Below, in pieces: positions 1 through 64,000 of a stretch of 64,000 bases of DNA. The notes beneath the pieces were generated by a model, which was not told where the DNA came from, searched no databases, and saw nothing but the letters and a program-made list of their open reading frames with translations. The stretch's first letter is position 1. Each line of letters starts with the position of its first letter. The translations under genes were made by a program, and so were the position numbers. The DNA is from Micromonospora sp. ATCC 39149 (lineage in GTDB: Bacteria; Actinomycetota; Actinomycetes; Mycobacteriales; Micromonosporaceae), in assembly GCF_000158815.1 (NCBI RefSeq), contig NZ_GG657738.1:5934478-5998477 (forward strand). The letters run 5' to 3'.

Positions 1-615
1 GAGGCTCATGGCGGTGAGGGCCGCATCCGGGCGGCGAGGTTCCCGGCCCGCAAGAGCCTGGAGGAGTTCGACTTCGACCACCAACGGTCGTTGAAGCGGG
101 AGACGATCGCCCACCTCGGCACCCTCGACTTCGTGGCGTCGAAGGAGAACGTGGTGTTCCTCGGCCCGCCTGGCACGGGCAAGACCCACCTGTCCATCGG
201 CCTGGGGATCCGGGCCTGCCAGGCCGGACACCGGGTCGCGTTCGCCACCGCCGCCCAGTGGGTGTCCCGCCTCGCCGATGCCCACCACGCCGGCCGTCTC
301 CAGGACGAGCTGGTCAAGCTCGGCCGGATCCCGCTGCTGATCGTCGACGAGGTCGGCTACATCCCCTTCGAAGCCGAAGCCGCGAACCTGTTCTTCCAAC
401 TCGTGTCCAACCGCTACGAACGAGCCTCGCTGATAGTCACGTCCAACAAGCCCTTCGGCCGGTGGGGCGAAGTGTTCGGCGACGACGTCGTCGCCGCAGC
501 CATGATCGACCGCCTCGTCCACCACGCCGAAGTCATCTCGATGAAGGGCGACAGCTACCGACTCAAAGACCGCGACCTCGGCCGCGTTCCTGCGGCTACC
601 AAGACCAACGACTGA
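1..615 (+). CDS. istB: IS21-family helper ATPase IstB, 5' truncated by window edge
   Basis: This is the AAA+ helper that assists the IS21-family transposase in target selection. The frame is open from the first base, so the start lies outside the window; the visible part is about 204 residues of a family usually near 250. The Walker A motif GPPGTGKTH is encoded near base 163, Walker B LLIVDEVGY near base 338, and the sensor-type VTSNKPF motif follows. The C-terminus looks complete, ending at TGA 613-615. Just downstream are two copies of a repeated IS-end motif (637-676), consistent with the right end of the element. The transposase (istA) would lie off the left edge. Assignment is confident; whether the element is still active cannot be judged here. 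Confidence 0.93.
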   Translation, partial: EAHGGEGRIRAARFPARKSLEEFDFDHQRSLKRETIAHLGTLDFVASKENVVFLGPPGTGKTHLSIGLGIRACQAGHRVAFATAAQWVSRLADAHHAGRLQDELVKLGRIPLLIVDEVGYIPFEAEAANLFFQLVSNRYERASLIVTSNKPFGRWGEVFGDDVVAAAMIDRLVHHAEVISMKGDSYRLKDRDLGRVPAATKTND

Positions 616-636
616 GTAAGGTCATACCCAGGCAAA

Positions 637-676
637 GGGGTCCGATTTCAGACGTCGCAGCAGGGTCCGATTTCAC
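637..676. repeat. Direct repeats at the right end of the IS21-like element
   Basis: Two copies of GGGTCCGATTTCA lie at about 638-650 and 663-675, downstream of the istB stop. IS21 elements commonly carry multiple repeated motifs at their ends as transposase binding sites, so this is read as the right end of the element. Confidence 0.6.
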
Positions 677-809
677 GCGCCGACGACACCCGGGAGCAAG
701 TTGGAGCTGACGACCCCATCCGACGTGCGCCGGGTTTGGGCGTGGGCCCGCGTCGGCGAGTCTGTAGCCGTAGGGTGGCCTGCCGCCGAGGTGGCAGGGG
801 TTCCGGGCA

Positions 810-1040
810 CTGCAGTTGGTCGGCGGCGAACGCGTGTCCGTATTCGCCGACTACGGTCGTGTCGAACCCGTGGCTTGCATCGGGGAGCGTGGCCAACAAG
901 GTGGTGGCCTGCAAGGGCTGCCGCCAATCGTGGCGGCGCGAGTCGCCCACGTCGAAGTACTTGGCCACGATCGCTTCGTGAGTGGCGACGAGCTCGGTGG
1001 TGCAATAGCGCCGGTGCTGGGAGGTCATCCGATCCTGGTG
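810..1040 (-). pseudogene. Serine-recombinase (resolvase domain) remnant
   Basis: On the minus strand about 72 codons resemble part of the N-terminal resolvase domain of large serine recombinases: a segment with AKYFDVGDSRR, then a helix rich in Leu/Ala, then FDTTVVGEYGHAFAADQL. In the family this corresponds to the strand and helix after the catalytic Ser. The catalytic-Ser segment and the long C-terminal DNA-binding part are absent, and similarity is lost below base 810. It sits between an IS21 end and the HEAT-repeat gene, so it is likely debris of an earlier mobile element. Confidence 0.5.
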
Positions 1041-1184
1041 CTCTCCGCGGTCAAGCCGGACAGGTAGTCCGGCCGCACTCTGGACGATCCGGGCCGGAGC
1101 TGGTGGTAGTCGGTTGCGTGTCCTGCTGCGGTGCTCCATGATCTGGGTCGTGTCTGATGTGAAGGGCGGCCTCCGCCCCATTCG

Positions 1185-3018
1185 ATGAACGCGCCGGTGC
1201 CGATGGGTGGATCGGCGGATCTGGCGTGGTTGGACGATGCTCTCCGTGCAGGTGACGTCGGCAGGTACGGTCCTGCTCGGTCGAGGGTGTTCGAAGCCGC
1301 CGAGCTCGAACGCGACGGCGTGGTCGTCCGGCACCTGCTGGCTCGCGTTGCCAGTAGTTCTTCCGATGTCCGACCGGCGGTCCCGGCGGTCCTTGCCGAT
1401 CTGTGTCCGCAGGCGGGTCTGTGGCCGGCAGCCGCTGACGCCGCAGCGGTTGCCCTCGGCGACCCCGATGAGCGGGTACGGCGTGCGGCGGCCTGGTTGT
1501 TCGTGGCGGCGGCCGGCGCGGACGAGGGGACTCTGCTGCTGTTCGGGGCGTCTGATCCGGTCACGCGAACGGCGTTGGCGGAGGCGTTGTGGCTTCGGAT
1601 GCTGCAGCGGGGCGACCGTGGTGACCGGTGGGTCGGCCTGGTCGAGCGGATGTGGCGTGACGACAATCCGGCGGTGCGTTTCCTCGGTGCCTGCGCTGGC
1701 TTGCTGACTGCCGCCCCGCCCGATTGGCCGAGGCTGGACACCGCGGTTCGCGGGGACCTGGTGCCGGCCGCCGAGGCACTCGGCGGGGAGGGCGGACGGA
1801 TCTCGTGGAGTGCTGGCGAGCGGTGGGCGATCGTCCTGCGGCGCAGGGATCGGGAGCAGGACGCTTACGCCGCGGTGGCGCAGTTGGTTCGCGCGGGTGA
1901 GGAAGAGTGCGTTCGTCAAGCGGGCCTGGCGATCGCGGCGGAGGCGATGCGGGCGTGGCGGGCTGCCCCGGTCCGGCTGGCACCGGTGCTGTCGGCCGTG
2001 TTCCCGGAACGGGCCTCGGCGGTGCGGATCGCAGCTGTCGGCGTGGTGTGCGCTTCGCTGACCGCCACGCGTCTGGTCGCTGAACAGCTCACGCGGATGC
2101 TGGTCGAGCCGGCCGTGTCGGCGGAGGTCGCGGTGGCTCTGGGCTGTGTCGGGGATACTCGCGCGGTTCCGGAGTTGTTGCGTCTGCTGGGCGACGACGA
2201 TCCGCCTTCTCGGCTCGGTGACGCGCTCGCCATGGTGGCGTCGGCGTCACCCGATCCGACGGGCCTGGTCCGGGCTGCGCGGCAGGTGCTGGCCGGCCAT
2301 CCGGGGTCCTGCCGCGAGGGACCGCACCGGCACAGGTGTCCCACGCGCGTGGCGGTGCGTCTGCTGTCGGCGCTTGGCCCGCATGCGGCGGACGCGGTGC
2401 CCGATCTGGCTGCCCGGCTCGCCGACGCGATGCAGCGCGGTGTCCTGCCCGAGGCCCGGCCGGTGGTGGGTGCGCTCGCAGCGATCGGTGCGGCGGCCGC
2501 GCCGGCGGTGCCGCTTCTGCGCCGGTTCGCCGTCTCGAACGATGCGGCGGCGGATATCGCCGTGCGCGCGTTGCTCACGATCACGGGGGACCGGCGCATC
2601 GCGGACGACTACCTTGGCGCCCGCCCGGAACGGCCCCGCCGTTGTCGCATCGCCCCGGACCTGTTCGACTGGCTGGCCCAGCACGGTGGCCTCACGGATC
2701 GGCAGGTCCGGCAGCTGAACCACCTGTTCACCCAGCGGGAAGGATGGGCGTCACCACGGCCCGCCAGCCGCTTCAACGCTTCTGAGCACGCTTCCCCCGT
2801 ACTTCGACGACGACGCGTTCGCGCCACCGGTCATGAAGGCCCTCGCCGCGATGGGCCCACATGCCCGGCCGGTGATCCCCGTGCTCGATCGTCTGATCAC
2901 CTCCCGGCACCGCGTTGCGGTGTACCTGGGCGACGCCGACGCCGAGATGCGCGCCGACGATCACCTGCTGCAGCAGGCCCTGGCCGCCCGCGCCCAGATC
3001 ACCGCCGCCCCCATCTGA
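1185..3018 (+). pseudogene. HEAT-repeat protein, broken by a frameshift near 2738
   Basis: The protein starts at ATG 1185 and consists almost entirely of alpha-helical HEAT-like repeats rich in Ala, Leu, Val and Arg (segments such as VPELLRLLGDDDPPSRLGDAL and ADAVPDLAARLADAM). Such proteins are scaffolds; no catalytic domain is visible. Near base 2738 the meaningful reading switches frame: the continuation, with a Tyr-Phe-Asp-Asp-Asp segment and then MKALAAMGPHARPVIPVLDRL, runs in the next frame to TGA 3016-3018. The total would be about 610 residues. In the original frame the reading drifts through low-complexity Arg/Pro sequence into the next gene and produces an artificial 950-residue fusion. 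Either a real +1 frameshift or an assembly error would explain this. Confidence 0.7.
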
Positions 3019-3089
3019 CCGGCCCCCGCAGGAGCCGCAGGGCCGTCAAGACCAACCGACCCGTGCAACGATCAGGAGGAACCATCGCT

Positions 3090-4037
3090 GTGCCCAAGAC
3101 CAGACGTGAGCGTGAACAGGAAAGCTTGCGCCGCCGGCTGGAAGTCCTCCGGCTTCCCGTCGTACCGCTGCGTCATGCCGGCTACCTGACCCCACACCGA
3201 ACCGACCCACAGTGGGAGCGGATACCTGAGACGGTGGGTGTGGGCCCGGACCATCGCGCCTTCGCCGTCTGGGCCAGTCGAGAGCAACCCGGACGGCGTC
3301 TGGTCACCATCCATGACGGCAGCCGACAGCCGGTCCGGTCCGTGCAACTCGACGGGTGCATCCGACCCAGTTTCGTGCAGCCCCTACCCGGCGACCGCAT
3401 CCTGCTCGTCCGGGGACGAAACCAGGGGAGCGCCAACGCCGAAATCTGGACCTGCGACGGGCATCGCGAACACCACGGTGACCTCGGCGACGCGATCGAG
3501 CACGTGCTGACCACCCCCGCCGGCGCTATCTGGGCCGGCTACTTCGACGAGGCCATGGCCGGCAGCGGCCCCCAAACACACGGCCTCGCCCGCTTCACCA
3601 CGGACCTCGAACCCGACTGGCTCTACCCGCAGCGCCCTGCAATGCCAGAGATCTTCGACTGCTACGCCCTCAACCTGGCCGAGGAGACAGCATGGACCTG
3701 CGCCTACACCCCGTTCCACCTCGTCTCCGTCGCTGGCGACACGCCGACCGACCACGGCCGAGCCCCCTACCGCGGCGCCCACGCCCTGCTGACCGACGGC
3801 AGCATCGGTGCGTTCATCTCGGGCTACGGACCTGAGTACGACCTGGTGACCCCGTTCCAGATCGAGGCCGCATCGGTGGCCGTTGCCGGTGAGCAGGCCC
3901 GGCTCGTCCTGCCCGACGGCATGGAGATACGCCGCGCCCGCATCTTCTGTCGCGGCCCAGAACTCCACGTCATCATCGGCGAATCCTGGTACCGCACCGA
4001 CCTCGGACTGCTCGGCCAGGCCCGACGACATCGCTGA
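3090..4037 (+). CDS. Hypothetical protein, about 315 aa
   Basis: I choose GTG 3090 because AGGAGG lies about 10 bases upstream and because protein-like composition begins here; the frame is also open upstream only because it runs in from the frameshifted HEAT-repeat gene. The product begins with a charged stretch (PKTRREREQESLRRRLEVL) and then has a beta-rich pattern of short strands with Trp, Gly and Asp turns, suggestive of a beta-propeller-like or WD-like fold (for example EIWTCDG, GAIWAGYFDEA, AWTCAYTPFHLVSV). There is no signal peptide or membrane segment. It lies 71 bp after the HEAT-repeat gene in the same direction, so the two may be co-transcribed. I do not recognise a named family. 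Confidence 0.75.
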   Translation: MPKTRREREQESLRRRLEVLRLPVVPLRHAGYLTPHRTDPQWERIPETVGVGPDHRAFAVWASREQPGRRLVTIHDGSRQPVRSVQLDGCIRPSFVQPLPGDRILLVRGRNQGSANAEIWTCDGHREHHGDLGDAIEHVLTTPAGAIWAGYFDEAMAGSGPQTHGLARFTTDLEPDWLYPQRPAMPEIFDCYALNLAEETAWTCAYTPFHLVSVAGDTPTDHGRAPYRGAHALLTDGSIGAFISGYGPEYDLVTPFQIEAASVAVAGEQARLVLPDGMEIRRARIFCRGPELHVIIGESWYRTDLGLLGQARRHR

Positions 4038-4249
4038 CCACGCCATTGCTACGGCCGCCGCCCAGCACGCTGATGTCCTCGCGACGTTCGCGCGGACGCA
4101 GGCCTTTCCCAGAGCTTCGCGTAGCCTAGGTCAACGCGGCGCTCTGCGGGTCCCGACTTGTGGACGAGCAGCCGCGCCTCATCCGGTCGCTCTGTCGTCC
4201 AGTGAGACGGGGCGTGAGGAACATCAGAACGGGATGGCGTGCTGCCAGT

Positions 4250-4530
4250 GTGGTTCCGGCCGATTTGCGTCTACTCCTGGTGTCCAGAAAAAACCTGTCT
4301 GGAGCCGGTGGCCGTCGTCCGCGTCGCCGCGCGCCGCAGGCACCACGCCCAGCACGACATCGGCGCGGCGCATCAGTGCGTGGAACCGTCTCAGGTCAGC
4401 CTTGTCGGTCCAGCCACGGCGCTGGGCCTCGACCGCGAGACGGGCGTGCAGAGCCAGGTAGTGGGCATGGGGAGTGGTGGTGATGACGCCGGGGATCAGC
4501 GCGGCAGCATTGTTCCGATCACCGTTTCGA
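4250..4530 (-). pseudogene. Degenerate coding remnant, unknown family
   Basis: The 800-bp gap between the hypothetical gene and the BMP-like gene shows no intact ORF. On the minus strand about 90 codons look protein-like, including LIPGVITTTPHAHYLALHAR and a following amphipathic helix ending MRRADVVLGVV, then a stop near 4250. There is no good start codon and no RBS. I read it as the remains of a helical protein; the family cannot be named from sequence alone. Confidence 0.3.
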
Positions 4531-4855
4531 CGGCGAGGGGCCGACGACCAGTGTCCTCAGAGGTTCCCGGCTGGCTGTCCAGGCCGGACCGAGCATCGCG
4601 GTTTCCGGCGCTCGCACGCGATCATCGGAGGGGCGATGAGATCCACCGTGCTATGGAAGAAGACTGGCCCAGGTACGGCCCTCGAAGTGACGGAAAGCAG
4701 ACAGGCCTCTCCACGCCCGCGATGACCCATTTGCTGGGGCAGCCCCGCAGGACGTCGCTCTCCCGCCGCTGAGGGCAGGATCGCGCCTGCAGCGTCTACT
4801 ACGCTCACTCGGATTCAAGCTGTTGCGTCCGTGTCCCTGACGGTGATGAGGTCGG

Positions 4856-5368
4856 ATGAGTTGGTTGCATCGGCGGGTCGTTCTGGCCTCGTTGCTTGCC
4901 GTGGTGGGGCTGACCATCGTCGGGGTCTGGGTGCTCGTTGCGCGGGATCGACCGGTTCCGGAGCCTCGCGAGCGGAGGTACGAGGCATTCACCGCGTGTC
5001 TGCTGACCGACGACAAGGGTCTCGCGGGTGAGCAGGCGAAGGCGGCCTGGGCTGGCATGCAATCCGCCTCCGCCGCCCATTCGATCAAGGTGCAGTACCT
5101 CGCCGTCGAGGGGCCGCAGACGCCGGCGAACGCGCTGGCGTACTTCAACACCCTGGCCTTGGAGGGGTGTGGGGTTGTGGTGGCGGTGGGTGAGGCGCCG
5201 GTGGCGACGGTGGAGCAGGGGAGGGGGCGGTTCCCGAAGCCTCGCTATGTGACGGTGGGGTCCGAGGTGGAGGGTGCCCGGGTTGTGTCCGCTGCCACGA
5301 GTGACGGCATCCGCACGGGGGTCGAGGCGGCGGTCGGCGAGGTCTGGGCCGCAACTTCTACCAGATAA
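4856..5368 (+). CDS. Small membrane-anchored protein resembling a BMP-type periplasmic binding domain
   Basis: The 170-residue product starts at ATG 4856. Residues 7-28 form one hydrophobic segment (VVLASLLAVVGLTIVGVWVLVA) preceded by Arg residues, acting as an uncleaved anchor or signal. The remainder looks like part of a type 1 periplasmic-binding fold of the basic-membrane-protein kind: AFTACLLTDDKGL, then a segment with GVVVAVGEAP and PRYVTVGS. The family normally exceeds 300 residues, so this is a short form. A solute-sensing or binding role outside the membrane is inference. It stops 86 bp before the RHS toxin gene and points the same way. Confidence 0.6.
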   Translation: MSWLHRRVVLASLLAVVGLTIVGVWVLVARDRPVPEPRERRYEAFTACLLTDDKGLAGEQAKAAWAGMQSASAAHSIKVQYLAVEGPQTPANALAYFNTLALEGCGVVVAVGEAPVATVEQGRGRFPKPRYVTVGSEVEGARVVSAATSDGIRTGVEAAVGEVWAATSTR

Positions 5369-5454
5369 TCTTGCATACATCCATGCTTGTGTTATTACGG
5401 AGCGTCCAGGAAGCTTTGCTCTCGGTGTGATCTGGTCAACGGGGGAGGGCTGCC

Positions 5455-8400
5455 ATGGGCGGTCGGCGGCAGCATGCGCAGCTAGCGGTACGTGGTCGCC
5501 CCGGCCGCCGTCGACGCCGGGCCACCGGCCGCTTGGCCGTCGTCCTCGTTCTGACGATGCTGATGACGGTGGCTGCCCCGAAGGCGCCGCTGCATCACCA
5601 GGGCAACAGCGGCTTTCCGCTGTCCTGGCTGTCTGACCTGTTGGCGCTCAGGTTCTCGTGGGCCGACCCGGCGACCCCGAAACAGCAGATGGGCCGGTCA
5701 CCCCAGCGGGGGCACTACGTCGACTCGCCGACGGTGCAGGACCGCAGCTCCGTGCGGCCCGCCCCGGGAGAGTTGGCGCTGCACACGTCGCGCAAGCCCG
5801 CCACGGGCAAGCGGACCACCCGATCCGCCGACGGGTTCGACCCCGCGGTTAGCAGGCACGTCCCGGAAGCGTCCACCAGCACCTCCGATGTATTCCAGAA
5901 CCCGGACGGCTCCTACACCCGTCGCGTGCGGCAGAGCCCGGTGAACTTCAAGGACCGGCAGGGACGCTGGCAGCGGATCGACAACAGTCTCACCTCCGAC
6001 GGCGGGCGCCTGCGGGCCAGGGCCGTCCCGATCGACGTGTCCCTTGCCGGAAGCACCGATCCGGGGACCCCGCTGGTGCGGATGGGCCTTCCCGGTGGGC
6101 AGAGCCTCGGCTACGACCTGGCGGGAGCCGCGCCCAGCACGGCTTCCGTGGAGCGGGGTGTCGCCACGTATCCGGGCGTGTTCCCCAACGTCGACCTGAC
6201 TCTTCGCGTTAGCGGCAACGCGGTCAAGGAGAGTCTCGTCTTCCACTCGGCGGACGTGGCGACCGAGTACCTGTACCCGCTGCGCCTGACCGGCCTGACG
6301 GCGCGCGTCGACGACGACGGTGAGGTGCGCTTCGTCGATAGTGGCGGCAAGGCGGTGGCCGTCATGCCGATCGGGTGGATGCAGGACTCGGCGGTGGACC
6401 GGACCGGGGCGAAGGCGACCTCCCACGACATCCGCTACGCCATCGTCGAGCACGGCGACGGGCAGGCCCTGAAGGTGTCGATCGACGGCGCCTGGCTGCG
6501 GGACCCGGCACGGAAGTTCCCGGTGGAACTGGACCCGACCACCGGCACCATCGCCACGAACACCGACGACACGTACGTGCAGTCGGACAGCACCACCGCG
6601 CGGTTCACCGCGGACAACGTCGCGGTCGGTTCCTTCGGCAGCGGCAGCGCCAAAGCGCTGCTGCCCTTTGCCGCCTTGAGCGCCACCTACGAGGGCAAGC
6701 GGCTCACTGCGGCCGACCTGAACCTGTTCATGAGCTACCAGGGACTCGGCGGCGAGTGCGCCGCCCGCCGGTTCGACGTGCACCGGGTGACGCAGAGCTG
6801 GTCGGCGGCGTCGGTCACCTACAACAGCTTCCCGTCCTACACGAGCTCGATCGGTAACGCGTCGCCGAGCAGCGCTGCCGCGTGCGGCAACGTCAACGCG
6901 GTCCGTACGGTCGGCACCTGGGTGTCCGTGCCGTTGAACGTCGCCGAGGTCAACGAATGGGTGAGCGGTGCGAACAACTACGGGCTCGCCCTGACGGCCT
7001 CGGAGACCGACACCGTGGCGTGGAAGCGGTTCACGTCGGCCAACGCCGACCTGGACTGCAACAACAGCGTCTACGGGTTGATCGACTGTGGTCCCTTCAT
7101 CGACGTCACCTACACCGACAACGTCGCCCCGCAGGTCGACCTGCGGTACCCGTCGAACAACGGCACCGTCGACACCCTCACCCCGGAACTGATCGCCCAG
7201 GGCCACGACTCGGACAACTGGCCGGCGAAGGGCCTGTGGTTCAACTTCCTTGTCTACAACGACCAGGCAACGCAAATCGCCAACTCCGGCTGGGTGGCCG
7301 GCGGCGTGTGGAAGGTCCCCGCCGGGGTGCTGGAGTGGAAGAAAACCTACCTGTACGCGGTCCGGGTCAGCGACAACTCCTCCACCGGCGCCACCACACC
7401 GATGTACGCGTTCACCCCCCAGGTACGGCAACCGCCGGTCACTTCCGCGCTCGCCCAGAACGGCGGCAGGGGCTACGACGGCAACATCGGCAACTACACG
7501 ACCTCCGACACCGACGCGCAGGTCACCGCCGTCGGACCGGCGCTGGCCGTCAACCGTGACTACAACAGCCTCGACACCAGGACCGACAACGCCTTCGGCC
7601 GAGGCTGGTCGTCGATCCTCGACATGCGCGCCACCGAGACCCGCGACGCCTCGAACACTCTGCAGACCGTGACGGTGCGCTACCCCGACGGGCAGGAGGT
7701 GGCGTTCGGCCGCAACAACAGCGGCACCTGGGTCGCGCCGCTGGGTCGCTACTCGGTGTTCAAGCCGATCACCGGCGGATACTCCCTGACGGACAAGGAC
7801 GCCACGTCCTACGAGTTCACCCAGGCCGCCGGGACCGGCGTGCACCGGATCACGAAGATCGCGGACGCCTCCGGCCGCGCGTTGACCTTCCAGTACGGCA
7901 CCGGCGGCCGGCTGGAGAAGATGACGTCGGCGGCGTCCAATCGGAGTCTGTCGTTCACCTGGTCGACGCCGCCGACCGCCACGGTTGCGCACGTCGCCAC
8001 TGTCAGCACCGACCCGGTCGTGCCGGCCGACCCGGGAAGCGTCCAGACCTGGACCTACGGCTACGACGGCGACCTGCTGACGTCGGTCTGCGAACCCGAC
8101 GCCGGCACCCAGTGCGACACCTACGGCTACACGTCGGTGTCGCAGCACGTCAACACCGTCCTCAACAGCGACCCGTACGCGTTCTGGCGGCTCAACGACG
8201 CCCCGAACGCCACCGCCGCACCCAGCTCCGTGATCTCCAAGGACGGCGCCGATACCGGCACCTACACCGACGTCACCCTCGGCGGCGCTGCGGCGCTGCC
8301 GGACTCGACGTCGACGTCCGCGACGTTCAACGGGATCACGTCGCGCGTCGCCCTGCCCGCGAAGGCCGTCGCCGAAAGCGCGTACCAGTCGATCGGCCTG

Positions 8401-10062
8401 TGGTTCAGGACCAGCACCCCCAACGGGGTCCTGTTCAGCTACCAGAAGGACCAGGTCACGCCCGGCGCCACCACGACCGCGGCCTACGTCCCCGCCCTCT
8501 ACGTCGGCTCCGACGGCAGGCTCCACGGCGAGCTGGGCACCGCGAACCCGGCGGGCGCGATGTCCTCGCCCGGCCCGGTCACCGACGGACAGTGGCACCA
8601 CGTGGTCCTCGCCGGCAACGGCGGCAGCCAGCAACTGTTCCTCGACGGCACGCAGATCGGCAGCCTGACCGGCGCGATCAACCTGCACAGCCTCGACGCC
8701 GGCAACGCCTACCTGGGCGCCGGATACCTCGGCGGCGCCTGGCCCAACCAGCCGCACAGCACGCCGACCGCCACCTTCTTCACCGGGTCGATCACCGACG
8801 TCGCCTACCACAATCGGGGCCTGTCGGGCACGGACGTCGCTGCGGCGTACGAGTCGGGTCGCGCTGGCACCCCGCAGCTGTCCCTGGTGACCAGCGCCGC
8901 CGGGCGGGTCCAGGCCCAGGTCGTCTACCACAGCGTCACCGGCCGGGTCGCCCAGATCACCGACGAGAACGGCGGCGTGTGGAAGGTCGGCGCGCCGGCC
9001 GCGTCTGGCTCCAGCCTGGTGTACGTGTCGTCGGTGCTGGGTTCGCAGCCCACGGACTACTGGCGGCTGGGGGACGTCGAGGCGCCGGCCGACGCTGTCA
9101 ACGTCGTGCACAGCCACGAGGCCCATTACAACGCGGTCACCTTCGACACCAACCAGTCGGACACGAGCCCGTTCTCCGACACCTACGGCGCGATCTTCAA
9201 CGGCACTTCGTCGTACGTGAAGCCGTACAACCCCGCAAACCAGACCATCCCTGGCATCGACTTCCCGGTCGTCGACGACACCACCGTCGAGATGTGGTTC
9301 AAGACGCCGACCAACCACGCCGCCAGCGGCGTTCTCTACTCCTACCAGCGCAACGAGCTGAACAACGCCCCCACCACCACGAACTGGACGCCGGCGCTGT
9401 ACGTCGGCGCCGACGGCCTGCTGCGCGGCGAGTTCTACAACGGCACCTGGAACGCGCCCATCACCTCCACCACTAAGGTCAACGACGGCAAGTGGCACCA
9501 CGTCGTGCTGTCCGCGTCGACGACCCGGCAAACCCTCTACCTCGACAACAAGATCGTCGGCTTCCTCGGCGCCATGGTCGCCACCAACGCCACCGTCTCG
9601 TACGTCGGCGCCGGCACCACCCGGGGCTGGCCCAGCTCGTCGGGGGACGTCAGCTACTTCAAGGGCAACATCGCCGAGTTCGCCTACTACGACCGGGAAC
9701 TCCCGCCGGCGGAGGTCGACGCCCACTACCGGGCCGCGAAGAGCGCCGCGCAGACCGGCCCCACGGCGACCCTGACCCCCGTCGCCACCGTCACCACCAC
9801 CGACCCGGCGAACAAGACGTCCACCGACGTCTACGACATCGTCAACGGCAACCGCCTCATCGCCGCCACCGACGCGCTCGGCCGGACCACCTCCTACGGC
9901 TACGACGTCGGCGGCTTCGAGTCCGTGGAGTTCGACCCCCTGGAAGGAAGACGGCCTCCGGCCGCGACGTGCGGGGCAACACCATCCGCTCCACCGTCTG
10001 CCGCGACCAGACGACGTGCGACAGCACGTACTACAAGTACTGGCCCGACTCCACCACCGTGA
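5455..10062 (+). CDS. RHS-repeat/LamG polymorphic toxin, N-terminal part (frameshifted from the C-terminal part)
   Basis: Starts at ATG 5455 after GGGGGAGGG. An Arg-rich N-terminus with a hydrophobic segment at residues 22-42 (TGRLAVVLVLTMLMTVAAP) is a secretion signal. Domains in order: a Pro/Ser-rich linker; a beta-rich region; a DNRLRE-type domain near residues 365-560; the RHS start with ALAVNRDYNSLDTRTDNAFG near 700; YD-type repeats (YDGDLLTSVC); and two LamG/concanavalin-like domains near 900-1140 and 1180-1430, each containing WFxT...LFSYQ and KWHHVVL-type motifs. The true frame is lost near base 9945; the last ~35 codons to 10062 are out-of-frame Pro/Arg/Thr sequence. Together with 10308-16313 this would be a protein of about 3,600 residues that displays a C-terminal toxin at the cell surface. 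Confidence 0.8.
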   Translation: MGGRRQHAQLAVRGRPGRRRRRATGRLAVVLVLTMLMTVAAPKAPLHHQGNSGFPLSWLSDLLALRFSWADPATPKQQMGRSPQRGHYVDSPTVQDRSSVRPAPGELALHTSRKPATGKRTTRSADGFDPAVSRHVPEASTSTSDVFQNPDGSYTRRVRQSPVNFKDRQGRWQRIDNSLTSDGGRLRARAVPIDVSLAGSTDPGTPLVRMGLPGGQSLGYDLAGAAPSTASVERGVATYPGVFPNVDLTLRVSGNAVKESLVFHSADVATEYLYPLRLTGLTARVDDDGEVRFVDSGGKAVAVMPIGWMQDSAVDRTGAKATSHDIRYAIVEHGDGQALKVSIDGAWLRDPARKFPVELDPTTGTIATNTDDTYVQSDSTTARFTADNVAVGSFGSGSAKALLPFAALSATYEGKRLTAADLNLFMSYQGLGGECAARRFDVHRVTQSWSAASVTYNSFPSYTSSIGNASPSSAAACGNVNAVRTVGTWVSVPLNVAEVNEWVSGANNYGLALTASETDTVAWKRFTSANADLDCNNSVYGLIDCGPFIDVTYTDNVAPQVDLRYPSNNGTVDTLTPELIAQGHDSDNWPAKGLWFNFLVYNDQATQIANSGWVAGGVWKVPAGVLEWKKTYLYAVRVSDNSSTGATTPMYAFTPQVRQPPVTSALAQNGGRGYDGNIGNYTTSDTDAQVTAVGPALAVNRDYNSLDTRTDNAFGRGWSSILDMRATETRDASNTLQTVTVRYPDGQEVAFGRNNSGTWVAPLGRYSVFKPITGGYSLTDKDATSYEFTQAAGTGVHRITKIADASGRALTFQYGTGGRLEKMTSAASNRSLSFTWSTPPTATVAHVATVSTDPVVPADPGSVQTWTYGYDGDLLTSVCEPDAGTQCDTYGYTSVSQHVNTVLNSDPYAFWRLNDAPNATAAPSSVISKDGADTGTYTDVTLGGAAALPDSTSTSATFNGITSRVALPAKAVAESAYQSIGLWFRTSTPNGVLFSYQKDQVTPGATTTAAYVPALYVGSDGRLHGELGTANPAGAMSSPGPVTDGQWHHVVLAGNGGSQQLFLDGTQIGSLTGAINLHSLDAGNAYLGAGYLGGAWPNQPHSTPTATFFTGSITDVAYHNRGLSGTDVAAAYESGRAGTPQLSLVTSAAGRVQAQVVYHSVTGRVAQITDENGGVWKVGAPAASGSSLVYVSSVLGSQPTDYWRLGDVEAPADAVNVVHSHEAHYNAVTFDTNQSDTSPFSDTYGAIFNGTSSYVKPYNPANQTIPGIDFPVVDDTTVEMWFKTPTNHAASGVLYSYQRNELNNAPTTTNWTPALYVGADGLLRGEFYNGTWNAPITSTTKVNDGKWHHVVLSASTTRQTLYLDNKIVGFLGAMVATNATVSYVGAGTTRGWPSSSGDVSYFKGNIAEFAYYDRELPPAEVDAHYRAAKSAAQTGPTATLTPVATVTTTDPANKTSTDVYDIVNGNRLIAATDALGRTTSYGYDVGGFESVEFDPLEGRRPPAATCGATPSAPPSAATRRRATARTTSTGPTPPP

Positions 10063-10307
10063 ACCTCACCCCGGACCCACGCAACGACCAGCTCATCGAG
10101 GTGCGCGACGCCCGCTCGCAGAGCGCCACCGACAACACCCACCTCACCAAACTTGGCTACGACACCGCTTTTTATCCGGGTCAGCGTCACCTCCCCACCC
10201 GTCCCGGGCTACGCGTCCGGGCGGACCACGACGATGACGTACTTTTTTCGTGACTACACCCGCGGTCGGGGGCGGCTCTTTTCCCACCCGGCCTTCCACT
10301 GACCACC
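9940..10307 (+). other. Cluster of frame changes inside the RHS toxin gene
   Basis: The RHS protein can be followed through this interval only by changing frame repeatedly: GGFESVEFDP up to about 9945; then KTASGRDVRGNTIRSTVCRD and LTKLGYDTAF in the next frame to about 10172; then IRVSVTSPPVPGYASGRTTT to about 10245; then PAVGGGSFPT; then TVSAKGATQQTEYDSAGD from about 10305. Several switch points fall at homopolymers (runs of T near 10170 and 10242). All pieces together restore a continuous RHS sequence. Confidence 0.65.
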
Positions 10308-13300
10308 GTGTCGGCCAAGGGCGCCACCCAGCAGACGGAGTACGACTCCGCCGGCGACGCCGTCCGCATCACCGACCCCGCCGGACTGGTCACCGAGTTC
10401 ACCTACGACGGGATCGGACGCACCCGCACCAAAACCGTCAAGGCCGAGGCACCCTCCGGTGACCTGACCACCACCTACACCTACGACGCGGCCGGGCAGG
10501 TCGTCGAGCAACTCGACCCGCCGGTGCTCAACCAGGTGACCGGCGCGACCCACACCGCGAAAACCACGACCACCTACGACGCCGACGGCAACGTCACCTA
10601 CCGCAAGGTCGAGGACACCACCGGCGGGGACGCGCCCCACGACTCCACCAGCGACTACAACACCCACGGCCAACTGGTCAAGACCGTCGACGCCGTCGGC
10701 GCGGTCACCCTCTTCGAGTACGACGACTACGGCAACACCACCGAAACAGTGGCGTGCGCCGTCAGCCCACCCCCGGCAAGCCCCTGCCCGGCCGGCGACG
10801 TCCTACGCGCCAAGACGGAAACCTACGACTCGGCCGGACAGCAGCTGACCACCACGATCACCGGCGCCGACGGCACCAACACCCGCGTGTCATCGAAGGC
10901 CTACTTCGCCAACGGCAACCTCGCCTCCGACACCGACGCGATGAACTGGGTGACGGAGTACGAGTACGACTTCAACGACAACGTCACTAAGGTCACCCGC
11001 ACCGACGGCGTCAAGCGGTTCGTCCGCGAACAGAGCAGCTACGACGCCATCGGCAACGTCATCACCCAGCGCGCCGACAACGGCGCCAACTGGACCACCT
11101 ACAGCTACGACGCCGCCGGCCGGCTCGTCTCCTCCACCGAGCAGCCGGGCGACCTCGAACGCGTCACGAAGTACTCCTACGACGCCGACGACCACGTCAC
11201 CAGCACCCAGAGCCTCGCCGGGCAGCTCCAGACGCCCCTGCAGACCGTCGAGAACACCTACGACCCGATGGGCCGGGTGACCTCCGAGAGCGTCAGCGTC
11301 AAGAGCGCCGCCCTACCCACCGGCTGGTGGCGGATGGAGGAGGCGGCGGGCTACGAGGCGTACGACTCCTCGCCGTCGCAGCGCACCCTCTACTCGTACA
11401 ACGGCACCGTCGGCCGCTCCGACGGAGCCGCGCTGTTCACCCGCACCAACGTCCTGCAGACCGCGCAGCCGGCGCTGAACACCACCCAGTCGTACTCGGT
11501 GTCCGCCTGGGTCAAGCTCAGCGACCTCAACCAGGACCAGACGGTCGTCGGCGAGGGTGGCAACAACAACGGGGCCTTCTTCCTCAAGTACAGCAAGTCC
11601 TACAACCGGTGGGAGTTCGCCGCAGCCCGGACGGACACCACCTCCACGACCTGGAGCGCCGCCCGGTCCAGCGCCGCGCCTGCCGTGAACACCTGGGCCC
11701 ACCTGGTCGCCGTGTTCGACGCCGGCACCAAGGAGATGAGCCTGTTCGTCAACGGCTCGCTGTCGGGCAGCACCACCCAACCCACCCCCTGGAACGCCCT
11801 TACCCCACTGGCCGTCGGCGGCATCCTCATCGGCCCCAACGAGGCGCAACTGGTCAACGGCGCCATCGACAACGTGCAGATCTTCCAGGAGGAGCTCAGC
11901 GCCGACGAGGTCGGCACCCTCTACGGCGCCGGCAACGGCCGCAAGGCCACCACGACGGTGACTCCGAAGAAACTGACCACCAGCTACACCGTCGACAAAC
12001 GCGGTCTGATCACCGCCGTGACCGACCCGATGGGCAACGTCACCACCTACGAGTACGACGCCCCCGGCAACCTGGCCAAGGTCGTCGCCCCGCCGGTGTC
12101 CACCGAGACGTTCGGCGGCGGCGCGCCCGTGCCGGCGGTGCCCGTGTTTCGCACCGGCTACAACACCTTCGGCGAGCCGACCGAGACCCAGGACCCGCTG
12201 ACCAACGTCCTCACCACCCGCTATGACGCCGCCGGCCGACCGATCAAGACGATCCGGCCCGCCTACACACCACCCGGCGGCACCCCGATCCCCGCCGCCG
12301 AGACCAGCACCGCCTACGACGGGCTCGGCCAGGTCGAGTCCACCACCGACGCGCGCGGCAAGACCACCACCTTCGAGTACGACGCGCTCGGCAACACCGT
12401 GCAGGTCACCAACCCGGCCGGCAAGGTCACCACCGCCGCGTACGACAAGGTCGGCGACCTCATCGAAACCGTCGACCCCACCGGCGCCAAGACCACCGCC
12501 ACGTACGACTACCTCGGCCGCGTCCTCACCCGCAGCCAGGTCGTCCGCCAGCCCACCCCGATCACCAACACCACCACCTACGACTACGGCACCGGCGCGT
12601 ACGGCAACACTCCCGCCGCCGGACCCTGGCTGCGCAAGGTCACCACCCCGGAGGGCGTCACCACCTCCACCACCTACAACTGGGTTGGCGAACCCCTCAC
12701 CGTCACCGACGGCGCCAACAACGTGACCACCACCGACTACGACGGTCTTGGCCGCCCGGTCAGGACGATCCTGCCGGACTCGACCAGGACCACCGTCGCC
12801 TACGACGGCATCGGTCGCCCCACCATGGTGCAGAACCTCGACGCCAGCAACGTCGTGCAGACCACCGAGAAGATGGGCTACGACGACAACGGCAACCTCA
12901 CCTGGGTCAAGGACGCCCGCGGCACCACCACCAACTTCGGCTACGACGCCCGGGGCAACCTCACCAGCGAAACCCAGCCGGTCACCAACACGACCGCCAT
13001 CGGCACCTCCTTCGGCTACGACCTCGCCGGCAACCAGACCCGGTTCACCGACGGCCGCGGCAACGCCTTCTGGACCACCTACAACTCGTGGGGCCTGCCC
13101 GAGTCGCGGATCGAACCGGCCACCCCGGCCTACCCCAACGTCGCCGACCGCACCTTCACCATCGCCTACGACGCCCTCGGTCGCCCCGTCCGCCAGGACT
13201 CACCCGGCGGCGTCACCGTCACCAACACCTACGACGACCTCGGCCAGCTGAAGCGAGTCACGGGCAGCGGCGCCGAAGCCACCACCGCCGACCGCGTCTT

Positions 13301-16300
13301 CGACTACGACGACGCCGGCCGGCTGACCTCACTGTCCGTCCCCTCCGGCACGAACACCATCGGATACGACGACCGGGGCCTCCCGCTGACCATCACCGGC
13401 CCCACCGGCAGCAACTCCTTCTCGTACAACCGCGACGGCAGAATGGCCGCCCGCACGGACGCCGCCGGCACCACCAACTACACCTACGACATCGCCGGCC
13501 GGCTCAAGACCACCGCCAACCCCACCACCGGCATCAACGTCGCCGTCACCTACAACACGACCTCCCAACCGGCGACGATCACCTACGGCACCAACAACAA
13601 CGTCCGCACCCTCACCTACGACCCGCTGCACCGACTCAAGACCGACACCCTCAAGAACTCCGCCGGCACCGTCACCCTCGGCTTCATCACCTACGGCTAC
13701 GACAACAACGGCAACGAAACCTCGAAGACCACCACCGGACTCGCCGGATCCGCGAGCAACACCTACACCTACGACCTCGCCGACCGGCTCACCTCGTGGA
13801 ACAACGGCACCACCAACACGACGTACGCCTACGACGACTCCGGCAACCGCATCCAGAACGGGTCGAGGACCTTCACCTACGACGCCCGCAACCAGCTCAG
13901 CACCCAGAACGACGGCACCACCTACACCTACACCGCCCGCGGCACCCTCCGCAGCACCGCCAACGGATCCGTCGCCTACGCCACCGAGACCGACGCCTTC
14001 GGCCAGGTCATCACCCAGCAGGGCACCGGCGGCGCCAGCACCACCTACACCTACGACGCCCTGGGCCGGGCGCTCAAACCCGGCTTCACCTACACCGGGC
14101 TCGGCAACGACCTCGCCAGCGACGGCACCGCCACCTACACCCGCGACCCCTCCGGAGAACTCCTCGGCACGGGCAGCGGCACCGGCGCCGGATCCCGCTA
14201 CACCTGGACCGACCAGCACACCGACGTCGTCGCCCAGTTCACCGCCACCGGCACCACAATTGCCGGCTCCACCACCTACGACCCCCTCGGCAAGGTGACA
14301 ACCACCAGCGGCATGGTCGGCAACCTCGGCTACCAGTCGGAGTGGACCGAATCCCTCACCGGCCGCGTCAACATGCACGCCCGCTGGTACAACACCACCA
14401 CCGGCCAGTTCGACACCCGCGACAGCGCCGACGTCACCCCCGTCCCCGACTCCATCACCGCCAACCGCTTCCAGTACGGCGACGGCAACCCCCTCACCAC
14501 CATCGACCCCACCGGACACTTCGGCTGGTCCAGCTTCAAGCGGGGCCTCTCCAGCGCCGCGAGAGTCGTCACCAACCCCGTCTCCACGTTCCGCGCCGCC
14601 GCCAGCTACACCGCCTCCACCTTCAAGTACGTCTCCTCCGGCCGCGCCTGGAAAGACGTCAAGTCCAGCGTCAAGAAGGTCACGAGCAAAGCCACCAAAG
14701 CCTGGCACACGGTCAAGAAGTCCACCGTCCGCTGGGCGAAGAAGAAGAGCCAAGCCCTCAAGGACGCCTACCACGCCACCCGCAGCTGCATGTCCAAGGG
14801 CGTAGGCAAGTGCGTCAAGGAAACAGCCAAGAAAACCGTCAAGAAGACCATCGACAGCGCCAAAGCCACCGTACAGGCCATCAAGAAGGACCCCTGGCGA
14901 TTCGCCGCCACCGCCGCCGCCGGCCTGATCGCCACCGTCGCCGTCGGTGCCCTGTGCGCCACCGGCGTCGGATGCCTCATCCTCGCCGGCGCCGCCGCAG
15001 GAGCACTCGCCTCAGGCACCGGTTACATGGTCGACGTCTCCCGCGGCGACCAGGAGTTCTCCTGGAGCGGCCTCGCCGGCACGATGATCGAGGGCGGTCT
15101 CGACGGTGCCGCGTCCGCAGGCCTCGGACGACTCGGGGGAGCAGTCGGCACCAGGGCGCTCGGCGGTGCCGCCAGCCGCCTGCCCAGCCTGGGAAGCCGG
15201 ATGCCCGGCGGCAGCGCGGTGAAGGCCGGTGGTGGCTCCTCGGCCCGCGCCGCAGCGACCAAAAGCGGCGGAAACCGGAGCGGTGGCGGTGGTGGTTCGT
15301 CGGCGCGTGCGGCCGACCGGTCCTCGGGCGGCGGCTCGCCGCAGGCGGGTTCGGGCCGCCGGCAGGAGAACTGCCACAGCTTCGACCCATCGACCCGGGT
15401 TCTGCTCGCCAACGGCAGCAGCCGCCCCATCTCCGCGCTCAACATCGGCGACAAGGTGGCGGCAACCGAACCGCACAGCGGCCGGACCGAGGCCAAACGC
15501 GTCACCCAACTGCACCTCAACCAGGACCGGAACCTGACCGACGTTACTGTACGCGACACGTCGTCGGGCAAGCGGACGGTCCTGAAGACCACCGAGCACC
15601 ACCCGTTCTGGGACGCGACCGAACGGCGCTGGGTCGACGCGGGTCAACTCATGCCCGGCCACCGGCTGCTGGTCCACGACGACAAACGCCTCGAAGGCGA
15701 CGGCACCGGCGCCGGCATGGGCGGCGGCGGACCCGGCCGCCAGGTCACCGTCACCGCAGTACGCAACCACACCGGCAACCAGCCGATGCACGACCTCACC
15801 GTCGCCGACATCCACACGTACTATGTGATCACCGGTGACACGCCGGTGCTGGTACACAACTGTGGAGACAGCAGCGGTGACGGCTATACGGACCTGTATC
15901 ACGGTACGAGCAATAATGCTGCCGCGAGTATTCGCGCAAACGGTGTCGATACTGGATACTCCTCACGGCCCATGGACTTTGGTAACGGTTTCTACACCAC
16001 CCGCGATTCGGCGCAGGCGGCGGAGTGGGCCGCGAAACGCTATGGCGACAATGGAGAAGTGCTCCATTTTCGCATAGCCAACACTAAGCTGGAGGGGCTC
16101 AACTCGATGAAGTTCGTCGGCGACAGCCTCGCGTTGAGGAAGTTCGTCAACTACTATCGTGGCGGTGGAACGGATGCACCCTTCGATATGGTGGAAGGTC
16201 CGATGTTGGGTAATCCGGGTCGGTTTATGCGAGGTGGAGAACCGCGCTGGTTCGGAAATCAAGTTGTATTCTTTGGTGATACTGGCCAAATGCTAGATGC

Positions 16301-16313
16301 TGCGTTGCAGTGA
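10308..16313 (+). CDS. RHS polymorphic toxin, C-terminal part with HINT domain and DUF3990-like toxin
   Basis: About 2,000 codons continue the RHS protein. There are many YD repeats (YDAAGQVVEQLD, YDDYGNTTETV and similar), a third LamG domain near residues 340-540 (WWRMEEAAG...SYSVSAWVKL), more YD repeats, and the RHS core end motif with YNTTTGQFDTRDSADV and RFQYGDGNPLTTIDPTGH near 1400. A Lys-rich helical segment and a Gly/Ala hydrophobic stretch follow. The last 300 residues are a HINT autoprocessing domain and a toxin tip. The RHS shell is thought to encapsulate and deliver the tip in contact-dependent competition. The frame shown opens at GTG 10308 only because of the upstream frame changes; it is not an independent start. 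Confidence 0.85.
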   Translation: MSAKGATQQTEYDSAGDAVRITDPAGLVTEFTYDGIGRTRTKTVKAEAPSGDLTTTYTYDAAGQVVEQLDPPVLNQVTGATHTAKTTTTYDADGNVTYRKVEDTTGGDAPHDSTSDYNTHGQLVKTVDAVGAVTLFEYDDYGNTTETVACAVSPPPASPCPAGDVLRAKTETYDSAGQQLTTTITGADGTNTRVSSKAYFANGNLASDTDAMNWVTEYEYDFNDNVTKVTRTDGVKRFVREQSSYDAIGNVITQRADNGANWTTYSYDAAGRLVSSTEQPGDLERVTKYSYDADDHVTSTQSLAGQLQTPLQTVENTYDPMGRVTSESVSVKSAALPTGWWRMEEAAGYEAYDSSPSQRTLYSYNGTVGRSDGAALFTRTNVLQTAQPALNTTQSYSVSAWVKLSDLNQDQTVVGEGGNNNGAFFLKYSKSYNRWEFAAARTDTTSTTWSAARSSAAPAVNTWAHLVAVFDAGTKEMSLFVNGSLSGSTTQPTPWNALTPLAVGGILIGPNEAQLVNGAIDNVQIFQEELSADEVGTLYGAGNGRKATTTVTPKKLTTSYTVDKRGLITAVTDPMGNVTTYEYDAPGNLAKVVAPPVSTETFGGGAPVPAVPVFRTGYNTFGEPTETQDPLTNVLTTRYDAAGRPIKTIRPAYTPPGGTPIPAAETSTAYDGLGQVESTTDARGKTTTFEYDALGNTVQVTNPAGKVTTAAYDKVGDLIETVDPTGAKTTATYDYLGRVLTRSQVVRQPTPITNTTTYDYGTGAYGNTPAAGPWLRKVTTPEGVTTSTTYNWVGEPLTVTDGANNVTTTDYDGLGRPVRTILPDSTRTTVAYDGIGRPTMVQNLDASNVVQTTEKMGYDDNGNLTWVKDARGTTTNFGYDARGNLTSETQPVTNTTAIGTSFGYDLAGNQTRFTDGRGNAFWTTYNSWGLPESRIEPATPAYPNVADRTFTIAYDALGRPVRQDSPGGVTVTNTYDDLGQLKRVTGSGAEATTADRVFDYDDAGRLTSLSVPSGTNTIGYDDRGLPLTITGPTGSNSFSYNRDGRMAARTDAAGTTNYTYDIAGRLKTTANPTTGINVAVTYNTTSQPATITYGTNNNVRTLTYDPLHRLKTDTLKNSAGTVTLGFITYGYDNNGNETSKTTTGLAGSASNTYTYDLADRLTSWNNGTTNTTYAYDDSGNRIQNGSRTFTYDARNQLSTQNDGTTYTYTARGTLRSTANGSVAYATETDAFGQVITQQGTGGASTTYTYDALGRALKPGFTYTGLGNDLASDGTATYTRDPSGELLGTGSGTGAGSRYTWTDQHTDVVAQFTATGTTIAGSTTYDPLGKVTTTSGMVGNLGYQSEWTESLTGRVNMHARWYNTTTGQFDTRDSADVTPVPDSITANRFQYGDGNPLTTIDPTGHFGWSSFKRGLSSAARVVTNPVSTFRAAASYTASTFKYVSSGRAWKDVKSSVKKVTSKATKAWHTVKKSTVRWAKKKSQALKDAYHATRSCMSKGVGKCVKETAKKTVKKTIDSAKATVQAIKKDPWRFAATAAAGLIATVAVGALCATGVGCLILAGAAAGALASGTGYMVDVSRGDQEFSWSGLAGTMIEGGLDGAASAGLGRLGGAVGTRALGGAASRLPSLGSRMPGGSAVKAGGGSSARAAATKSGGNRSGGGGGSSARAADRSSGGGSPQAGSGRRQENCHSFDPSTRVLLANGSSRPISALNIGDKVAATEPHSGRTEAKRVTQLHLNQDRNLTDVTVRDTSSGKRTVLKTTEHHPFWDATERRWVDAGQLMPGHRLLVHDDKRLEGDGTGAGMGGGGPGRQVTVTAVRNHTGNQPMHDLTVADIHTYYVITGDTPVLVHNCGDSSGDGYTDLYHGTSNNAAASIRANGVDTGYSSRPMDFGNGFYTTRDSAQAAEWAAKRYGDNGEVLHFRIANTKLEGLNSMKFVGDSLALRKFVNYYRGGGTDAPFDMVEGPMLGNPGRFMRGGEPRWFGNQVVFFGDTGQMLDAALQ
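15370..16313 (+). other. HINT cleavage module plus DUF3990/ART-like toxin tip
   Basis: The HINT domain begins with the nucleophilic Cys in ENCHSFDPSTRVLL (about 15372) and contains the TxxH block TTEHHPFWD. It ends at TPVLVHNC, with His-Asn followed by Cys at 15861, the geometry of self-cleaving HINT domains. The remaining 150 residues read LYHGTSNNAAASIRANGVD, then MDFGNGFYTTRDSAQAAEWA, matching the DUF3990 pattern, a family with an ADP-ribosyltransferase-like fold. From about 15,880 onward the DNA is visibly richer in A and T than the RHS part, as expected for an exchangeable toxin tip. The cellular target is unknown. Confidence 0.75.
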
Positions 16314-16322
16314 GGAATGCCC

Positions 16323-16628
16323 ATGTCAGAGTTTCAGATGCCTGCGTCGCCGGATGTTGCTGAGTTGCTGAACGCAATTGCTTGTGAGATGGTCGACCAG
16401 TTTGGGATCACGCGGGCGGAGGCGGTAGCTCGGATCAATGAACAGTGGCATCGTCAGGACCTTTCGTCGAACGACGAGATCATCCTCCATGAGGATGAAT
16501 ACTTCTGGGCCTTGTTCATCTACTTCGGCGGCGAAGTGCCAAATTGGAGCCGAGATGCCAATCGGTCCGAATGGATTCCGAAGCCTGTGCCTACGCGCGA
16601 CTCCGGCTACTGGCCGATGCCCGATTGA
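16323..16628 (+). CDS. Candidate immunity protein for the RHS toxin
   Basis: A small acidic protein of about 101 residues (MSEFQMPASPDVAELLNAIA onward), with Trp- and Tyr-containing C-terminal segments (DEYFWALFIYFGG, DSGYWPMPD). It begins 10 bases after the toxin stop; GAGGA lies 6 bases before ATG 16323, although ATG 16317 in the same frame is possible. Position, size, acidity and the same lower GC content as the toxin tip fit an immunity protein that binds and blocks the toxin. I do not recognise a specific immunity family. Confidence 0.7.
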   Translation: MSEFQMPASPDVAELLNAIACEMVDQFGITRAEAVARINEQWHRQDLSSNDEIILHEDEYFWALFIYFGGEVPNWSRDANRSEWIPKPVPTRDSGYWPMPD

Positions 16629-16754
16629 TCACCCTTCCGCGTGACCCCAGTTCCATGCCGCGGTCCCAGGTCAGGGTGTTGAGTAGCCGAGGGGCCATCG
16701 GTGTCGTGACCGCGGATCTCCCCAACACCTCCACAGGCCCTCGACCAGCCGTCC

Positions 16755-17343
16755 TTGTTCGTGTGCATGAGTGGGCGGATGGTGGGACTCGCGGCGACAG
16801 CCGGACTGGATCCAATCGCTTACCTTGATGTGGCTGCCGGTACGGCGGCGCTTGGACTACAAGCAGAGGTTCGTGGTGTCGCTGGACGTGCGGCCTGGGC
16901 ATGCGGTGGCCGATATCGGGTGCGGTCCGGGAACCGACCTTCCTCGGTTTGCCGATGCGGTGGGTGAGGACGGGGTGGTCGTCGGGGTGGACCGGGAGCC
17001 TCGGATGCTTGAGGAGGCGAGGCACCGCCTGGTTGACCGGTCGAACGTGCGTTTGTCTTCGGGCGACATCCACGACCTGCCGATAGCGGACGTCAGCGTC
17101 GGTCGGGCGCGGGTGGATCGTGTGCTGCAGCATGTGGCGGACCCGGCGAAGGCGGTCCGGGAGGTGCGCCGGGTGCTTCGGCCCGGGGGTTGTTCGGGAT
17201 GGCAGAGCCGGACTGGGACGCGCTTGCGGTCGCTGACGTGGATGTCGACATTAGCCGGCGGTTCGCCCGTTTCGTCGCGGGCCGGGTGCGTAATCCGACG
17301 GTCGGCCGGAGCGCGCAGTGCGTTGTCTTCTGGGCGGCCTGAG
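16755..17343 (+). pseudogene. SAM-dependent methyltransferase, two frameshifts
   Basis: Class I methyltransferase broken in two places. The N-terminal piece reads LDPIAYLDVAAGTAAL in one frame. After a shift near 16850 the core continues as DYKQRFVVSLDVRPGHAVAD, with SAM-binding motif I as ADIGCGPGTDLPRFADAVG, the acidic VDREPRMLEEA segment, and VLQHVADPAKAVREVRRVLR. A second shift near 17190, at a run of G, moves the continuation GMAEPDWDALAVADVDVD to a third frame that stops about 17342, before the usual C-terminal third. Two frameshifts plus the truncation favour a true pseudogene. Confidence 0.75.
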
Positions 17344-17636
17344 CCGCTATCGCGACTCGCCGGCTCGGCTGGGTGAGGCAGGGCGGCTCGTTTGCAGTCC
17401 CTCGGGTGCACCGTGGTGAGGTTGAGGCTCGGCCCGGGCGTCATGATGCCGGGCCGGGCTACGATCCGGAGTCGTTGGCGGGTCCCCACTTAACTTTCGG
17501 TGGTCACGGCGCTGGTCACAGCCTCGAGTATGGATGGCGATACCGGCGGGCATCACGGTATCGTGGACTATCGAATGGTCCGGTTCTGCGTATTTATCGG
17601 CATGATTCGTCACGCCGTGATACAACTGTGATGTAA

Positions 17637-17680
17637 CTGGGGGTCAAGGGGTCGTCGGTTCGAATCCGGCCGTCCCGACA
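17637..17680 (+). other. 3' half of tRNA-Pro(GGG): integration-site remnant
   Basis: From CTGGGGGTCAAG the sequence matches a tRNA-Pro from the anticodon loop (GGG) through the T arm (GTTCGAATCC-type loop with GTCGG/CCGGC stem) to the acceptor strand CGTCCCG plus A. The 5' half, with its complementary acceptor strand, D arm and left anticodon stem, is absent. Fragments running from anticodon loop to 3' end are the classic duplicated att core left by tyrosine-integrase elements, and tRNA-Pro is a known target, for example of pSAM2. The integrase remnant follows 113 bases away. Confidence 0.75.
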
Positions 17681-17684
17681 CAAG

Positions 17685-17722
17685 AAAAGCCCTGACTAGC
17701 GGAAACCCTGGTCAGGGCTTTT
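17685..17722 (+). terminator. Rho-independent terminator after the tRNA fragment
   Basis: A perfect 12-bp stem (AAAAGCCCTGAC paired with GTCAGGGCTTTT) closes a 14-base loop and ends in a T run. It is placed just after the tRNA 3' end, as is usual for tRNA transcription units. Confidence 0.8.
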
Positions 17723-17792
17723 GCGTTCGTCTATGGATTTTTGAACCGCCCCCCGAAAACCCTCCGATTACCCGGGGCGGCAACCAGGTTTG

Positions 17793-18085
17793 TCATCCAT
17801 CGTCATCGTCGTGCGCCCCGGGCGTGGGGCGTCCGTTCCGGTCGGCGCCGAGGCGCTCGAGGACTACGGAGACGTCCGGTGCTTGGATGGGCTTGGCGAT
17901 GTAGTAGGTGGCGGTGACACTCCTCGCTGGAGTGCCCGAGCTGCTGCGGCGCTCTTGGTGTCGGTGTCTTCCTTGATGAGGGTGGCCACGGTCTTGCGGA
18001 AGGTGTGCGGGGTGACCCAGGCGAGGTCGGTGTCGGCGCGGGCCTGCACCGGCTCGCTGTTCGCCTTGCCCGTGGTCCGGGTACC
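17793..18085 (-). pseudogene. Tyrosine recombinase (integrase) C-terminal remnant
   Basis: On the minus strand, in two frames, is the C-terminal catalytic part of a phage or AICE-type integrase. It shows ADTDLAWVTPHTFRKTVATL (containing the His-x-x-Arg box), then QLGHSSE, then after a frame change TATYYIAKPIQAPDVSVVL with the catalytic Tyr, ending at a stop at 17793. The N-terminal core-binding domain and the first catalytic Arg are missing; the upper boundary abuts the TrmH fragment. It lies beside the tRNA-Pro half, consistent with the int-att end of a decayed integrated element. Confidence 0.75.
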
Positions 18086-18094
18086 CTCCCACCA

Positions 18095-18379
18095 GGCCGT
18101 TCTATCCTGGTCGCTGACGTCCGCGCCGACGGCATCGGCATGAGCATCATGGGAACCGATGAGCGCGGCATCCTGGACGCCGCCGAGTACGACTTCACAC
18201 AACCCACCGTGACGTTGATCGGCAATGAGACCACCGGTCTCAGCTCCGGCTGGCGCGAGGCATGCGACCAGCTCGTCCGGACCCCCATGTTCGGGTCGGC
18301 CAGCTCCCTGAACGCGGCGACCGCCGCGACTGTCATGCTGTACGAATCGGCACGTCAGCGGGCCGCCGCCCGGCGGTAG
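18095..18379 (+). pseudogene. SpoU/TrmH-family RNA 2'-O-methyltransferase, C-terminal fragment
   Basis: About 95 codons on the plus strand match the C-terminal half of SpoU/TrmH methyltransferases: LVADVRADGIGMSIMGTDE, then the motif LIGNETTGLSSGW and the knot motif MFGSASSLNAATAATVMLYE, ending RQRAAARR and a stop. The family needs about 150 more N-terminal residues, which are replaced by integrase sequence. Thiostrepton-type resistance methyltransferases belong to this superfamily, but nothing here can separate them from tRNA methyltransferases. Confidence 0.65.
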
Positions 18380-18555
18380 CGCACTGATCGCAGGCAGCCA
18401 CCCGGTCGGCTGACCGCCACCACCGCGCTACCTGACCCGCAGCGCCCGCCTGCGGGCAGGCGCCGCAGCCGGGCACCACAAGGGGGCGCGGACGTCGTCC
18501 TCCCCATGAGCGTGCCGGGCGGGCCCGGCGACCACCGGGATGCCGACGACGGCTG

Positions 18556-20220
18556 CTATTTGGCTGCGGCGCGGGACCGGCGGCGGAGCGGGGAGTTGGG
18601 CTTGGACGCGGCTAGCGGATCCCAGTCGGGGCTGATCGGGGTGAGCTTGGACGGGTCGGCGATCACGGCACCGTTCTTGACTTCGGCGCTGAGCGGGCGG
18701 CGGAGGATCGCTCCGGCGGTGCCCAGGCCGCTGCTGACGGCGCCGACGATGCCGCTGCCCCAGATGGTGCTGGCGCCGGTGAGCCACAGGCCGCGAATTT
18801 CGGTGCGCGGGCCGGGTCGGCGTGGACCGATCTGGTCGGCGGCCATCTCGATGCCGTAGCAGGAGCCGAGGGTGGACAGCGTGAACCGTTCATGGGTGAG
18901 CGGGCTGGACGCCTCCTGCCAGACGATGTGCTGACGTAGGTGCGGGATCACGGTGGTAGCGCGGTCGATCAGCTGCTCGGTGAGGCGTTCCTTGAGCACG
19001 GCGTACTGCGGATCCTTCCGGTAGCCGTCGCTGCTGGGCCAGAACGTGCCCTGCGGGGCGAGGCACATCACCTCGAGGGTGGAGTGTCCGGACGGAGCGG
19101 CGTGCGGGTTTCCCGGATCCTTGGTGGTGGCCGAGGTGAGGAAGATCGGCATCTCGTCCGGGATCCGGCCGTCGTAGATGTCGCGGTAGACCTGTTCCAC
19201 ATCGGCGTGTGGGTAGCACCAGTACGTGCTGTTGGGCAGCTGGTCGGCGAGGTCGATGTCGAGTCCGAGATAGACGCTGAACAACGGCAGCGCCATCCGG
19301 TACTTCTCCACCCGGGCGACGGTGGCCGGCGCCAGGTGGTCGCGGCCGACAAGGTCGAGGTAGGTGCGCTTGAGGTCAGCGCCCGACACCACGATCGGGG
19401 CGCGGATCGCCTCGCCCCCGTCGAGCTGGACGCCGACCACGGTTCCGTCGTCTGTCAGGATGCGTGTGACGCGCGCCTTGGTGCGCACCTGGCCGCCGTG
19501 GGTCTGGATGACGTCGATGAGATGAGCCGGAATGACCTGACCGCCGCCGCGCGGGTACCAGGCGCCGCCGGTGAGGTAGTGGTCAAGGAAACCGCCGTGC
19601 AGCGCCACCGAGGTCCGCGACGGCGGCACCCCGTAGTCGCCGGACTCGCCGACGATCACCGCCCTGGCTAGCGGACTGAGCCGGCACGCGGCGAACAGCC
19701 AGGTCAACGGCAGTAGCCCGACGGTGGCCAGGGTCGGTGCCGCCCGGACGATCCGCAGCATGCCTGCGATGGTCCGCCCGGGGATCGTGGCGGCACGCAA
19801 CTCGGCGCCGATCCGTCGCAGGATGCCTACGCATAGCCGTAGGCCACGCTCCTGGTGAGGGAACGCCTCGACCAGCCGAGCCAGGTAGGTGTCCCAGTCG
19901 CTGGGCACCCGGAACGTGAGATCAGGGAACACCAGCGTCGAGTGGCAGTCGGGGTCGAGCTGGCGGAAATCGATCCGACCGTCCAGTCCGAGGCCGCGCA
20001 GTGCCGCCGTCATCCGCCCTTCCGGGTGGCACTCGCCGATGTAGTGCATGCCGACGTCGAACTCGTACCGGTTCCCCTTGCGCCGGAAGACCTGGCTGCA
20101 GCCGCCGGCTACCTGGTTCTGTTCGAGCACGAGGGTGCGCTTGCCGGTAGCGGTGAGATACGCGGCGCAGGTGAGCCCGCTGAGGCCGGAGCCGATCACG
20201 ATCGCGTCCCAGTCGTTCAT
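18556..20220 (-). CDS. NAD(P)/FAD oxidoreductase, phytoene desaturase/carotenoid isomerase (CrtISO)-like
   Basis: A 554-residue FAD enzyme. I start it at ATG 20220, which has GGAGGTGG just upstream on the minus strand, rather than at longer in-frame options. The N-terminus carries the dinucleotide-binding motif VIGSGLSGLTCAAYL and the following VLEQNQVAGGCSQVF, as in the CrtI/CrtISO/retinol-saturase group. Later features include VDVGMHYIG-like (FDVGMHYIGE), a VVSGADLKRTY region and a C-terminal GLWLTGAST FAD-closing segment. The group acts on polyene or lipid double bonds with bound FAD; the substrate here is not predictable. It is transcribed divergently from a TetR regulator with AT-rich operator-like repeats between them, so control by that repressor is likely. 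Confidence 0.85.
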   Translation of the reverse strand: MNDWDAIVIGSGLSGLTCAAYLTATGKRTLVLEQNQVAGGCSQVFRRKGNRYEFDVGMHYIGECHPEGRMTAALRGLGLDGRIDFRQLDPDCHSTLVFPDLTFRVPSDWDTYLARLVEAFPHQERGLRLCVGILRRIGAELRAATIPGRTIAGMLRIVRAAPTLATVGLLPLTWLFAACRLSPLARAVIVGESGDYGVPPSRTSVALHGGFLDHYLTGGAWYPRGGGQVIPAHLIDVIQTHGGQVRTKARVTRILTDDGTVVGVQLDGGEAIRAPIVVSGADLKRTYLDLVGRDHLAPATVARVEKYRMALPLFSVYLGLDIDLADQLPNSTYWCYPHADVEQVYRDIYDGRIPDEMPIFLTSATTKDPGNPHAAPSGHSTLEVMCLAPQGTFWPSSDGYRKDPQYAVLKERLTEQLIDRATTVIPHLRQHIVWQEASSPLTHERFTLSTLGSCYGIEMAADQIGPRRPGPRTEIRGLWLTGASTIWGSGIVGAVSSGLGTAGAILRRPLSAEVKNGAVIADPSKLTPISPDWDPLAASKPNSPLRRRSRAAAK

Positions 20221-20242
20221 GTGAACCACCTCCACCGAGCAG

Positions 20243-20270
20243 CATATCATTCGATATATCATTTGCTATA
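20243..20270. promoter_or_regulatory. Putative TetR operator/promoter between divergent genes
   Basis: The 66-bp gap between the oxidoreductase and tetR genes contains a strikingly AT-rich block in GC-rich surroundings. ATATCATT occurs twice as a direct repeat, 12 bases apart start to start, followed by TATAGC. The block could hold overlapping divergent -10 elements and the repressor site. Confidence 0.5.
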
Positions 20271-20286
20271 GCACTAGGATCAGTCC

Positions 20287-20937
20287 GTGGCTGAACGTCG
20301 TACCGATTCCACCGTGCGTGTCCGCCTCCTGGAAGGCGCCGCTCGCCTGCTAGCCGAGGAAGGCCCTTCGGCACTCACCCTGCGCCGAGTCGCCACCGAG
20401 GCCGGCACCTCCACGATGGGGGTGTATACGCACTTCGGCTCGATGGCCGATCTTGCCGACGCGGTGGTCACGGAAGGCTTCGCCCGGCTGGCCGCGCGAC
20501 TCGCCGAGGTGCCACGCACGGACAACGCGATCACCGACCTGGCCGGCCTGGCCCGCGCCTACCTGGTCAACGCGCGCCAAAACCCGCACCTGTACGCCGT
20601 CATGTTCGGTACCGCCCCGCTGGGCATGTACCGCCCCCAGACCGCCGACGAGCGCAAACGCGGCCGGCACGCCTTCGAGGAGATCGTGGAGACCTGCGGC
20701 CACGCCGTGAAACAGCGACGACTGCGACCGGCCGACCCGCTGGCGATCGCCAGCCAACTATGGACCGCGATGCACGGCTACGTGATGGCCGACGTCGGCG
20801 GCTACTTCGGCGAGGACGGCACCGAGCATGTCCTGGTGCCCATGCTCGTCACCATGCTCAGCGGCCTCGGCGCCGATCCAGACACCGCACTTGCGTCGAT
20901 CAAAACACTCACGGCGACCGACGCCACCCCCCTCTAG
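20287..20937 (+). CDS. TetR/AcrR-family transcriptional regulator
   Basis: A 216-residue regulator starting at GTG 20287. Residues 1-60 are the TetR DNA-binding domain: VRVRLLEGAARLLAEEG, then LTLRRVATEAGTSTMGVYTH as the helix-turn-helix, then FGSMADLADAV. The rest is the helical ligand-binding/dimer domain, with the WHG-like segment LWTAMHGYVMADVGGYF near its C-terminus. It is divergent from the CrtISO-like oxidoreductase 66 bp away, the usual layout for a repressor that controls itself and its neighbour. The ligand is unknown. Confidence 0.9.
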   Translation: MAERRTDSTVRVRLLEGAARLLAEEGPSALTLRRVATEAGTSTMGVYTHFGSMADLADAVVTEGFARLAARLAEVPRTDNAITDLAGLARAYLVNARQNPHLYAVMFGTAPLGMYRPQTADERKRGRHAFEEIVETCGHAVKQRRLRPADPLAIASQLWTAMHGYVMADVGGYFGEDGTEHVLVPMLVTMLSGLGADPDTALASIKTLTATDATPL

Positions 20938-21064
20938 CCCGTTCAGAAACTGCTCGACGAGCGCAGTCACCAGACCGGCCCACCGCACACTGTGCCTGTT
21001 GCTGGAGATCACCCGGACACCACGACAGCTCGACGACCGCTGTGGCAGCACGGGAGCAATCGAG

Positions 21065-21472
21065 CCGCGCGGCTCTGCACCTCGTACGCGGTGTCGATGC
21101 CGGTGTCGCCGAGCAGGTCGCGGACGGGGGCGCAGGGCGTCGGCGGAAGCTGCTCGGTGCGTCCCTTCGTGCCCAGATCGCGGTAGCCGGTGGCGAGGAT
21201 GCGCCGGTCGGCCGTGAGCTGCTCGCGCTCACCGGTGATCCGCTCGGTCAGGTCTAGGGTCACGCCACCGGCGTCGTGCCGGGCCGCGGTGATCAGTCGG
21301 TTGCCGAGCAGCGTCATCCGGCGCCGCTCGTCCAGCTCGTCCTCGTACATTCGCAGGTAGAGGGCGTCGATGACGTCCCGGTCGGCCGACGAGTAGTTGG
21401 TCGGACACAGCTGGTCGCGGAGCCGCTGCTTGCCGTCCTCGGAGGCGCTGTAGTAGTCGGTCGCAGGTTCGG
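21065..21472 (-). pseudogene. L-ornithine/L-lysine N-monooxygenase, C-terminal half
   Basis: Minus-strand reading gives the C-terminal half of a SidA/IucD/PvdA-type flavin N-hydroxylase: PATDYYSASEDGKQRLRDQL, then NYSSADRDVIDALYLRMYED, ELDERRRMTLLGNR and the family's terminal ATGYRDLG motif. There is no start, and on its upstream side it abuts an IS3 transposase remnant. The matching N-terminal half lies at 27464-28146 on the other strand and stops just where this piece begins in the protein, so one gene was split by rearrangement. Intact enzymes hydroxylate the side-chain amine of Orn or Lys, typically in siderophore or N-N-bond pathways. Confidence 0.75.
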
Positions 21473-21484
21473 GGCACCCGGCCC

Positions 21485-21985
21485 GGACGTGTTGTGGTGC
21501 GGCGACATGACCGAGATCGTCACCGACCAGGGGAAACTCTACCTGGCGACAGTGATCGATCTGTTCAGCCGCCGGTTGCTCGGCTACGCCATGTCCGAGT
21601 ACCACGACGCCGCGCTGATCGTCGCGTCGCTGAACATGGCCGCCGCCACCCGCTGTGGCACCGTGGACGGGGTGATCTTCCACTCCGACCGGGGAGGACG
21701 CCAGCGAGGCCTACGAGACCGCCTGCCGGCGTCTGGGCGTGCTGCAGTCCATGGGCCGGGTCGGCTCTGCGCTGGACAACGCCGCCGCGGAATCCTCAAC
21801 TCCACCATCAAGGTCGAGTACATCCACCGGCACCGGTTCACCACCCGGGTCGAGGCCCGCCTGAAGATCTCCACCTGGATCGTCGACTTCTACAACCTGC
21901 GCCGCAGGCACAGCACCTGCGACGGAATGTCACCCATCGACTACGGACACTTCATGGTCGAAGCCAAGAGGACCGAAGCTGCATA
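21485..21985 (+). pseudogene. IS3-family transposase (OrfB) remnant
   Basis: Shows the rve/DDE core of an IS3 OrfB: WCGDMTEIVTDQGKLYLATV with the first Asp, VIDLFSRRLLGYAM, then FHSDRGG with the second Asp. There is then a local frame disturbance (about 21700-21790) before the Glu region and NSTIKVEYIHRHRFTTR, ending NLRRRHSTCDGMSPIDY and a stop. The N-terminal third is missing; the left edge directly touches the monooxygenase fragment, so it may mark the rearrangement breakpoint. Confidence 0.8.
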
Positions 21986-22021
21986 ACGGAACCCTCCACG
22001 ATTCCGGGGGATTGACATGCG

Positions 22022-22567
22022 ATGATCTCTGGCATGCCCCACACTGCACCCCCGTCCGTACGTTTCGTCCGCCTGGGCCCGGCCGTCTTCGAGGCTCTAC
22101 TCACCGGCGACCTGGCCACCGCCCGGACGCTGACCGGTGTTCCGCTCTCGGAATGGTTCCTCTCCGACGAGGTCGACTGGCTGTGGCGGATGCGACTACT
22201 CCAGATCGCCGCCGACCCGTCCGCCGAAGACTGGGTCGTCCGCGCGGCGGTAACGGTGCCCGACGGCGTGGTGGTGGGCGCCGGTGGCTTCCACGGACCG
22301 CCCGACGCCGCCGGCATGGTGGAGATGGGATACGGCACGGACCCGGCGTTCCGCCGGCGTGGTTACGCTCGGGCCATGGTGGCCGCGCTGCTGGAGTGGG
22401 CGGCCGCGGAGCCGTCGGCGATCACGGTCCGGGCTAGTATCCGCCCGGACAACGAAGCCTCACTGGCCACCATCGCCGGTTTCGGTTTCATTCACGTCGG
22501 CGAGCAGCGGGACGAGCAGGACGACACTGAATACCTTTTCGAGCGTCCGGCCCGATCCGCCGGTTGA
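22022..22567 (+). CDS. GNAT-family N-acetyltransferase
   Basis: A 181-residue acetyltransferase from ATG 22022 (an in-frame ATG at 22034 is an alternative). The acetyl-CoA-binding motif A is GYGTDPAFRRRGYARAMV, preceded by the beta-4 strand VVVGAGGFHG and followed by IRPDNEASLATIAGFGF, all typical of GNAT enzymes of the RimJ-like type. The substrate, a small-molecule or protein amine, is not predictable. It stands alone among IS remnants and its frame is intact. Confidence 0.85.
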   Translation: MISGMPHTAPPSVRFVRLGPAVFEALLTGDLATARTLTGVPLSEWFLSDEVDWLWRMRLLQIAADPSAEDWVVRAAVTVPDGVVVGAGGFHGPPDAAGMVEMGYGTDPAFRRRGYARAMVAALLEWAAAEPSAITVRASIRPDNEASLATIAGFGFIHVGEQRDEQDDTEYLFERPARSAG

Positions 22568-22742
22568 TTCGCCCGACCGCCGCCGGGAGCGAAAGTCCTG
22601 GCGGCGGTCGCTCCGCCACCCGCCACGGTCGCACGGACGGCGGGGCCGGACCGGGCGCGGTGTCGGCGACTGACCCGGGCGGTCAGCTGGTAGGCCGGCG
22701 GTGGCCCCAGGCAGCACTGCCCAAAAGTTAACGACCTGGGGC

Positions 22743-23075
22743 TCAATTGACGTGGGTGTTGTGGTGGGTTCGTCGGGCGGCGGCGCGGTCGCTGGCGAGG
22801 CCTGTGACGGCGCGGATGGTTTCGGGTAGAGCATCGTGGCGGCCGGTGAAGCGTTGCAGGGTGCGCCACCATTTTATATTGGCGATGGCGTGTTCGGCGG
22901 GGATGCGTTGCGAGGACTGGGCTTTGCGGGCTGTTTCGTACGCGTTGATCTGGTCGGGTGGGGTGTCCTTCTTGGGCTTCAGTGGTGGGGCGATGACCTG
23001 TCCGGGGTGGTCTTTGGCGAGGCCGCGGTAGCCGACGTCGACCAGGAACCGCACGTCGGGGTAGTTTCCATGCGA
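22743..23075 (-). pseudogene. IS5-type DDE transposase C-terminal remnant
   Basis: Minus-strand codons encode the C-terminal part of an IS5/DDE_4 transposase: VDVGYRGLAKDHPGQVIAP, PLKPKKDTPPDQINAYETAR, then EHAIANIKWWRTLQRFTG with the conserved Glu and Trp-Arg, ending near 22743. The N-terminal helix-turn-helix and the first two Asp residues are absent; upstream sequence belongs to a different element (IS30). Confidence 0.75.
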
Positions 23076-23430
23076 GGCAGGTGCAGCAGCATCGTGTAGC
23101 GGGTCGTGCGTTCCACAAGGGTGCCGATCGCGGAGCGGTCCAGTCCGATGATGAGTCACCCTCCCAATGGCCGGGCACAGCACGATCCGCTGCCTCGGCG
23201 GGCCGTTCGCTGATCATCACCTCGGGGGTGACCATGCCGTCGCGAGGCTGCCGGGCCCGGGCGCGTGGCACCCGAAGGGCGCGCCCAGTCCGCAGGCAGG
23301 CGACCAGCTCGCGCTTCAACGCGCCCCGGCCTTGGACGAACAGCGCCTGGTATATCGCCTCGTGCGAGATGCGCATGTCCTCATCATCGGGGAAGTCGAT
23401 GCGCAGCCGGCGCGCTCTTCCTCGCCCAGA
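23076..23430 (-). pseudogene. IS30-family transposase remnant
   Basis: Minus-strand reading gives the middle of an IS30 transposase: DEDMRISHEAIYQALFVQGR, then GALKRELVACLRTGRALR, MVTPEVMISERPAEAADRAV and PGHWEGD, the motif carrying the first catalytic Asp. The reading then frameshifts near SIIGLDRSAIGTLVER and runs into the IS5 piece. Both ends are missing, so the element is dead and truncated by the adjoining IS5 fragment. Confidence 0.75.
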
Positions 23431-23567
23431 CCGGCATGACCCTCGAACCCCGAACCCCCATGATCAAACAGACGCCCGTCTTTCAATCTCTGTATGAAAG
23501 TCAGCGCCTGGCCCACGAATTGCTACTCTCGACATTCCAAAGTCAGCCAGCATCCGTGGAGTAAATC

Positions 23568-23768
23568 ATGAATGTCCTACTTCGTCGCTTGTCAATGGCG
23601 CTCTTCTGCGCCGCGGTCATCGTGGCCGGCACCGGCGGTGCGGCCGCGCGCGACAGCCAAGACCGTGGCACCGCCGATGTGCCGGGGAACCCGCGGATCA
23701 GTGCGCACGGGTGTGCACACTGCCCGAAGAAGGCAGCTCTTCCCGAAACTTCACCGTCGCAATCTTGA
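23568..23768 (+). CDS. Small secreted protein (putative)
   Basis: A 66-residue ORF with GGAG 7-8 bases before ATG 23568. The N-terminus is a clear signal peptide: Arg-containing start, then LSMALFCAAVIVAGTGGAA with a possible Ala-Arg cleavage site. The short mature part has one CAHC pair. The last 24 codons overlap, on the opposite strand, the 3' end of the SARP gene, so the original C-terminus may have been replaced. Local base composition is less GC-rich than the neighbours. No family is recognised. Confidence 0.4.
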   Translation: MNVLLRRLSMALFCAAVIVAGTGGAAARDSQDRGTADVPGNPRISAHGCAHCPKKAALPETSPSQS

Positions 23769-26562
23769 TCTGGAGTTGATCGGCGACCGAGGGGTCTGCC
23801 GCGCCGAGTACGTCCGCCGCGTGCTGCCAGGCGTGGCGGGCCGCGTCGGTGTCGCCGGCGGCGTGCAGGGCATCGCCGAGGTCGTTGAGTATGGTGACCT
23901 CGCCGTCCCAGTCGCTCATCTCCCGGGTTATCCGTAACGCACGCTCGAAACAGGCGATGGCCTTACGGTCGTGGCCTAGGTGGTGGTGTGCGTAGCCCAG
24001 GCTGTGCCAGGTGGCCGACTCCGCCAGGCGGTTGCCGAGCTGCTGGTGTAGCCCCAGCGCTTGTTCACAGCGGGTGATGCAGCGACGATGGTCGCCGGCT
24101 CGGGCGTGGCCCCAGCCGATTGCGTTGAGGGCAAGGGCTTGACCGGCCAGGTGGTTCACCGCCAGGTACAGGTCGAGCGCCCGCTCAGCGTGGGTGATCG
24201 CCTCCTGGTGGCGCTCCTGGGCGAGGAGCAGATCACTCAGGATCCGATGGCCGATGGCCTGGCTGACCGGATCGTTCCACCTCGCCGACACGTCGATGCT
24301 TCGCCGCGCATAGGCCTCGGCCTCGTCGTACCAGCGCAACTGGGTCAGCGCGATGGCTAGAAGGCGCAGCGCGTGAAACTGACCGGTGGCGTCTGCCAGC
24401 CGGTCGGCGGCCTGCAGCGCGACCCGTCCGATCGCGGCGAGATCCGACCATTGCCTGCGTCGTTGCAGGAACGTCCCCAGGACCCAGGCCAGCTGCCAGG
24501 CGTGCTGGTCGAACCCCGCGTTGGCGGCGAGTTCGGCGCTGGCGACCAGCACCGGGTACTCGATCGCGAACCAGCTCATCGCCTGGGCTTCGTCGGAGAA
24601 TTCCTCGACGACGACCGTGTGGAGTTGTGGGGTGAGAGTGATCGGATCGCGGTTGGGGTACAGCAGCCGCTCGCCCGCGTAGGCGCTGTGCAGGTAGTAG
24701 TCGAACATCCCGTGCAGAGCCGCTCGCCGATCCGGTTCGGCCGTCCGATCGTCGGCGAGTTCCCCCGCGTAGGCATGAAGCAGGTCATGCAGCGCGTACC
24801 GCCCCGGCGTGTGTTCGGTTAACAGGCTGGCCAAGTCGAGCTCGACCAGCAGCGCACGGACCTGGGCCGGCGACTCGCCGATGAGGCTGGCCGCCGCCGT
24901 CGCCGAGAACTCTGTCCGCGGGTGCAGGCCGACCAGCCGGAACAAGCGCGCCGCCGGTTCGGTGAGCGCGGCGTACGACAGCGCGAACACCGAACGGACA
25001 CGTCCGGTCGGGTCGCCGGCATCGAGTACGGTCAGCCGCTGTCCGGCCCGGCGGAGCTCGGCTGCGATCTCGGCCAGGCGAAAGCCGGTCTGCTGGGCGC
25101 GGGCCGCGACGATGTTCAACGCGAGTGGCAGTCGGGCGCACGCCGCGACGATCCGGTCGGCCGCCTCGGGCTCGGCCGAGACGCGGCTGTGGCCGAGCCT
25201 CCTGCGGAGCAGGTCATAGGCGTCCGCGGGGGAGAGCACGTCGAGGCTGAGCGGGTGCGCACCCTCGGCCGCGACAAGGGAGGTCAGCCGGTTGCGGCTG
25301 GTCACCATGGCCAGCGCCGAACGGGTGCCGGGGAGCAGCGGACGGACCTGGTTGGCGTCGCGGGCGTTGTCCAGGAGTACCAGAATCCGCTTGTCGGCCA
25401 GCATGCTCCGGTACAGGGCGGCCCGCGCGTCGAGGCTCGGTGGGATCCGTTCGGGCGGCACGCCGAGGGCGACGAGCAGCGCGTGCACCGCCGCGGTCGG
25501 CGATATCGCCCGCCGGTCCGGGTCGAAGCCGCGGAGGTTGATGTAGAGCTGACCGTCGGGGAACTGGTCGGCGACCCGGTGGGCCCAGTGCACGGCCAAC
25601 GCCGTCTTGCCCACGCCGGCGGAGCCTGACACCGCTGAGATCACTACCGCGCTGGGCGCGCCGGCCGGCAGTTGGGCCAGCAGGTCGTCCAGGCGAGCCA
25701 GCTCCTCCGCCCGCCCGGCGAACCAGAAGGCGCCCGCGGGCAGTTGCCGCGGCACCGTGCTCATACCACCGACGACGACGCCTCCGCCCAGCGGGGCCGG
25801 CTGGTCGATGGCGGGGTCGCCGCTGAGGATCTGTTCGTGTACCCGGCACAGCTGCTCGGTGGGCTCCAGGCCGAGTTCGTCGATGAGATAGCGCCGCGCC
25901 TCCTGGAACACCGACAGCGCCTCCGCAGCACGGCCCGTCCGGTACAGCGCGATCATCAGCAGGCTCCACACCCGCTCGCGCAGCGGATGTTCGGCGAGCA
26001 GGCCGCGCAGCTCCGGGACGAGGTCACGATGCGCGCCTGACTCGAGGTCGAGTTCGATGCGTTCCACGATGGCCTCGACGCGCCCCTCTTCATGCCGGTC
26101 ACGCTCGGCGTCCAGCAGCGGGCTGGACAGGCCCGTGCAGAACGGGCCGCTCCACTGGTCCAGGGCCGCCCGCAAGGCCACGATCGCGCCCGTGAGGTCA
26201 CCGGCGGCCCGAGCGCGGCGCGCCTCGGCGAGCCCGGTATCGAATCGGCTGAGGTCCAGGTCTTCAGCCGGCACGGCCAGGCGGTAGCCGGCGTCGGTCC
26301 AAGTGAGCCTGTGCGATTGCGTGCGAGGGGCCCGGGCCGGCTCCAGCACCCGGCGTATCCGGGCGACATGCTTTTGCACCAGGTTTACGGCGTATGCCGG
26401 TGGCGCGTCGCCCCACACCGCCGCAATGAGCTGATCCCGGTTGACCGGCCGGTTGGCTCGCGACAGCAGCACGGCGAGGACCACCCGTTGCTGAATCGGA
26501 CCAAGGTTCAGCTCGCTGTCACCACTCCGCACCCGTAACGGGCCGAGCACCTCGAAACGCAT
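23698..26562 (-). CDS. AfsR/SARP-family transcriptional regulator with NB-ARC and TPR domains
   Basis: A 954-residue regulator. Domains: OmpR-type winged helix at residues 1-95 (MRFEVLGPLRVRSG, VNLVQKHVARIRRVLEP); bacterial transcriptional activation domain at about 100-245 (LELDLESGAHRDLVPELRGL, ELGLEPTEQL); NB-ARC ATPase with P-loop GSAGVGKTALAVHWAH near 310 and Walker B RILVLLDNARDANQV near 395; and a C-terminal TPR array from about 680 with recognisable DATGQFHALRLLAIAL and DWDGEVTILNDLGDALHAAG units. This AfsR/DnrI-like architecture activates antibiotic gene clusters. The NRPS operon 1.7 kb away makes it a plausible cluster regulator, but it points away and the connection is inference. 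Confidence 0.92.
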   Translation of the reverse strand: MRFEVLGPLRVRSGDSELNLGPIQQRVVLAVLLSRANRPVNRDQLIAAVWGDAPPAYAVNLVQKHVARIRRVLEPARAPRTQSHRLTWTDAGYRLAVPAEDLDLSRFDTGLAEARRARAAGDLTGAIVALRAALDQWSGPFCTGLSSPLLDAERDRHEEGRVEAIVERIELDLESGAHRDLVPELRGLLAEHPLRERVWSLLMIALYRTGRAAEALSVFQEARRYLIDELGLEPTEQLCRVHEQILSGDPAIDQPAPLGGGVVVGGMSTVPRQLPAGAFWFAGRAEELARLDDLLAQLPAGAPSAVVISAVSGSAGVGKTALAVHWAHRVADQFPDGQLYINLRGFDPDRRAISPTAAVHALLVALGVPPERIPPSLDARAALYRSMLADKRILVLLDNARDANQVRPLLPGTRSALAMVTSRNRLTSLVAAEGAHPLSLDVLSPADAYDLLRRRLGHSRVSAEPEAADRIVAACARLPLALNIVAARAQQTGFRLAEIAAELRRAGQRLTVLDAGDPTGRVRSVFALSYAALTEPAARLFRLVGLHPRTEFSATAAASLIGESPAQVRALLVELDLASLLTEHTPGRYALHDLLHAYAGELADDRTAEPDRRAALHGMFDYYLHSAYAGERLLYPNRDPITLTPQLHTVVVEEFSDEAQAMSWFAIEYPVLVASAELAANAGFDQHAWQLAWVLGTFLQRRRQWSDLAAIGRVALQAADRLADATGQFHALRLLAIALTQLRWYDEAEAYARRSIDVSARWNDPVSQAIGHRILSDLLLAQERHQEAITHAERALDLYLAVNHLAGQALALNAIGWGHARAGDHRRCITRCEQALGLHQQLGNRLAESATWHSLGYAHHHLGHDRKAIACFERALRITREMSDWDGEVTILNDLGDALHAAGDTDAARHAWQHAADVLGAADPSVADQLQIKIATVKFREELPSSGSVHTRAH

Positions 26563-26726
26563 GTAGCCACCCGGATCGGCTAGGTTGCTATGGTGCTCAG
26601 AGTATAGTGGACTTCATCAATGTCTGTCCTGATTAGTTTTCCAAAGTGCAGCAGGCAAAAGGCGTAGCCACCAGTAATCCCGTCTTATCTGAGCCCACCG
26701 CAACCAGCATCGATCCCGGCTCGCAG

Positions 26727-26941
26727 TTACGGCCCGGCTGCCGGCAGGCGTGGGACCATACCCGCGTCCTGCTCGACCGCCGTAAACAACGCAGTACGCC
26801 CTTGCCGCCGCTCCCGCCCGTCGACCTCGGCGCCGCCAGCGAGCAGCCGACACGCCGCGTCAAGGTCGGCGACACGGGCCGCCGCATGCAACGGCGGATC
26901 CACCGCTCCTGTCGTCGGAACCGTCTCGTCGGGCGCACCCC
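26727..26941 (-). pseudogene. Ankyrin-repeat remnant
   Basis: In the 900-bp gap upstream of the SARP gene, one minus-strand frame encodes a single good ankyrin repeat: DPPLHAAARVADLDAACRLL, then AGGAEVDGRERRQGRTALFT and AVEQDAGMV, ending at TAA 26727-26729. A stop bounds it upstream and no ATG is available, so it is probably the leftover of an ankyrin protein. The rest of 26563-27463 shows no coding pattern apart from the inverted repeat. Confidence 0.45.
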
Positions 26942-27168
26942 ATCATGTCATCCACGCGCCCGTCGAAGCCCAGCAGCCGTCGCTCGATCTGTCCGTGGGT
27001 CAGCCAACCGGGTGTCGACCGTAACCGTCAGGCGGGCCCCGCCGTCGGTGGGATCGCTGAGCCGACGCCAGCGGGTCGCCGCGCGGCTGCGATCGTCCAG
27101 CGTCGATCCGCTCGCCGAGGTCCCGTCGCCGGGGCAGCCAATATGTCTCCGCAGCTCAGATCAGCACA

Positions 27169-27223
27169 GCTTCAAGGACGTAGGGCCTTCCGGGCTCGTT
27201 GAGGCCCTACGTCCTTGAAGCTG
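27169..27223. repeat. Perfect 21-bp inverted repeat with 13-base loop
   Basis: AGCTTCAAGGACGTAGGGCC (27169 onward) is followed, after a 13-base spacer, by its exact reverse complement ending at 27223. Imperfect symmetry extends outward through GATCA on each side. There is no terminal T run, so it looks more like paired IS ends or a cruciform/bidirectional site than a rho-independent terminator. Confidence 0.7.
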
Positions 27224-27463
27224 AGTTGATCGTGAAGTCGGAGGCCCCTGGTTCCTGAAAAAGTGAGCTTCAGGATGAAGGTGGCGTCCGGCATGCAGTT
27301 GTGCGAGGTGCGGCGGCAAGTGACTTTACTGGTCAGCCCTCCAGGTATGGCTCCAACGAAGTCCAGCCGGAAGTCCAGCGACTTGTCCAACCGCATCCCG
27401 ACCATGGGAACCAGGGCATACACATCGCTGCGATCGGTGGAGATCCAGCAAGAGGGGAGTTTC

Positions 27464-28146
27464 ATGTTCGACGTCGTCTGCGTCGGGTTCGGGCCCGCGA
27501 ACATCGCGCTCGCCGTAGCGCTCGACGAGATCTGGCCCGCGGCGCGTGTCAATTTCGTAAAACGGGATCCGGCTCCGTGCTGGCAGCGGCGATGATGCCC
27601 GACGGCGCCGACATCCAGAACCATCCCGTCAGCGACCTTGTGACGCCGCGCAACCCGCGGAGCCGCTACACGTTCGTCAACTTCCTGCACGAGCAGGGGC
27701 GGCTCTCCAAGTACCTGAACCTGCCGGTGGACCGTCCGCTGCGCAAGGAGTACGCCCGCTACATCCAGTGGGTCGCGGAGACCGTGCCCGCCGACGTCGA
27801 CTATGGCCGGAACGTCACGGCGATCCGGTTCGCCGGGAGCGGGGCGGAGGTGCGTACCACCGACGGCGGCTCCTACCTGGGCCGGCCCGTCGTCGTCGCG
27901 CCGGGCCGCAGCCCGTACCTGCCGACGGTCTTCGACGGAGTGCCGTTCCCGCGGGCCGTCCACACGTCGCGCTTCCTGCCCGGCATCGCCGACTGGACCG
28001 GGACTGGGCCGGCACGCTGGCGGCCGTGGGCGCCAGCCAGAGCGCCATCGAGGTGATGCTCGACCTGTCCACGCGGTTCCCGGCCGCTCGTATCGTCAAC
28101 GTGATGTCGGGCTACGGATACCGGTTCAAGGACACCAGCCCTCCCA
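27464..28146 (+). pseudogene. L-ornithine/L-lysine N-monooxygenase, N-terminal half
   Basis: Starts at ATG 27464 after GAGGGGAG. The FAD-binding motif is VVCVGFGPANIALAVALDE. After a frameshift near 27588 comes the substrate-loop region DIQNHPVSDLVTPRNPRSRY and TFVNFLHEQGRLSKYLNLP; after a second shift near 28010, the NADPH-binding motif AAVGASQSAIEVMLDL, then SGYGYRFKDTSP, where homology stops. These are the classic IucD/SidA/PvdA features. The C-terminal half is at 21065-21472 on the opposite strand. With two frameshifts and the split, the gene is not functional as drawn. Confidence 0.8.
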
Positions 28147-28306
28147 CCGGCGCTATCTGATCTCCGTCGCTGCGGCCGTCGTTGTTGTCGTGGCCGCCGC
28201 CGTCCTGCTGGTTCCCGTCGGGCTGCCGGTTCCCATCGGTGCCGGCATGCCTGCATAGCGTGATCGCTCCAGGCTCCTGCCACGGGGGCTCGATCATTTC
28301 AACGAG

Positions 28307-29368
28307 ATGGGAGTAGTTGGTTTGTCCACCACTATCGATGTTTCTGTCCGCGCCAATGCGATCGGATCTGATCCGATGGCTGTTGTCGAAGAAATCTCCG
28401 CCTGGCTGTCCACACCCGCTGAGGAGGTCGACCGGGAGCTTGCTGGCGAGCTCGACCGGTTGCGACTCGCTGTTTCGGTGATGAATGCCGACGCCGCTGC
28501 CGGCGACCGGCACGCCCACTACTGCCAGCAACTCCTTCTGGCCAGGATCTACCAGCTGACCATGCAGATCCCCGAACAGCCGACCGCTGAGGGATCGGTG
28601 GTGGTGCACGAGGTGATGCGGCTGCTCGAGACCGCGACGCTGGCCGCCGAGGACGGCCGGATCGAGCCGGGCATCCTGGAGCAGGCGCCGGCCCAGCCGA
28701 AGGCGTACCTGTCCTGGCTCAAAAGGACCGCCCGCGCACACCGGGTGTTCAAGCACCCGTACTACCAGGACTTCATCAAAGACCACGCGACGGTCGACGA
28801 CCTGCGCAATTACGTGATGCAGGAGTCGGTGGTCGACGGCCGCTTCGACGACCTGCTGGCGATGATGCAGGTGGGCACCAGCGGCGGCGCCAAGATGGAG
28901 ATTGCCACCAACTTCTGGGACGAGATGGGCAATGGCAACCAGGCCGAGGTCCACACCCACCTGTTCAACGAGATATTCGAGGTATTCGAGATCACCTCGG
29001 CGGAACTGGAGACCGGGCTCAGCGCGAACGCCCTGCTCAACGGCAACCTGGCGGTTCTACTGAGCCGCTACCGCAACTTCTATGCCGAGGCCGTCGGCTT
29101 CCTCGGGATGACCGAGTGGTTGGTGCCCGACCGATTCGTGCAGGTGGTCAAGGCATGGGAGCGGCTCGGCCTGCCCGATGCCGGCATCGTCTACCACCGG
29201 CTGCACATCACGATCGACGCGCAGCACGCCGCCGGCTGGTTCCACAACGTGGTGATCCCCGCCGCGTCCTCGCCCGCCATGCGCCGCGGCATAACGCGCG
29301 GCGCCCTGTGGCGGCTGAACTCCTCGTGCCGCTATCTCGACGAGCGAATGCCCAACACCTACCGCTGA
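28307..29368 (+). CDS. Haem-oxygenase-like di-iron oxidase (HDO), first gene of the NRPS operon
   Basis: A 353-residue protein of the iron-containing redox enzyme family. The C-terminal metal motif His-x3-Asp-x2-His is explicit (HITIDAQH, residues 300-307). Upstream carboxylate candidates are E173 in MQESVVDGRFDDLL, E199 and E206 in KMEIATNFWDEMGNGN. The His usually found ten residues after the first Glu is not there; Asp 181/182 lie nearby. HDO enzymes use O2 to N-oxygenate amines (SznF, HrmI, BelK) or to cleave amino-acid or fatty-acid carbon chains (BesC, UndA). The next gene is a 2OG oxygenase 47 bp away, a pairing seen for HrmI/HrmJ and BelK/BelL. The start could be TTG 28322, which has GGGAG before it. 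Confidence 0.85.
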   Translation: MGVVGLSTTIDVSVRANAIGSDPMAVVEEISAWLSTPAEEVDRELAGELDRLRLAVSVMNADAAAGDRHAHYCQQLLLARIYQLTMQIPEQPTAEGSVVVHEVMRLLETATLAAEDGRIEPGILEQAPAQPKAYLSWLKRTARAHRVFKHPYYQDFIKDHATVDDLRNYVMQESVVDGRFDDLLAMMQVGTSGGAKMEIATNFWDEMGNGNQAEVHTHLFNEIFEVFEITSAELETGLSANALLNGNLAVLLSRYRNFYAEAVGFLGMTEWLVPDRFVQVVKAWERLGLPDAGIVYHRLHITIDAQHAAGWFHNVVIPAASSPAMRRGITRGALWRLNSSCRYLDERMPNTYR

Positions 29369-29415
29369 CCGCCGCGCACATCCTGCCAAGAACACACAGG
29401 AAGGCAAGACGTTCC

Positions 29416-30117
29416 ATGGCACTGAACCACCAGCACTTCACCGTGATCGACCTGCCGGCGCCACCGGTGGACGTCCTGCACAGCTACGACCGCTGCCCGG
29501 TCGACGACTACATGGGTAATGGCACCCGCTACAAGCGGTTCTCCCAGTACCGGATGCATTGGGAGCAGGACCAGGGTTGGAACTTCGAGCTGCTGCCGCA
29601 CCGGGACTACACCACGTTCACCAAGTTCAACCCGGTGGCCGGCGGTATCCGTCGGGTCTACCAACCGATCGAGGCGGACTTCACCAAGATGATCGCCGTC
29701 GGCGCCGCAGCCTTCCCCCTGGACACCAGCGAGAGCTGGCAGATCAACGTGCACCAGAACCGGACGCGGGCCGAGGCTGATCGGGTGGGCCCGCTGACCC
29801 CGGAGGGCGTGCACCACGACGGCCACGAGTTCGTGATGATCGCCGTGCTGAGGCGCCACAACGTCGCCGGCGCCGAGACCCGGCTGTGGTACGACGGCGC
29901 CGAAGCGCCGTTCTGGAGCGGCACCCTCGAGGCCGGGCAGGCGGTGCTGCTGGACGACCGGGCGATCGCGCACGACGTGACCGACGTCGAATCCGCGGAT
30001 GGCGGCCCGGCGCACCGCGACATCGTGATCGTGGCGTTCTCCCGCTGGCAGGAGAGGTGGTACGGCGACGAGCACGACCGTGCGGCGTTGACCGAGCCCG
30101 GGGTCACTGGCAGCTGA
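29416..30117 (+). CDS. 2-oxoglutarate/Fe(II)-dependent oxygenase (2OG-Fe_Oxy_2 type)
   Basis: A 233-residue oxygenase, ATG 29416 with AGGAAGG upstream. The iron site is visible: His133-x-Asp135 in GVHHDGHEFVMIAVL and the distal His186 in DDRAIAHDVTDV; Arg201 in HRDIVIVAFSRW is the expected 2-oxoglutarate contact. Size and motif spacing fit the family containing L-isoleucine 4-hydroxylase and related free-amino-acid oxygenases. In this operon it probably acts on the product of the HDO enzyme; by analogy with BelL/HrmJ, ring closure of a nitro-amino acid is possible, simple hydroxylation the more conservative reading. The gap to the DapF-like gene is 62 bp. Confidence 0.88.
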   Translation: MALNHQHFTVIDLPAPPVDVLHSYDRCPVDDYMGNGTRYKRFSQYRMHWEQDQGWNFELLPHRDYTTFTKFNPVAGGIRRVYQPIEADFTKMIAVGAAAFPLDTSESWQINVHQNRTRAEADRVGPLTPEGVHHDGHEFVMIAVLRRHNVAGAETRLWYDGAEAPFWSGTLEAGQAVLLDDRAIAHDVTDVESADGGPAHRDIVIVAFSRWQERWYGDEHDRAALTEPGVTGS

Positions 30118-30179
30118 GCATTGTGGGTCCCGCCAGCGCCGTCCTTAGTACACGGTGCCGCCGGCTGGGCCCGCCCGTG

Positions 30180-31115
30180 ATGGGGATTGACGAGATGACT
30201 CACTTCACCAAATACCAGGCCCTTGGTAACGACTATGTGGTGATCGACCCGAGGGACGTCGCCTTCGAGCCGACCGGACAGGACGCCCTACTGTTGTGCG
30301 ACCGGAATTTCGGGATCGGCGCTGACGGGGTGCTCTACGGCCCGATCGGCCCGGTGCATGCGAGCCGACCAGTGCAGCTGCGGATCTTCAACTCTGACGG
30401 CAGCGAGTGCGAGAAGAGCGGCAACGGCATCCGGATATTCGCCCTGCACGTGGCCGCGCGGCACCTGCCCGGAGTACGGGAGTTCACCGTGCGCACCTTG
30501 TCCGGCGACTCGTCGGTGCGCATCGTCGACCAGCCGGCCGGCGTCGTCAGCGTCGGCATGGGCGAGCCGTGTTTCGAGGCCGCAGCGGTGCCGATGCTCG
30601 GCATCACCGGGCTCGCCGTCGAGCAACCGCTGCTCGTCGACGGCCGGCAGCTGACGGTGACCGCCCTCAACCTGGGCAACCCGCACGCCGTGGTGCTCAC
30701 TGAGCACCCGACCCGCGAGCTTGCCTGCGCGCTCGGACCCTTGATCGCCGAGCACGAGCGCTTCCCGACGAGGACCAACGTTCAGTTCCTGCGGGTGCTG
30801 GACCGCCGGACGATCCAGATTGAGGTCTGGGAGCGCGGGGCCGGCTACACGCTGGCCTCGGGCAGCAGCGGCTGCGCGGCGACCGCGGTGGCGCACCGAC
30901 TCGGCCAGGTCGACACCGGCGCCGAGATCACCGTGCGGATGGCCGGCGGGGAGATCGGCGTGACCGTGGCACCGGACGGCACGGTGACCATGACCGGCAG
31001 CGCCGAGCACGTGCTGAGCGGCACGCTGGCTGCCGCGCTAGTCGCCCGGCTCGGCAACCACGCCGGTCAAGACGCCGCGGTACCGCACTCTGAGCCCGCG
31101 GCGGTGCAGGCATGA
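30180..31115 (+). CDS. Diaminopimelate-epimerase homologue with both catalytic Cys replaced by Ser
   Basis: A 311-residue DapF-fold protein with the ALGNDYVVID start, FGIGADGVL, and the two catalytic loops. In DapF these read xxCGNGxR and ACGSGxxA; here they are CEKSGNGIR (Ser80) and LASGSSGCAA (Ser227), so both cysteines that act as acid and base are Ser. A Cys lies five residues after Ser227. The remaining motifs, including RIFNSDGSE, TALNLGNPHAVVL and IEVWERGAGYT, are well kept, so the fold and substrate carboxylate pocket should be intact. It is probably a cluster-specific isomerase, or a related enzyme such as a lyase, rather than the housekeeping lysine gene. ATG 30195 is another possible start. 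Its stop overlaps the next start (ATGA). Confidence 0.85.
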   Translation: MGIDEMTHFTKYQALGNDYVVIDPRDVAFEPTGQDALLLCDRNFGIGADGVLYGPIGPVHASRPVQLRIFNSDGSECEKSGNGIRIFALHVAARHLPGVREFTVRTLSGDSSVRIVDQPAGVVSVGMGEPCFEAAAVPMLGITGLAVEQPLLVDGRQLTVTALNLGNPHAVVLTEHPTRELACALGPLIAEHERFPTRTNVQFLRVLDRRTIQIEVWERGAGYTLASGSSGCAATAVAHRLGQVDTGAEITVRMAGGEIGVTVAPDGTVTMTGSAEHVLSGTLAAALVARLGNHAGQDAAVPHSEPAAVQA

Positions 31116-32254
31116 GCGCCGGGATCAGCACCGAGTACCCGATGCGGCGGTGGGTGTTCGAGGACGCCGCCGGCCGGTACGACATCGACCTCGGCGACAG
31201 CAACGTGCAGTGCCGGCAACTGGCGTCGCTCGTCGTCCCGGCCGACATCGAGCTGAACTACGGCATGGACCGTGGAACTCAGCGGCTCCGCGAGCTGATC
31301 GCCGAGCAGTACGGCGACCGGGCCGACTCGGTTACGGTGACGCACGGGGCGCAGGAGGCGCTGTACCTCCTGTACAACGTGCTGCTGCGGCCGGGCGACC
31401 AGGTGATCACCTTCCGGCCGGGCTGGCCGCAGTCCTGGGCCGTGCCCGCCCTGCTGTCCGCCCAGGTGGACGTGCTCGACCTGAGCGACGATTTCACCAT
31501 CGACATGGACGCGGTGCGGGCCGCAGCCCGCCCGAACCTGCGGTTGGTGGTGGTGAACACACCGTGTAACCCGACCGGGAGGCGTGCCGGGCAGCACGAG
31601 CTGGCCGCCCTCGCCGACCTGGTCGGCGGGACCGGCGGGTACCTGCTGCTGGACGAGGAGTACTCGCTGGACCTGGCCTCCTCGGCCGCGGTTGGCAACG
31701 ACCGGGTGCTCTCGGTTTCCAGCCTGTCCAAGGTCTACGGCCTGCCCGGGCTGCGGGTGGGCTGGTTGTACGGGCCGCCTACCGTGGTCGCCGCGTGCGC
31801 CGACCGCAAGCACCTGACGTCCATCTCGAACTCGGTGCTTTGCGAGGCGCTGGCGTGCGAGGTGCTCGCCGATCGTCAGTTCTACGCCGCCGAGTACCAC
31901 CGGCTGACCGGCGGCGGCCTACGGCTGCTGCGCGACTGGGTGGCGCGGCACCCCGGCAAGCTGCATCTCTTGCCGCCCGACGGGACTCCGTTCGCATGGT
32001 TGGAGCTGACCACGGGGGAGTCTGCCTTGTCGTTCTGCCGCCGAGTGCTCGACGCCGGTGTGCTGCTGATGCCGGCCGAGACGCTCGGCGGCCAGGGCGG
32101 TGTGCGGCTGTGCTTCGCCCGTGAGCAGCGAGAACTGGCCGAAGGGCTGCGTCGCATCGACGCCGTACTGCAATCGGTTCCGGTCGACCGGGATCCCCCA
32201 ACCACGATGTCGCCGAACCACGGCCCGGGCCGAATGGAGTACGTGAGCAGATGA
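31112..32254 (+). CDS. PLP-dependent aminotransferase, class I/II
   Basis: A 380-residue fold-type I enzyme. The PLP lysine is K207 in VSSLSKVYGLPGLRVGW; other hallmarks are THGAQEALYLLYNVLLRPGD, VVVNTPCNPTGRR (the N-P-x-G motif) and LLLDEEYSLDL. C-terminal GGVRLCFARE carries the substrate-carboxylate Arg. The group contains ordinary aminotransferases as well as capreomycidine synthase, a PLP cyclase, so transamination is likely but not certain. Start and stop overlap both neighbours by ATGA, so it is translationally coupled to the DapF-like and NRPS genes. It probably interconverts an amino acid and its keto form in the pathway. Confidence 0.88.
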   Translation: MSAGISTEYPMRRWVFEDAAGRYDIDLGDSNVQCRQLASLVVPADIELNYGMDRGTQRLRELIAEQYGDRADSVTVTHGAQEALYLLYNVLLRPGDQVITFRPGWPQSWAVPALLSAQVDVLDLSDDFTIDMDAVRAAARPNLRLVVVNTPCNPTGRRAGQHELAALADLVGGTGGYLLLDEEYSLDLASSAAVGNDRVLSVSSLSKVYGLPGLRVGWLYGPPTVVAACADRKHLTSISNSVLCEALACEVLADRQFYAAEYHRLTGGGLRLLRDWVARHPGKLHLLPPDGTPFAWLELTTGESALSFCRRVLDAGVLLMPAETLGGQGGVRLCFAREQRELAEGLRRIDAVLQSVPVDRDPPTTMSPNHGPGRMEYVSR

Positions 32255-35200
32255 GAACCGCCAACGGAGCGCAGGCGCTCGACCGAGCCGTGGCCGCCGA
32301 GCCGACCCGGCTTCCGCTGTCCTTCGGACAGGAGCAGTTGTGGTTTCTTCGTCAGCTGAATCCCGATGAGATCGTCTACAACCTGGGATTCGCCTACCGG
32401 CTGCGCGGGGCGCTGGACGTCGGCGTGCTGCACGCCAGCCTCAGCCGGGTGGTGAACCGGCACGACATGCTGCGGTCCACGTTCGGCACCGAGGACGGCA
32501 GACCGTACCAGGTGATCGGCCCGTGCCGCGAGGTCGAGCTGATCGTGACCGACCTGAGCGACCTGCCCGCCGTTGAGCGCGAGCAGGCGCTCCAGGACGC
32601 ACTGGACGCCGAGAGCCGCACCCCGTTCGACCTGACACAGCCGCTGTACCGCTTCAAGCTCTGGCGGCTGGGCGGCGACGAGCACGTGTTCTGGTTCGGC
32701 TGGCACCACATCGTGATCGACGGCTGGTCGTCGGGTTCGGTGATCGCCGAGCTGACGGCCACGTACCGGGCGCTACTCGCCGGATCGGAGCCGGCGCTGC
32801 CGCAGCCGGTGATGAGCTACGCCGAGCACATCGCGCAGCAGCGCGAGCGGCTCTCCGGCGAGGCGCTGGAGGAGGAGCTGCGGTACTGGGAGCAGTCGCT
32901 CGCCGGGCTGCCGGTGCTGGAGCTGCCGACCGACCGGCTGCGCCCCACGGTACCCAGCGGTCGCGGCGACATGCTCAGCGTGGACTGCGACCCGGAGCTG
33001 CTGGCCAGCCTGCGCGAGCTCGCCCAGCAGCACGGTGTGTCGCTGTTCATGGTGCTCACCGCCGCGGTGACCATCGTGCTGGCGCGCTACTCCGGCGAGG
33101 AGGACATCCCGCTCGGGGTACCGATGCTGGGCCGGGTCGACCCGGACCTGGAGGACGTGGTCGGCATGTTCATCAACATGGTGGTTCAGCGCACCAGCAT
33201 GGCCGGCGACCCGACCTTCGCCGAGCTCTTGGAACGCATCGCCGACGCCAATCTCGATCTCTACGAACACCAGGAGATCCCGCTGGAGCTGGTAGTGCAG
33301 CGGGTACAGCCGATCCGCGACCCCAGCCGCAACCCGCTGTTCCAGGTGTCGGTGCAGGTTCTCGGCGACAGCATGTCCGGAGCGGGCTTCCAGCTACCCG
33401 GCATCGAGTCCGAGCAGGTGAAGCTCGGCTCGGTGCTGGCCATGTTCGACCTAGTGATCAACTTCTGGGAGTCGGCGGACAGCCTACGGCTGGACATCGG
33501 CTACGCCACCGACCTGTTCGACCGCTGGCGGATCGAAGGGCTGGCGGACCACATCCAGACCGTGCTCAGCGCGGTCGCTGCCGAGCCGTCCCTGCGGGTG
33601 TGGCAGGTGCCGATGCTGTCCGAGGCCGAGCGGTCCCGGATCCTGGCGGCCGGCCGCGGTGAGGTCGTCGAGTACCCCCACGACGCCGTGCACGTCACCG
33701 TCGCGGAGGTGGCTAGGGCCAAACCGGACACGGTGGCGCTGGTCTGCCGCAACGTCGAGATGACGTATGCCGAGTTGGACCGGCGGGCCGACCTGGTGGC
33801 CCGGCTGGTGCGCTCGCACGGCATCGAGCACGAGGACATCGTGGCCATCGCGATGGACCGCGACCTGGACGCACTGGTCGCCATGCTCGGCGTGCTCAAG
33901 GCCGGTGCGGCGTTCACCATGCTCGACCCGAGCCACCCGGCCAAGCGGCTGGATTACATGTTGCACGACACCGCCACCCGGCTGCTGCTCACCCGCACCA
34001 GGCACCTGCCGCAGCTCCCATCGGCCAGCGGCTGGGCCGTCGTGGCGCTGGACGCCGAGTGGGACTCTATCGAGGCCATCCCCGCCGGCCGGCCACTGGC
34101 CGAGTGGGCCACGGGCCGGTCGCTTGCCTACGTGCTCTACACCTCCGGCTCGACCGGCCAGCCCAAGGGCGTCATGGTTGATCACCGCGATCTCCAATGC
34201 TTCCTGCAGGCGTACCGGCGGACGTTCGACTTCGGCGCCGGTTCCCGGATGCTGCAGCTGCCCGCGCTGACCTTCGACATGTCCATCGGCGAAATCTTCA
34301 CCGGCCTCACCGTGGGCGCGACGTTGGTACTGGTGTCGCCGGAGGAAGGGCTGTCGCCGGACGCACTGAGCCGGCTGATGCGCGACCAGCGGGTGACCTA
34401 CGCCGGCCTGTCGCCGGCCATCCTGTCGGTGCTCGATCCCGACCCGTACCCCGACCTGCGCGGGGTGATGAGCGGTGCCGACGCGGTGCCCGCCGAGATG
34501 GTCAACAAGTGGAACCTGCCCGGCCGGATCTTCGTGGACCTCTACGGTCCGACCGAGGCCACGGTGGCCTGCACCGAGTACGTCTGCGAGCAGGTGGACT
34601 GGCGTACCCCGCCGCCGATCGGCCACCCGGAAGTGAACCGGCTGGTGTACGTCGTGGACCGGGCCGGCAACCTCACCCCGCCGGGCATCGCCGGTGAACT
34701 GCTGATCGGCGGCGACGACGGGCTGGCCCGCGGCTACCTCAACCAGCCTGAGCTGACCGCGGAGACGTTCATCCCCGACCCGTTCCGGCCGGCCGGCCGG
34801 GTGTACCGCAGCGGCGACCTGGTGCGCTGGCGGCCGGACCTGGAGCTGGAATTCCTCGGTCGCATCGATCACCAGGTGAAGCTGCGTGGGCTGCGCATCG
34901 AGCTCGGCGAGATCGAGTCGGCGCTGCAGCTGCACCCGCAGGTGCGGATGGCCGTGGTGCTGCTGCGGCCGGACTCGCGCGGCGAGAAGCAGTTGGTCGG
35001 CTACGTGACCGCCGAGTCCGAGCCGGCGCCGAGCATCGCCGAGCTCAAGCGGCACCTCGGCGAGCAGGTCCCGGAATACATGGTGCCCACGGCCTGGGTG
35101 GTGCTCGACGAGTTTCCGCTGACCACGGCCCGCAAGATCGACCGCAAGGCGCTACCGGCACCGGTGGAGCAGAACGAGCCGGCGGAGGCTGAGTTCGTAC

Positions 35201-35436
35201 CGCCGCAGACCCCGACCGAGGCCGGCGTCTGCGAGATCTTCGCCGAGGTGCTGGCGCTGCCGCGAGTGGGCCCGCTGGACAACTTCTTCGAACTCGGCGG
35301 CAACTCGCTGCAGGCCATGCGAGCGGTCAGCCGGATCAACAAGAAGTTCGGAATCAAGATCAATGTCCGGATGCTCTACGGCAGGTCAGCGGTGAACGCG
35401 ATCGCCGCCAAGATAGAGGAAATGATCGATGCCTGA
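32251..35436 (+). CDS. Nonribosomal peptide synthetase, single C-A-T module
   Basis: A 1,061-residue module. The condensation domain (residues ~10-440) has intact HHIVIDG at 152-158. The adenylation domain (~475-960) has YTSGSTGQPKG, FDMSIGEIF, YGPTEATVAC, YRSGDLVRW and GRIDHQVKLRGLRIELGEIE. The carrier domain has Ser1019 in ELGGNSLQA for the phosphopantetheine arm. By-eye alignment to GrsA gives a specificity code of about D-M-G-G-M-G-L-V-A-K, which matches no standard code I can recall and fits an unusual amino acid. A C domain at the front needs a donor that is not encoded here: another carrier protein elsewhere, or a free acyl donor. There is no internal thioesterase; the next gene supplies one. 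Confidence 0.93.
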   Translation: MRTANGAQALDRAVAAEPTRLPLSFGQEQLWFLRQLNPDEIVYNLGFAYRLRGALDVGVLHASLSRVVNRHDMLRSTFGTEDGRPYQVIGPCREVELIVTDLSDLPAVEREQALQDALDAESRTPFDLTQPLYRFKLWRLGGDEHVFWFGWHHIVIDGWSSGSVIAELTATYRALLAGSEPALPQPVMSYAEHIAQQRERLSGEALEEELRYWEQSLAGLPVLELPTDRLRPTVPSGRGDMLSVDCDPELLASLRELAQQHGVSLFMVLTAAVTIVLARYSGEEDIPLGVPMLGRVDPDLEDVVGMFINMVVQRTSMAGDPTFAELLERIADANLDLYEHQEIPLELVVQRVQPIRDPSRNPLFQVSVQVLGDSMSGAGFQLPGIESEQVKLGSVLAMFDLVINFWESADSLRLDIGYATDLFDRWRIEGLADHIQTVLSAVAAEPSLRVWQVPMLSEAERSRILAAGRGEVVEYPHDAVHVTVAEVARAKPDTVALVCRNVEMTYAELDRRADLVARLVRSHGIEHEDIVAIAMDRDLDALVAMLGVLKAGAAFTMLDPSHPAKRLDYMLHDTATRLLLTRTRHLPQLPSASGWAVVALDAEWDSIEAIPAGRPLAEWATGRSLAYVLYTSGSTGQPKGVMVDHRDLQCFLQAYRRTFDFGAGSRMLQLPALTFDMSIGEIFTGLTVGATLVLVSPEEGLSPDALSRLMRDQRVTYAGLSPAILSVLDPDPYPDLRGVMSGADAVPAEMVNKWNLPGRIFVDLYGPTEATVACTEYVCEQVDWRTPPPIGHPEVNRLVYVVDRAGNLTPPGIAGELLIGGDDGLARGYLNQPELTAETFIPDPFRPAGRVYRSGDLVRWRPDLELEFLGRIDHQVKLRGLRIELGEIESALQLHPQVRMAVVLLRPDSRGEKQLVGYVTAESEPAPSIAELKRHLGEQVPEYMVPTAWVVLDEFPLTTARKIDRKALPAPVEQNEPAEAEFVPPQTPTEAGVCEIFAEVLALPRVGPLDNFFELGGNSLQAMRAVSRINKKFGIKINVRMLYGRSAVNAIAAKIEEMIDA

Positions 35437-36259
35437 CTCGCTGCCGAACACGGTCGTAGCGATGCGGGAGACGGGTACGCGCACGCCGCTGTTCTGCGTG
35501 CACCCCGTTTCCGGCTCGGCGTACTCCTACCTCGGGCTGGCCGGGTTGCTGGGCGACGACCAGCCGGTGTACGGCTTCGAAGCGCCCGGCTACGACGACG
35601 ATCGCCCGCCCGCCCGCACCCTGAGGGAGTTGTCCGAGTACTACGTGTCGCTGCTATGCACGCACTGGCCCGGCCGGCCGGTGACCTTGCTCGGCTGGTC
35701 GTTCGGCGGGGTGGTGGCCTACGACATGGCGCAGCAGCTGGTCGCGGCAGGGGTCGCCGTGCCGGCGCTCGTGCTGGTCGACGCCGATGTGCCGTATCGG
35801 GCGCCGCTGCCGCCGGAGAAGGCGATGCTGCTGAAGTTCCTGCACGATCTGACGGCGGTGGCACATACCTCGACCGACGCCGCGGCCTCGTCGACCCCCT
35901 TGGCCGGCGAGCTCGACGCGATAGTGGGGCCGCAACCCGCGGACGCCGACCCGGCGGCGGTCTTCGACGCGATCGAATGCGCGGCGATCCTGCCCGAGGA
36001 GGTGGACGCCGAGATGCTCCTGCAGCGCTACCGCATCTTCCGGGCGCACGTGGCCGCGCTGTTCGACTTCGAGGTGCGCACGCCGTATCACGGGCCGGTG
36101 ACCCTTATCAGGGCCGCCAAGTCACCCGATGATCAGATGCGTTGGGATCGGGTGGCACCGGACCTGCGCAAGTACACCCTCGAGGGCGACCACCATTCCA
36201 TCTGGACCGGGAACGGCCTGTCAACCATCGCCGGCATTGTCGCGGGCCTGCAGCGATGA
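35429..36259 (+). CDS. Stand-alone thioesterase (alpha/beta hydrolase)
   Basis: A 276-residue thioesterase whose start overlaps the NRPS stop by 8 bases. The nucleophile is Ser91 in LLGWSFGGVVAYDMA; Asp118 in LVLVDADVP and His255/256 in EGDHHSIW complete the triad. LFCVHPVSGSAYSYLGLAGL at the N-terminus is the oxyanion region. The sequence is closer to the terminal type I thioesterase domains of NRPSs than to short type II editing enzymes, so it may release the product from the C-A-T module in trans. Its stop overlaps the MFS gene start (ATGA). Confidence 0.9.
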   Translation: MPDSLPNTVVAMRETGTRTPLFCVHPVSGSAYSYLGLAGLLGDDQPVYGFEAPGYDDDRPPARTLRELSEYYVSLLCTHWPGRPVTLLGWSFGGVVAYDMAQQLVAAGVAVPALVLVDADVPYRAPLPPEKAMLLKFLHDLTAVAHTSTDAAASSTPLAGELDAIVGPQPADADPAAVFDAIECAAILPEEVDAEMLLQRYRIFRAHVAALFDFEVRTPYHGPVTLIRAAKSPDDQMRWDRVAPDLRKYTLEGDHHSIWTGNGLSTIAGIVAGLQR

Positions 36260-37578
36260 GCTCCACGCGGTCTCGTGGCGTGCTGTGGCGCAACCCGGAC
36301 TTTCTCAAGTTCTGGGCTGGCGAGACGCTGTCGCTTTACGGCACGCAGGTCACCACGCTGGCGCTGCCGCTGACCGCGATGCTGGTCTTCGATGCCGGTC
36401 CCGAGCAGGTCGGGTTCCTGCGATTCATGCAGCTGGCACCGTACCCGGCCTTCGCGCTGCTGTTCGGCGTGTGGGTGGACCGGGTGCGGCGGCGGCCGTT
36501 GATGCTCGGCGCCAATTCGGTGCGGGCGGTGCTCATCGGGCTGGTGCCGGTGCTGGCCGGGATGGACAGGCTCACGCAGCCGGTGCTGCTGGCGCTGGCG
36601 TTCGGCATCGGCGTGGCGTCGGTGCTGTTCGACGTCAGCTGGATGTCATACCTGCCGGGCCTGCTCCGCGACAAGAAGTACCTGGTGGAGGCCAACTCCA
36701 AGCTGTCGATCACCGCCAGTTCCGCAGATGCTGCCGGGCCCGGCCTGGCCGGCGTGCTGATCAGTGCGCTCACCGCGCCGGTGGCGATGGTTGTCGACGC
36801 GGCGAGCTATCTGGTCTCGGTGGTGTTGCTGGCCGCCATCCCCACCCGGGAGCCGGCGCCCTCATCGGCCGCGGTCCGGCGACATCTGCTGGCCGAACTG
36901 GCCGACGGCCTGCGGTGGGTGTTCGGTAACAGCTACCTGCGGTCGATCGCCTTCGTCGGCGCCTTCTGCAACTTCTTCACCATGGCTACGTCGACGATGT
37001 TCATCGTCTATGCGGTGCGCGATGGCGGCCTGTCCCCGGCGCAATTGGGCGTCGTCTTCTCGCTCGGCGCGGTCGGCGGGCTGCTCGGCTCCCTAGTGTC
37101 CGGCCGGCTGCTCGCCCACTACACGCCCGGCCGGGTCTACTTCTGGTCGCTGGCCGCGACGTTCATCGGCCCGGTGCTGATCCCACTGGCCGCCGGGCCA
37201 CACTGGCTGGTTTTCGGTCTGTTCGTGGCTTCGTTCCTCATCGCCTACGGCGGGCTCGCGGTGTCCAACGTGCTGATCGTGAGCCTTCGGCAGACGGTGA
37301 CGCCGCCGCACCTGATGGGCCGGATGAACGCGGCCATTCGCACCTTGCTGTTCGGCGGCGGCGCTCTCGGCGGCCCGGTGAGCGGCCTGCTGGCCGGCGC
37401 CGTCGGCCTGCGCCCCGCGTTGTGGACCATCGGCGCCGCCGCGGTGCTGATGCTGCTGCCGGTGCTGCTGTCCCCGGTCAGCCGACTGGCGGCGATGCCG
37501 GAAACCCGTTCCAAGGCACCACTCAATCCGATCGATCCGATCCCGAGCGTACGAGGGAGTAACACCGAAAATGGTTAA
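36256..37578 (+). CDS. MFS transporter, probable product exporter
   Basis: A 440-residue major-facilitator protein; I take ATG 36256, which overlaps the thioesterase stop, instead of an earlier in-frame ATG. It has about 12 hydrophobic segments and the loop 2-3 motif VWVDRVRRRPLMLGANSVRA typical of the enterobactin-exporter-like (EntS/MFS_3) group; the N-terminus LWRNPDFLKFWAGETLSLYG also fits. Export of the NRPS product and self-protection is the likely role. The next gene overlaps its stop by 8 bases. Confidence 0.9.
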   Translation: MSSTRSRGVLWRNPDFLKFWAGETLSLYGTQVTTLALPLTAMLVFDAGPEQVGFLRFMQLAPYPAFALLFGVWVDRVRRRPLMLGANSVRAVLIGLVPVLAGMDRLTQPVLLALAFGIGVASVLFDVSWMSYLPGLLRDKKYLVEANSKLSITASSADAAGPGLAGVLISALTAPVAMVVDAASYLVSVVLLAAIPTREPAPSSAAVRRHLLAELADGLRWVFGNSYLRSIAFVGAFCNFFTMATSTMFIVYAVRDGGLSPAQLGVVFSLGAVGGLLGSLVSGRLLAHYTPGRVYFWSLAATFIGPVLIPLAAGPHWLVFGLFVASFLIAYGGLAVSNVLIVSLRQTVTPPHLMGRMNAAIRTLLFGGGALGGPVSGLLAGAVGLRPALWTIGAAAVLMLLPVLLSPVSRLAAMPETRSKAPLNPIDPIPSVRGSNTENG

Positions 37579-39307
37579 ACGAGGACGGGTGCTCGCCGCA
37601 GCACTATCAGTGGTGTCCGGGCTGGCGATGGCAGGCCCGGCACCGGCCGGGGCGGCACCGGCCGGGGCGGCACCCACCACCGGGCCGGTGGCCTACACTG
37701 TGCTGCTCGCCGAAGATGGTCGGCATGATGCTGCACTGGCCGCCATCCGCGCAGCTCAGGGCACAGTGCTGCGTGAGAACCGCGCGCTCGGGCTGGTCGT
37801 GGCGGAGAGCTCGGCCGCCGATTTTGCCGAGCGCGTAGTGGTACCGGGGGTGCTCGGTGCGGCCCGCAGCCGGGCACTCAGCCGCAGCGGGGGCAGCGTC
37901 GGCCGCGACCTCGGCGTCGGCGCCACGGTCGCCGACGTGACCGGCTACAGCCCAGCCGGTCCGTCCCGAGCCGGTGCGGTCACGGCCGCGGTTGGCATGG
38001 ACCCGCTGGACGCCAAGCTCTGGGGCCTGCGGATGGTGCGTGCCGACAAGGCCCGCGAGCGTCAGCCGGGCGACCACCGGGTACGGGTCGGTGTGATCGA
38101 CTCCGGGATCGACGCCACCCACCGTGACCTGGCCACGAACGTCGACCTGGCCGCGTCGCGCAACTTCGTGGCCGACATCCCGAACGACGTGAACGGCGTG
38201 GTGATCGACGGGCCGTGCGAGTTCGCCGGCTGTGTGGACCCGCCCGGGCACGACGACTACGGCCACGGCACCCACGTCGCCGGAACGATCGCTGCCGCCG
38301 CCAACGGGTCCGGCACCTCCGGCGTGGCGCCCGGTGTCACGCTCGTGGACATCAGGGCCACCCAGGACAGCGGCTGGACTTTCCTGCAGCCTTTCCTCGA
38401 CGCCCTGACCTACGGCGCGGACATCGGGCTCAACGTGATCAACCTGCCGTTCTACATCGACCCGTGGCTCTACAACTGCCCGGACAACCCCGCCGACACG
38501 CCCGCGCAACAGCTCGAACAGCGCATCACGATCGAGGCGGTAAACCGCGCGCTTGATTACGCGCACCGCAAGGGCGTCACCCTGATTTCGCCGATCGGCT
38601 TCGCCCACGACGACCTCGGGCACCCCAATCCGGACACGCTCAGCCCGACCTTCCCGGCCAACTCTGCCTACACCCGGCAGATCGACGGCGCCAGCTGTGC
38701 GGCCATGCCCATCGAAGGGCGCCACGTGATCGGCGTCAGCGGCCTCGGGCCGTCGGAGGGCAAAGCCGACTACTCCAACTACGGTCTCCCCGAGGTCGAG
38801 CTCGGCGGCCCCGGCGGCTTCCGCAAAGACGGGCTGGGCACCCCTTCATTCGATGCCAGGGAAAATCAGATCCTGTCGACGTACTCCCGCGCCGCAGCCA
38901 CCGGCAAGGGCTGGCTGACTCCGGAGGGCGACATCACTCCGCTCGGCGATGCGCAGGGGATGCTCAAAGATTGCACCCAGGACGGCACCTGCTCGTTCTT
39001 CCGCTGGGCCGAGAGCACCAGCCGGGCCGCCCCACATGTCTCCGGCGCGGCCGCCCTGGTGATCAGCCAGTATGGCATCAAAAACCGGGGTGGTGGCCGG
39101 ATCAGCATGAACCCGGCCAGCGTGCGGCACGTCCTGCTGACCAGCGCCCGCCGGCACCCTTGCCCGACACCGCGCCTGGTGTCCTACGCCGGCATCGGCC
39201 GTCCGCCAGCGTACGACGCCTACTGTGAAGGCACCGAGTGGCACAACGGCTTCTACGGCTACGGCATCGTCGACGCATATGCCGCAGTCACACGTCGGCA
39301 CCCCTAA
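37571..39307 (+). CDS. Secreted S8 (subtilisin-like) serine peptidase
   Basis: A 578-residue preproprotein: signal peptide in residues 1-30 (VLAAALSVVSGLAMAGPAPA), a short inhibitor-like propeptide (YTVLLAEDGRHDAALAAIRA), then the S8 catalytic domain. The triad is Asp177 in VGVIDSGIDATH, His232 in YGHGTHVAGTIAAA and Ser484 in ESTSRAAPHVSGAAA. Two features are odd: the nucleophile motif is STS instead of GTS, and the oxyanion-hole Asn block, normally AAGN, reads SPIGFAHDD with no Asn at that place. The gene is coupled to the MFS gene, so it belongs to the operon. A leader-removing, product-activating or resistance role is possible; none is proved. Confidence 0.85.
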   Translation: MVKRGRVLAAALSVVSGLAMAGPAPAGAAPAGAAPTTGPVAYTVLLAEDGRHDAALAAIRAAQGTVLRENRALGLVVAESSAADFAERVVVPGVLGAARSRALSRSGGSVGRDLGVGATVADVTGYSPAGPSRAGAVTAAVGMDPLDAKLWGLRMVRADKARERQPGDHRVRVGVIDSGIDATHRDLATNVDLAASRNFVADIPNDVNGVVIDGPCEFAGCVDPPGHDDYGHGTHVAGTIAAAANGSGTSGVAPGVTLVDIRATQDSGWTFLQPFLDALTYGADIGLNVINLPFYIDPWLYNCPDNPADTPAQQLEQRITIEAVNRALDYAHRKGVTLISPIGFAHDDLGHPNPDTLSPTFPANSAYTRQIDGASCAAMPIEGRHVIGVSGLGPSEGKADYSNYGLPEVELGGPGGFRKDGLGTPSFDARENQILSTYSRAAATGKGWLTPEGDITPLGDAQGMLKDCTQDGTCSFFRWAESTSRAAPHVSGAAALVISQYGIKNRGGGRISMNPASVRHVLLTSARRHPCPTPRLVSYAGIGRPPAYDAYCEGTEWHNGFYGYGIVDAYAAVTRRHP

Positions 39308-39358
39308 CCTGAGTTCTAACCTGAGGCCGGGTGGTACCGACCCCGGCTGATCACAGGA

Positions 39359-39414
39359 ACAGCCCTTGATCGATGATCTTCCTTTCTGGGGAAGAAAACC
39401 GAATCAAGGGCTGT
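39359..39414. repeat. 12-bp inverted repeat at the left end of a transposase remnant
   Basis: ACAGCCCTTGAT (39359-39370) and its exact complement ATCAAGGGCTGT (39403-39414) flank a 32-base spacer just before the transposase start. This is probably the left end of the insertion sequence that follows; it also lies 51 bases after the end of the NRPS operon. Confidence 0.6.
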
Positions 39415-39417
39415 CTG

Positions 39418-39838
39418 ATGATCAGTGTGCCTGACGTGGATCGGGCTGGTGCTCTCGAGCGTCTGGTCGGGTTCCGGGCCGAGTTCCATCGCTGTCTGAC
39501 CGCTCGCGGGGACGCGTTGTTCGAGCTGGTGGACGCGGTGTTGTGCGGGGACACAGCGGTGCGTTCACTGGCGGAGCTATCGCTGGCCGGGCAGCATCGC
39601 CGGGGTCACGGCTCGTTGTATGCCGGGCTGAACCGCGGCCGCATCGACGTCGACCGGCTGCGCACCGCGCTGTCCGTAGTGCCGGTGCCGCGAGCCGCGG
39701 ACGGCAGGATCGTGCTTGCGGTGGACGTGACGTGCTGGCTGCGCCCGGAAGCACACACCAGCCCGCAGCGGGTGTTGTGTCACACCTACGGACGTACCAA
39801 GGACACCCACATCGGTGTCCCGGGCTGGCCCTACTCGA
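39418..39838 (+). pseudogene. DDE-type transposase, N-terminal fragment
   Basis: From ATG 39418 the sequence matches the N-terminal third of a widespread actinomycete putative transposase family: DVDRAGALERLVGFRAEFHR, CLTARGDALFELVDAVLCGD, RRGHGSLYAGLNRGRIDVDR and LAVDVTCWLRPEAHTSPQRV with the first Asp, then a GWPYS motif. Homology stops there and the frame runs antisense into the antiporter gene. The element is truncated by the junction at about 39836 and is inactive. Confidence 0.75.
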
Positions 39839-40601
39839 GTTCAACCCGGCCACTGTGGACGCCCTCGGTGAGCAGCAGCCCGAGCATGAACGCCGCGCCG
39901 ATCAGGGCCGCCTGCACGGCCCGGCCGAGCTGACGGCTGATGTTGGGCCGGATGAACAGGCCTGCCACGGCCAGGCCGAGCAACGTGAACTGCCACACCG
40001 CCAGCCCGATGAGAGCGACCGCGAGCACAGCCATCGCCTTGGGATAGCGGCGCAGCCAGTACCAGCCTAGGAACGCCACCGCGATGAACACCACGTTCGC
40101 GGCCAGGCTGGTGAGGTAGGACCCGGCAGTGCCTGCCTGCAACTGCGGCACGCCCTGCGCGGTGGCGACGATCGCCGCGGCGTAGACCGACAGCAGCACC
40201 GTGATGGGGTCGTCGAACGACGACCAGGCGGCCAAGATCGACTTGGCCCGCGCCGACATGCGCGGATTGCCGACGATCGCCGCGACGGCAAGGGGGTCGA
40301 TCTGCGCCACCGCGACACCGAGCACGAGGTACAACGGGTTCTGGAACGCCAGTGCCAGGCTCACGCCGATGAGCGCGGCCTTGGCAACCACGCCGATCGT
40401 CACCGCGGCGACGATGGTGCGCCAGTCCTTGCGGGCGTGGGGCAAATCGATGCCGAACGTGCTGCCGTACAGGCCGACAGCCAGCAGAATCGTGGTCAGC
40501 AGCAGGTAAGTCGGTGCGGACTCCAGCCCTGATGCCCCGGTCGCACAGGCGACCAGCAGGCCGAGGCCGGCCGGAATGATGAGCTTGCCCAACGCCAGCA
40601 C
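39831..40601 (-). CDS. Cation/proton antiporter family protein, probably truncated
   Basis: A 256-residue integral membrane protein from GTG 40601, with about eight hydrophobic segments. Typical features are LIIPAGLGLLVACATGASGL, LLTTILLAVGLYGSTFGIDL, AVAQIDPLAVAAIVGNPRMS and AWSSFDDPITVLLSVYAAAI; the paired Asp in SSFDDP resembles the ion site of monovalent cation/proton antiporters. The family is usually near 400 residues. The 3' end abuts the transposase fragment and the 5' end abuts another fragment, so the protein may lack its final helices. Confidence 0.6.
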   Translation of the reverse strand: MLALGKLIIPAGLGLLVACATGASGLESAPTYLLLTTILLAVGLYGSTFGIDLPHARKDWRTIVAAVTIGVVAKAALIGVSLALAFQNPLYLVLGVAVAQIDPLAVAAIVGNPRMSARAKSILAAWSSFDDPITVLLSVYAAAIVATAQGVPQLQAGTAGSYLTSLAANVVFIAVAFLGWYWLRRYPKAMAVLAVALIGLAVWQFTLLGLAVAGLFIRPNISRQLGRAVQAALIGAAFMLGLLLTEGVHSGRVELE

Positions 40602-40619
40602 CGGCGTGCCTCCACATCG

Positions 40620-41130
40620 CTTGACGACAGCCGATTATCACGTGGGTGACTGCGGCGCATGCGGACTCGCCCGCCGGCTGAAGGGCTTCTGCCGATTGTG
40701 CTGGTGCCAGGCCCGCCTCGACCGGCTCGCCCTGGCCGACGACGCCCGCAATGCGGTCGTCCTCGCGCCGTATCTGCCCGAGGTGCGCCACCATCAGCTG
40801 TTCCTCGCAGGCCTGGACCGGCGTTACGCACCGCCGCCGACCATGCCGCGCCGCTACGGCGCCAAGGGACGCGGGGGTGGCTGGCGGGGGGGACGCCCGC
40901 CCAAGGCGCCGCCACAGGTCGCCGGGGCGCCGGTGACCCGCTGGGTGCAGCCCGCCTTGTTCGATGCCGGGCATCTGCGAACCCAGCCGCCGCTCGTGGT
41001 CGAGATCCTCACCCTCATGGACGTCGTGGACGATGACCCTCCGGCCGCTCTGGAGGGCTGGCTGACCAGGAAACTCGACGGGTCGACGCGCGGCGGGTTT
41101 GCACGAGTCGTTCGACCAGGGCCTGTTCAC
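40620..41130 (+). pseudogene. Zinc-ribbon-containing fragment, possibly recombinase-associated
   Basis: A plus-strand frame encodes about 160 plausible residues beginning HVGDCGACGLARRLKGFCRL CWC (two Cys pairs, zinc-ribbon-like), then basic helices (LDRLALADDARNAVVLAPYL) and a Gly/Pro/Arg linker with MPRRYGAKGRGGGW. Similar Cys-rich regions occur in actinomycete mobile-element proteins linked to tyrosine recombinases; that link is from memory and weak. The beginning overlaps the antiporter start and the end loses frame near 41100, so it is a fragment. Confidence 0.4.
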
Positions 41131-41164
41131 GCTCGCACCGGTCGGAAGACGCCAGACAGCCGGA

Positions 41165-44100
41165 TCAGGCGGGGCGGTCGCGGAACTCGAAGCGGTAGGG
41201 CCCGCTCGACCCGCCGGCGTAAAGATGGCGGCCGTCCGGGCTCCAGGCGCAGGCGATGAGGTTGCCGTCGACGCGGGTCATGGCGACGACCGGGCCGCGG
41301 TGGAAGTCCCAGATCCAGACGGCGCCGGAGGCGGAGCAACCGGCGACCCAGCGCCCGTCCGGGGTGACGGCCATCGCGCTGGGTTGGTCGGGGTGGCCGG
41401 TGAGTTCCTTGCCGATGCGCTTGTCGGCCACGCCCGTGGCGAAGACGCCTCCGAACCGGCCGGCTATGAGCAGCAAGTCTCCGTCGGGTGTCGTCGTGAA
41501 CGCGCTCAGATGCCGGGCCCGGCTCCTGACCCGGGTCCGCTGCAGACCGGAGCGGGTGTCCCAGGTGCGTATCGTCCCGTTGTCGGCGGCCGTCGCCAGC
41601 CAGGAGCCGTCCGGTGCGAATTTGAGAGCGTGCAGCCGTCCGACGAGGGCGAAATGGCACTGCTCCAGGCCGGTGGACACCTTGTGGACGGTCACGACGT
41701 GGTCGTCGGCGATGGCGATCCAGGCGCCGTCGGGGGAGACGGCGACGGCACGGATCGAGGCGCGGTGGACGACGGGCGGGCGTCCGGGTGGGCGGGCGTA
41801 GTCCTCCCGGTGGCTGTGGAGACGGGCCCGGGGCTTGTCGGCACCGACATCCCACAGAAGCACGTCGGAGCCGTCGGCGATGGCGACCCAGTCACCGTTC
41901 GGTGCGGCGGCGACGGCAGGCGATTTCCGGCTGATGGCGGCGGTCTCCCCGCCGGTCCGCGGGTCCAGGAAGCGGACGCCGTAGTCGGATCGGGCGATGA
42001 CGAGGCAGGTGCCGTTCGCCGCGAGCGCCATCGCGGCCACCGGGGTGCCGGACGAGGTGGGGACGCGATCCGTGCGGGTGCGGTTGTCCCAGACGCGGAT
42101 CGTCGCGTCCTCGCTCCCGGAGACGAGCCAGCTGCCGTCGGGCGCCAGGGCCACCACACGGACGTTGCGGAGGTGTCCGTGCAGGACGGTGCCCCGCCGG
42201 ACGTCGGCGAGATTCCAGACGCGGATGGTGCGGTCGTGGCCCGCGGTGGCGATCCAGGCGCCGTCGCCCGAGACCGCGATCTGATCGATCCAGCCCTCGT
42301 GCCGCGGCCCCGTGGCCCGGACCCGTCCCGTCGCGGTGTCGCGGATGTGCACGGTTCCGTCTATGTCGCCGGTGGCGAGCCCGCTGCCGTCCGGCGTGAT
42401 CGCCACCGTGGTGATGAACTGGCTCGGGGTGGGGATCCCGAGGATCCGACGGCCGGTGGCCGCGTCCCAGAGTTGTACGGCGTAGCCGGAGCCGAACGTG
42501 GCGATGCGCGTGCTGTCGGGCGAGACGGCCAGATGGCGGATGGAGAAGAGGTTGCCGAGGCTGGACCGCTGCCGTCCGGTCGTGGTGTCCCAGATGCGCA
42601 CGAACCGGTGGAAGGTGAGCGTGGCGAGCCAGGAGTTGTCCGGGGCGATCGCCACCTCGTTCAGCCGCCATAGTCGCCGACCGATCCGGGCGAGCTGCCG
42701 GCCGGTGAGGGTGCTGCGAAGGGTCACGGTGCCGAAGAGGCTGCGGGCGACGAACGTCGCGCCGTCCGGTGCGAGGGCCTGCACGGTCCCACCGCCGTCC
42801 ACCTTCGTGCGCAGGCGACCGGTGGCGGCGTCCCAGGTCAGCACGGAGATGTGGTCGGCGGCGACCACGGTGTCGCCGTCCGGGGTCACCGCCAGAGCGC
42901 TGGCGAAGTGGTCGTGACCGGCGAGCGTGCGCAGCAGCCGCGAGCTGGGCAGGTCGGGAAGCGGCCAGGTGCTGACCAGCCGGGGCGTCGTACGGGCGGC
43001 GATGATCCGCTTGGCCGGGCCGCCCCAGTCCCGGTCGTTGGCGACGCGGTCGAGGAGGATGTCGGCGCATGCGTGGGCCGGCTGGGCCGGCCCCAGAAGG
43101 TGGTCGGCCTGCGCGAGCAGATGCTTGAGCCGGGTGGCGCGCGGGCTGTCGAAGGGCGCCAGGTCCGCCGCCGGGGCTGCCGGTCCGGCGTCCTCGAGCC
43201 GGGTGAGGATCCAGCGCAGGTCCAGGGCGAGCGCCTCGGCCTCGTCCCGGCGGCCGGCCGCCAGTAGATGTTCGATCAGATGGTCCCGCAGGTATCGCTC
43301 GGTGTCCGGCAGCTCCCACCACGGCCCGGTGTGGACGGCGTCCAACAGCCGGCGATGCAGCCGGGCAGCGTGGGTGAGCGTCTTGGCCAGGTAGTCCCGG
43401 ATCACGTCGTGCAGGCTGATCCGGCCGCCGTCCGCCGGGGACAGCGTCACCAGCGCCAGGTCGGCCAGGCGCGCGCACCAGGCCGCGGTGTCGATCTCGG
43501 AAGCCTCCCAGAGCGCCGCCACCAGCCGCACCGGCACGGACTCGTCCTCCGCGAAGATCGCCAGCTGGGCGAACCGCCGGTGCTCGCCCTCGCTCAGCAG
43601 GCCGGTACTCGCCTCGATGGTGGCCCGGACCGCCTTCTCCCGCTGTTCCGGGTCGTTGACGTCCAGCGTCTGCGAGGACGCCCCGCTCAGCTCGTCGACC
43701 TCCAGCGCGCCGTCCCGTCGCAGCCGGGCCAGCAGGTCCTGCGCCACTGCCGCCAGGTCGGGCCGGGACCGGGCCTGATCGAGCAGGATCTTGTTGACCA
43801 GGCGGAGCAGGAGCGGCCAGTTGCCGGTCTCCACGAGGAAGCGGTCGATCACGGGGTTCGGCAGCGGGCCGGGCAGGTCGGCGGTGAGCACGCGCCGGGC
43901 CTGCTCCGGTGACATCTGGTCGACCTTGACCGGCACGCCGTGCTCGACCAGGGACGGGTTGCGGGTGGTGACCAGCCGGGCGCACCGTCCGGCGACCGGG
44001 AAGGTGGCGAGCTGGTCGGGAAACCACACGTCGTCGAGGACGATCAGGCGGCGGGGGCCGTCGGCGAGCACCGAGGCCAGATGGTCGGCGGCCTGTCGTA

Positions 44101-44644
44101 CGTCGGTGAACGGCTGCGCCCGCGCCGGATCGATCTGCCGGACCAGGTCGTTGACCTTCTCGACCAGCGCGCCGCGGCGGACGTCGCGGCCCAGGGTGAC
44201 CCAGTGGATGCGCCGGCCGAAGCGGCGTAGCACCCGGGGGTGGGCGCGGACCAGGCGGGCGACAGTGGTCTTGCCGAAGCCGCCGGCCCCGTGGACGGCG
44301 GTGGTGATCCCCACCGTGGTGGCGCCGGGCTGGAAACGGAGCGCGCGCACGATGCCGGCCATTTCGCGGGGGCGGTCGACGACCCAGGGCTCCGGGCGCT
44401 GGGTGGCGGGGACCGACGTGACCAGGCTCTGCTCGTACCCCTGCTGGGCCCACCAGACCAGCACCCCGGCCACCGCGACCGCCGTCGCCGAGGCCGCCAG
44501 CCAGCGCAGCGGATGATCTTCCATGGTGGGGAACCAGGCGGCGTCGCCGCCGGTGGCGACGTTGAGCGCCACCCCGGACACGGCCGTGGCGATCGCCGCG
44601 AGGAAGGTCGCGGCGACCACCGTGATCGCCCATCGACGGCGCAT
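41165..44644 (-). CDS. Membrane-anchored NB-ARC/WD40 STAND protein
   Basis: A 1,159-residue protein. Two N-terminal membrane segments (residues 5-28 and 47-66) anchor it. An NB-ARC switch follows: P-loop VHGAGGFGKTTVARLV near 120, Walker B RRLIVLDDVWFPDQL near 200, then GNWPLLLRLVNKILL and a winged-helix/helical region to about 560. The C-terminal half, ~590-1155, is a WD40-like propeller array with repeated VTPDGxxxVA/TWDAATGR and TIRVWDNRTRT units. The Apaf-1-like layout, sensor repeats plus oligomerising ATPase, is typical of STAND signalling or defence proteins. No effector domain is evident, so the membrane helices or a partner may carry the output. The neighbours give no operon. Confidence 0.88.
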   Translation of the reverse strand: MRRRWAITVVAATFLAAIATAVSGVALNVATGGDAAWFPTMEDHPLRWLAASATAVAVAGVLVWWAQQGYEQSLVTSVPATQRPEPWVVDRPREMAGIVRALRFQPGATTVGITTAVHGAGGFGKTTVARLVRAHPRVLRRFGRRIHWVTLGRDVRRGALVEKVNDLVRQIDPARAQPFTDVRQAADHLASVLADGPRRLIVLDDVWFPDQLATFPVAGRCARLVTTRNPSLVEHGVPVKVDQMSPEQARRVLTADLPGPLPNPVIDRFLVETGNWPLLLRLVNKILLDQARSRPDLAAVAQDLLARLRRDGALEVDELSGASSQTLDVNDPEQREKAVRATIEASTGLLSEGEHRRFAQLAIFAEDESVPVRLVAALWEASEIDTAAWCARLADLALVTLSPADGGRISLHDVIRDYLAKTLTHAARLHRRLLDAVHTGPWWELPDTERYLRDHLIEHLLAAGRRDEAEALALDLRWILTRLEDAGPAAPAADLAPFDSPRATRLKHLLAQADHLLGPAQPAHACADILLDRVANDRDWGGPAKRIIAARTTPRLVSTWPLPDLPSSRLLRTLAGHDHFASALAVTPDGDTVVAADHISVLTWDAATGRLRTKVDGGGTVQALAPDGATFVARSLFGTVTLRSTLTGRQLARIGRRLWRLNEVAIAPDNSWLATLTFHRFVRIWDTTTGRQRSSLGNLFSIRHLAVSPDSTRIATFGSGYAVQLWDAATGRRILGIPTPSQFITTVAITPDGSGLATGDIDGTVHIRDTATGRVRATGPRHEGWIDQIAVSGDGAWIATAGHDRTIRVWNLADVRRGTVLHGHLRNVRVVALAPDGSWLVSGSEDATIRVWDNRTRTDRVPTSSGTPVAAMALAANGTCLVIARSDYGVRFLDPRTGGETAAISRKSPAVAAAPNGDWVAIADGSDVLLWDVGADKPRARLHSHREDYARPPGRPPVVHRASIRAVAVSPDGAWIAIADDHVVTVHKVSTGLEQCHFALVGRLHALKFAPDGSWLATAADNGTIRTWDTRSGLQRTRVRSRARHLSAFTTTPDGDLLLIAGRFGGVFATGVADKRIGKELTGHPDQPSAMAVTPDGRWVAGCSASGAVWIWDFHRGPVVAMTRVDGNLIACAWSPDGRHLYAGGSSGPYRFEFRDRPA

Positions 44645-44654
44645 GATCCCATCA

Positions 44655-44885
44655 AACTAGTCAGTGGAGCCCGGATGCCACCCCTGCCTGGCCTGTTCCG
44701 GGCGGTCGGCGGAACTCGAAGCGGTAGAGCCGATGGGACCCACCCGCGTAGAGACGCCGACCCCGGTACGCCCACTCGCCGACGCCGATCGCCGTGGCCA
44801 GCCAGTCCGGTGCGGCCACCGACAGTGTTTCCAGGCAGGCACGCTGCCCTTCGGGAACGCCGCGCGGGCCACCATCACCGTCTGA
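44655..44885 (-). pseudogene. Second WD40 C-terminal tail (paralogue remnant)
   Basis: Just upstream of the STAND gene, on the same strand, about 70 codons read LSVAAPDWLATAIGVGEWAY, RGRRLYAGGSHRLYRFEFR, then a short tail to a stop. This closely resembles the end of the STAND protein itself (HLYAGGSSGPYRFEFRDRP at 41,170-41,220). It is the tail of a lost paralogue, implying a tandem WD40 gene that was deleted. The beginning is missing and the sequence upstream shows no coding pattern until the IS1634 remnant. Confidence 0.65.
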
Positions 44886-45010
44886 TCAGGAATTTGGACC
44901 CGCAACCGCGGCTGCATCGACACCCGCACACCCCATCCCGCAGCCGCCGACGGAGAGAACACGACCGCGAACAGTGATCATCACCCCGCAACCGGCCAGG
45001 ACGAACGATC

Positions 45011-45740
45011 CCGACGGCGCGTCAGGAATTCGGCAGCTCGGTCAGCAACCCGACGGTGATCTGCGGCTCCAGACGGCGTTCTTTCGAGAAGCCGGGCTCA
45101 CGGAACCCGTCACCCTCGTCGGCTTCGAAGTACAACGTGGTGACGTCGTAGAGCAGCAACGTCGCCGGGCCCGAGCGCACGTGGGCGGCGCAGGCGCGTG
45201 CCGGCGGGGCACGCCACGGACCGCCAGCCGGATCAACCGCCGGCTCAGCGTCGTCGGCGGCCCTACCTCCTGTGGCGTACACCCGTAGCCGCCGTTTGAC
45301 CGGTCGCGTACGACGGCGCCCACGCCCCGGCCTCGTCCAACACCCGCAGCGAGTCGCGCTCGCTGGCCGGCTCGATGATCCTGGCCAGCACCAACGCCTT
45401 GAACACCTCGTCGGACTCGGCAGCCGCGGCGCACCCCAGAACCTGATACCCGTGACCCAACGCGTTTAGCAGATGCCCGGCCCGCGTGGACGTGATCGGC
45501 AGCGGAGCACCTCCGCCTGCCGGACCGTCCGGCAGCCGCAGGTCCAACTCGGCCTGCCCCGCGGCCAGCCGCTGCCGCGCACCGCCTTGAGTAACTCCAA
45601 GTCCGCATCGGTGTGCGCAGACCCGATGTGCTCGATCCCGCGATCCCCGGCACTGCGAGTGCACGATCTGCACCGCCCGCGCCCCGGAAGCCGTCCTCAC
45701 CGTCCTCACCGTCCGCACGTACGCCACGAAGCTGAGGCAT
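45011..45740 (-). pseudogene. IS1634-family transposase N-terminal remnant
   Basis: Minus-strand reading begins MAYVRTVRTVRTASGARAVQ IVHS and continues, with frame changes, through QRLAAGQAELDL, LPITSTRAGHLLNALGHGYQ, VFKALVLARIIEPASERDSL RVLDEAGAW, then ATLLLYDVTTLYFEADEGDG FREPGFSKERR with the first catalytic Asp. It ends without the later DDE residues at about 45011. At least two frameshifts and the missing C-terminal half make it inactive. Confidence 0.8.
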
Positions 45741-45752
45741 CTGCGGGGGCGG

Positions 45753-46298
45753 TCAGGGCTGGGTTGGGCGGTAGGTGAGGACGACGACGCCGGAGCTGAA
45801 CGTGGTGCTGTCGATGAGTTCGACGGCGGCCTTGCTCTCGGGCCGGAACAGGGGCTCGCCGCCGCCTTTGATGACGGGGTAGATCCAGATTCGGTACTCG
45901 TCGAGGAGGCCGTGTGCGGCTAGGTCGTCGGTGAGCCGGCCGTTGCCCCAGACGAGAATGTTCTTGCCCGGCTCATTCTTAAGCGCGGTGACTGTCTCGA
46001 TCAGCTTGTCGCCCGGAATGATGTGGGAGTTGTCCCAAGCGGGCGTGTCCAGGGTGGCGGAGACGGCGTACTTGGCGATGCTGTTGACGTGGTCGGCGTA
46101 GGGGTTGCCGCCCATGTTCGGCCAAGCCTGTGCCATGCCTTCGTAGGTGACCCGGCCGAGCAGCAGCGCGTCGCAGCCAAGGGTGAGTTCGAGCGCGTAG
46201 GCCATGGCGTCTTCGCTGTTGTGCTGCATGGACCACAGGTGCGGGTTGTCGATGAAGCCGTCGAGGGTGGTGTACGTCGAGGCGATGATCTTGCGCAT
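45753..46298 (-). CDS. Dihydrofolate-reductase-like (RibD C-terminal domain) protein
   Basis: A 181-residue protein from ATG 46298 with AAGGAACC upstream. It has the family start RKIIASTYTTLDGFI, the GCDALLLGRVTYEGMAQAW motif, and NILVWGNGRLTDDLAAHGLL with YRIWIYPVIKGGGEPLF, characteristic of the stand-alone RibD_C/DHFR superfamily proteins common in actinomycetes. These probably use NADPH, with substrates mostly unknown. It is transcribed away from a MarR-type regulator, with tandem repeats covering its promoter, so repression by that protein is likely. Confidence 0.9.
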   Translation of the reverse strand: MRKIIASTYTTLDGFIDNPHLWSMQHNSEDAMAYALELTLGCDALLLGRVTYEGMAQAWPNMGGNPYADHVNSIAKYAVSATLDTPAWDNSHIIPGDKLIETVTALKNEPGKNILVWGNGRLTDDLAAHGLLDEYRIWIYPVIKGGGEPLFRPESKAAVELIDSTTFSSGVVVLTYRPTQP

Positions 46299-46346
46299 GA
46301 TCGGTGGTTCCTTTCGCGTGTCGTGTGGCGATCGACTTGCCACAGA

Positions 46347-46384
46347 CCATATAGTCAAGAATCGTGACAGTCAAGAATCGCGAC
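46347..46384. promoter_or_regulatory. Tandem 16-bp repeats: likely MarR operator
   Basis: AGTCAAGAATCGTGAC at 46353-46368 is followed directly by a copy at 46369-46384 with one mismatch. On the minus strand the second copy supplies a -35-like TTGACT, and TATATG, 15-16 bases on, could be the -10 for the DHFR-like gene. Binding here would cover that promoter. Confidence 0.6.
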
Positions 46385-46399
46385 GAAACTGGGGATGGT

Positions 46400-46864
46400 A
46401 TGGGTGACGAGCTGGTCGAGCCCGATGTGGGCATGTTGACGGGCCAGTACATGCGTGCCGTGCAGGAGGAGCTGTTCGAGACCCTGGCCGAGCGGGGGCA
46501 CCCCGATGTCCGGCCGCGGCATGGGTCGGTGCTGGCGTTCCTCGACCGTGCCGGGACCCGGCCGACGGATCTGGCCCAGCGCTCCGGTCAGCACAAGCAG
46601 ATCGTCGGCACGATCGTCGACGAGCTCGTGCAGCTCGGCTACGTCTCGCGTGAGCCCGATCCGCGCGATCGGCGGGCCAAGTTGGTCGTGCCGACCGCGT
46701 CCGGGCTCGACGAGATCGCGAAGGCGCGTGCCATTCTCGCCGCCATCGAGCGCCGCCACGCACAGGCGCTCGGCGTCGAGGCATACGCCACCTTCAAGCG
46801 GGCTCTCCAGGAGGTGGCCGGCCTGCAGCGCCGGTGGCGCCAGACCCGCGACGCCGGCGGGTAG
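46400..46864 (+). CDS. MarR-family transcriptional regulator
   Basis: A winged-helix regulator of about 154 residues. I prefer ATG 46400, preceded by GGGGA, to the GTG at 46364, because the GTG lies inside the tandem operator repeats. Winged-helix features: MRAVQEELFETLAERGHPDV, LAFLDRAGTRPTDLAQRSGQ (helix-turn-helix), HKQIVGTIVDELVQLGYVSR and the wing EPDPRDRRAKLVVPTASG. The C-terminal helix gives dimerisation. It is divergent from the DHFR-like gene and probably controls both. The inducing ligand is unknown. Confidence 0.88.
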   Translation: MGDELVEPDVGMLTGQYMRAVQEELFETLAERGHPDVRPRHGSVLAFLDRAGTRPTDLAQRSGQHKQIVGTIVDELVQLGYVSREPDPRDRRAKLVVPTASGLDEIAKARAILAAIERRHAQALGVEAYATFKRALQEVAGLQRRWRQTRDAGG

Positions 46865-47231
46865 CTCGTTGTGGGCAGACCACGTGAGCTCTCGTGTGGC
46901 ACCGCACCAGTGGGTTCGACCGCTCGCTGAACGTGGAGTCCGTCGCGCGCTGACCATTCCGCGATCGGTATGGCGACGGCCTCAACCCTCAGCCAGCCGT
47001 GCACGTCTGGTACCCCACGAGGTTCGGCGGTGACCCGGTGGCCCGGGCTCGAAAAGGGGCCGTCAGGGTCGGTCTCGTACGATCTTTCGTGGTGTTCTGG
47101 CGTATTTTCCGGTCGTCCGCCTTCGGCTTCGCCGAGGATTCCATTAGCTGCTCGGGCCGCAGCTCAGCTCTCCAGGTTAGGGGGAACCCGGCTCCGGGCC
47201 GGCGGTGTGAGTTCGATTCCCGATTTGCGAG

Positions 47232-49955
47232 GTGACGGTGAGGTCTGGGGAGCCGGCTGAGTCACCTCGCAAGGACGGACACCACACCATGTCCACCCAC
47301 GAGGTGGTGCTCCTGCTGGAGACGGACCCGCACCGTGGTTTGAGCGGGGAGCAGGCTGCGCGCCGTCTGGAACGGTACGGACGCAACGTGCTGCCTGCCG
47401 CCGGTCGCGGTGGTCTTCTGCGGCGGGTGCTGCGACAGTTCCACCACCCGCTGATCTACGTGCTGATGGCGGCCGCTGTGATCACGGCGGTCCTCGACGA
47501 GTACGTGGACTCGATGGTGATCTTCGGCGTCGTACTGATCAACGCGGCGATCGGGTACGTGCAGGAGTCCAAGGCGGAGGCCGCGTTGGACAGCCTGCGG
47601 TCGATGGTGCGCACCGACGCGCGGGTGTTGCGCGACGGGCAGGAGAGGATGATTTCCTCGGACGAACTGGTTCCCGGCGACCTGATCGTGCTCGAGGCAG
47701 GCGACAAGGTGCCGGCCGACCTTAGGCTGGTACGGCTGGCCGAACTTCGGGTGGACGAGTCGGCGCTGACCGGCGAGTCGGTTCCGGTGACCAAGGACGA
47801 GGCGGAACTGCCGGAAGTGACCGACGTGGCGGACCGGCGCAACATGGTCTACTCGGGCACCCTGGTGACGGCGGGCAGTGGTGCCGGCATCGCGGTGGCT
47901 ACTGGTGCCGAGACGGAGTTGGGGCAGATCCACCGGCTGGTGGGTGCGGCCGAGACGTTGGCGACCCCGTTGACCCGCAAGTTGGCCCGGTTCAGCAAAG
48001 TGCTGACGGTGGCCATCCTTATCCTGGCGGCGGCGACCTTCGGTGTCGGTGTGCTTCGTGGGCAGGACGCGTCCGAGACGTTCACCGCGGCCATTGCACT
48101 TGCGGTGGGGGCGATCCCCGAAGGGCTTCCGGCGGCGGTCACCATCACGTTGGCCATCGGAGTGACGCGGATGGCGCGACGACGAGCGGTGGTCCGCCGG
48201 CTGCCGGCGATCGAGACATTGGGCAGCACCACGGTCATCTGCTCCGACAAGACGGGCACGTTGACGGAAAACCAGATGACGGTGCGGGCGGTGTGGACGC
48301 CGGACGGCGAGTTCACCGTCACCGGTTCGGGCTACCGGCCCGAGGGGGAGATCTGCGACGGTTCGGGCGCCCCGGCCAGCGAGGCGACAAGTCAGGCACT
48401 GCACTGGTCGCTGCTCGCGGGCGCTGGCTGCAACGACGCCCGACTACGCGAGGAGAACGGCGAGTGGATCCTCGCCGGCGACCCGACCGAGGGCGCGATG
48501 CTGGTGGTCGCCGGGAAGGGCGGCATCGACCGTGACCGGTTCGATGAAGAGCGTCCGCGTACCGCCACGATTCCCTTCAGCTCCGAGCGGCAGTACATGG
48601 CCACCCTGCACAGTGAGCACGACTCCGGACGCGAGGTCGTACTGGTCAAGGGCAGCATGGAGCGGGTCATGTCGATGTGCCGATCCGAAATGGGTGCCGA
48701 CGGACACCGCCGTCCGCTGGACGCCGAGGCGGTCCTCTGCTCGGCGGAGAACCTGGCCGGCCGAGGACTTCGGGTCCTCGCGACGGCCGTGCGTCCGGCC
48801 GGCGAGTCCGCCGGCTTCGGCGAGGAGGACCTGCCCGGCACCCTGAGCCTGACCGGCCTTCAGGCCATGCTGGACCCGCCCAGGAGTGCCGCCGCGCCTG
48901 CGGTGCAGGCCTGTCACGCAGCTGGCATCGGCGTGAAGATGATCACCGGGGACCACGCGACGACGGCCACCGCCATCGCCGCCCACCTCGGCGTACTCAG
49001 CGACGATCATGAGGGGCGGGTGCTCACCGGCAGAGACCTGGAGGCACTGCCCGCCGAGCGGTTGCCGGAGGCAGTGGACCGCGCTGCGGTGTTCGCCCGG
49101 GTGTCGCCGGAGCAGAAACTGCGGTTGGTCGAGACGCTCCAGCAGCGAGGCCACGTGGTCGCGGTGACCGGTGACGGGGTCAATGACGCTCCGGCCCTGC
49201 GTCAGGCGGACATCGGGATCGCCATGGCGCGCTCCGGGACCGAGGTGGCCAAGGAGGCCGCCGACATGGTGCTCACCGACGATGACTTCGCCACCATTGA
49301 AGCCGCGGTCGAGGAGGGCCGCGGGGTGTTCGACAACCTCACCAAGTTCATCGCCTGGACGCTGCCGACGAACCTTGGTGAGGGGCTGGTCGTCTTCGTG
49401 GCCATCGTCCTGGGCACCACCCTGCCGCTGCTACCGACGCAGATCCTGTGGATCAACATGACCACCGCTGTCCTGCTCGGCCTGATGCTCGCCTTCGAGC
49501 CCAAGGAGGCCGGCATCATGCGGCGACCGCCGCGCGACCCGCGTCGGCCGCTGCTGACCGGCGCTCTCGTGGTCCGGATCGTGCTGGTGGCCGCACTGCT
49601 CGTCGCCGGTTCCTGGTGGCTGTTCCAGTGGGAACAGGCCCGCGGTGCCGGTGTGGCCGAAGCACGCACCGCTGCGCTCAACCTCTTCGTTGTGGTGGAG
49701 ACGTTCTATCTGTTCAGTTGCCGGTCCCTGGTCCACTCGGCCTGGCACGTGGGCTTGTTCTCCAACCGGTGGATCCTGGCCGGTGTGGCGCTGCAGGCCG
49801 TCGCCCAGCTCGTCATCACCTACCTGCCGGTGATGAACAGCGTGTTCAACACCGCGCCGATCGGCGGCGGTGTCTGGCTGCGCATTCTGGCGATCGCGGC
49901 CGCCGCCGCAGCCGTGGTTGCGATCGACAAGCGACTACGAAGGCACCTGATGTGA
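47232..49955 (+). CDS. P-type cation-transporting ATPase (P2, Ca2+/Mg2+/Na+ type)
   Basis: A 907-residue P-type ATPase. The catalytic Asp339 is in SDKTGTLTENQM; the TM4 ion-site motif is IPEGLPAAVTITLAIG; the hinge is VTGDGVNDAPALRQADIGIA and the TGES loop LTGESVPVTKDEA is intact. About ten membrane segments are visible, with the C-terminal cation ATPase domain. The N-terminal segment HEVVLLLETDPHRGLSGEQA aligns with the usual cation ATPase N-terminus. I keep GTG 47232, but ATG 47289 is possible. It pumps a cation at the cost of ATP; the ion cannot be deduced. The stop overlaps the start of the GH65 gene, so the two are translationally coupled, which is unusual. Confidence 0.92.
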   Translation: MTVRSGEPAESPRKDGHHTMSTHEVVLLLETDPHRGLSGEQAARRLERYGRNVLPAAGRGGLLRRVLRQFHHPLIYVLMAAAVITAVLDEYVDSMVIFGVVLINAAIGYVQESKAEAALDSLRSMVRTDARVLRDGQERMISSDELVPGDLIVLEAGDKVPADLRLVRLAELRVDESALTGESVPVTKDEAELPEVTDVADRRNMVYSGTLVTAGSGAGIAVATGAETELGQIHRLVGAAETLATPLTRKLARFSKVLTVAILILAAATFGVGVLRGQDASETFTAAIALAVGAIPEGLPAAVTITLAIGVTRMARRRAVVRRLPAIETLGSTTVICSDKTGTLTENQMTVRAVWTPDGEFTVTGSGYRPEGEICDGSGAPASEATSQALHWSLLAGAGCNDARLREENGEWILAGDPTEGAMLVVAGKGGIDRDRFDEERPRTATIPFSSERQYMATLHSEHDSGREVVLVKGSMERVMSMCRSEMGADGHRRPLDAEAVLCSAENLAGRGLRVLATAVRPAGESAGFGEEDLPGTLSLTGLQAMLDPPRSAAAPAVQACHAAGIGVKMITGDHATTATAIAAHLGVLSDDHEGRVLTGRDLEALPAERLPEAVDRAAVFARVSPEQKLRLVETLQQRGHVVAVTGDGVNDAPALRQADIGIAMARSGTEVAKEAADMVLTDDDFATIEAAVEEGRGVFDNLTKFIAWTLPTNLGEGLVVFVAIVLGTTLPLLPTQILWINMTTAVLLGLMLAFEPKEAGIMRRPPRDPRRPLLTGALVVRIVLVAALLVAGSWWLFQWEQARGAGVAEARTAALNLFVVVETFYLFSCRSLVHSAWHVGLFSNRWILAGVALQAVAQLVITYLPVMNSVFNTAPIGGGVWLRILAIAAAAAAVVAIDKRLRRHLM

Positions 49956-52414
49956 CCTCGCGGGACCCGACGACGGCTGATCAGTGCGGGCTGTGCCGTC
50001 TGCCCGCTGATGAGTGGCTGCTGGGCTACGAGGGCTTCGACGCCGCCGCCGAGGGGACGCGGGAGGCGTTGCTGGCGCTGGGCAACGGCTATCAGGTGAC
50101 CCGCGGAGCGGCGACCGAGTCCACCGCCGACGGCGTGCACTATCCCGCCACCTACGTCGCAGGGCTCTACAACCGGCTGACCTCGAACGTCGACGGCCGC
50201 CGCCGGGTCGATGAGAGCCTGGTCAACCTGCCCAACTGGTTGCCGTTGACGTTTCGCCACCCGGACGGGCCCTGGTTCTCCCGCCCGGTGTTCCACGTCG
50301 CGCACCAACACGTGGCGCTCAACCTGCGGCAGGGCACGGAGCGGCGGGACATGGTGGTCCAAGACCCGCGCGGTCGGTGCACCCGCGTCGTCCAGGAGCG
50401 GATCGTCTCGATGGATCGTCCGCACGTGGCCTGTCTCCGTACGACCATCACCGCCCTGGACTGGTCGGGACCGCTACACGTTCGTAGCCTTCTGGACGCC
50501 CGCGTCACCAACGACAACGTCGCCGAGTACGGTGCGTTGGCCCGGCACCACCTGACCGACTGTGCCACCGGGCACCAGGGGGACGCCTGCTGGCTGACCG
50601 TGCGGACCACGCAGTCCCTCATCCGGATCGCCCAGGCCGCCCGCACAGTGCTCTACCAGCATGACGGGCCGGTCTCCCGCCAACAGCTCAGCGGCCCCGG
50701 GCACGTCGGGCACGAAATCCACCTGACCATGACATCGGGAACGCCGGTCGTGATCGACAAGATCGTCGCCTCGAACACGTCCCGGGATCGGGCCATCTCC
50801 GAACCGCTGGACGCCGCGTTGGGCGAGATCACCACCGCGCCACCGTTCCCCGCCCTACGGGATGCGCACCTCCTGGCCTGGGAACAGCTCTGGCGGCGCT
50901 TCCACCTCCGCATCGGCGGCCACGATTTAATGTGGGAACGGCGGGCCCTCAATGTACACCTGTTCCACGTGGTGCAGACTCTGTCCGGGTACACCGCGGA
51001 CGCCGACGCGGGCGTGCCCGCACGGGGGTGGCACGGCGAAGGCTACCGGGGGCACGTCTTCTGGGACGAGCTGTTCGTCTTTCCGCTGCTCAACCTGCGT
51101 ACCCCCGAGCTCACCCGGGCCCTGCTGCTCTACAGGCACCGCCGGTTGCCCCAGGCTCGCAGACTCGCCCGCGCGCTCGGTCTGGCCGGCGCGTTGTTTC
51201 CGTGGCAGAGCGGCAGTGACGGCCGCGAGGAGACACCCGACTGGTTCCACAACCCGCTCTCCCAGCGGTGGATGCCCGACAACTCCCGCCGGCAACACCA
51301 CGTCAACCTGGCCGTGGCCTACAACGTCTGGCAGTTCCACCAGGCCACCGACGACATCGATTTCCTTGCCACCTACGGGGCCGAACTCCTCGTCGACATC
51401 GCCCGGTTCTGGGCAGCCGTCGTCGCCCATGACCCGCGGGACGACCGCTACCACATTCGGGGCGTGATGGGCCCGGACGAGTTCCACGACGGCTACCCCG
51501 ACCGCCCAGGATCAGGTATCGACGACAATGCCTACGTCAACGTTATGACCGCCTGGGCTTTCGCCCGCGCGGCCGACGCCTACCGCATCCTCGGTGGGCA
51601 CCACACCGACGACCTTTGGCGGCGGCTGGAGGTCAACGACTCAGAAGTCGCCCACTGGGACGACCTCAGCCGGCGCCTGTACGTCCCGTTCCTGCCCAAC
51701 GGCCTGATCAGTCAGTTCGAGGGCTTCGCCGACCTCGACGAACTAGACCTGGAGGCATATCGCGACCGGTACGGCGACGTGGGCCGCCTCGACCTCATCC
51801 TCGAGGCCGAGGGCGACCACACCAACCGCTACCAGACGTCGAAGCAGGCGGACGTCCTGATGCTCTTCTACCTGTTCAGCGCGGAAGAAGTCACCGCACT
51901 CCTGCACCGGCTGGGCTACGACTTTGACCCCGCGACCATCCCGGCCACCGTCCACCACTACCTCGCCCGGACCACCCACGGGTCGACCCTCAGCCGTGTG
52001 GTGCACTCCTGGGTCCTCGCCCGCACCGAACGCTCCAAGTCCTGGCACCTCCTGCGTGACGCATTCGCCACAGACCTCTCCGACACCCAGGACGGCACCA
52101 CCCGTCAGGGCATCCACCTCGGCGCGATGGCTGGCACAGCCGACATCCTCCAGCGCTGCTACACCGGCCTGGAGACCCGCGACGATGCGCTCCATCTCCA
52201 CCCGCAACTACCGGACACCCTCACCCACCTCGACTTCGACCTGCGCTACCGGGGACACTGGCTCCGCATCCACTGCAGCCGCCACCTGGTGTCTGTGCGC
52301 GCACTCCCCACCACCGCCCCGCCAGTGACCGTCATCGTCAACGGTCAGGCGTACCGGCTCACCGGCGAGAGCTGTGTGCGCCAGGATCTCGCGACCGGGC
52401 AGCCACGCCCGTAG
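49952..52414 (+). CDS. Glycoside hydrolase family 65 protein (disaccharide phosphorylase or hydrolase)
   Basis: An 820-residue GH65 enzyme starting at GTG 49952, four bases before the end of the ATPase gene. The N-terminal beta-sandwich domain starts at WLLGYEGFDAAAEGTREALL; the (alpha/alpha)6 barrel has GYRGHVFWDELFVFPLL and the general-acid Glu510 in GVMGPDEFHDGYP, followed by QTSKQADVLMLFYL. The family includes maltose, trehalose and kojibiose phosphorylases, which use inorganic phosphate, and hydrolases. Specificity cannot be set from these motifs. No beta-phosphoglucomutase gene, the usual partner, is present; instead it is coupled to a P-type ATPase. Confidence 0.92.
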   Translation: MTSRDPTTADQCGLCRLPADEWLLGYEGFDAAAEGTREALLALGNGYQVTRGAATESTADGVHYPATYVAGLYNRLTSNVDGRRRVDESLVNLPNWLPLTFRHPDGPWFSRPVFHVAHQHVALNLRQGTERRDMVVQDPRGRCTRVVQERIVSMDRPHVACLRTTITALDWSGPLHVRSLLDARVTNDNVAEYGALARHHLTDCATGHQGDACWLTVRTTQSLIRIAQAARTVLYQHDGPVSRQQLSGPGHVGHEIHLTMTSGTPVVIDKIVASNTSRDRAISEPLDAALGEITTAPPFPALRDAHLLAWEQLWRRFHLRIGGHDLMWERRALNVHLFHVVQTLSGYTADADAGVPARGWHGEGYRGHVFWDELFVFPLLNLRTPELTRALLLYRHRRLPQARRLARALGLAGALFPWQSGSDGREETPDWFHNPLSQRWMPDNSRRQHHVNLAVAYNVWQFHQATDDIDFLATYGAELLVDIARFWAAVVAHDPRDDRYHIRGVMGPDEFHDGYPDRPGSGIDDNAYVNVMTAWAFARAADAYRILGGHHTDDLWRRLEVNDSEVAHWDDLSRRLYVPFLPNGLISQFEGFADLDELDLEAYRDRYGDVGRLDLILEAEGDHTNRYQTSKQADVLMLFYLFSAEEVTALLHRLGYDFDPATIPATVHHYLARTTHGSTLSRVVHSWVLARTERSKSWHLLRDAFATDLSDTQDGTTRQGIHLGAMAGTADILQRCYTGLETRDDALHLHPQLPDTLTHLDFDLRYRGHWLRIHCSRHLVSVRALPTTAPPVTVIVNGQAYRLTGESCVRQDLATGQPRP

Positions 52415-52943
52415 GCGCTCGACAGCCGACGCGTCCGCGTCGACAAGGCCCGAAGACGGCAAGCTGGCGGAATCTGCCGCTGCGGGTGGTCCACGCCTTC
52501 ATCTGGCCGCTGTTCAACGTACCGCCCGACCCGCCGAGGCTGGGCCCTCCAGAGGGCGAACTGCGCAACCAGGATGACCGAACGGCCCGCCGATCTCGGT
52601 CGGTAACAGCACCTGGGTCGCCTTGTCCAGCGCAGACGCCGCGGTCCCGACCGTGGGCAGCGGGTCATGTGGCAACCGGTCGTCCACGCGGTGAGCGCCC
52701 CGTCCCCGTTCCGGTCCACGGTGACGTCCCGTCGACGCGCCGGGTGGTCATCGAGATGCCGGGCCAGGTCCGGCTGGTTCCCATCGGTCGGCTACGACAC
52801 CAACCGCCGAAACGGGTGGTGCTGGAGGAACGCGCCGACGTGGGTGGCGATCTCCCGGTCGGTCATGATGCTGGGCTGGCCGACCCGGCGCTTATTCGGC
52901 GAAGGGGCGGGTAAGCGCCGGCGCGACGGCGGGAAAGGGTTGT
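52415..52943. other. 530-bp gap with no recognisable gene
   Basis: No ORF here looks like a protein. Short open frames on both strands are rich in Arg, Pro and Ser, as expected from GC-rich noncoding or decayed sequence. One 24-codon minus-strand frame with a protein-like reading (MTDREIATHVGAFLQHHPFR) starts near 52865 and stops near 52791; it may be a remnant. Confidence 0.5.
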
Positions 52944-54158
52944 GTGGTGGAGTTCGTCAACTGGTCTGGCAGCCTGGCGTTCACGCCGGGTGAGCACGCC
53001 GAGCCCGCCACCGAGGACGAGGTCCGCGACCTGGTGCGCCGCGCGCGGGAGACCGCCACCACGGTTCGGCCGGTCGGTTCGGGCCACTCGTCCAGCCCGC
53101 TGGTGCGCACCGGCGGGATCCTGCTGAGCCTGGACCGGCTCTCCGGGGTGATCCATGACGACGGGAATGCAGCGACGGTCTGGGCGGGGACCCGACTCAA
53201 GGACCTGGGGGAGGGGTTGTACGACGCCGGTCTGGCCATGGACAACCTCGGCGACGTCGACTATCAGTCCATCGCCGGGGCCACCGCTACCGGCACCCAC
53301 GGCAGCGGCCTGGGGTTCGGCAATCTCAGCACCCAGGTCGCCGGGATCCGTCTGGTCACCGGCACCGGCGAAGCGCTGGACATCTCCGCCGAGCACAACC
53401 CCGAGGTGCTGCCGGCGGCCCGGCTCTCCCTGGGCGCGCTCGGTGTCGTCACCCAGGTCACGCTGGACGTGCAGCCCCGGTACGAGCTGAAGCGGCGGGC
53501 GTGGTGCGCCCCGGTGGATTGGACCCTCGACCACCTCGCGGAACTCCAGCACACCAACCGCAACATGGACTTCTACTGGTACCCCCGCAGCGACATGACG
53601 CAGGTGCGCATCATGAACCGGGCGGACGACGTCGCGGCCGAGCGCCCGTGGGCCGTGCCGCGCGTTCCCGGCTCCGGGCCCTGGGAGGACCCGCGCGAGG
53701 TGCGGGTGGGCCCGACCCACCGGACCATCCCCCAGCACCGGGAGCTGCGATTCGAGGAGATCGAGTACATGCTGCCGTCGGAGGCGTTCCCAGCGTGCTT
53801 CGCCGAGGTGCGCCGCCGGATCCGGGAGCGGCACCGCCGGGACGTGGGCTGGCGGGTGCTGGTCCGCACGATCGCCGCCGACGACATCTGGCTCAGCAAC
53901 GCGTACGGTCGGCCCACGACCACCATCGCGTGCCTCCAGAACACCTCCTTGCCGTACGAGGAATACTTCCGCGACGTGGAGGCGGTCTTCCGGCAGTACG
54001 GTGGCCGGCCCCACTGGGGCAAGAAACACTGGCTGACCGCCCGGGAGCTGCGCCCGCTGTACCCCCGGTGGGACGACTTCCAGGAGCTGCGCCGCCGGCT
54101 CGACCCGGACGGGGTGTTCCTCAGCCCCGACCTGGCCCGGTTGCTGGGGAAGGCGTGA
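52944..54158 (+). CDS. FAD-linked sugar-lactone/alditol oxidase (D-arabinono-1,4-lactone oxidase type)
   Basis: A 404-residue oxidase; GTG 52944 or GTG 52947 may start it. The FAD-binding PCMH domain contains VRPVGSGHSSSPLV, whose His48 is the usual covalent FAD attachment in this family, and GATATGTHGSGLGFGNLST. The C-terminal D-arabinono-lactone oxidase domain ends with RPHWGKKHWLTARELRPLYP, the family's active-site Lys/His motif, and FLSPDLARLLG. It oxidises a sugar lactone or alditol and reduces O2 to H2O2. It is coupled to the next gene by a TGATG overlap. Confidence 0.9.
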   Translation: MVEFVNWSGSLAFTPGEHAEPATEDEVRDLVRRARETATTVRPVGSGHSSSPLVRTGGILLSLDRLSGVIHDDGNAATVWAGTRLKDLGEGLYDAGLAMDNLGDVDYQSIAGATATGTHGSGLGFGNLSTQVAGIRLVTGTGEALDISAEHNPEVLPAARLSLGALGVVTQVTLDVQPRYELKRRAWCAPVDWTLDHLAELQHTNRNMDFYWYPRSDMTQVRIMNRADDVAAERPWAVPRVPGSGPWEDPREVRVGPTHRTIPQHRELRFEEIEYMLPSEAFPACFAEVRRRIRERHRRDVGWRVLVRTIAADDIWLSNAYGRPTTTIACLQNTSLPYEEYFRDVEAVFRQYGGRPHWGKKHWLTARELRPLYPRWDDFQELRRRLDPDGVFLSPDLARLLGKA

Positions 54159-54532
54159 TGGCGGAGATCGGCGCGCGGACGTGGGTGGTGTCCGGCGGAC
54201 GGGTGCCGTTCCCCAGTCACGGCCCGGAACCGGGGTTCACCGGCTTCGACCAGCTCTGCGTGCTCAACGCCACGGACCGGGAGGCCGAGCTGGCCCTCGA
54301 CTTCTACTACGAAGACGCCGACCCGGCCGGGCCGTACCGGCTCCTGGTCGGCGGGCGGAGGATCCGGCACATCCGGGTCAACGATTTGATCGATCCCGAG
54401 GCGGTCCTCCTCGACCGGCCGTACGGGTGCGTGCTGCGCTCGCCGGTGCCGGTGGTCGTGCAGTTCCTCCGCCAGGACACCCGCTTGCCTGGAACGGTGG
54501 CGCTGACCGGCACCATGGCGTACCCGGCCTGA
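54158..54532 (+). CDS. Sensory rhodopsin transducer-family protein
   Basis: A 124-residue beta-rich protein matching the Anabaena sensory rhodopsin transducer (ASRT) family: ARTWVVSGGRVPFPSHGPEP at the start, FDQLCVLNATDREAELALDF YYED, PAGPYRLLVGGRRIRHIRVN DLIDP and SPVPVVVQFLRQDTRLPG. ASRT is a soluble tetramer that can bind carbohydrate and DNA. No rhodopsin gene is in the window, and the gene is translationally coupled (TGATG) to a sugar-lactone oxidase, so a carbohydrate-related role is more likely than light sensing. Confidence 0.82.
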   Translation: MAEIGARTWVVSGGRVPFPSHGPEPGFTGFDQLCVLNATDREAELALDFYYEDADPAGPYRLLVGGRRIRHIRVNDLIDPEAVLLDRPYGCVLRSPVPVVVQFLRQDTRLPGTVALTGTMAYPA

Positions 54533-54576
54533 GAGCGTGCCAAGTTCGACCGGCGTCAGCACGGGTAACCGCCGCC

Positions 54577-55708
54577 ATGGCGTCCGACCTTGCGGGTGGG
54601 TTGTTGGCCGGCTGGCTGCGGACCTGGCTCGCGGGCACCGGCCGGGACAGCGTGCGGCGGTTGCGGACGTACCTGATCATCGGCGTCCAGGCCGGCCTCG
54701 CGGCGGCGATCGCCTGGCTGATCGCCCACGAGGTGCTGGGCACCGAGGAACCCACCTTCGCTCCGGCCGCCGCTGTGGCGGTGATCGCCACGTCGCTGGG
54801 CAACCGTGCCCGGCGCACCATCGAGCTGCTCGTGGGCGTCGGTCTCGGCATCGCGGCCGGTGACCTGCTGATCGCCGTGCTCGGCACCGGGCCGTGGCAG
54901 ACCGGACTGATCGTCTTCCTGGCGGTCACCGGGGCAGCCGCCATCCGTGGCGCCGGCCTGCTGATGACGCAGGCCGGCGCCACGGCGGTGCTGGTGGCGA
55001 CGCTGACCCCCGGTAATTCCCGACCTGGAGCTGCCGCGCACGGTCAACGCCCTGGTCGGCGGCGCGGTCGGACTCCTCGTGATGCTGGTCCTCGCACCGT
55101 TGAACCCGCTGCGCACCGTACGCCGGGCCGCCGACACCGCCTTGGACCTGTTTGCCCACCAGATCACCATCTGCGCCAAGTCTCTCACCGATCGTGACGC
55201 CCGCCTGGCGGAGGCGGTGCTGGACCAGATGCGCGACTCGGAGCCGAAGCTGACCCAGCTCACCCAGGTGGTGACCGCAGCCGACGAGGTGGTCCGTTTC
55301 TCACCGCTCCGCTGGCGCCGCCGCCGGATCGTGCGCGCCTACCGCCAGGGCGTCAAGCACATGGAGCGGGCGTTCCGCAACAGCCGAACCCTGGTCCGCC
55401 GTGCCGGCACCGCCCTGCGGGACGCCGAGTCGGTGCCACCGGACCTGCCCGCCGCGCTCGAACACTACGCAGCGGCCGTGCGGCTGCTGCACCGCGAGTT
55501 CCTGGCCGGGCAGGAGCCGCTGCAGGCCCGGGAGCGCGTACTGCAGGCGGTGCGCCATGCCGGGGAGGCGTGCCGGCAGGACATCGGATTCTCCGGGACG
55601 ATCGTGGTCTCCCAGCTGCGGACAGTCGCCAACGAGCTGCTGCGGGCCACCGGTGTGCGGCACGACGAGGCGCGCCGGCTGGTCCGCCGCGCCGCCGCCG
55701 GCTACTGA
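54577..55708 (+). pseudogene. FUSC/aromatic-acid-exporter-like membrane protein, frameshifted near 55015
   Basis: The first part (ATG 54577) encodes VRRLRTYLIIGVQAGLAAAI and four hydrophobic segments, through TQAGATAVLVATLTPG. The frame then changes near 55015; the next frame continues PDLELPRTVNALVGGAVGLL VMLVLAP and a long soluble helical domain (AVLDQMRDSEPKLTQLTQVV and onward) to a TGA at 55708. Hydrophobic bundle plus helical cytoplasmic domain is the FUSC/ArAE layout, about 375 residues in total. A single frameshift in otherwise healthy sequence may be a base-calling error; if real, the gene is inactive. Confidence 0.75.
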
Positions 55709-55749
55709 CCAAGCCGTCCCCATCCTACCGTTAGCGCCACCGCCCGACG

Positions 55750-55911
55750 GCTGCGGACTTCTACGACGACGGCGCGACGGTGAACGCCCTGCGGCTGTCG
55801 GTCAGCGCGGTGACCCCGGACCAGATCGGCCTCGGGCTGGACCGGCTCGCCGCGCTGGTCACCGACGAGTTGGCCCACGCCGGGCTCGTCAGCCCGGGTG
55901 CGGTCCCCTGA
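55750..55911 (+). pseudogene. C-terminal remnant of a fold-type I PLP enzyme (MocR/aminotransferase-like)
   Basis: About 54 codons read ADFYDDGATVNALRLSVSAV, then TPDQIGLGLDRLAALVTDEL AHAG, ending at TGA 55911. This is the usual ending of MocR-type or class I aminotransferases, with the Arg that binds the substrate carboxylate. No upstream part exists, and its end overlaps the 3' end of the convergent lacI gene. It is a truncated leftover. Confidence 0.6.
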
Positions 55912-56938
55912 TCTCGCCGGAGCCGCGGGGGATCAGCCGGGACGGGACCAGGTGGGTGCGGGGCGGCCACCGCTCGCCGTCCAGCCGCCGGAAGATCAGT
56001 GACGCGGCCACCCGGCCCATCTCGGCCGCGTCCTGCGCGATCACCGTGACGGCCGGTTGGAGCAGGTCGGCGAGGGGGAAGTCGTCGAAGCCCACCAGGG
56101 CGACCCGGTCCTGCCAGCCGAGCTGCTGGAGGGCGCGGATGGCGCCGACGGTGACCAGGTTCTGCGAGGTGAACAGCGCGGTGGGTGGGGCGTCGGCGGT
56201 GAGTAGCCGGCGTGCCGCCTCCACCGACTCGCGCTCGGTGTGCAGGTCGTGGACGACGCCGGCCGGCCGGATGCCGTGCTCGGCGAGGGCCTCGCGGAAG
56301 CCCTGGAAGCGCTGGCGGGCGGTGGCGATCGTCTGCAGGTCGCCCAGGTAGGCGACGTTTCGGTGCCCGTGCGCGACGAGGTGGTGGACGGCGGTCGCGG
56401 CACCCTCGTGGTTGTCGGCGAGCACGGCGTCGGCCGGGAGGCCGATCGGCGGCCGGTCGACGAACACCACCGGGGTGCCGGAGCTGACCTCGCCGGCGAG
56501 GTAGCTCTGGTCGTCGCTGGCCGGCACGACGACCAGGGCGTCGGCCTGCCGCATGGTGAAGGCGTGGACCAGTTCCCGCTCCCGCTCCGGGCTCTCGTCG
56601 ACGCTGCCGGCGAAGATGAGCACGCCCCGTTCCCGCGCGACGTCCTCCAGCGCCCGGTGCAGGGCGGCGGAGAACGGGTTGGCCAGGTCCTCCAGGACCG
56701 CGGCGATGGCCGCGCTGCGGCCGTTGGCGCGCCGCAGGCTGCTCGCGGTGAAGTTCGGCCGGTAGTCCAGCTGCGCGATCGCCCGCCGCACCGCGGCGGT
56801 CTTCGGCGCGGAGACGCCCGCCTCACCGTTGACCACCCGGGAGACGGTCTTCGGGCTCACGCCGGCGAGCTGGGCGACGTCGCGGAGGGTGGGCCGGGCC
56901 CGGCCCTCGGACGGCGCGGCGGAGGCGGCACTGTGCAT
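55889..56938 (-). CDS. LacI-family transcriptional regulator of the fructose-type operon
   Basis: A 349-residue LacI regulator; I start it at ATG 56938, just before the HTH domain. The helix-turn-helix and hinge are TLRDVAQLAGVSPKTVSRVV NGEAGVS, then ALDYRPN-like AQLDYRPNFTASSLRRANGR. The C-terminal part is a periplasmic-binding-like sensor (AIAAVLEDLANPFSAALHRA, DALVVVPASDD, VALVGFDDFPLADLLQPAVT). It is transcribed away from the ABC importer, and two near-identical palindromes lie between them. A fructose-pathway sugar or sugar phosphate is the probable inducer, by inference. Confidence 0.92.
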   Translation of the reverse strand: MHSAASAAPSEGRARPTLRDVAQLAGVSPKTVSRVVNGEAGVSAPKTAAVRRAIAQLDYRPNFTASSLRRANGRSAAIAAVLEDLANPFSAALHRALEDVARERGVLIFAGSVDESPERERELVHAFTMRQADALVVVPASDDQSYLAGEVSSGTPVVFVDRPPIGLPADAVLADNHEGAATAVHHLVAHGHRNVAYLGDLQTIATARQRFQGFREALAEHGIRPAGVVHDLHTERESVEAARRLLTADAPPTALFTSQNLVTVGAIRALQQLGWQDRVALVGFDDFPLADLLQPAVTVIAQDAAEMGRVAASLIFRRLDGERWPPRTHLVPSRLIPRGSGEIRGPHPG

Positions 56939-57075
56939 GGGCGCTCCTACCGGACGGGTGTGGCGGGCGGCCATCGGAACGCCGTGGCCACCGACCGACG
57001 GTGATCGACCGACACGGTATCGGCCCGCTGGCCACGCCGTCCGGCCGGTACGTGCAGGGGCATCGTCGAGGCTGC

Positions 57076-57089
57076 TGACATCGTTGTCA
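57076..57089. promoter_or_regulatory. LacI-type operator, copy 1
   Basis: TGACATCGTTGTCA is a palindrome (TGACA/TGTCA around TCGT), 137 bp upstream of the lacI start and 142 bp before the importer gene. It is identical over 14 bases to copy 2. Confidence 0.75.
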
Positions 57090-57174
57090 AGAGTTGCGGC
57101 CGGGTTACGTACTGCTCCTGAAAAACTCGTGCTCAACTTATTGACATCGGCGGTCAACACCTCGGAAACTGCGC

Positions 57175-57188
57175 TGACATCGTTGTCA
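57175..57188. promoter_or_regulatory. LacI-type operator, copy 2
   Basis: The same TGACATCGTTGTCA, extended here to an 18-bp palindrome (GCTGACA/TGTCAGC), 43 bases before the start of the binding-protein gene. A related TTGAC-x7-GTCAA palindrome lies at about 57141-57156, whose TTGACA could also be a -35 element. Confidence 0.78.
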
Positions 57189-57231
57189 GCCTCTGCCACG
57201 GCAGGACCATGGGACCCCCGAGGGAGCACAT

Positions 57232-58311
57232 ATGATCCAGCGCACCCGCCGCCGCCGCGCCGCCATGCTGCTCGCCGCCGCCGCGGCGACTGTCCTGGTC
57301 GTCAGCGGATGCGGTGACAGCTCCGGCGACGACGCCTCCGGCGGCAAGACCGTCGCCGTCTCCCTGATCACCAAGAACTCCACCAACCCCTTCTTCGTCG
57401 CCATGCAGAACGGCGCCAAGAAAGCCGCCGAGACCGAAGGCGTCAAGCTGACCCTGGCCGCCGGCAAGGAGGACGGCGACGAAGCCAGCCAGGTGCAGGC
57501 GATCGAGGACGCCATCGCCCGGGGCGACGCCGGCATCCTCATCACGCCGAACGGCCCCGGCGTCAACCCCGCCATCAAGAAGGCGCGCGACGCCGGGCTC
57601 TACGTCATCGCCCTGGACACCCCGCCGGACCCGGCGGACACCGTGGACATCACCTTCGCCACCGACAACTTCAAGGCCGGCGAGCTGATCGGCAAGTGGA
57701 CGGCGGTCCAGCTCGGCGGCAAGCCGGCCACCATCGCCCTGCTGGACCTGTTCAGCGACAAGATCGTCTCCGTCGACTACAACCGCGACCAGGGCTTCCT
57801 GACCGGCATGGGCATCGACACGGCCGACAAGAAGAAGAACGGCGACGAGGCGAAGACCGGCAGCTACTCCGGCGGCAGCTACACGATCGCCTGCAACGAG
57901 CCGACCAACGGCGCCGAGGACGGCGGCCGGACCGCGATGGAGAACTGCCTCACCAAGAACCCGGGCATCAACGTCGTCTACACCATCAACGAGCCGGCCG
58001 CGGTCGGCGCGCACAAGGCGCTGCAGGCGGCCGGGAAGAAGGACGTCCTGGTCGTCTCCGTCGACGGCGGCTGCGACGGCGTGAAGCAGGTCAAGGACAG
58101 CGTCATCGGCGCCACCTCCCAGCAGTACCCACTGAAGATGGCCGAGCTGGGCGTGCAGGCGATCAAGAAGATCGCCACCGGCGGGGAGAAGCCGAAGGTC
58201 ACCGACGGTCTCGACTTCTTCGACACCGGCGTCGCCCTGGTCACCGACAAGACCGCCACCGGGGTCGAGAGCATCACCAGCACCGACGGCGCCCAGCGCT
58301 GCTGGGGCTGA
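57232..58311 (+). CDS. frcB: Fructose-type ABC importer, substrate-binding lipoprotein (FrcB-like)
   Basis: A 359-residue lipoprotein. The signal ends at the lipobox VVSGCGDSS, with Cys27 the lipidated residue. The mature protein is a type 1 periplasmic-binding protein of the ribose/fructose class: [20 protein letters not shown] at the start, [62 protein letters not shown] and [16 protein letters not shown]. These agree with FrcB from fructose importers. It is first in the operon frcB-frcC-frcA-kinase, under the LacI operators. Fructose is the best guess for the ligand from family and kinase context. Confidence 0.88.
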
Positions 58312-58404
58312 GCCACCGGCCGCGGGCGGGGCGGGGGCATCCACCCCGCGCCCTCGCCCGGGCACCCCGTCCGTCACCGCCGACACCGGCAGAGGGAGCC
58401 CGCG

Positions 58405-59430
58405 ATGACCGCCACCACACCGACGACCGCCGCGCAGGAGTTCGCGCTGCGCCGGCACTCGCCACTGCAACGTGTGCAGCACGTCCTGCACGCCCACCCC
58501 GCGATCAGCCCGTTCCTCGTCCTCGTCATCTCGTTCGTCGTCTTCGCCACCCTCAACCCCCGCTTCGCCTCGCCGAACTCGCTCTCGCTCGTGCTCCAGC
58601 AGGTGGCCGTCATCGGCGCGCTTGCCGTCGGGCAGACGCTGATCATCCTGACCGCGGGCATCGACCTGTCGGTCGGCGCGATCACCATCCTGGCGATGAT
58701 GCTGGGCGCCAAGATCGCCGTCGGGCAGGGGCTGCCGGGCCTGCTCGCCATCGGGCTGGCCGTCGTGGTGGGCGCTGCAGCCGGCGCGCTCAACGGCGGG
58801 CTGGTGACCCGGCTGAAACTGCCGCCCTTCATCGTCACCCTCGGCACGCTCAGCGTCTTCACCGCCGTCGGGCTCCTCTACTCCGAGGGGCGCAGCGTGC
58901 AGGGCACCGACCTGCCCGCGGTGCTGAGCTGGACCGGGGAGACCTTCCCGGTCGGCCGGTTCCGGATCACCGTCGGCGTGATCATGGTGCTCCTGCTCTA
59001 CCTGGCCGTCGGGTTCGCCCTCGCCAAGACCGCCTGGGGCCGGCACGTCTACGCGGTCGGGGACGACAAGGAGGCGGCCCGGCTCGCCGGCATCCGGGTC
59101 GACCGTGTCCTGCTGAGCGTCTACCTCGTCGCCGGCGCCATCTACGGCCTCACCGCCTGGATCCTCATCGGACGCGCCGGCGCGGCCAGCCCGAACGCGA
59201 TCACCGACGCCAACCTGGAGAGCATCACCGCCGTCGTCATCGGCGGCACCAGCCTCTTCGGCGGCCGGGGCGCCGTGCTCGGCACCCTGCTCGGCGCGCT
59301 GATCGTCGGCTTCTTCCGTAGCGGCCTCTCCCTGGCGGGGGTCGACGACCAGTACCGCGTCCTCGCCGTGGGCGTGCTGGTGATCCTCGCCGTGGCCGTC
59401 GACCAGTGGATCAGGAAGGTGAGGTCATGA
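58405..59430 (+). CDS. frcC: Fructose-type ABC importer permease (FrcC-like)
   Basis: A 341-residue permease with about nine hydrophobic segments; ATG 58405 follows an AGAGGGAG ribosome site. The BPD_transp_2 family signature is VGQTLIILTAGIDLSVGAIT ILAMM, with ALNGGLVTRLKLPPFIVTLG T, and the EAA-like loop KEAARLAGIRVDRVLLSVYL. It would form the membrane channel with FrcB and FrcA. Its stop overlaps the ATPase start by ATGA. Confidence 0.9.
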   Translation: MTATTPTTAAQEFALRRHSPLQRVQHVLHAHPAISPFLVLVISFVVFATLNPRFASPNSLSLVLQQVAVIGALAVGQTLIILTAGIDLSVGAITILAMMLGAKIAVGQGLPGLLAIGLAVVVGAAAGALNGGLVTRLKLPPFIVTLGTLSVFTAVGLLYSEGRSVQGTDLPAVLSWTGETFPVGRFRITVGVIMVLLLYLAVGFALAKTAWGRHVYAVGDDKEAARLAGIRVDRVLLSVYLVAGAIYGLTAWILIGRAGAASPNAITDANLESITAVVIGGTSLFGGRGAVLGTLLGALIVGFFRSGLSLAGVDDQYRVLAVGVLVILAVAVDQWIRKVRS

Positions 59431-60269
59431 CCGCCACCACCACGCAGACCCCCGCCGGGCGGCCGGGCAGCGCGGACAGCGGACAGCGTATGCCGGTGCT
59501 GTCGGCCCGGGGCCTGGTCAAGACGTTCGGCAAGGTCGTGGGCCTGGACGGGGTGGACCTGAACCTGTACCCGGGCGAGGTGCTCGCCGTCATCGGGGAC
59601 AACGGTGCCGGGAAGTCCACGCTGATCAAGTGCCTGACCGGGGCGCTGACCCCCGACGCCGGCGAACTGTTCCTGGAGGGGAGGCCGGTGCAGTTCAAGC
59701 GCCCCCAGGACGCCCGGGACGCCGGGATCGAGACCGTCTACCAGACCCTCGCCGTGGCGCCGGCGCTGGACATCGCGAGCAACCTCTTCCTCGGCCGGGA
59801 GAAGCGCCGGCGGGGTGTGCTCGGTTCGGTGTTCCGGATGCTCGACCAGAAGGGGATGCGCCGGGACGCGGAACAGGCCCTCGCGGAACTCGGGATCGGC
59901 ACGTTGCAGAACGTGGCGCAGGCGGTCGAAACCCTCTCGGGTGGCCAGCGCCAGGCGGTCGCGGTGGCCCGGGCCGCGGCCTTCGGCAGCAAGGTGATCG
60001 TGCTCGACGAGCCCACCGCGGCGCTCGGTGTCAAGGAGTCCAACCAGGTGCTCCGGATGATCGAGGAGCTGCGTACCCGAGGGTTGCCGGTCATCCTCAT
60101 CAGCCACAACATGCCGCACGTGTTCGAGGTGGCCGACCGGATCCACATCCAGCGGCTGGGCCGCTGTGCCGGGGTGGTGACCCCGGCGTCGCACACCATG
60201 CCCGAGGCCGTGGCCATCATGACCGGCGCGACCACGCTCGAAGAGACGCCGGGCCGGCAGGCGGGCTGA
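59427..60269 (+). CDS. frcA: Fructose-type ABC importer ATPase (FrcA-like)
   Basis: A 280-residue ATPase: Walker A GDNGAGKSTLIKCLTG, Q-loop TVYQTLAVAPALDIASNLFL, signature LSGGQRQAVAVARAA, Walker B VIVLDEPTAALG, switch His in LISHNMPHVFEVAD. It has one ABC domain, as in FrcA, rather than the double ABC of RbsA/XylG. ATG 59427 overlaps the frcC stop, so the genes are translationally coupled. Confidence 0.9.
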   Translation: MTATTTQTPAGRPGSADSGQRMPVLSARGLVKTFGKVVGLDGVDLNLYPGEVLAVIGDNGAGKSTLIKCLTGALTPDAGELFLEGRPVQFKRPQDARDAGIETVYQTLAVAPALDIASNLFLGREKRRRGVLGSVFRMLDQKGMRRDAEQALAELGIGTLQNVAQAVETLSGGQRQAVAVARAAAFGSKVIVLDEPTAALGVKESNQVLRMIEELRTRGLPVILISHNMPHVFEVADRIHIQRLGRCAGVVTPASHTMPEAVAIMTGATTLEETPGRQAG

Positions 60270-60315
60270 CCCGCCGCCGACGCGACCGGGCCCGCGGCCC
60301 GGGAAGGGAGCATCG

Positions 60316-61245
60316 TTGATCACGGTTGTCGGCGAGAGCCTGGTGGACCTGATCGAGGAGCCGACGGGCGAGGCGACCGCGTACCCGGGTGGGAGCCCGG
60401 CGAACGTCGCGATCGCGCTCGCCCGCCTCGGCGAACCCACCACCCTCCTCACCCAGCTCGGTGACGACGCGTACGGGCGGCTGCTCCGCGCCCACCTGGC
60501 CGGCAGCGGCGTACGGCTGGATCCGGCGTCGGTGTCGGACCTGCCGCACACCAGCGTGGCCCGGACCCAGGTGGGCGCCGACGGGCAGGCCCGGTACGAC
60601 TTCGCCATCGACTGGCGGTCCTTCCCCGACATCGGCGCGGTGGCCAGCGGAAGTGCGTGCCTGCACACCGGGTCGCTCGCCACCGTCCTCGAACCGGGCG
60701 CCGGCGACGTGCTGGCACTGGCCCGGCAGCGGCGGGCGACCACGATGATCAGCTTCGACCCGAACTGCCGTCCGTCGCTGACCGGCGACGCGGCGCGGGC
60801 CCGGCGGCGCGTCGAGGAACTGGTCGCGGTCTCGGACCTGGTGAAGGTCAGCCGGGAGGACCTGGACTGGCTGCACCCGGGACGGTCGTCGGAGCGGGTG
60901 GCGCGGGAATGGTTGGCGCTCGGGGCCAGCCTCGTCGTGGTCACCCTCGGTGCGGAGGGGGCGCTGGCCGTCACCGCGCGGGAGGAACTCCGGGTGGCCG
61001 CTCCACGGGTGACCGTGGTGGACACGGTCGGCGCGGGTGACGCGTTCACCGCCGGACTGCTGTCCGCGCTGCGGGCGCGGGACCTACTCGGCGCCGCCCG
61101 GCGTCCCGCGCTGCGGGCCGCCGGACCCGAGACGCTCGCCGCCGTGCTCGGCGACGCCGCGCGCGTGGCGGCGTGGACCTGCGGACGGCGGGGCGCCGAC
61201 CCGCCCACCCGGGCCGAGCTGGCCGCCCTGCCCGCCCCGGCGTGA
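60316..61245 (+). CDS. PfkB-family carbohydrate kinase, probable fructokinase
   Basis: A 309-residue sugar kinase from TTG 60316, with GGGAG ahead. N-terminal signature GGSPANVAIALARLGEPTTL; C-terminal signature VDTVGAGDAFTAGLLSALRA with the catalytic Asp in AGDAF. SFDPNCRPSLTGDAARA is typical of fructokinases. It follows the importer genes by 46 bp, so it probably phosphorylates the imported sugar to trap it. A GACACCGCGGTGTC palindrome at 61244-61257 overlaps the stop. Confidence 0.9.
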   Translation: MITVVGESLVDLIEEPTGEATAYPGGSPANVAIALARLGEPTTLLTQLGDDAYGRLLRAHLAGSGVRLDPASVSDLPHTSVARTQVGADGQARYDFAIDWRSFPDIGAVASGSACLHTGSLATVLEPGAGDVLALARQRRATTMISFDPNCRPSLTGDAARARRRVEELVAVSDLVKVSREDLDWLHPGRSSERVAREWLALGASLVVVTLGAEGALAVTAREELRVAAPRVTVVDTVGAGDAFTAGLLSALRARDLLGAARRPALRAAGPETLAAVLGDAARVAAWTCGRRGADPPTRAELAALPAPA

Positions 61246-61329
61246 CACCGCGGTGTCGTCGTTACGTCACCATCCGTGTTTCCGGCGGGACATCCGTCCG
61301 TAGATAATGGACGGAGGGTTGCCTGGGAG

Positions 61330-61455
61330 TACGCGTCGCTGGTCCGCCGCTATCAGGGGCAGGGCCGCAACTTCCACGTGTCGTTCGTCTGGTACGCCAC
61401 GGACGGGTCGCGCACCGACGTGACCGCGTACGGCGACACGGCGACCGCGCACTGA
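61330..61455 (+). pseudogene. C-terminal remnant of an unknown protein
   Basis: A plus-strand frame reads YASLVRRYQGQGRNFHVSFV, then WYATDGSRTDVTAYGDTATA H and TGA 61453-61455. It is convincingly protein-like with no start, and looks like the tail of a secreted or enzymatic protein whose rest is lost. I cannot name the family. Confidence 0.35.
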
Positions 61456-61660
61456 AGTGACCCCTGTCGGCCGGACACCTCGATGTCTGTCAGGGACTCT
61501 CGGTGGATCTTCTCGTAGGTGTCGGGGCTGACGTTACCTAGACGGCTGTGCCGGCGGCGAGGGTTGTAGAAGCCCTCGATGTAGGAGAAGACCTCCATCT
61601 CCAGCTCGTGTCGGCTGGGCCAGGCTCGGGTGTAGACCAGTTCGGTCTTGAGGGCGGCGA
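61454..61660 (-). pseudogene. IS3-family transposase C-terminal fragment
   Basis: Minus-strand codons FAALKTELVYTRAWPSRHEL, then EMEVFSYIEGFYNPRRRHSR LGNVSPDTYEKIH, match the end of an IS3 OrfB transposase. Homology begins abruptly at FAALKTEL, beside the inverted repeat at 61668. It is too short to be active. Confidence 0.75.
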
Positions 61661-61667
61661 AGAGGCG

Positions 61668-61717
61668 GATTCAACCGATCGCTCCAGCAACCCCGTGTTG
61701 CGACGACCGGTTGAATC
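61668..61717. repeat. Inverted repeat at an insertion boundary
   Basis: GATTCAACCG (61668-61677) is matched by its exact reverse complement at 61708-61717. The repeat separates the IS3 fragment from an unrelated gene tail, so it probably marks an IS end. Confidence 0.55.
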
Positions 61718-61867
61718 GCCCAGGCCACCGACGCAGTGATCGCCTTCGCGCGGGACCACGACGTGCTGATCCACCCCGTCACAGGCGAGTACCACGACTG
61801 CGGCAACCCCGCCGGATGGCTCGCAGCCAACAACGCTGCGGCCCAGAGCGGTGCCCTTGCAGGCTAG
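61718..61867 (+). pseudogene. C-terminal remnant, possibly a nucleotidyltransferase
   Basis: The plus-strand frame ATDAVIAFARDHDVLIHPVT, then GEYHDCGNPAGWLAANNAAA, stops at 61867. The G-x-x-x-D-x-G-x-x-x-G-x-L-x-A-N spacing resembles the end of UTP-glucose-1-phosphate uridylyltransferases, but this is a weak match. It begins right at the inverted repeat, so the insertion probably removed the remainder. Confidence 0.3.
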
Positions 61868-61876
61868 AGATCCGCA

Positions 61877-62149
61877 ATGGCATCACGAAGACTGCCCGCC
61901 GCTTACGCCCAGCCTGCTGACCTGCAGCAATGGGCCCGGCTGGAATGGCATATCGAGAACCGGCTGCACTGGGTCCGCGACGTGACCTTCGGCGAAGGCA
62001 CCCACCGAGCCCGCACCGGCACCGGACCCGCCGTCGCAGCCGTCCTCCGCAACACCGCCATCGGCTTCCACCGCGGCAACGGCGAAACCAACATCGCCCG
62101 AGCCACCCGACGCGCCAACCGCCGCCCCACGACCTCATCACCACCGTGA
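61877..62149 (+). pseudogene. ISAs1-family transposase C-terminal fragment
   Basis: Ninety codons match the end of ISAs1 transposases: WHIENRLHWVRDVTFGEGTH RARTGTGP with the final catalytic Glu region, then AAVLRNTAIGFHRGNGETNI ARATRRANR and a stop at 62149. All earlier catalytic residues are missing. Confidence 0.8.
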
Positions 62150-62583
62150 CCAGCAGCTACCCACTACGCAATGACCCTGGGTTACGGTCCCCTCTTGATG
62201 GACCGGAAACAATCTGGCAACCTTCCTAGCATCGATGGGGAGCGCTCCCATACATCGATGCGAGACGTTACGGATGACGCCCGCCCACTTTCCACCTCGA
62301 CATCCTGGTCACCCACCCAACGCTCGGATCCAGCACGCGCAACCGCCGCAACCTCGTGGCGCGGGCCAGCACCGCGCCCGTTCGCCGGATGAGTGTTGCG
62401 GGCGCATGACCGGTACCGGTGCCTCGACCATCCACATGAGAGAAGGACTCACAATACTCCCCATTTCAGACACTGGCTCCCGTTCCGTTAACCAGTGCAT
62501 CTGCTCCACGGTGATTCACCCCAGGCGCGGCCTCCGGTGCAGGTCCGTCTGCACGTCGTACGACAGGAAGTGAGCAGCCAACC
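62150..62583. other. 430-bp gap before the ThuA gene; no gene seen
   Basis: There is no convincing coding frame. Short frames are low-complexity or lack a start. The last part, with a GGAAGTGAG ribosome site at about 62566, leads the secreted protein gene; the promoter presumably lies in this gap but I cannot place it. Confidence 0.5.
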
Positions 62584-64000
62584 ATGTTTCGAAGATTGGC
62601 CTTCTGCCTAGCCATCATCGTGGCGGCGGTAGGCTTCACCCCCGTGCCCGCAAGCGCAGCTGCGGACTTCAATGTGTTGATCTTCAGTAAGACGGCCGGT
62701 TTCCGGCACGACTCGATCCCGGCCGGCATCACCGCGATCAAGCAGCTCGGCACGCAGAACAACTTCACCGTCGAGACCACCGAGGACGCCGCCCAGTTCA
62801 CCGCCGCGAACCTGGCCCGGTTCCAGGCGGTCGTCTGGTTGTCCACCACCGGGGACGTGCTCAACGCCAGCCAGCAGGCGGCGTTCGAGGCCTACGTCCG
62901 CGGCGGCGGCGGGTACGTGGGCATCCACGCGGCATCTGACACGGAGTACGACTGGCCGTGGTACGGCAACCTGGTCGGCGCGTACTTCGCCAGCCATCCG
63001 GCCAACCAGAACGCGACCGTGCGGATCGAGGACACCTCCCATCCATCGACGGCCGGGCTGCCGACGGCGTGGTCCCGGTTCGACGAGTGGTACAACTACC
63101 GGACCAACCCGCGTTCGCAGGTCCGCGTGCTGGCCAGTTTGGACGAGAGCACGTATACCGGCGGCTCGATGGGGGGTGACCACCCGATCGCGTGGTGCCG
63201 GGGCTACGACGGTGGCCGCTCGTGGTACACGGGCATGGGCCACACGAACGAGAGCTACAGCGAGGCGAACTTCCGTACGCACCTGCTGGGCGGTCTCCGG
63301 TACGCGGCGCAGGGGACCGGCAACTGCTCGACCGCTCCGCCGCCGCAGGCCGGCTACCGCATGGTGAACCTGGCCAAGGGCGTCGCAGAGGTCGGCGAGC
63401 CGATGGGTCTGACGGTGCTGCCCAACCGGGGCGTGCTGCACACCTCGCGGGACGGCACCATCCGCTACACCGACCCGGCCGGCATCACCAAGGTGGCGCT
63501 GACCATCCCGGTGTACACGCACGACGAGGAGGGGCTGCAGAGCATCAAGGCGGACCCGAACTTCGCCACCAACCGGTGGGTGTATGTGTACTACTCGCCG
63601 CGGCTGTCCACCCCGTCCGGCGACGCGCCGGCGACCGGCACGCCGGCGCAGTTCGCCCCGTTCAACGGCGTTAACCGGCTGTCCCGCTTTACGGTGAACA
63701 ACGACTTCACGCTGAGCGCGTCGTCGGAGGTGACGGTCCTGGAGGTGCCGACCAGTCGTGGCATGTGCTGCCACGTCGGCGGCGACATCGACTTCGACGC
63801 GGCTGGCAACCTATACCTGACCACAGGGGACGACACCAACCCGTTCGACTCCAGCGGCTACACGCCGATCGACGAGCGGTCCAACCGCAACCCGGCCTAC
63901 GACGCGCAGCGCAGCGCCGGCAACAGCAACGACCTGCGGGGCAAGATACTGCGGATCCGGCCGAGCTCCGGCGGTGGGTACACGATCCCGGCCGGCAACA
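62584..64000 (+). CDS. Secreted ThuA-domain / PQQ-type sugar dehydrogenase protein, 3' truncated by window edge
   Basis: The visible part is about 472 residues. The signal peptide is LAFCLAIIVAAVGFTPVPAS AAA. A ThuA-like domain (residues ~28-250) starts NVLIFSKTAGFRHDSIPAGI and includes GGGYVGIHAASDTEYDWPWY and WYTGMGHTNESYSEANF. A glucose/sorbosone-dehydrogenase-like beta-propeller follows: LAKGVAEVGEPMGLTVLPNR, RGMCCHVGGDIDFDAAGNLY LTTGDDTNPF, LRGKILRIRP. Such multi-domain secreted enzymes in actinomycetes often add carbohydrate-binding or cellulose-like modules further on; those would be beyond the edge. A role in extracellular carbohydrate oxidation is likely. Confidence 0.92.
   Translation, partial: MFRRLAFCLAIIVAAVGFTPVPASAAADFNVLIFSKTAGFRHDSIPAGITAIKQLGTQNNFTVETTEDAAQFTAANLARFQAVVWLSTTGDVLNASQQAAFEAYVRGGGGYVGIHAASDTEYDWPWYGNLVGAYFASHPANQNATVRIEDTSHPSTAGLPTAWSRFDEWYNYRTNPRSQVRVLASLDESTYTGGSMGGDHPIAWCRGYDGGRSWYTGMGHTNESYSEANFRTHLLGGLRYAAQGTGNCSTAPPPQAGYRMVNLAKGVAEVGEPMGLTVLPNRGVLHTSRDGTIRYTDPAGITKVALTIPVYTHDEEGLQSIKADPNFATNRWVYVYYSPRLSTPSGDAPATGTPAQFAPFNGVNRLSRFTVNNDFTLSASSEVTVLEVPTSRGMCCHVGGDIDFDAAGNLYLTTGDDTNPFDSSGYTPIDERSNRNPAYDAQRSAGNSNDLRGKILRIRPSSGGGYTIPAGN

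What the first reader, a model, noticed from the sequence alone, without database searches (positions are those of the whole stretch)
28307..39307. Compact NRPS operon pairing an HDO enzyme with a 2OG oxygenase: candidate nitro- or cyclopropyl-amino-acid peptide pathway
Eight genes in one direction, most overlapping by 4 or 8 bases: HDO, 2OG/Fe(II) oxygenase, DapF homologue, PLP aminotransferase, C-A-T NRPS, thioesterase, MFS exporter, S8 peptidase. Seen directly: H-x3-D-x2-H in the HDO protein, HxD...H in the oxygenase, and all NRPS core motifs. Established: BelK/HrmI (HDO) N-oxygenate lysine to 6-nitronorleucine and BelL/HrmJ (2OG oxygenases) close the nitrocyclopropane ring in belactosin and hormaomycin. 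Inferred: this pair may do related chemistry. The gene set does not match either known cluster, because the DapF homologue, single module and S8 peptidase are additional, so the product could be new.
Basis: partly seen in the sequence, partly recalled or inferred. Interest (0 to 1): 0.85.

Follow-up and report, generated by a model that had tools for sequence, protein, structure and literature searches.

The report
Nitrocyclopropane peptide operon with altered DapF
A compact, horizontally moving gene cluster carries the known three-gene cassette for a rare nitro-cyclopropane amino acid, and its third gene, usually labelled a lysine-pathway enzyme, has lost both of that enzyme's catalytic residues in every cassette copy aligned, so it probably does another job.

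Summary
The eight-gene operon is real (28307-39307). HDO, 2OG oxygenase and DapF homologue form the nitrocyclopropyl-alanine (Ncpa) cassette known from belactosin and hormaomycin: HDO is nearest HrmI in the PDB; the oxygenase is 73% identical to a solved enzyme that is probably ScBelL. HDO-oxygenase-DapF-PLP-(C-A-T) is a recurrent cluster family with one A-domain code and no nitro reductase seen, so a nitro peptide is likely. Actinokineospora has the same block at 93.5% DNA identity, ending at the same edges: recent transfer.

Unexpected: the cassette DapF has Ser at both catalytic Cys positions in 39 of 39 aligned cassette copies (37 distinct); 22 of 22 other DapFs have Cys/Cys. In 392 Streptomyces genomes it lies with the cyclopropanase (16 of 17 cassettes), never with the HDO alone (0 of 9). 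Lysine supply by DAP epimerisation is thus unlikely; 6-nitronorleucine has DAP's chain length with NO2 in the carboxylate's place, so I propose that the protein deprotonates or holds the nitro substrate for the cyclopropanase. Product and DapF role remain untested.

The parts
28307..29368 (+). HDO (haem-oxygenase-like dimetal oxygenase), predicted lysine N6-oxygenase giving 6-nitronorleucine (HrmI/BelK type)
   Evidence: Pfam PF14518; best PDB HrmI E 3.8e-68; E173 in 55 of 56, E206 and H216 in 56 of 56, H300, D304 and H307 in 55 of 56 aligned HDOs, one of them a gap
29416..30117 (+). Fe(II)/2OG oxygenase, predicted nitrocyclopropane synthase (BelL/HrmJ type)
   Evidence: PF10014; 8jms/9dq0 E ~1e-115, 73% identity; H133 in 44, D135 in 45 and H186 in 44 of 46 aligned rows
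30180..31115 (+). DapF homologue with Ser80 and Ser227 in place of both catalytic Cys and a new invariant Cys77 (residues counted from the ATG at 30180); BelM/HrmT type; predicted to act on 6-nitronorleucine or Ncpa
   Evidence: TIGR00652 217 bits; Ser/Ser in 39 of 39 cassette copies, Cys/Cys in 22 of 22 others; AF2 model pLDDT 91.3, best match DAP epimerase 9mro_A Z 37.6
31112..32254 (+). fold-type I PLP enzyme, distantly like GntC/VioD cyclodehydratases; predicted to modify the Ncpa-type amino acid
   Evidence: PF00155; GntC 209 and VioD 194 bits, below cut-offs 415 and 391; 55-60% identity to 12 of 13 aligned relatives, 92% to L022
32251..35436 (+). single-module NRPS, C-A-T, A-domain code DMGGMGLVA
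   Evidence: Pfam domains; code DMGGMGL(V/I)A in all type A clusters read
35429..36259 (+). stand-alone thioesterase (GWSFGG)
   Evidence: PF00975 5.1e-26; motif
36256..37578 (+). MFS exporter
   Evidence: PF07690 5.4e-39; TIGR00900 177 bits and the EntS model 92 bits, both below cut-off
37571..39307 (+). S8 peptidase with signal-like N-terminus, catalytic motifs intact; seen so far only in the window and L022
   Evidence: PF00082 1.2e-23; motifs; no match in L023, L031 or L203; most other type A loci end in or just after the TE and cannot tell
28237..39303 (+). extent of the transferred unit, shared as one block with Actinokineospora diospyrosa L022
   Evidence: single blastn match of 11,095 columns, 93.5%
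22022..22567 (+). GNAT acetyltransferase, possible accessory or self-protection gene; in L022 it lies directly downstream of the S8 gene

Best explanation
This is a compact NRPS cluster built on the nitrocyclopropane cassette. [quoted passage not shown] the 2OG oxygenase closes its C4 and C6 to give 3-(2-nitrocyclopropyl)alanine (Ncpa). Both steps are shown for relatives and inferred here. The DapF homologue keeps DapF's fold and most of its recognition of the non-reacting L-amino-acid end but has Ser at both acid/base Cys positions (shown), so it is probably not a DAP epimerase. Its most likely role (inferred) is to bind the nitro amino acid, whose chain length equals DAP's with NO2 in the reacting carboxylate's place, and to deprotonate C6, supplying the nitronate that the cyclopropanase needs. 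The PLP enzyme then modifies the Ncpa-type amino acid (inferred), the C-A-T module activates it through its family-wide A pocket, a donor from outside the cluster is joined, the TE releases a small nitro peptide and the MFS pump exports it. The S8 peptidase is secreted and trims the product or guards against it (weak inference). The unit moves horizontally between actinomycete families.
For: HDO: HrmI is the best PDB match; identity and ligand residues. Oxygenase. Trio equals belKLM/hrmIJT (PMC10764440, passages); since the oxygenase's near relative ScBelL takes 6-nitronorleucine, the HDO beside it should make that compound. Recurrent cluster family. No molybdopterin reductase of the family F5 in the type A stretches compared, so nitro probably retained. 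DapF: Ser/Ser in 39 of 39 cassette copies, Cys/Cys in 22 of 22 others; distal-end residues mostly kept; in Streptomyces it goes with the cyclopropanase (16 of 17) and not with HDO alone (0 of 9); also Ser/Ser in an Agrobacterium vitis plasmid cassette; DapF fold. PLP: kept in L131, where no NRPS match lies within 20 kb. Transfer.
Against: BelK/BelL and HrmI/HrmJ are reported to give Ncpa in vitro, so the DapF homologue is not strictly needed; the review says C6 deprotonation can occur without enzyme and that BelL itself speeds it. One cassette lacks DapF (L036/L128), though that genome has a second cassette with it. One distal-end residue (Asn of GNPH) is N in only 27 of 39 copies. No donor module for the C domain was found: the five short-type genomes searched hold many NRPSs, but none matched the Streptomyces A-T partner above 45% identity. 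HDO is only 45% identical to HrmI, and its clade in the tree holds no characterised enzyme that I could place. No assay or metabolite supports any step here.
Confidence: 0.66

Rival explanations
1. The DapF homologue is a cluster-linked DAP epimerase that raises L-lysine supply for the HDO, as suggested for BelM/HrmT.
For: Published suggestion in PMC10764440 (passages); the curated DapF model matches above its cut-off; such genes are annotated as dapF of lysine biosynthesis in two plasmid records.
Against: Both catalytic Cys are Ser in 39 of 39 copies, and single Cys-to-Ser changes greatly reduce turnover of the related HisR (PMC11602996, passages). Each of 19 cassette-bearing genomes has at least one separate Cys/Cys DapF. 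No Ser/Ser DapF in 9 of 9 HDO-only Streptomyces genomes, where lysine demand should be the same if their HDO uses lysine, which is not known.
Confidence: 0.1
2. The DapF homologue is a non-catalytic binder: it sequesters 6-nitronorleucine or Ncpa (whose nitronates should mimic DapF's carbanion intermediate and could poison the housekeeping DapF), or hands substrate from HDO to oxygenase.
For: Fold and most distal-end residues kept, catalytic pair replaced in all aligned copies. Sulfate or phosphate sits between the two catalytic positions in Cys-to-Ser mutants of HisR (PMC11602996, passages), so such a site can hold an oxyanion.
Against: S, S and a new C are strictly invariant, which looks like catalysis or tight recognition; not found where HDO alone might already make the nitro compound (0 of 9).
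Confidence: 0.27
3. The DapF homologue epimerises a carbon of Ncpa (the nitro-bearing ring carbon or C-alpha), setting the final stereochemistry after cyclisation.
For: DapF-fold enzymes include many epimerases; presence tracks the cyclopropanase.
Against: For belactosin and hormaomycin the ring stereochemistry made by the oxygenase matches the product (PMC10764440, passages).
Confidence: 0.15
4. The HDO and oxygenase act on another amino acid, or stop at hydroxylation, so no nitrocyclopropane is made.
For: HDO is only 45% identical to HrmI and HDOs vary in reaction (PMC13108848, passages). HDOs of the window's clade sit by a divergent PF10014 protein in L133 and L134.
Against: Oxygenase 73% identical to 8jms/9dq0, probably ScBelL, whose reaction is reported; the trio recurs, also in Agrobacterium.
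Confidence: 0.13

Closest known systems
Ncpa cassette belK-belL-belM (belactosin) / hrmI-hrmJ-hrmT (hormaomycin)
   Same: HDO, PF10014 oxygenase and DapF homologue in one cluster; HDO and oxygenase related to HrmI and to BelL-type enzymes. The DapF homologue on the hormaomycin-type contig G140:C20 (HDO 75% to HrmI, multi-module NRPS) is Ser/Ser as well. BelM itself was not seen.
   Different: Assembled with a PLP enzyme and a single C-A-T module plus TE, not ATP-grasp ligases or a long NRPS; no BelN-like nitro reductase found.
S. microflavus-type cluster (L024-L029, L033, L034), whose oxygenase in L025 is 96% identical to 8jms/9dq0
   Same: HDO-oxygenase-DapF-PLP-C-A-T in the same order, same A-domain code, TE.
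   Different: Those have an extra SHMT and a second A-T protein with code DMYNLGLIH; the window, L022, L023, L031 and L203 lack them, and the S8 peptidase was seen only in the window and L022.
Diaminopimelate epimerase DapF and its racemase cousins (DcsC, CntK, HisR)
   Same: Fold (best 9mro_A Z 37.6) and most substrate-holding residues.
   Different: Both catalytic Cys replaced by Ser; new invariant Cys; the Glu of GAGET is absent in 39 of 39 copies and present in 22 of 22 others.
GntC and VioD PLP cyclodehydratases
   Same: Best NCBIfam models for the PLP enzyme.
   Different: Scores about half the curated cut-offs; substrate unknown.

Membership tests
Ncpa cassette (BelKLM/HrmIJT) | HDO of the HrmI/BelK family with conserved metal-ligand residues | tested here: met
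   HrmI E 3.8e-68; residues; which residues are ligands is inferred; BelK not in hand
Ncpa cassette (BelKLM/HrmIJT) | adjacent PF10014 cyclopropanase with HxD...H | tested here: met
Ncpa cassette (BelKLM/HrmIJT) | DapF homologue in the cassette | tested here: met
Ncpa cassette (BelKLM/HrmIJT) | L-lysine to 6-nitronorleucine to Ncpa in vitro | not testable with these tools
   needs assay
Belactosin cluster | ATP-grasp peptide ligases and BelN-like nitro reductase | tested here: not met
   none among the eight genes or the ten flanking proteins scanned; no reductase-family F5 gene in window 18-45.5 kb
Hormaomycin cluster | multi-module NRPS assembly line beside the cassette | tested here: not met
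   single C-A-T module; compare L119
DAP epimerase (DapF) | two catalytic cysteines | tested here: not met
   Ser/Ser in the window and in 39 of 39 cassette copies
DAP epimerase (DapF) | DapF fold and residues holding the distal L-centre | tested here: met
   Z 37.6 to 9mro_A; N36, N90, N219, E237, R238 in 39 of 39, N186 in 27 of 39 (numbering 19 higher than in 'parts'); their role is recalled from DapF structures
L-isoleucine-4-hydroxylase | closest PF10014 relative is an Ile hydroxylase | tested here: not met
   E 0.11 against ~1e-115 for 8jms/9dq0
GntC / VioD | NCBIfam equivalog cut-off | tested here: not met
   209 of 415 and 194 of 391 bits

The most novel reading that the evidence does not exclude
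The BelM/HrmT-type DapF homologue is a new enzyme: a nitroalkane C-H deprotonase (nitronate synthase) evolved from DAP epimerase by exchanging both catalytic cysteines for serine. It holds 6-nitronorleucine as a DAP mimic, forms the C6 nitronate and feeds it to the Fe/2OG cyclopropanase; in this cluster family a PLP enzyme then reworks the nitrocyclopropane amino acid before one-module NRPS assembly.
Probability: 0.3. Interest if true: 0.8.

Novelty: new variant of a known kind. Interest (0 to 1): 0.6.

Why it matters
It places a little-studied cluster family in the small group of pathways that make nitrocyclopropane amino acids, with a probable nitro-peptide product. It also gives a clear, testable reason to doubt the usual annotation and the suggested lysine-supply role of the third cassette gene: a DapF whose two catalytic residues are replaced in all aligned cassette copies, in two phyla, and which goes with the cyclopropanase rather than with the HDO alone. 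If it does act on the nitro substrate, it explains why belM and hrmT are in their clusters and adds a new chemistry to the DapF fold.

Tried and rejected
Isoleucine hydroxylase reading of the oxygenase: rejected. DapF gene as something particular to this cluster: rejected. Lysine supply by the DapF homologue: judged unlikely, not excluded. FMO (lysine/ornithine N-monooxygenase-like) stretch upstream, about 27301-28258, as part of the pathway: rejected, it reads as a remnant in the window and in L021 and lies outside the part shared with L022. A second NRPS module elsewhere in five short-type genomes as the donor: not found by identity, not excluded. My working label 'belactosin-like' for L046/L048 did not survive a check: they carry enoyl-CoA hydratase and asparagine-synthase-like genes. 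So no stand-in for BelK or BelM is left, the window's HDO clade has no characterised member that I could place, and I lowered the main odds slightly. Stereochemistry from the BelL H136/HrmJ R136 position: the x of HxD is a candidate (H in the window and 9dq0, S in L119), but without BelL and HrmJ sequences the numbering cannot be fixed, so I make no claim. PDB 8jms/9dq0 as ScBelL is inferred from 96% identity to the S. microflavus protein and from the review, not read from a record. A-domain code positions were placed by motif from memory.

Literature: the open-library searches showed one paper naming BelM/HrmT, PMC10764440; one search lists 10 of 198 papers with either word and one search lists 30 of 950,802, so unlisted papers were not seen. 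Nothing listed concerns their catalytic residues. Main subscription papers are not in the library; PMC8810744, PMC13420876 and PMC11611017 were not held. Papers were seen as passages only.

Rows left out of counts: L049 DapF (171 aa; Ser at site 1, does not reach site 2) and L036 (no DapF). The 39 rows hold 37 distinct sequences (L033/L142 and L131/L139 identical). From the 16/17 against 0/9 table I left out HDO hits weaker than 4e-60 (G424, G258, G249; no DapF hit there either), oxygenase hits weaker than 1e-60 (G197 and G116:C2 at 42%, nine at about 1e-26 to 1e-28) and the two Cys/Cys DapF hits (G277, G323). Of the nine HDO-only places, G432's contig is 3,132 bases, G269's hit lies near a contig end and G180's surroundings were not looked at; the DapF search was genome-wide. 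The Fisher p of 3.2e-6 ignores shared ancestry.
Full report
OBSERVATION. Coordinates, overlaps and motifs were checked and each gene has the expected Pfam domain. Five of seven junctions overlap by 4 or 8 bases. The genus is Micromonospora: the congener G028 has the same 108,205-base contig and match as the record of Micromonospora inaquosa LB39.

THE UNIT. A genome-collection scan with the oxygenase gave 30 loci. Micromonospora sp. KC213 (L021) and Actinokineospora diospyrosa (L022; Pseudonocardiaceae against Micromonosporaceae) are nearly the same. In L022 one blastn match covers window 28237-39303 at 93.5% and stops there; a second match with a GNAT gene (window 22021-22610, 91%) lies directly after it in L022. 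So the eight genes are the transferred unit. A DDE_5 transposase fragment lies just downstream in the window (39373-39933).

CLUSTER FAMILY ('type A'). HDO-oxygenase-DapF-PLP-NRPS in that order recurs in L021-L029, L031, L033 and L034 and in another Micromonosporaceae genus (L203). L024-L029, L033 and L034 add an SHMT-family and an A-T protein (Pfam checked for L024). The window, L022, L023, L031 and L203 have one C-A-T module, TE and MFS; L021 ends inside the TE gene. The A-domain code DMGGMGL(V/I)A is the same in all type A loci read, against DMYNLGLIH for the second module. Other cassette types keep the trio with a molybdopterin reductase (14 loci's list, among them L030, L032, L037, L046), in several with an aldo/keto reductase, or with an ATP-grasp ligase (L121). 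Type A loci have no such reductase in the stretches compared, which suggests that the nitro group stays.

HDO AND OXYGENASE. HDO's best PDB match is HrmI (E 3.8e-68; 45% identity). In an unrooted tree of 56 HDOs the window lies in a large clade with the other type A and reductase-type cassettes; HrmI and the hormaomycin-type L119 (75% to HrmI) lie in a second; seven distant HDOs (26-35% to the window) form a third group. The oxygenase matches PDB 8jms/9dq0 (E ~1e-115; 73%), which are 96% identical to the S. microflavus protein of L025. PMC10764440 (passages) reports an X-ray structure of ScBelL from S. cavourensis, which makes (1'R,2'S)-Ncpa; I infer that these entries are ScBelL. The same passages state that BelK and HrmI turn L-lysine into 6-nitronorleucine, that BelL and HrmJ cyclise it, that C6 deprotonation is critical and that basic pH favours cyclisation. 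The window HDO's substrate is inferred from its partner.

DAPF HOMOLOGUE. The same review says that belM/hrmT may encode DAP epimerases that could supply lysine. The sequence argues against that here. The window protein has SGNG where DapF has CGNG, and ASGS where it has ACGT or ACGS. Of 41 cassette loci offered, 40 gave a DapF hit and 39 were long enough to align; all 39 (37 distinct) have Ser at both positions and an invariant Cys three residues before the first. All 22 non-cassette DapFs aligned have Cys/Cys: 20 from 19 cassette-bearing genomes and two others. Five further non-cassette hits in the class sample are Cys/Cys too. The two groups separate in the tree (support 0.998). The DapF homologue on the hormaomycin-type contig (L152) and an Agrobacterium vitis plasmid copy are also Ser/Ser. 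The model is confident (pLDDT 91.3; S80 and S227 each directly precede a helix) and has DapF's fold (9mro_A Z 37.6, rmsd 2.0, 273 aligned). PMC11602996 (passages) reports that single Cys-to-Ser changes in the related HisR greatly reduce turnover, and that a sulfate or phosphate sits between the two catalytic positions in those mutants.

CO-OCCURRENCE. In 392 Streptomyces genomes I compared HDO, DapF and oxygenase hits. Of 26 HDO places (E <= 4e-60), 17 have a BelL-type oxygenase within 1.1 kb; 16 of these 17 have a Ser/Ser DapF on the contig (15 within 1.8 kb, one at 41 kb). Of 9 HDO places without the oxygenase none has one, nor has any of those genomes. All 16 Ser/Ser DapFs share a contig with a cyclopropanase (residues). 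In class (394 genomes) and Micromonosporaceae (200 genomes) samples the Ser/Ser hits besides the window were L194, L195, L201 and L202; all have the oxygenase on the contig, L202's 13 kb away. L194 and L195 have the same coordinates as two Streptomyces hits and are not independent. So the DapF homologue tracks cyclopropanation. The exception is L036/L128, which has no DapF between oxygenase and reductase; its genome has another cassette with one. Whether the HDO-only enzymes use lysine is unknown.

MECHANISM. Chain lengths match: DAP is an L-amino acid with a CH(NH3+)COO- group at C6; 6-nitronorleucine has CH2NO2 at C6. A nitronate resembles the carbanion that DapF stabilises (general chemistry, recalled). 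The residues that hold DAP's other end are mostly kept (roles recalled). Hence my preferred role: bind 6-nitronorleucine and form its C6 nitronate for the oxygenase. Against it stand in vitro turnover without BelM/HrmT and deprotonation by BelL itself. Rivals are a non-catalytic binder or decoy, an Ncpa epimerase, and lysine supply.

LATER STEPS. The PLP enzyme resembles GntC and VioD most but at half their cut-offs. It is kept beside the trio in L131, where no NRPS match lies within the 20-kb stretch and an EamA transporter gene converges on it; this suggests, weakly, that it works on the Ncpa-type amino acid itself. Several genes of L131 were not annotated. The C domain's donor and the product are unknown.

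NOVELTY. The cassette is known; the cluster family is a variant whose product I could not find; the loss of both catalytic residues in the BelM/HrmT-type protein was not seen in the open-library listings, which do not include the main subscription papers.

Noticed in passing
window 27301-28258: Remnant of a lysine/ornithine N-monooxygenase (FMO) gene directly upstream of the HDO, spread over more than one frame; also broken in L021 and outside the unit shared with L022.
   Followed up: partly
window 23698-26562 (-): Large SARP/AfsR-type regulator beside the cluster, kept in L021 but not in the unit shared with L022; a SARP-type gene also lies by the L131 cassette.
   Followed up: partly
window 39373-39933: DDE_5 transposase fragment directly downstream of the cluster edge.
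   Followed up: no
L046 (4-17 kb) and L048: Micromonospora loci that join the trio and a molybdopterin reductase to enoyl-CoA hydratase and asparagine-synthase-like genes, a pairing that recalls carboxymethylproline/beta-lactam pathways (from memory).
   Followed up: partly
L133 and L134 (about 9.4-11.6 kb in L133), L135: HDO of the window's clade without BelL-type cyclopropanase or DapF; L133 and L134 have a divergent PF10014 protein (about 26%) beside it. Possibly a nitro or hydroxy amino acid branch.
   Followed up: partly
L120, L121: Trio plus PLP enzyme; in L121 followed by an ATP-grasp ligase: a likely dipeptide pathway on the same building block.
   Followed up: partly
L042-L044: Trio plus PLP enzyme and MFS; L042 also has carbamoyltransferase, PALP, ornithine cyclodeaminase, AurF-like and PIG-L genes. 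No NRPS match in L042 or L043; L044 has one about 6 kb upstream.
   Followed up: partly
L191, L193: Cassettes on an Agrobacterium vitis plasmid and a linear Streptomyces plasmid; their Ser/Ser DapF is annotated as dapF of lysine biosynthesis.
   Followed up: yes
window 5455-10062 and 10308-16313: Two very large ORFs in a stretch with marked AT and GC skew; not examined.
   Followed up: no
window 41165-44644 (-): NB-ARC/WD40 repeat protein.
   Followed up: no
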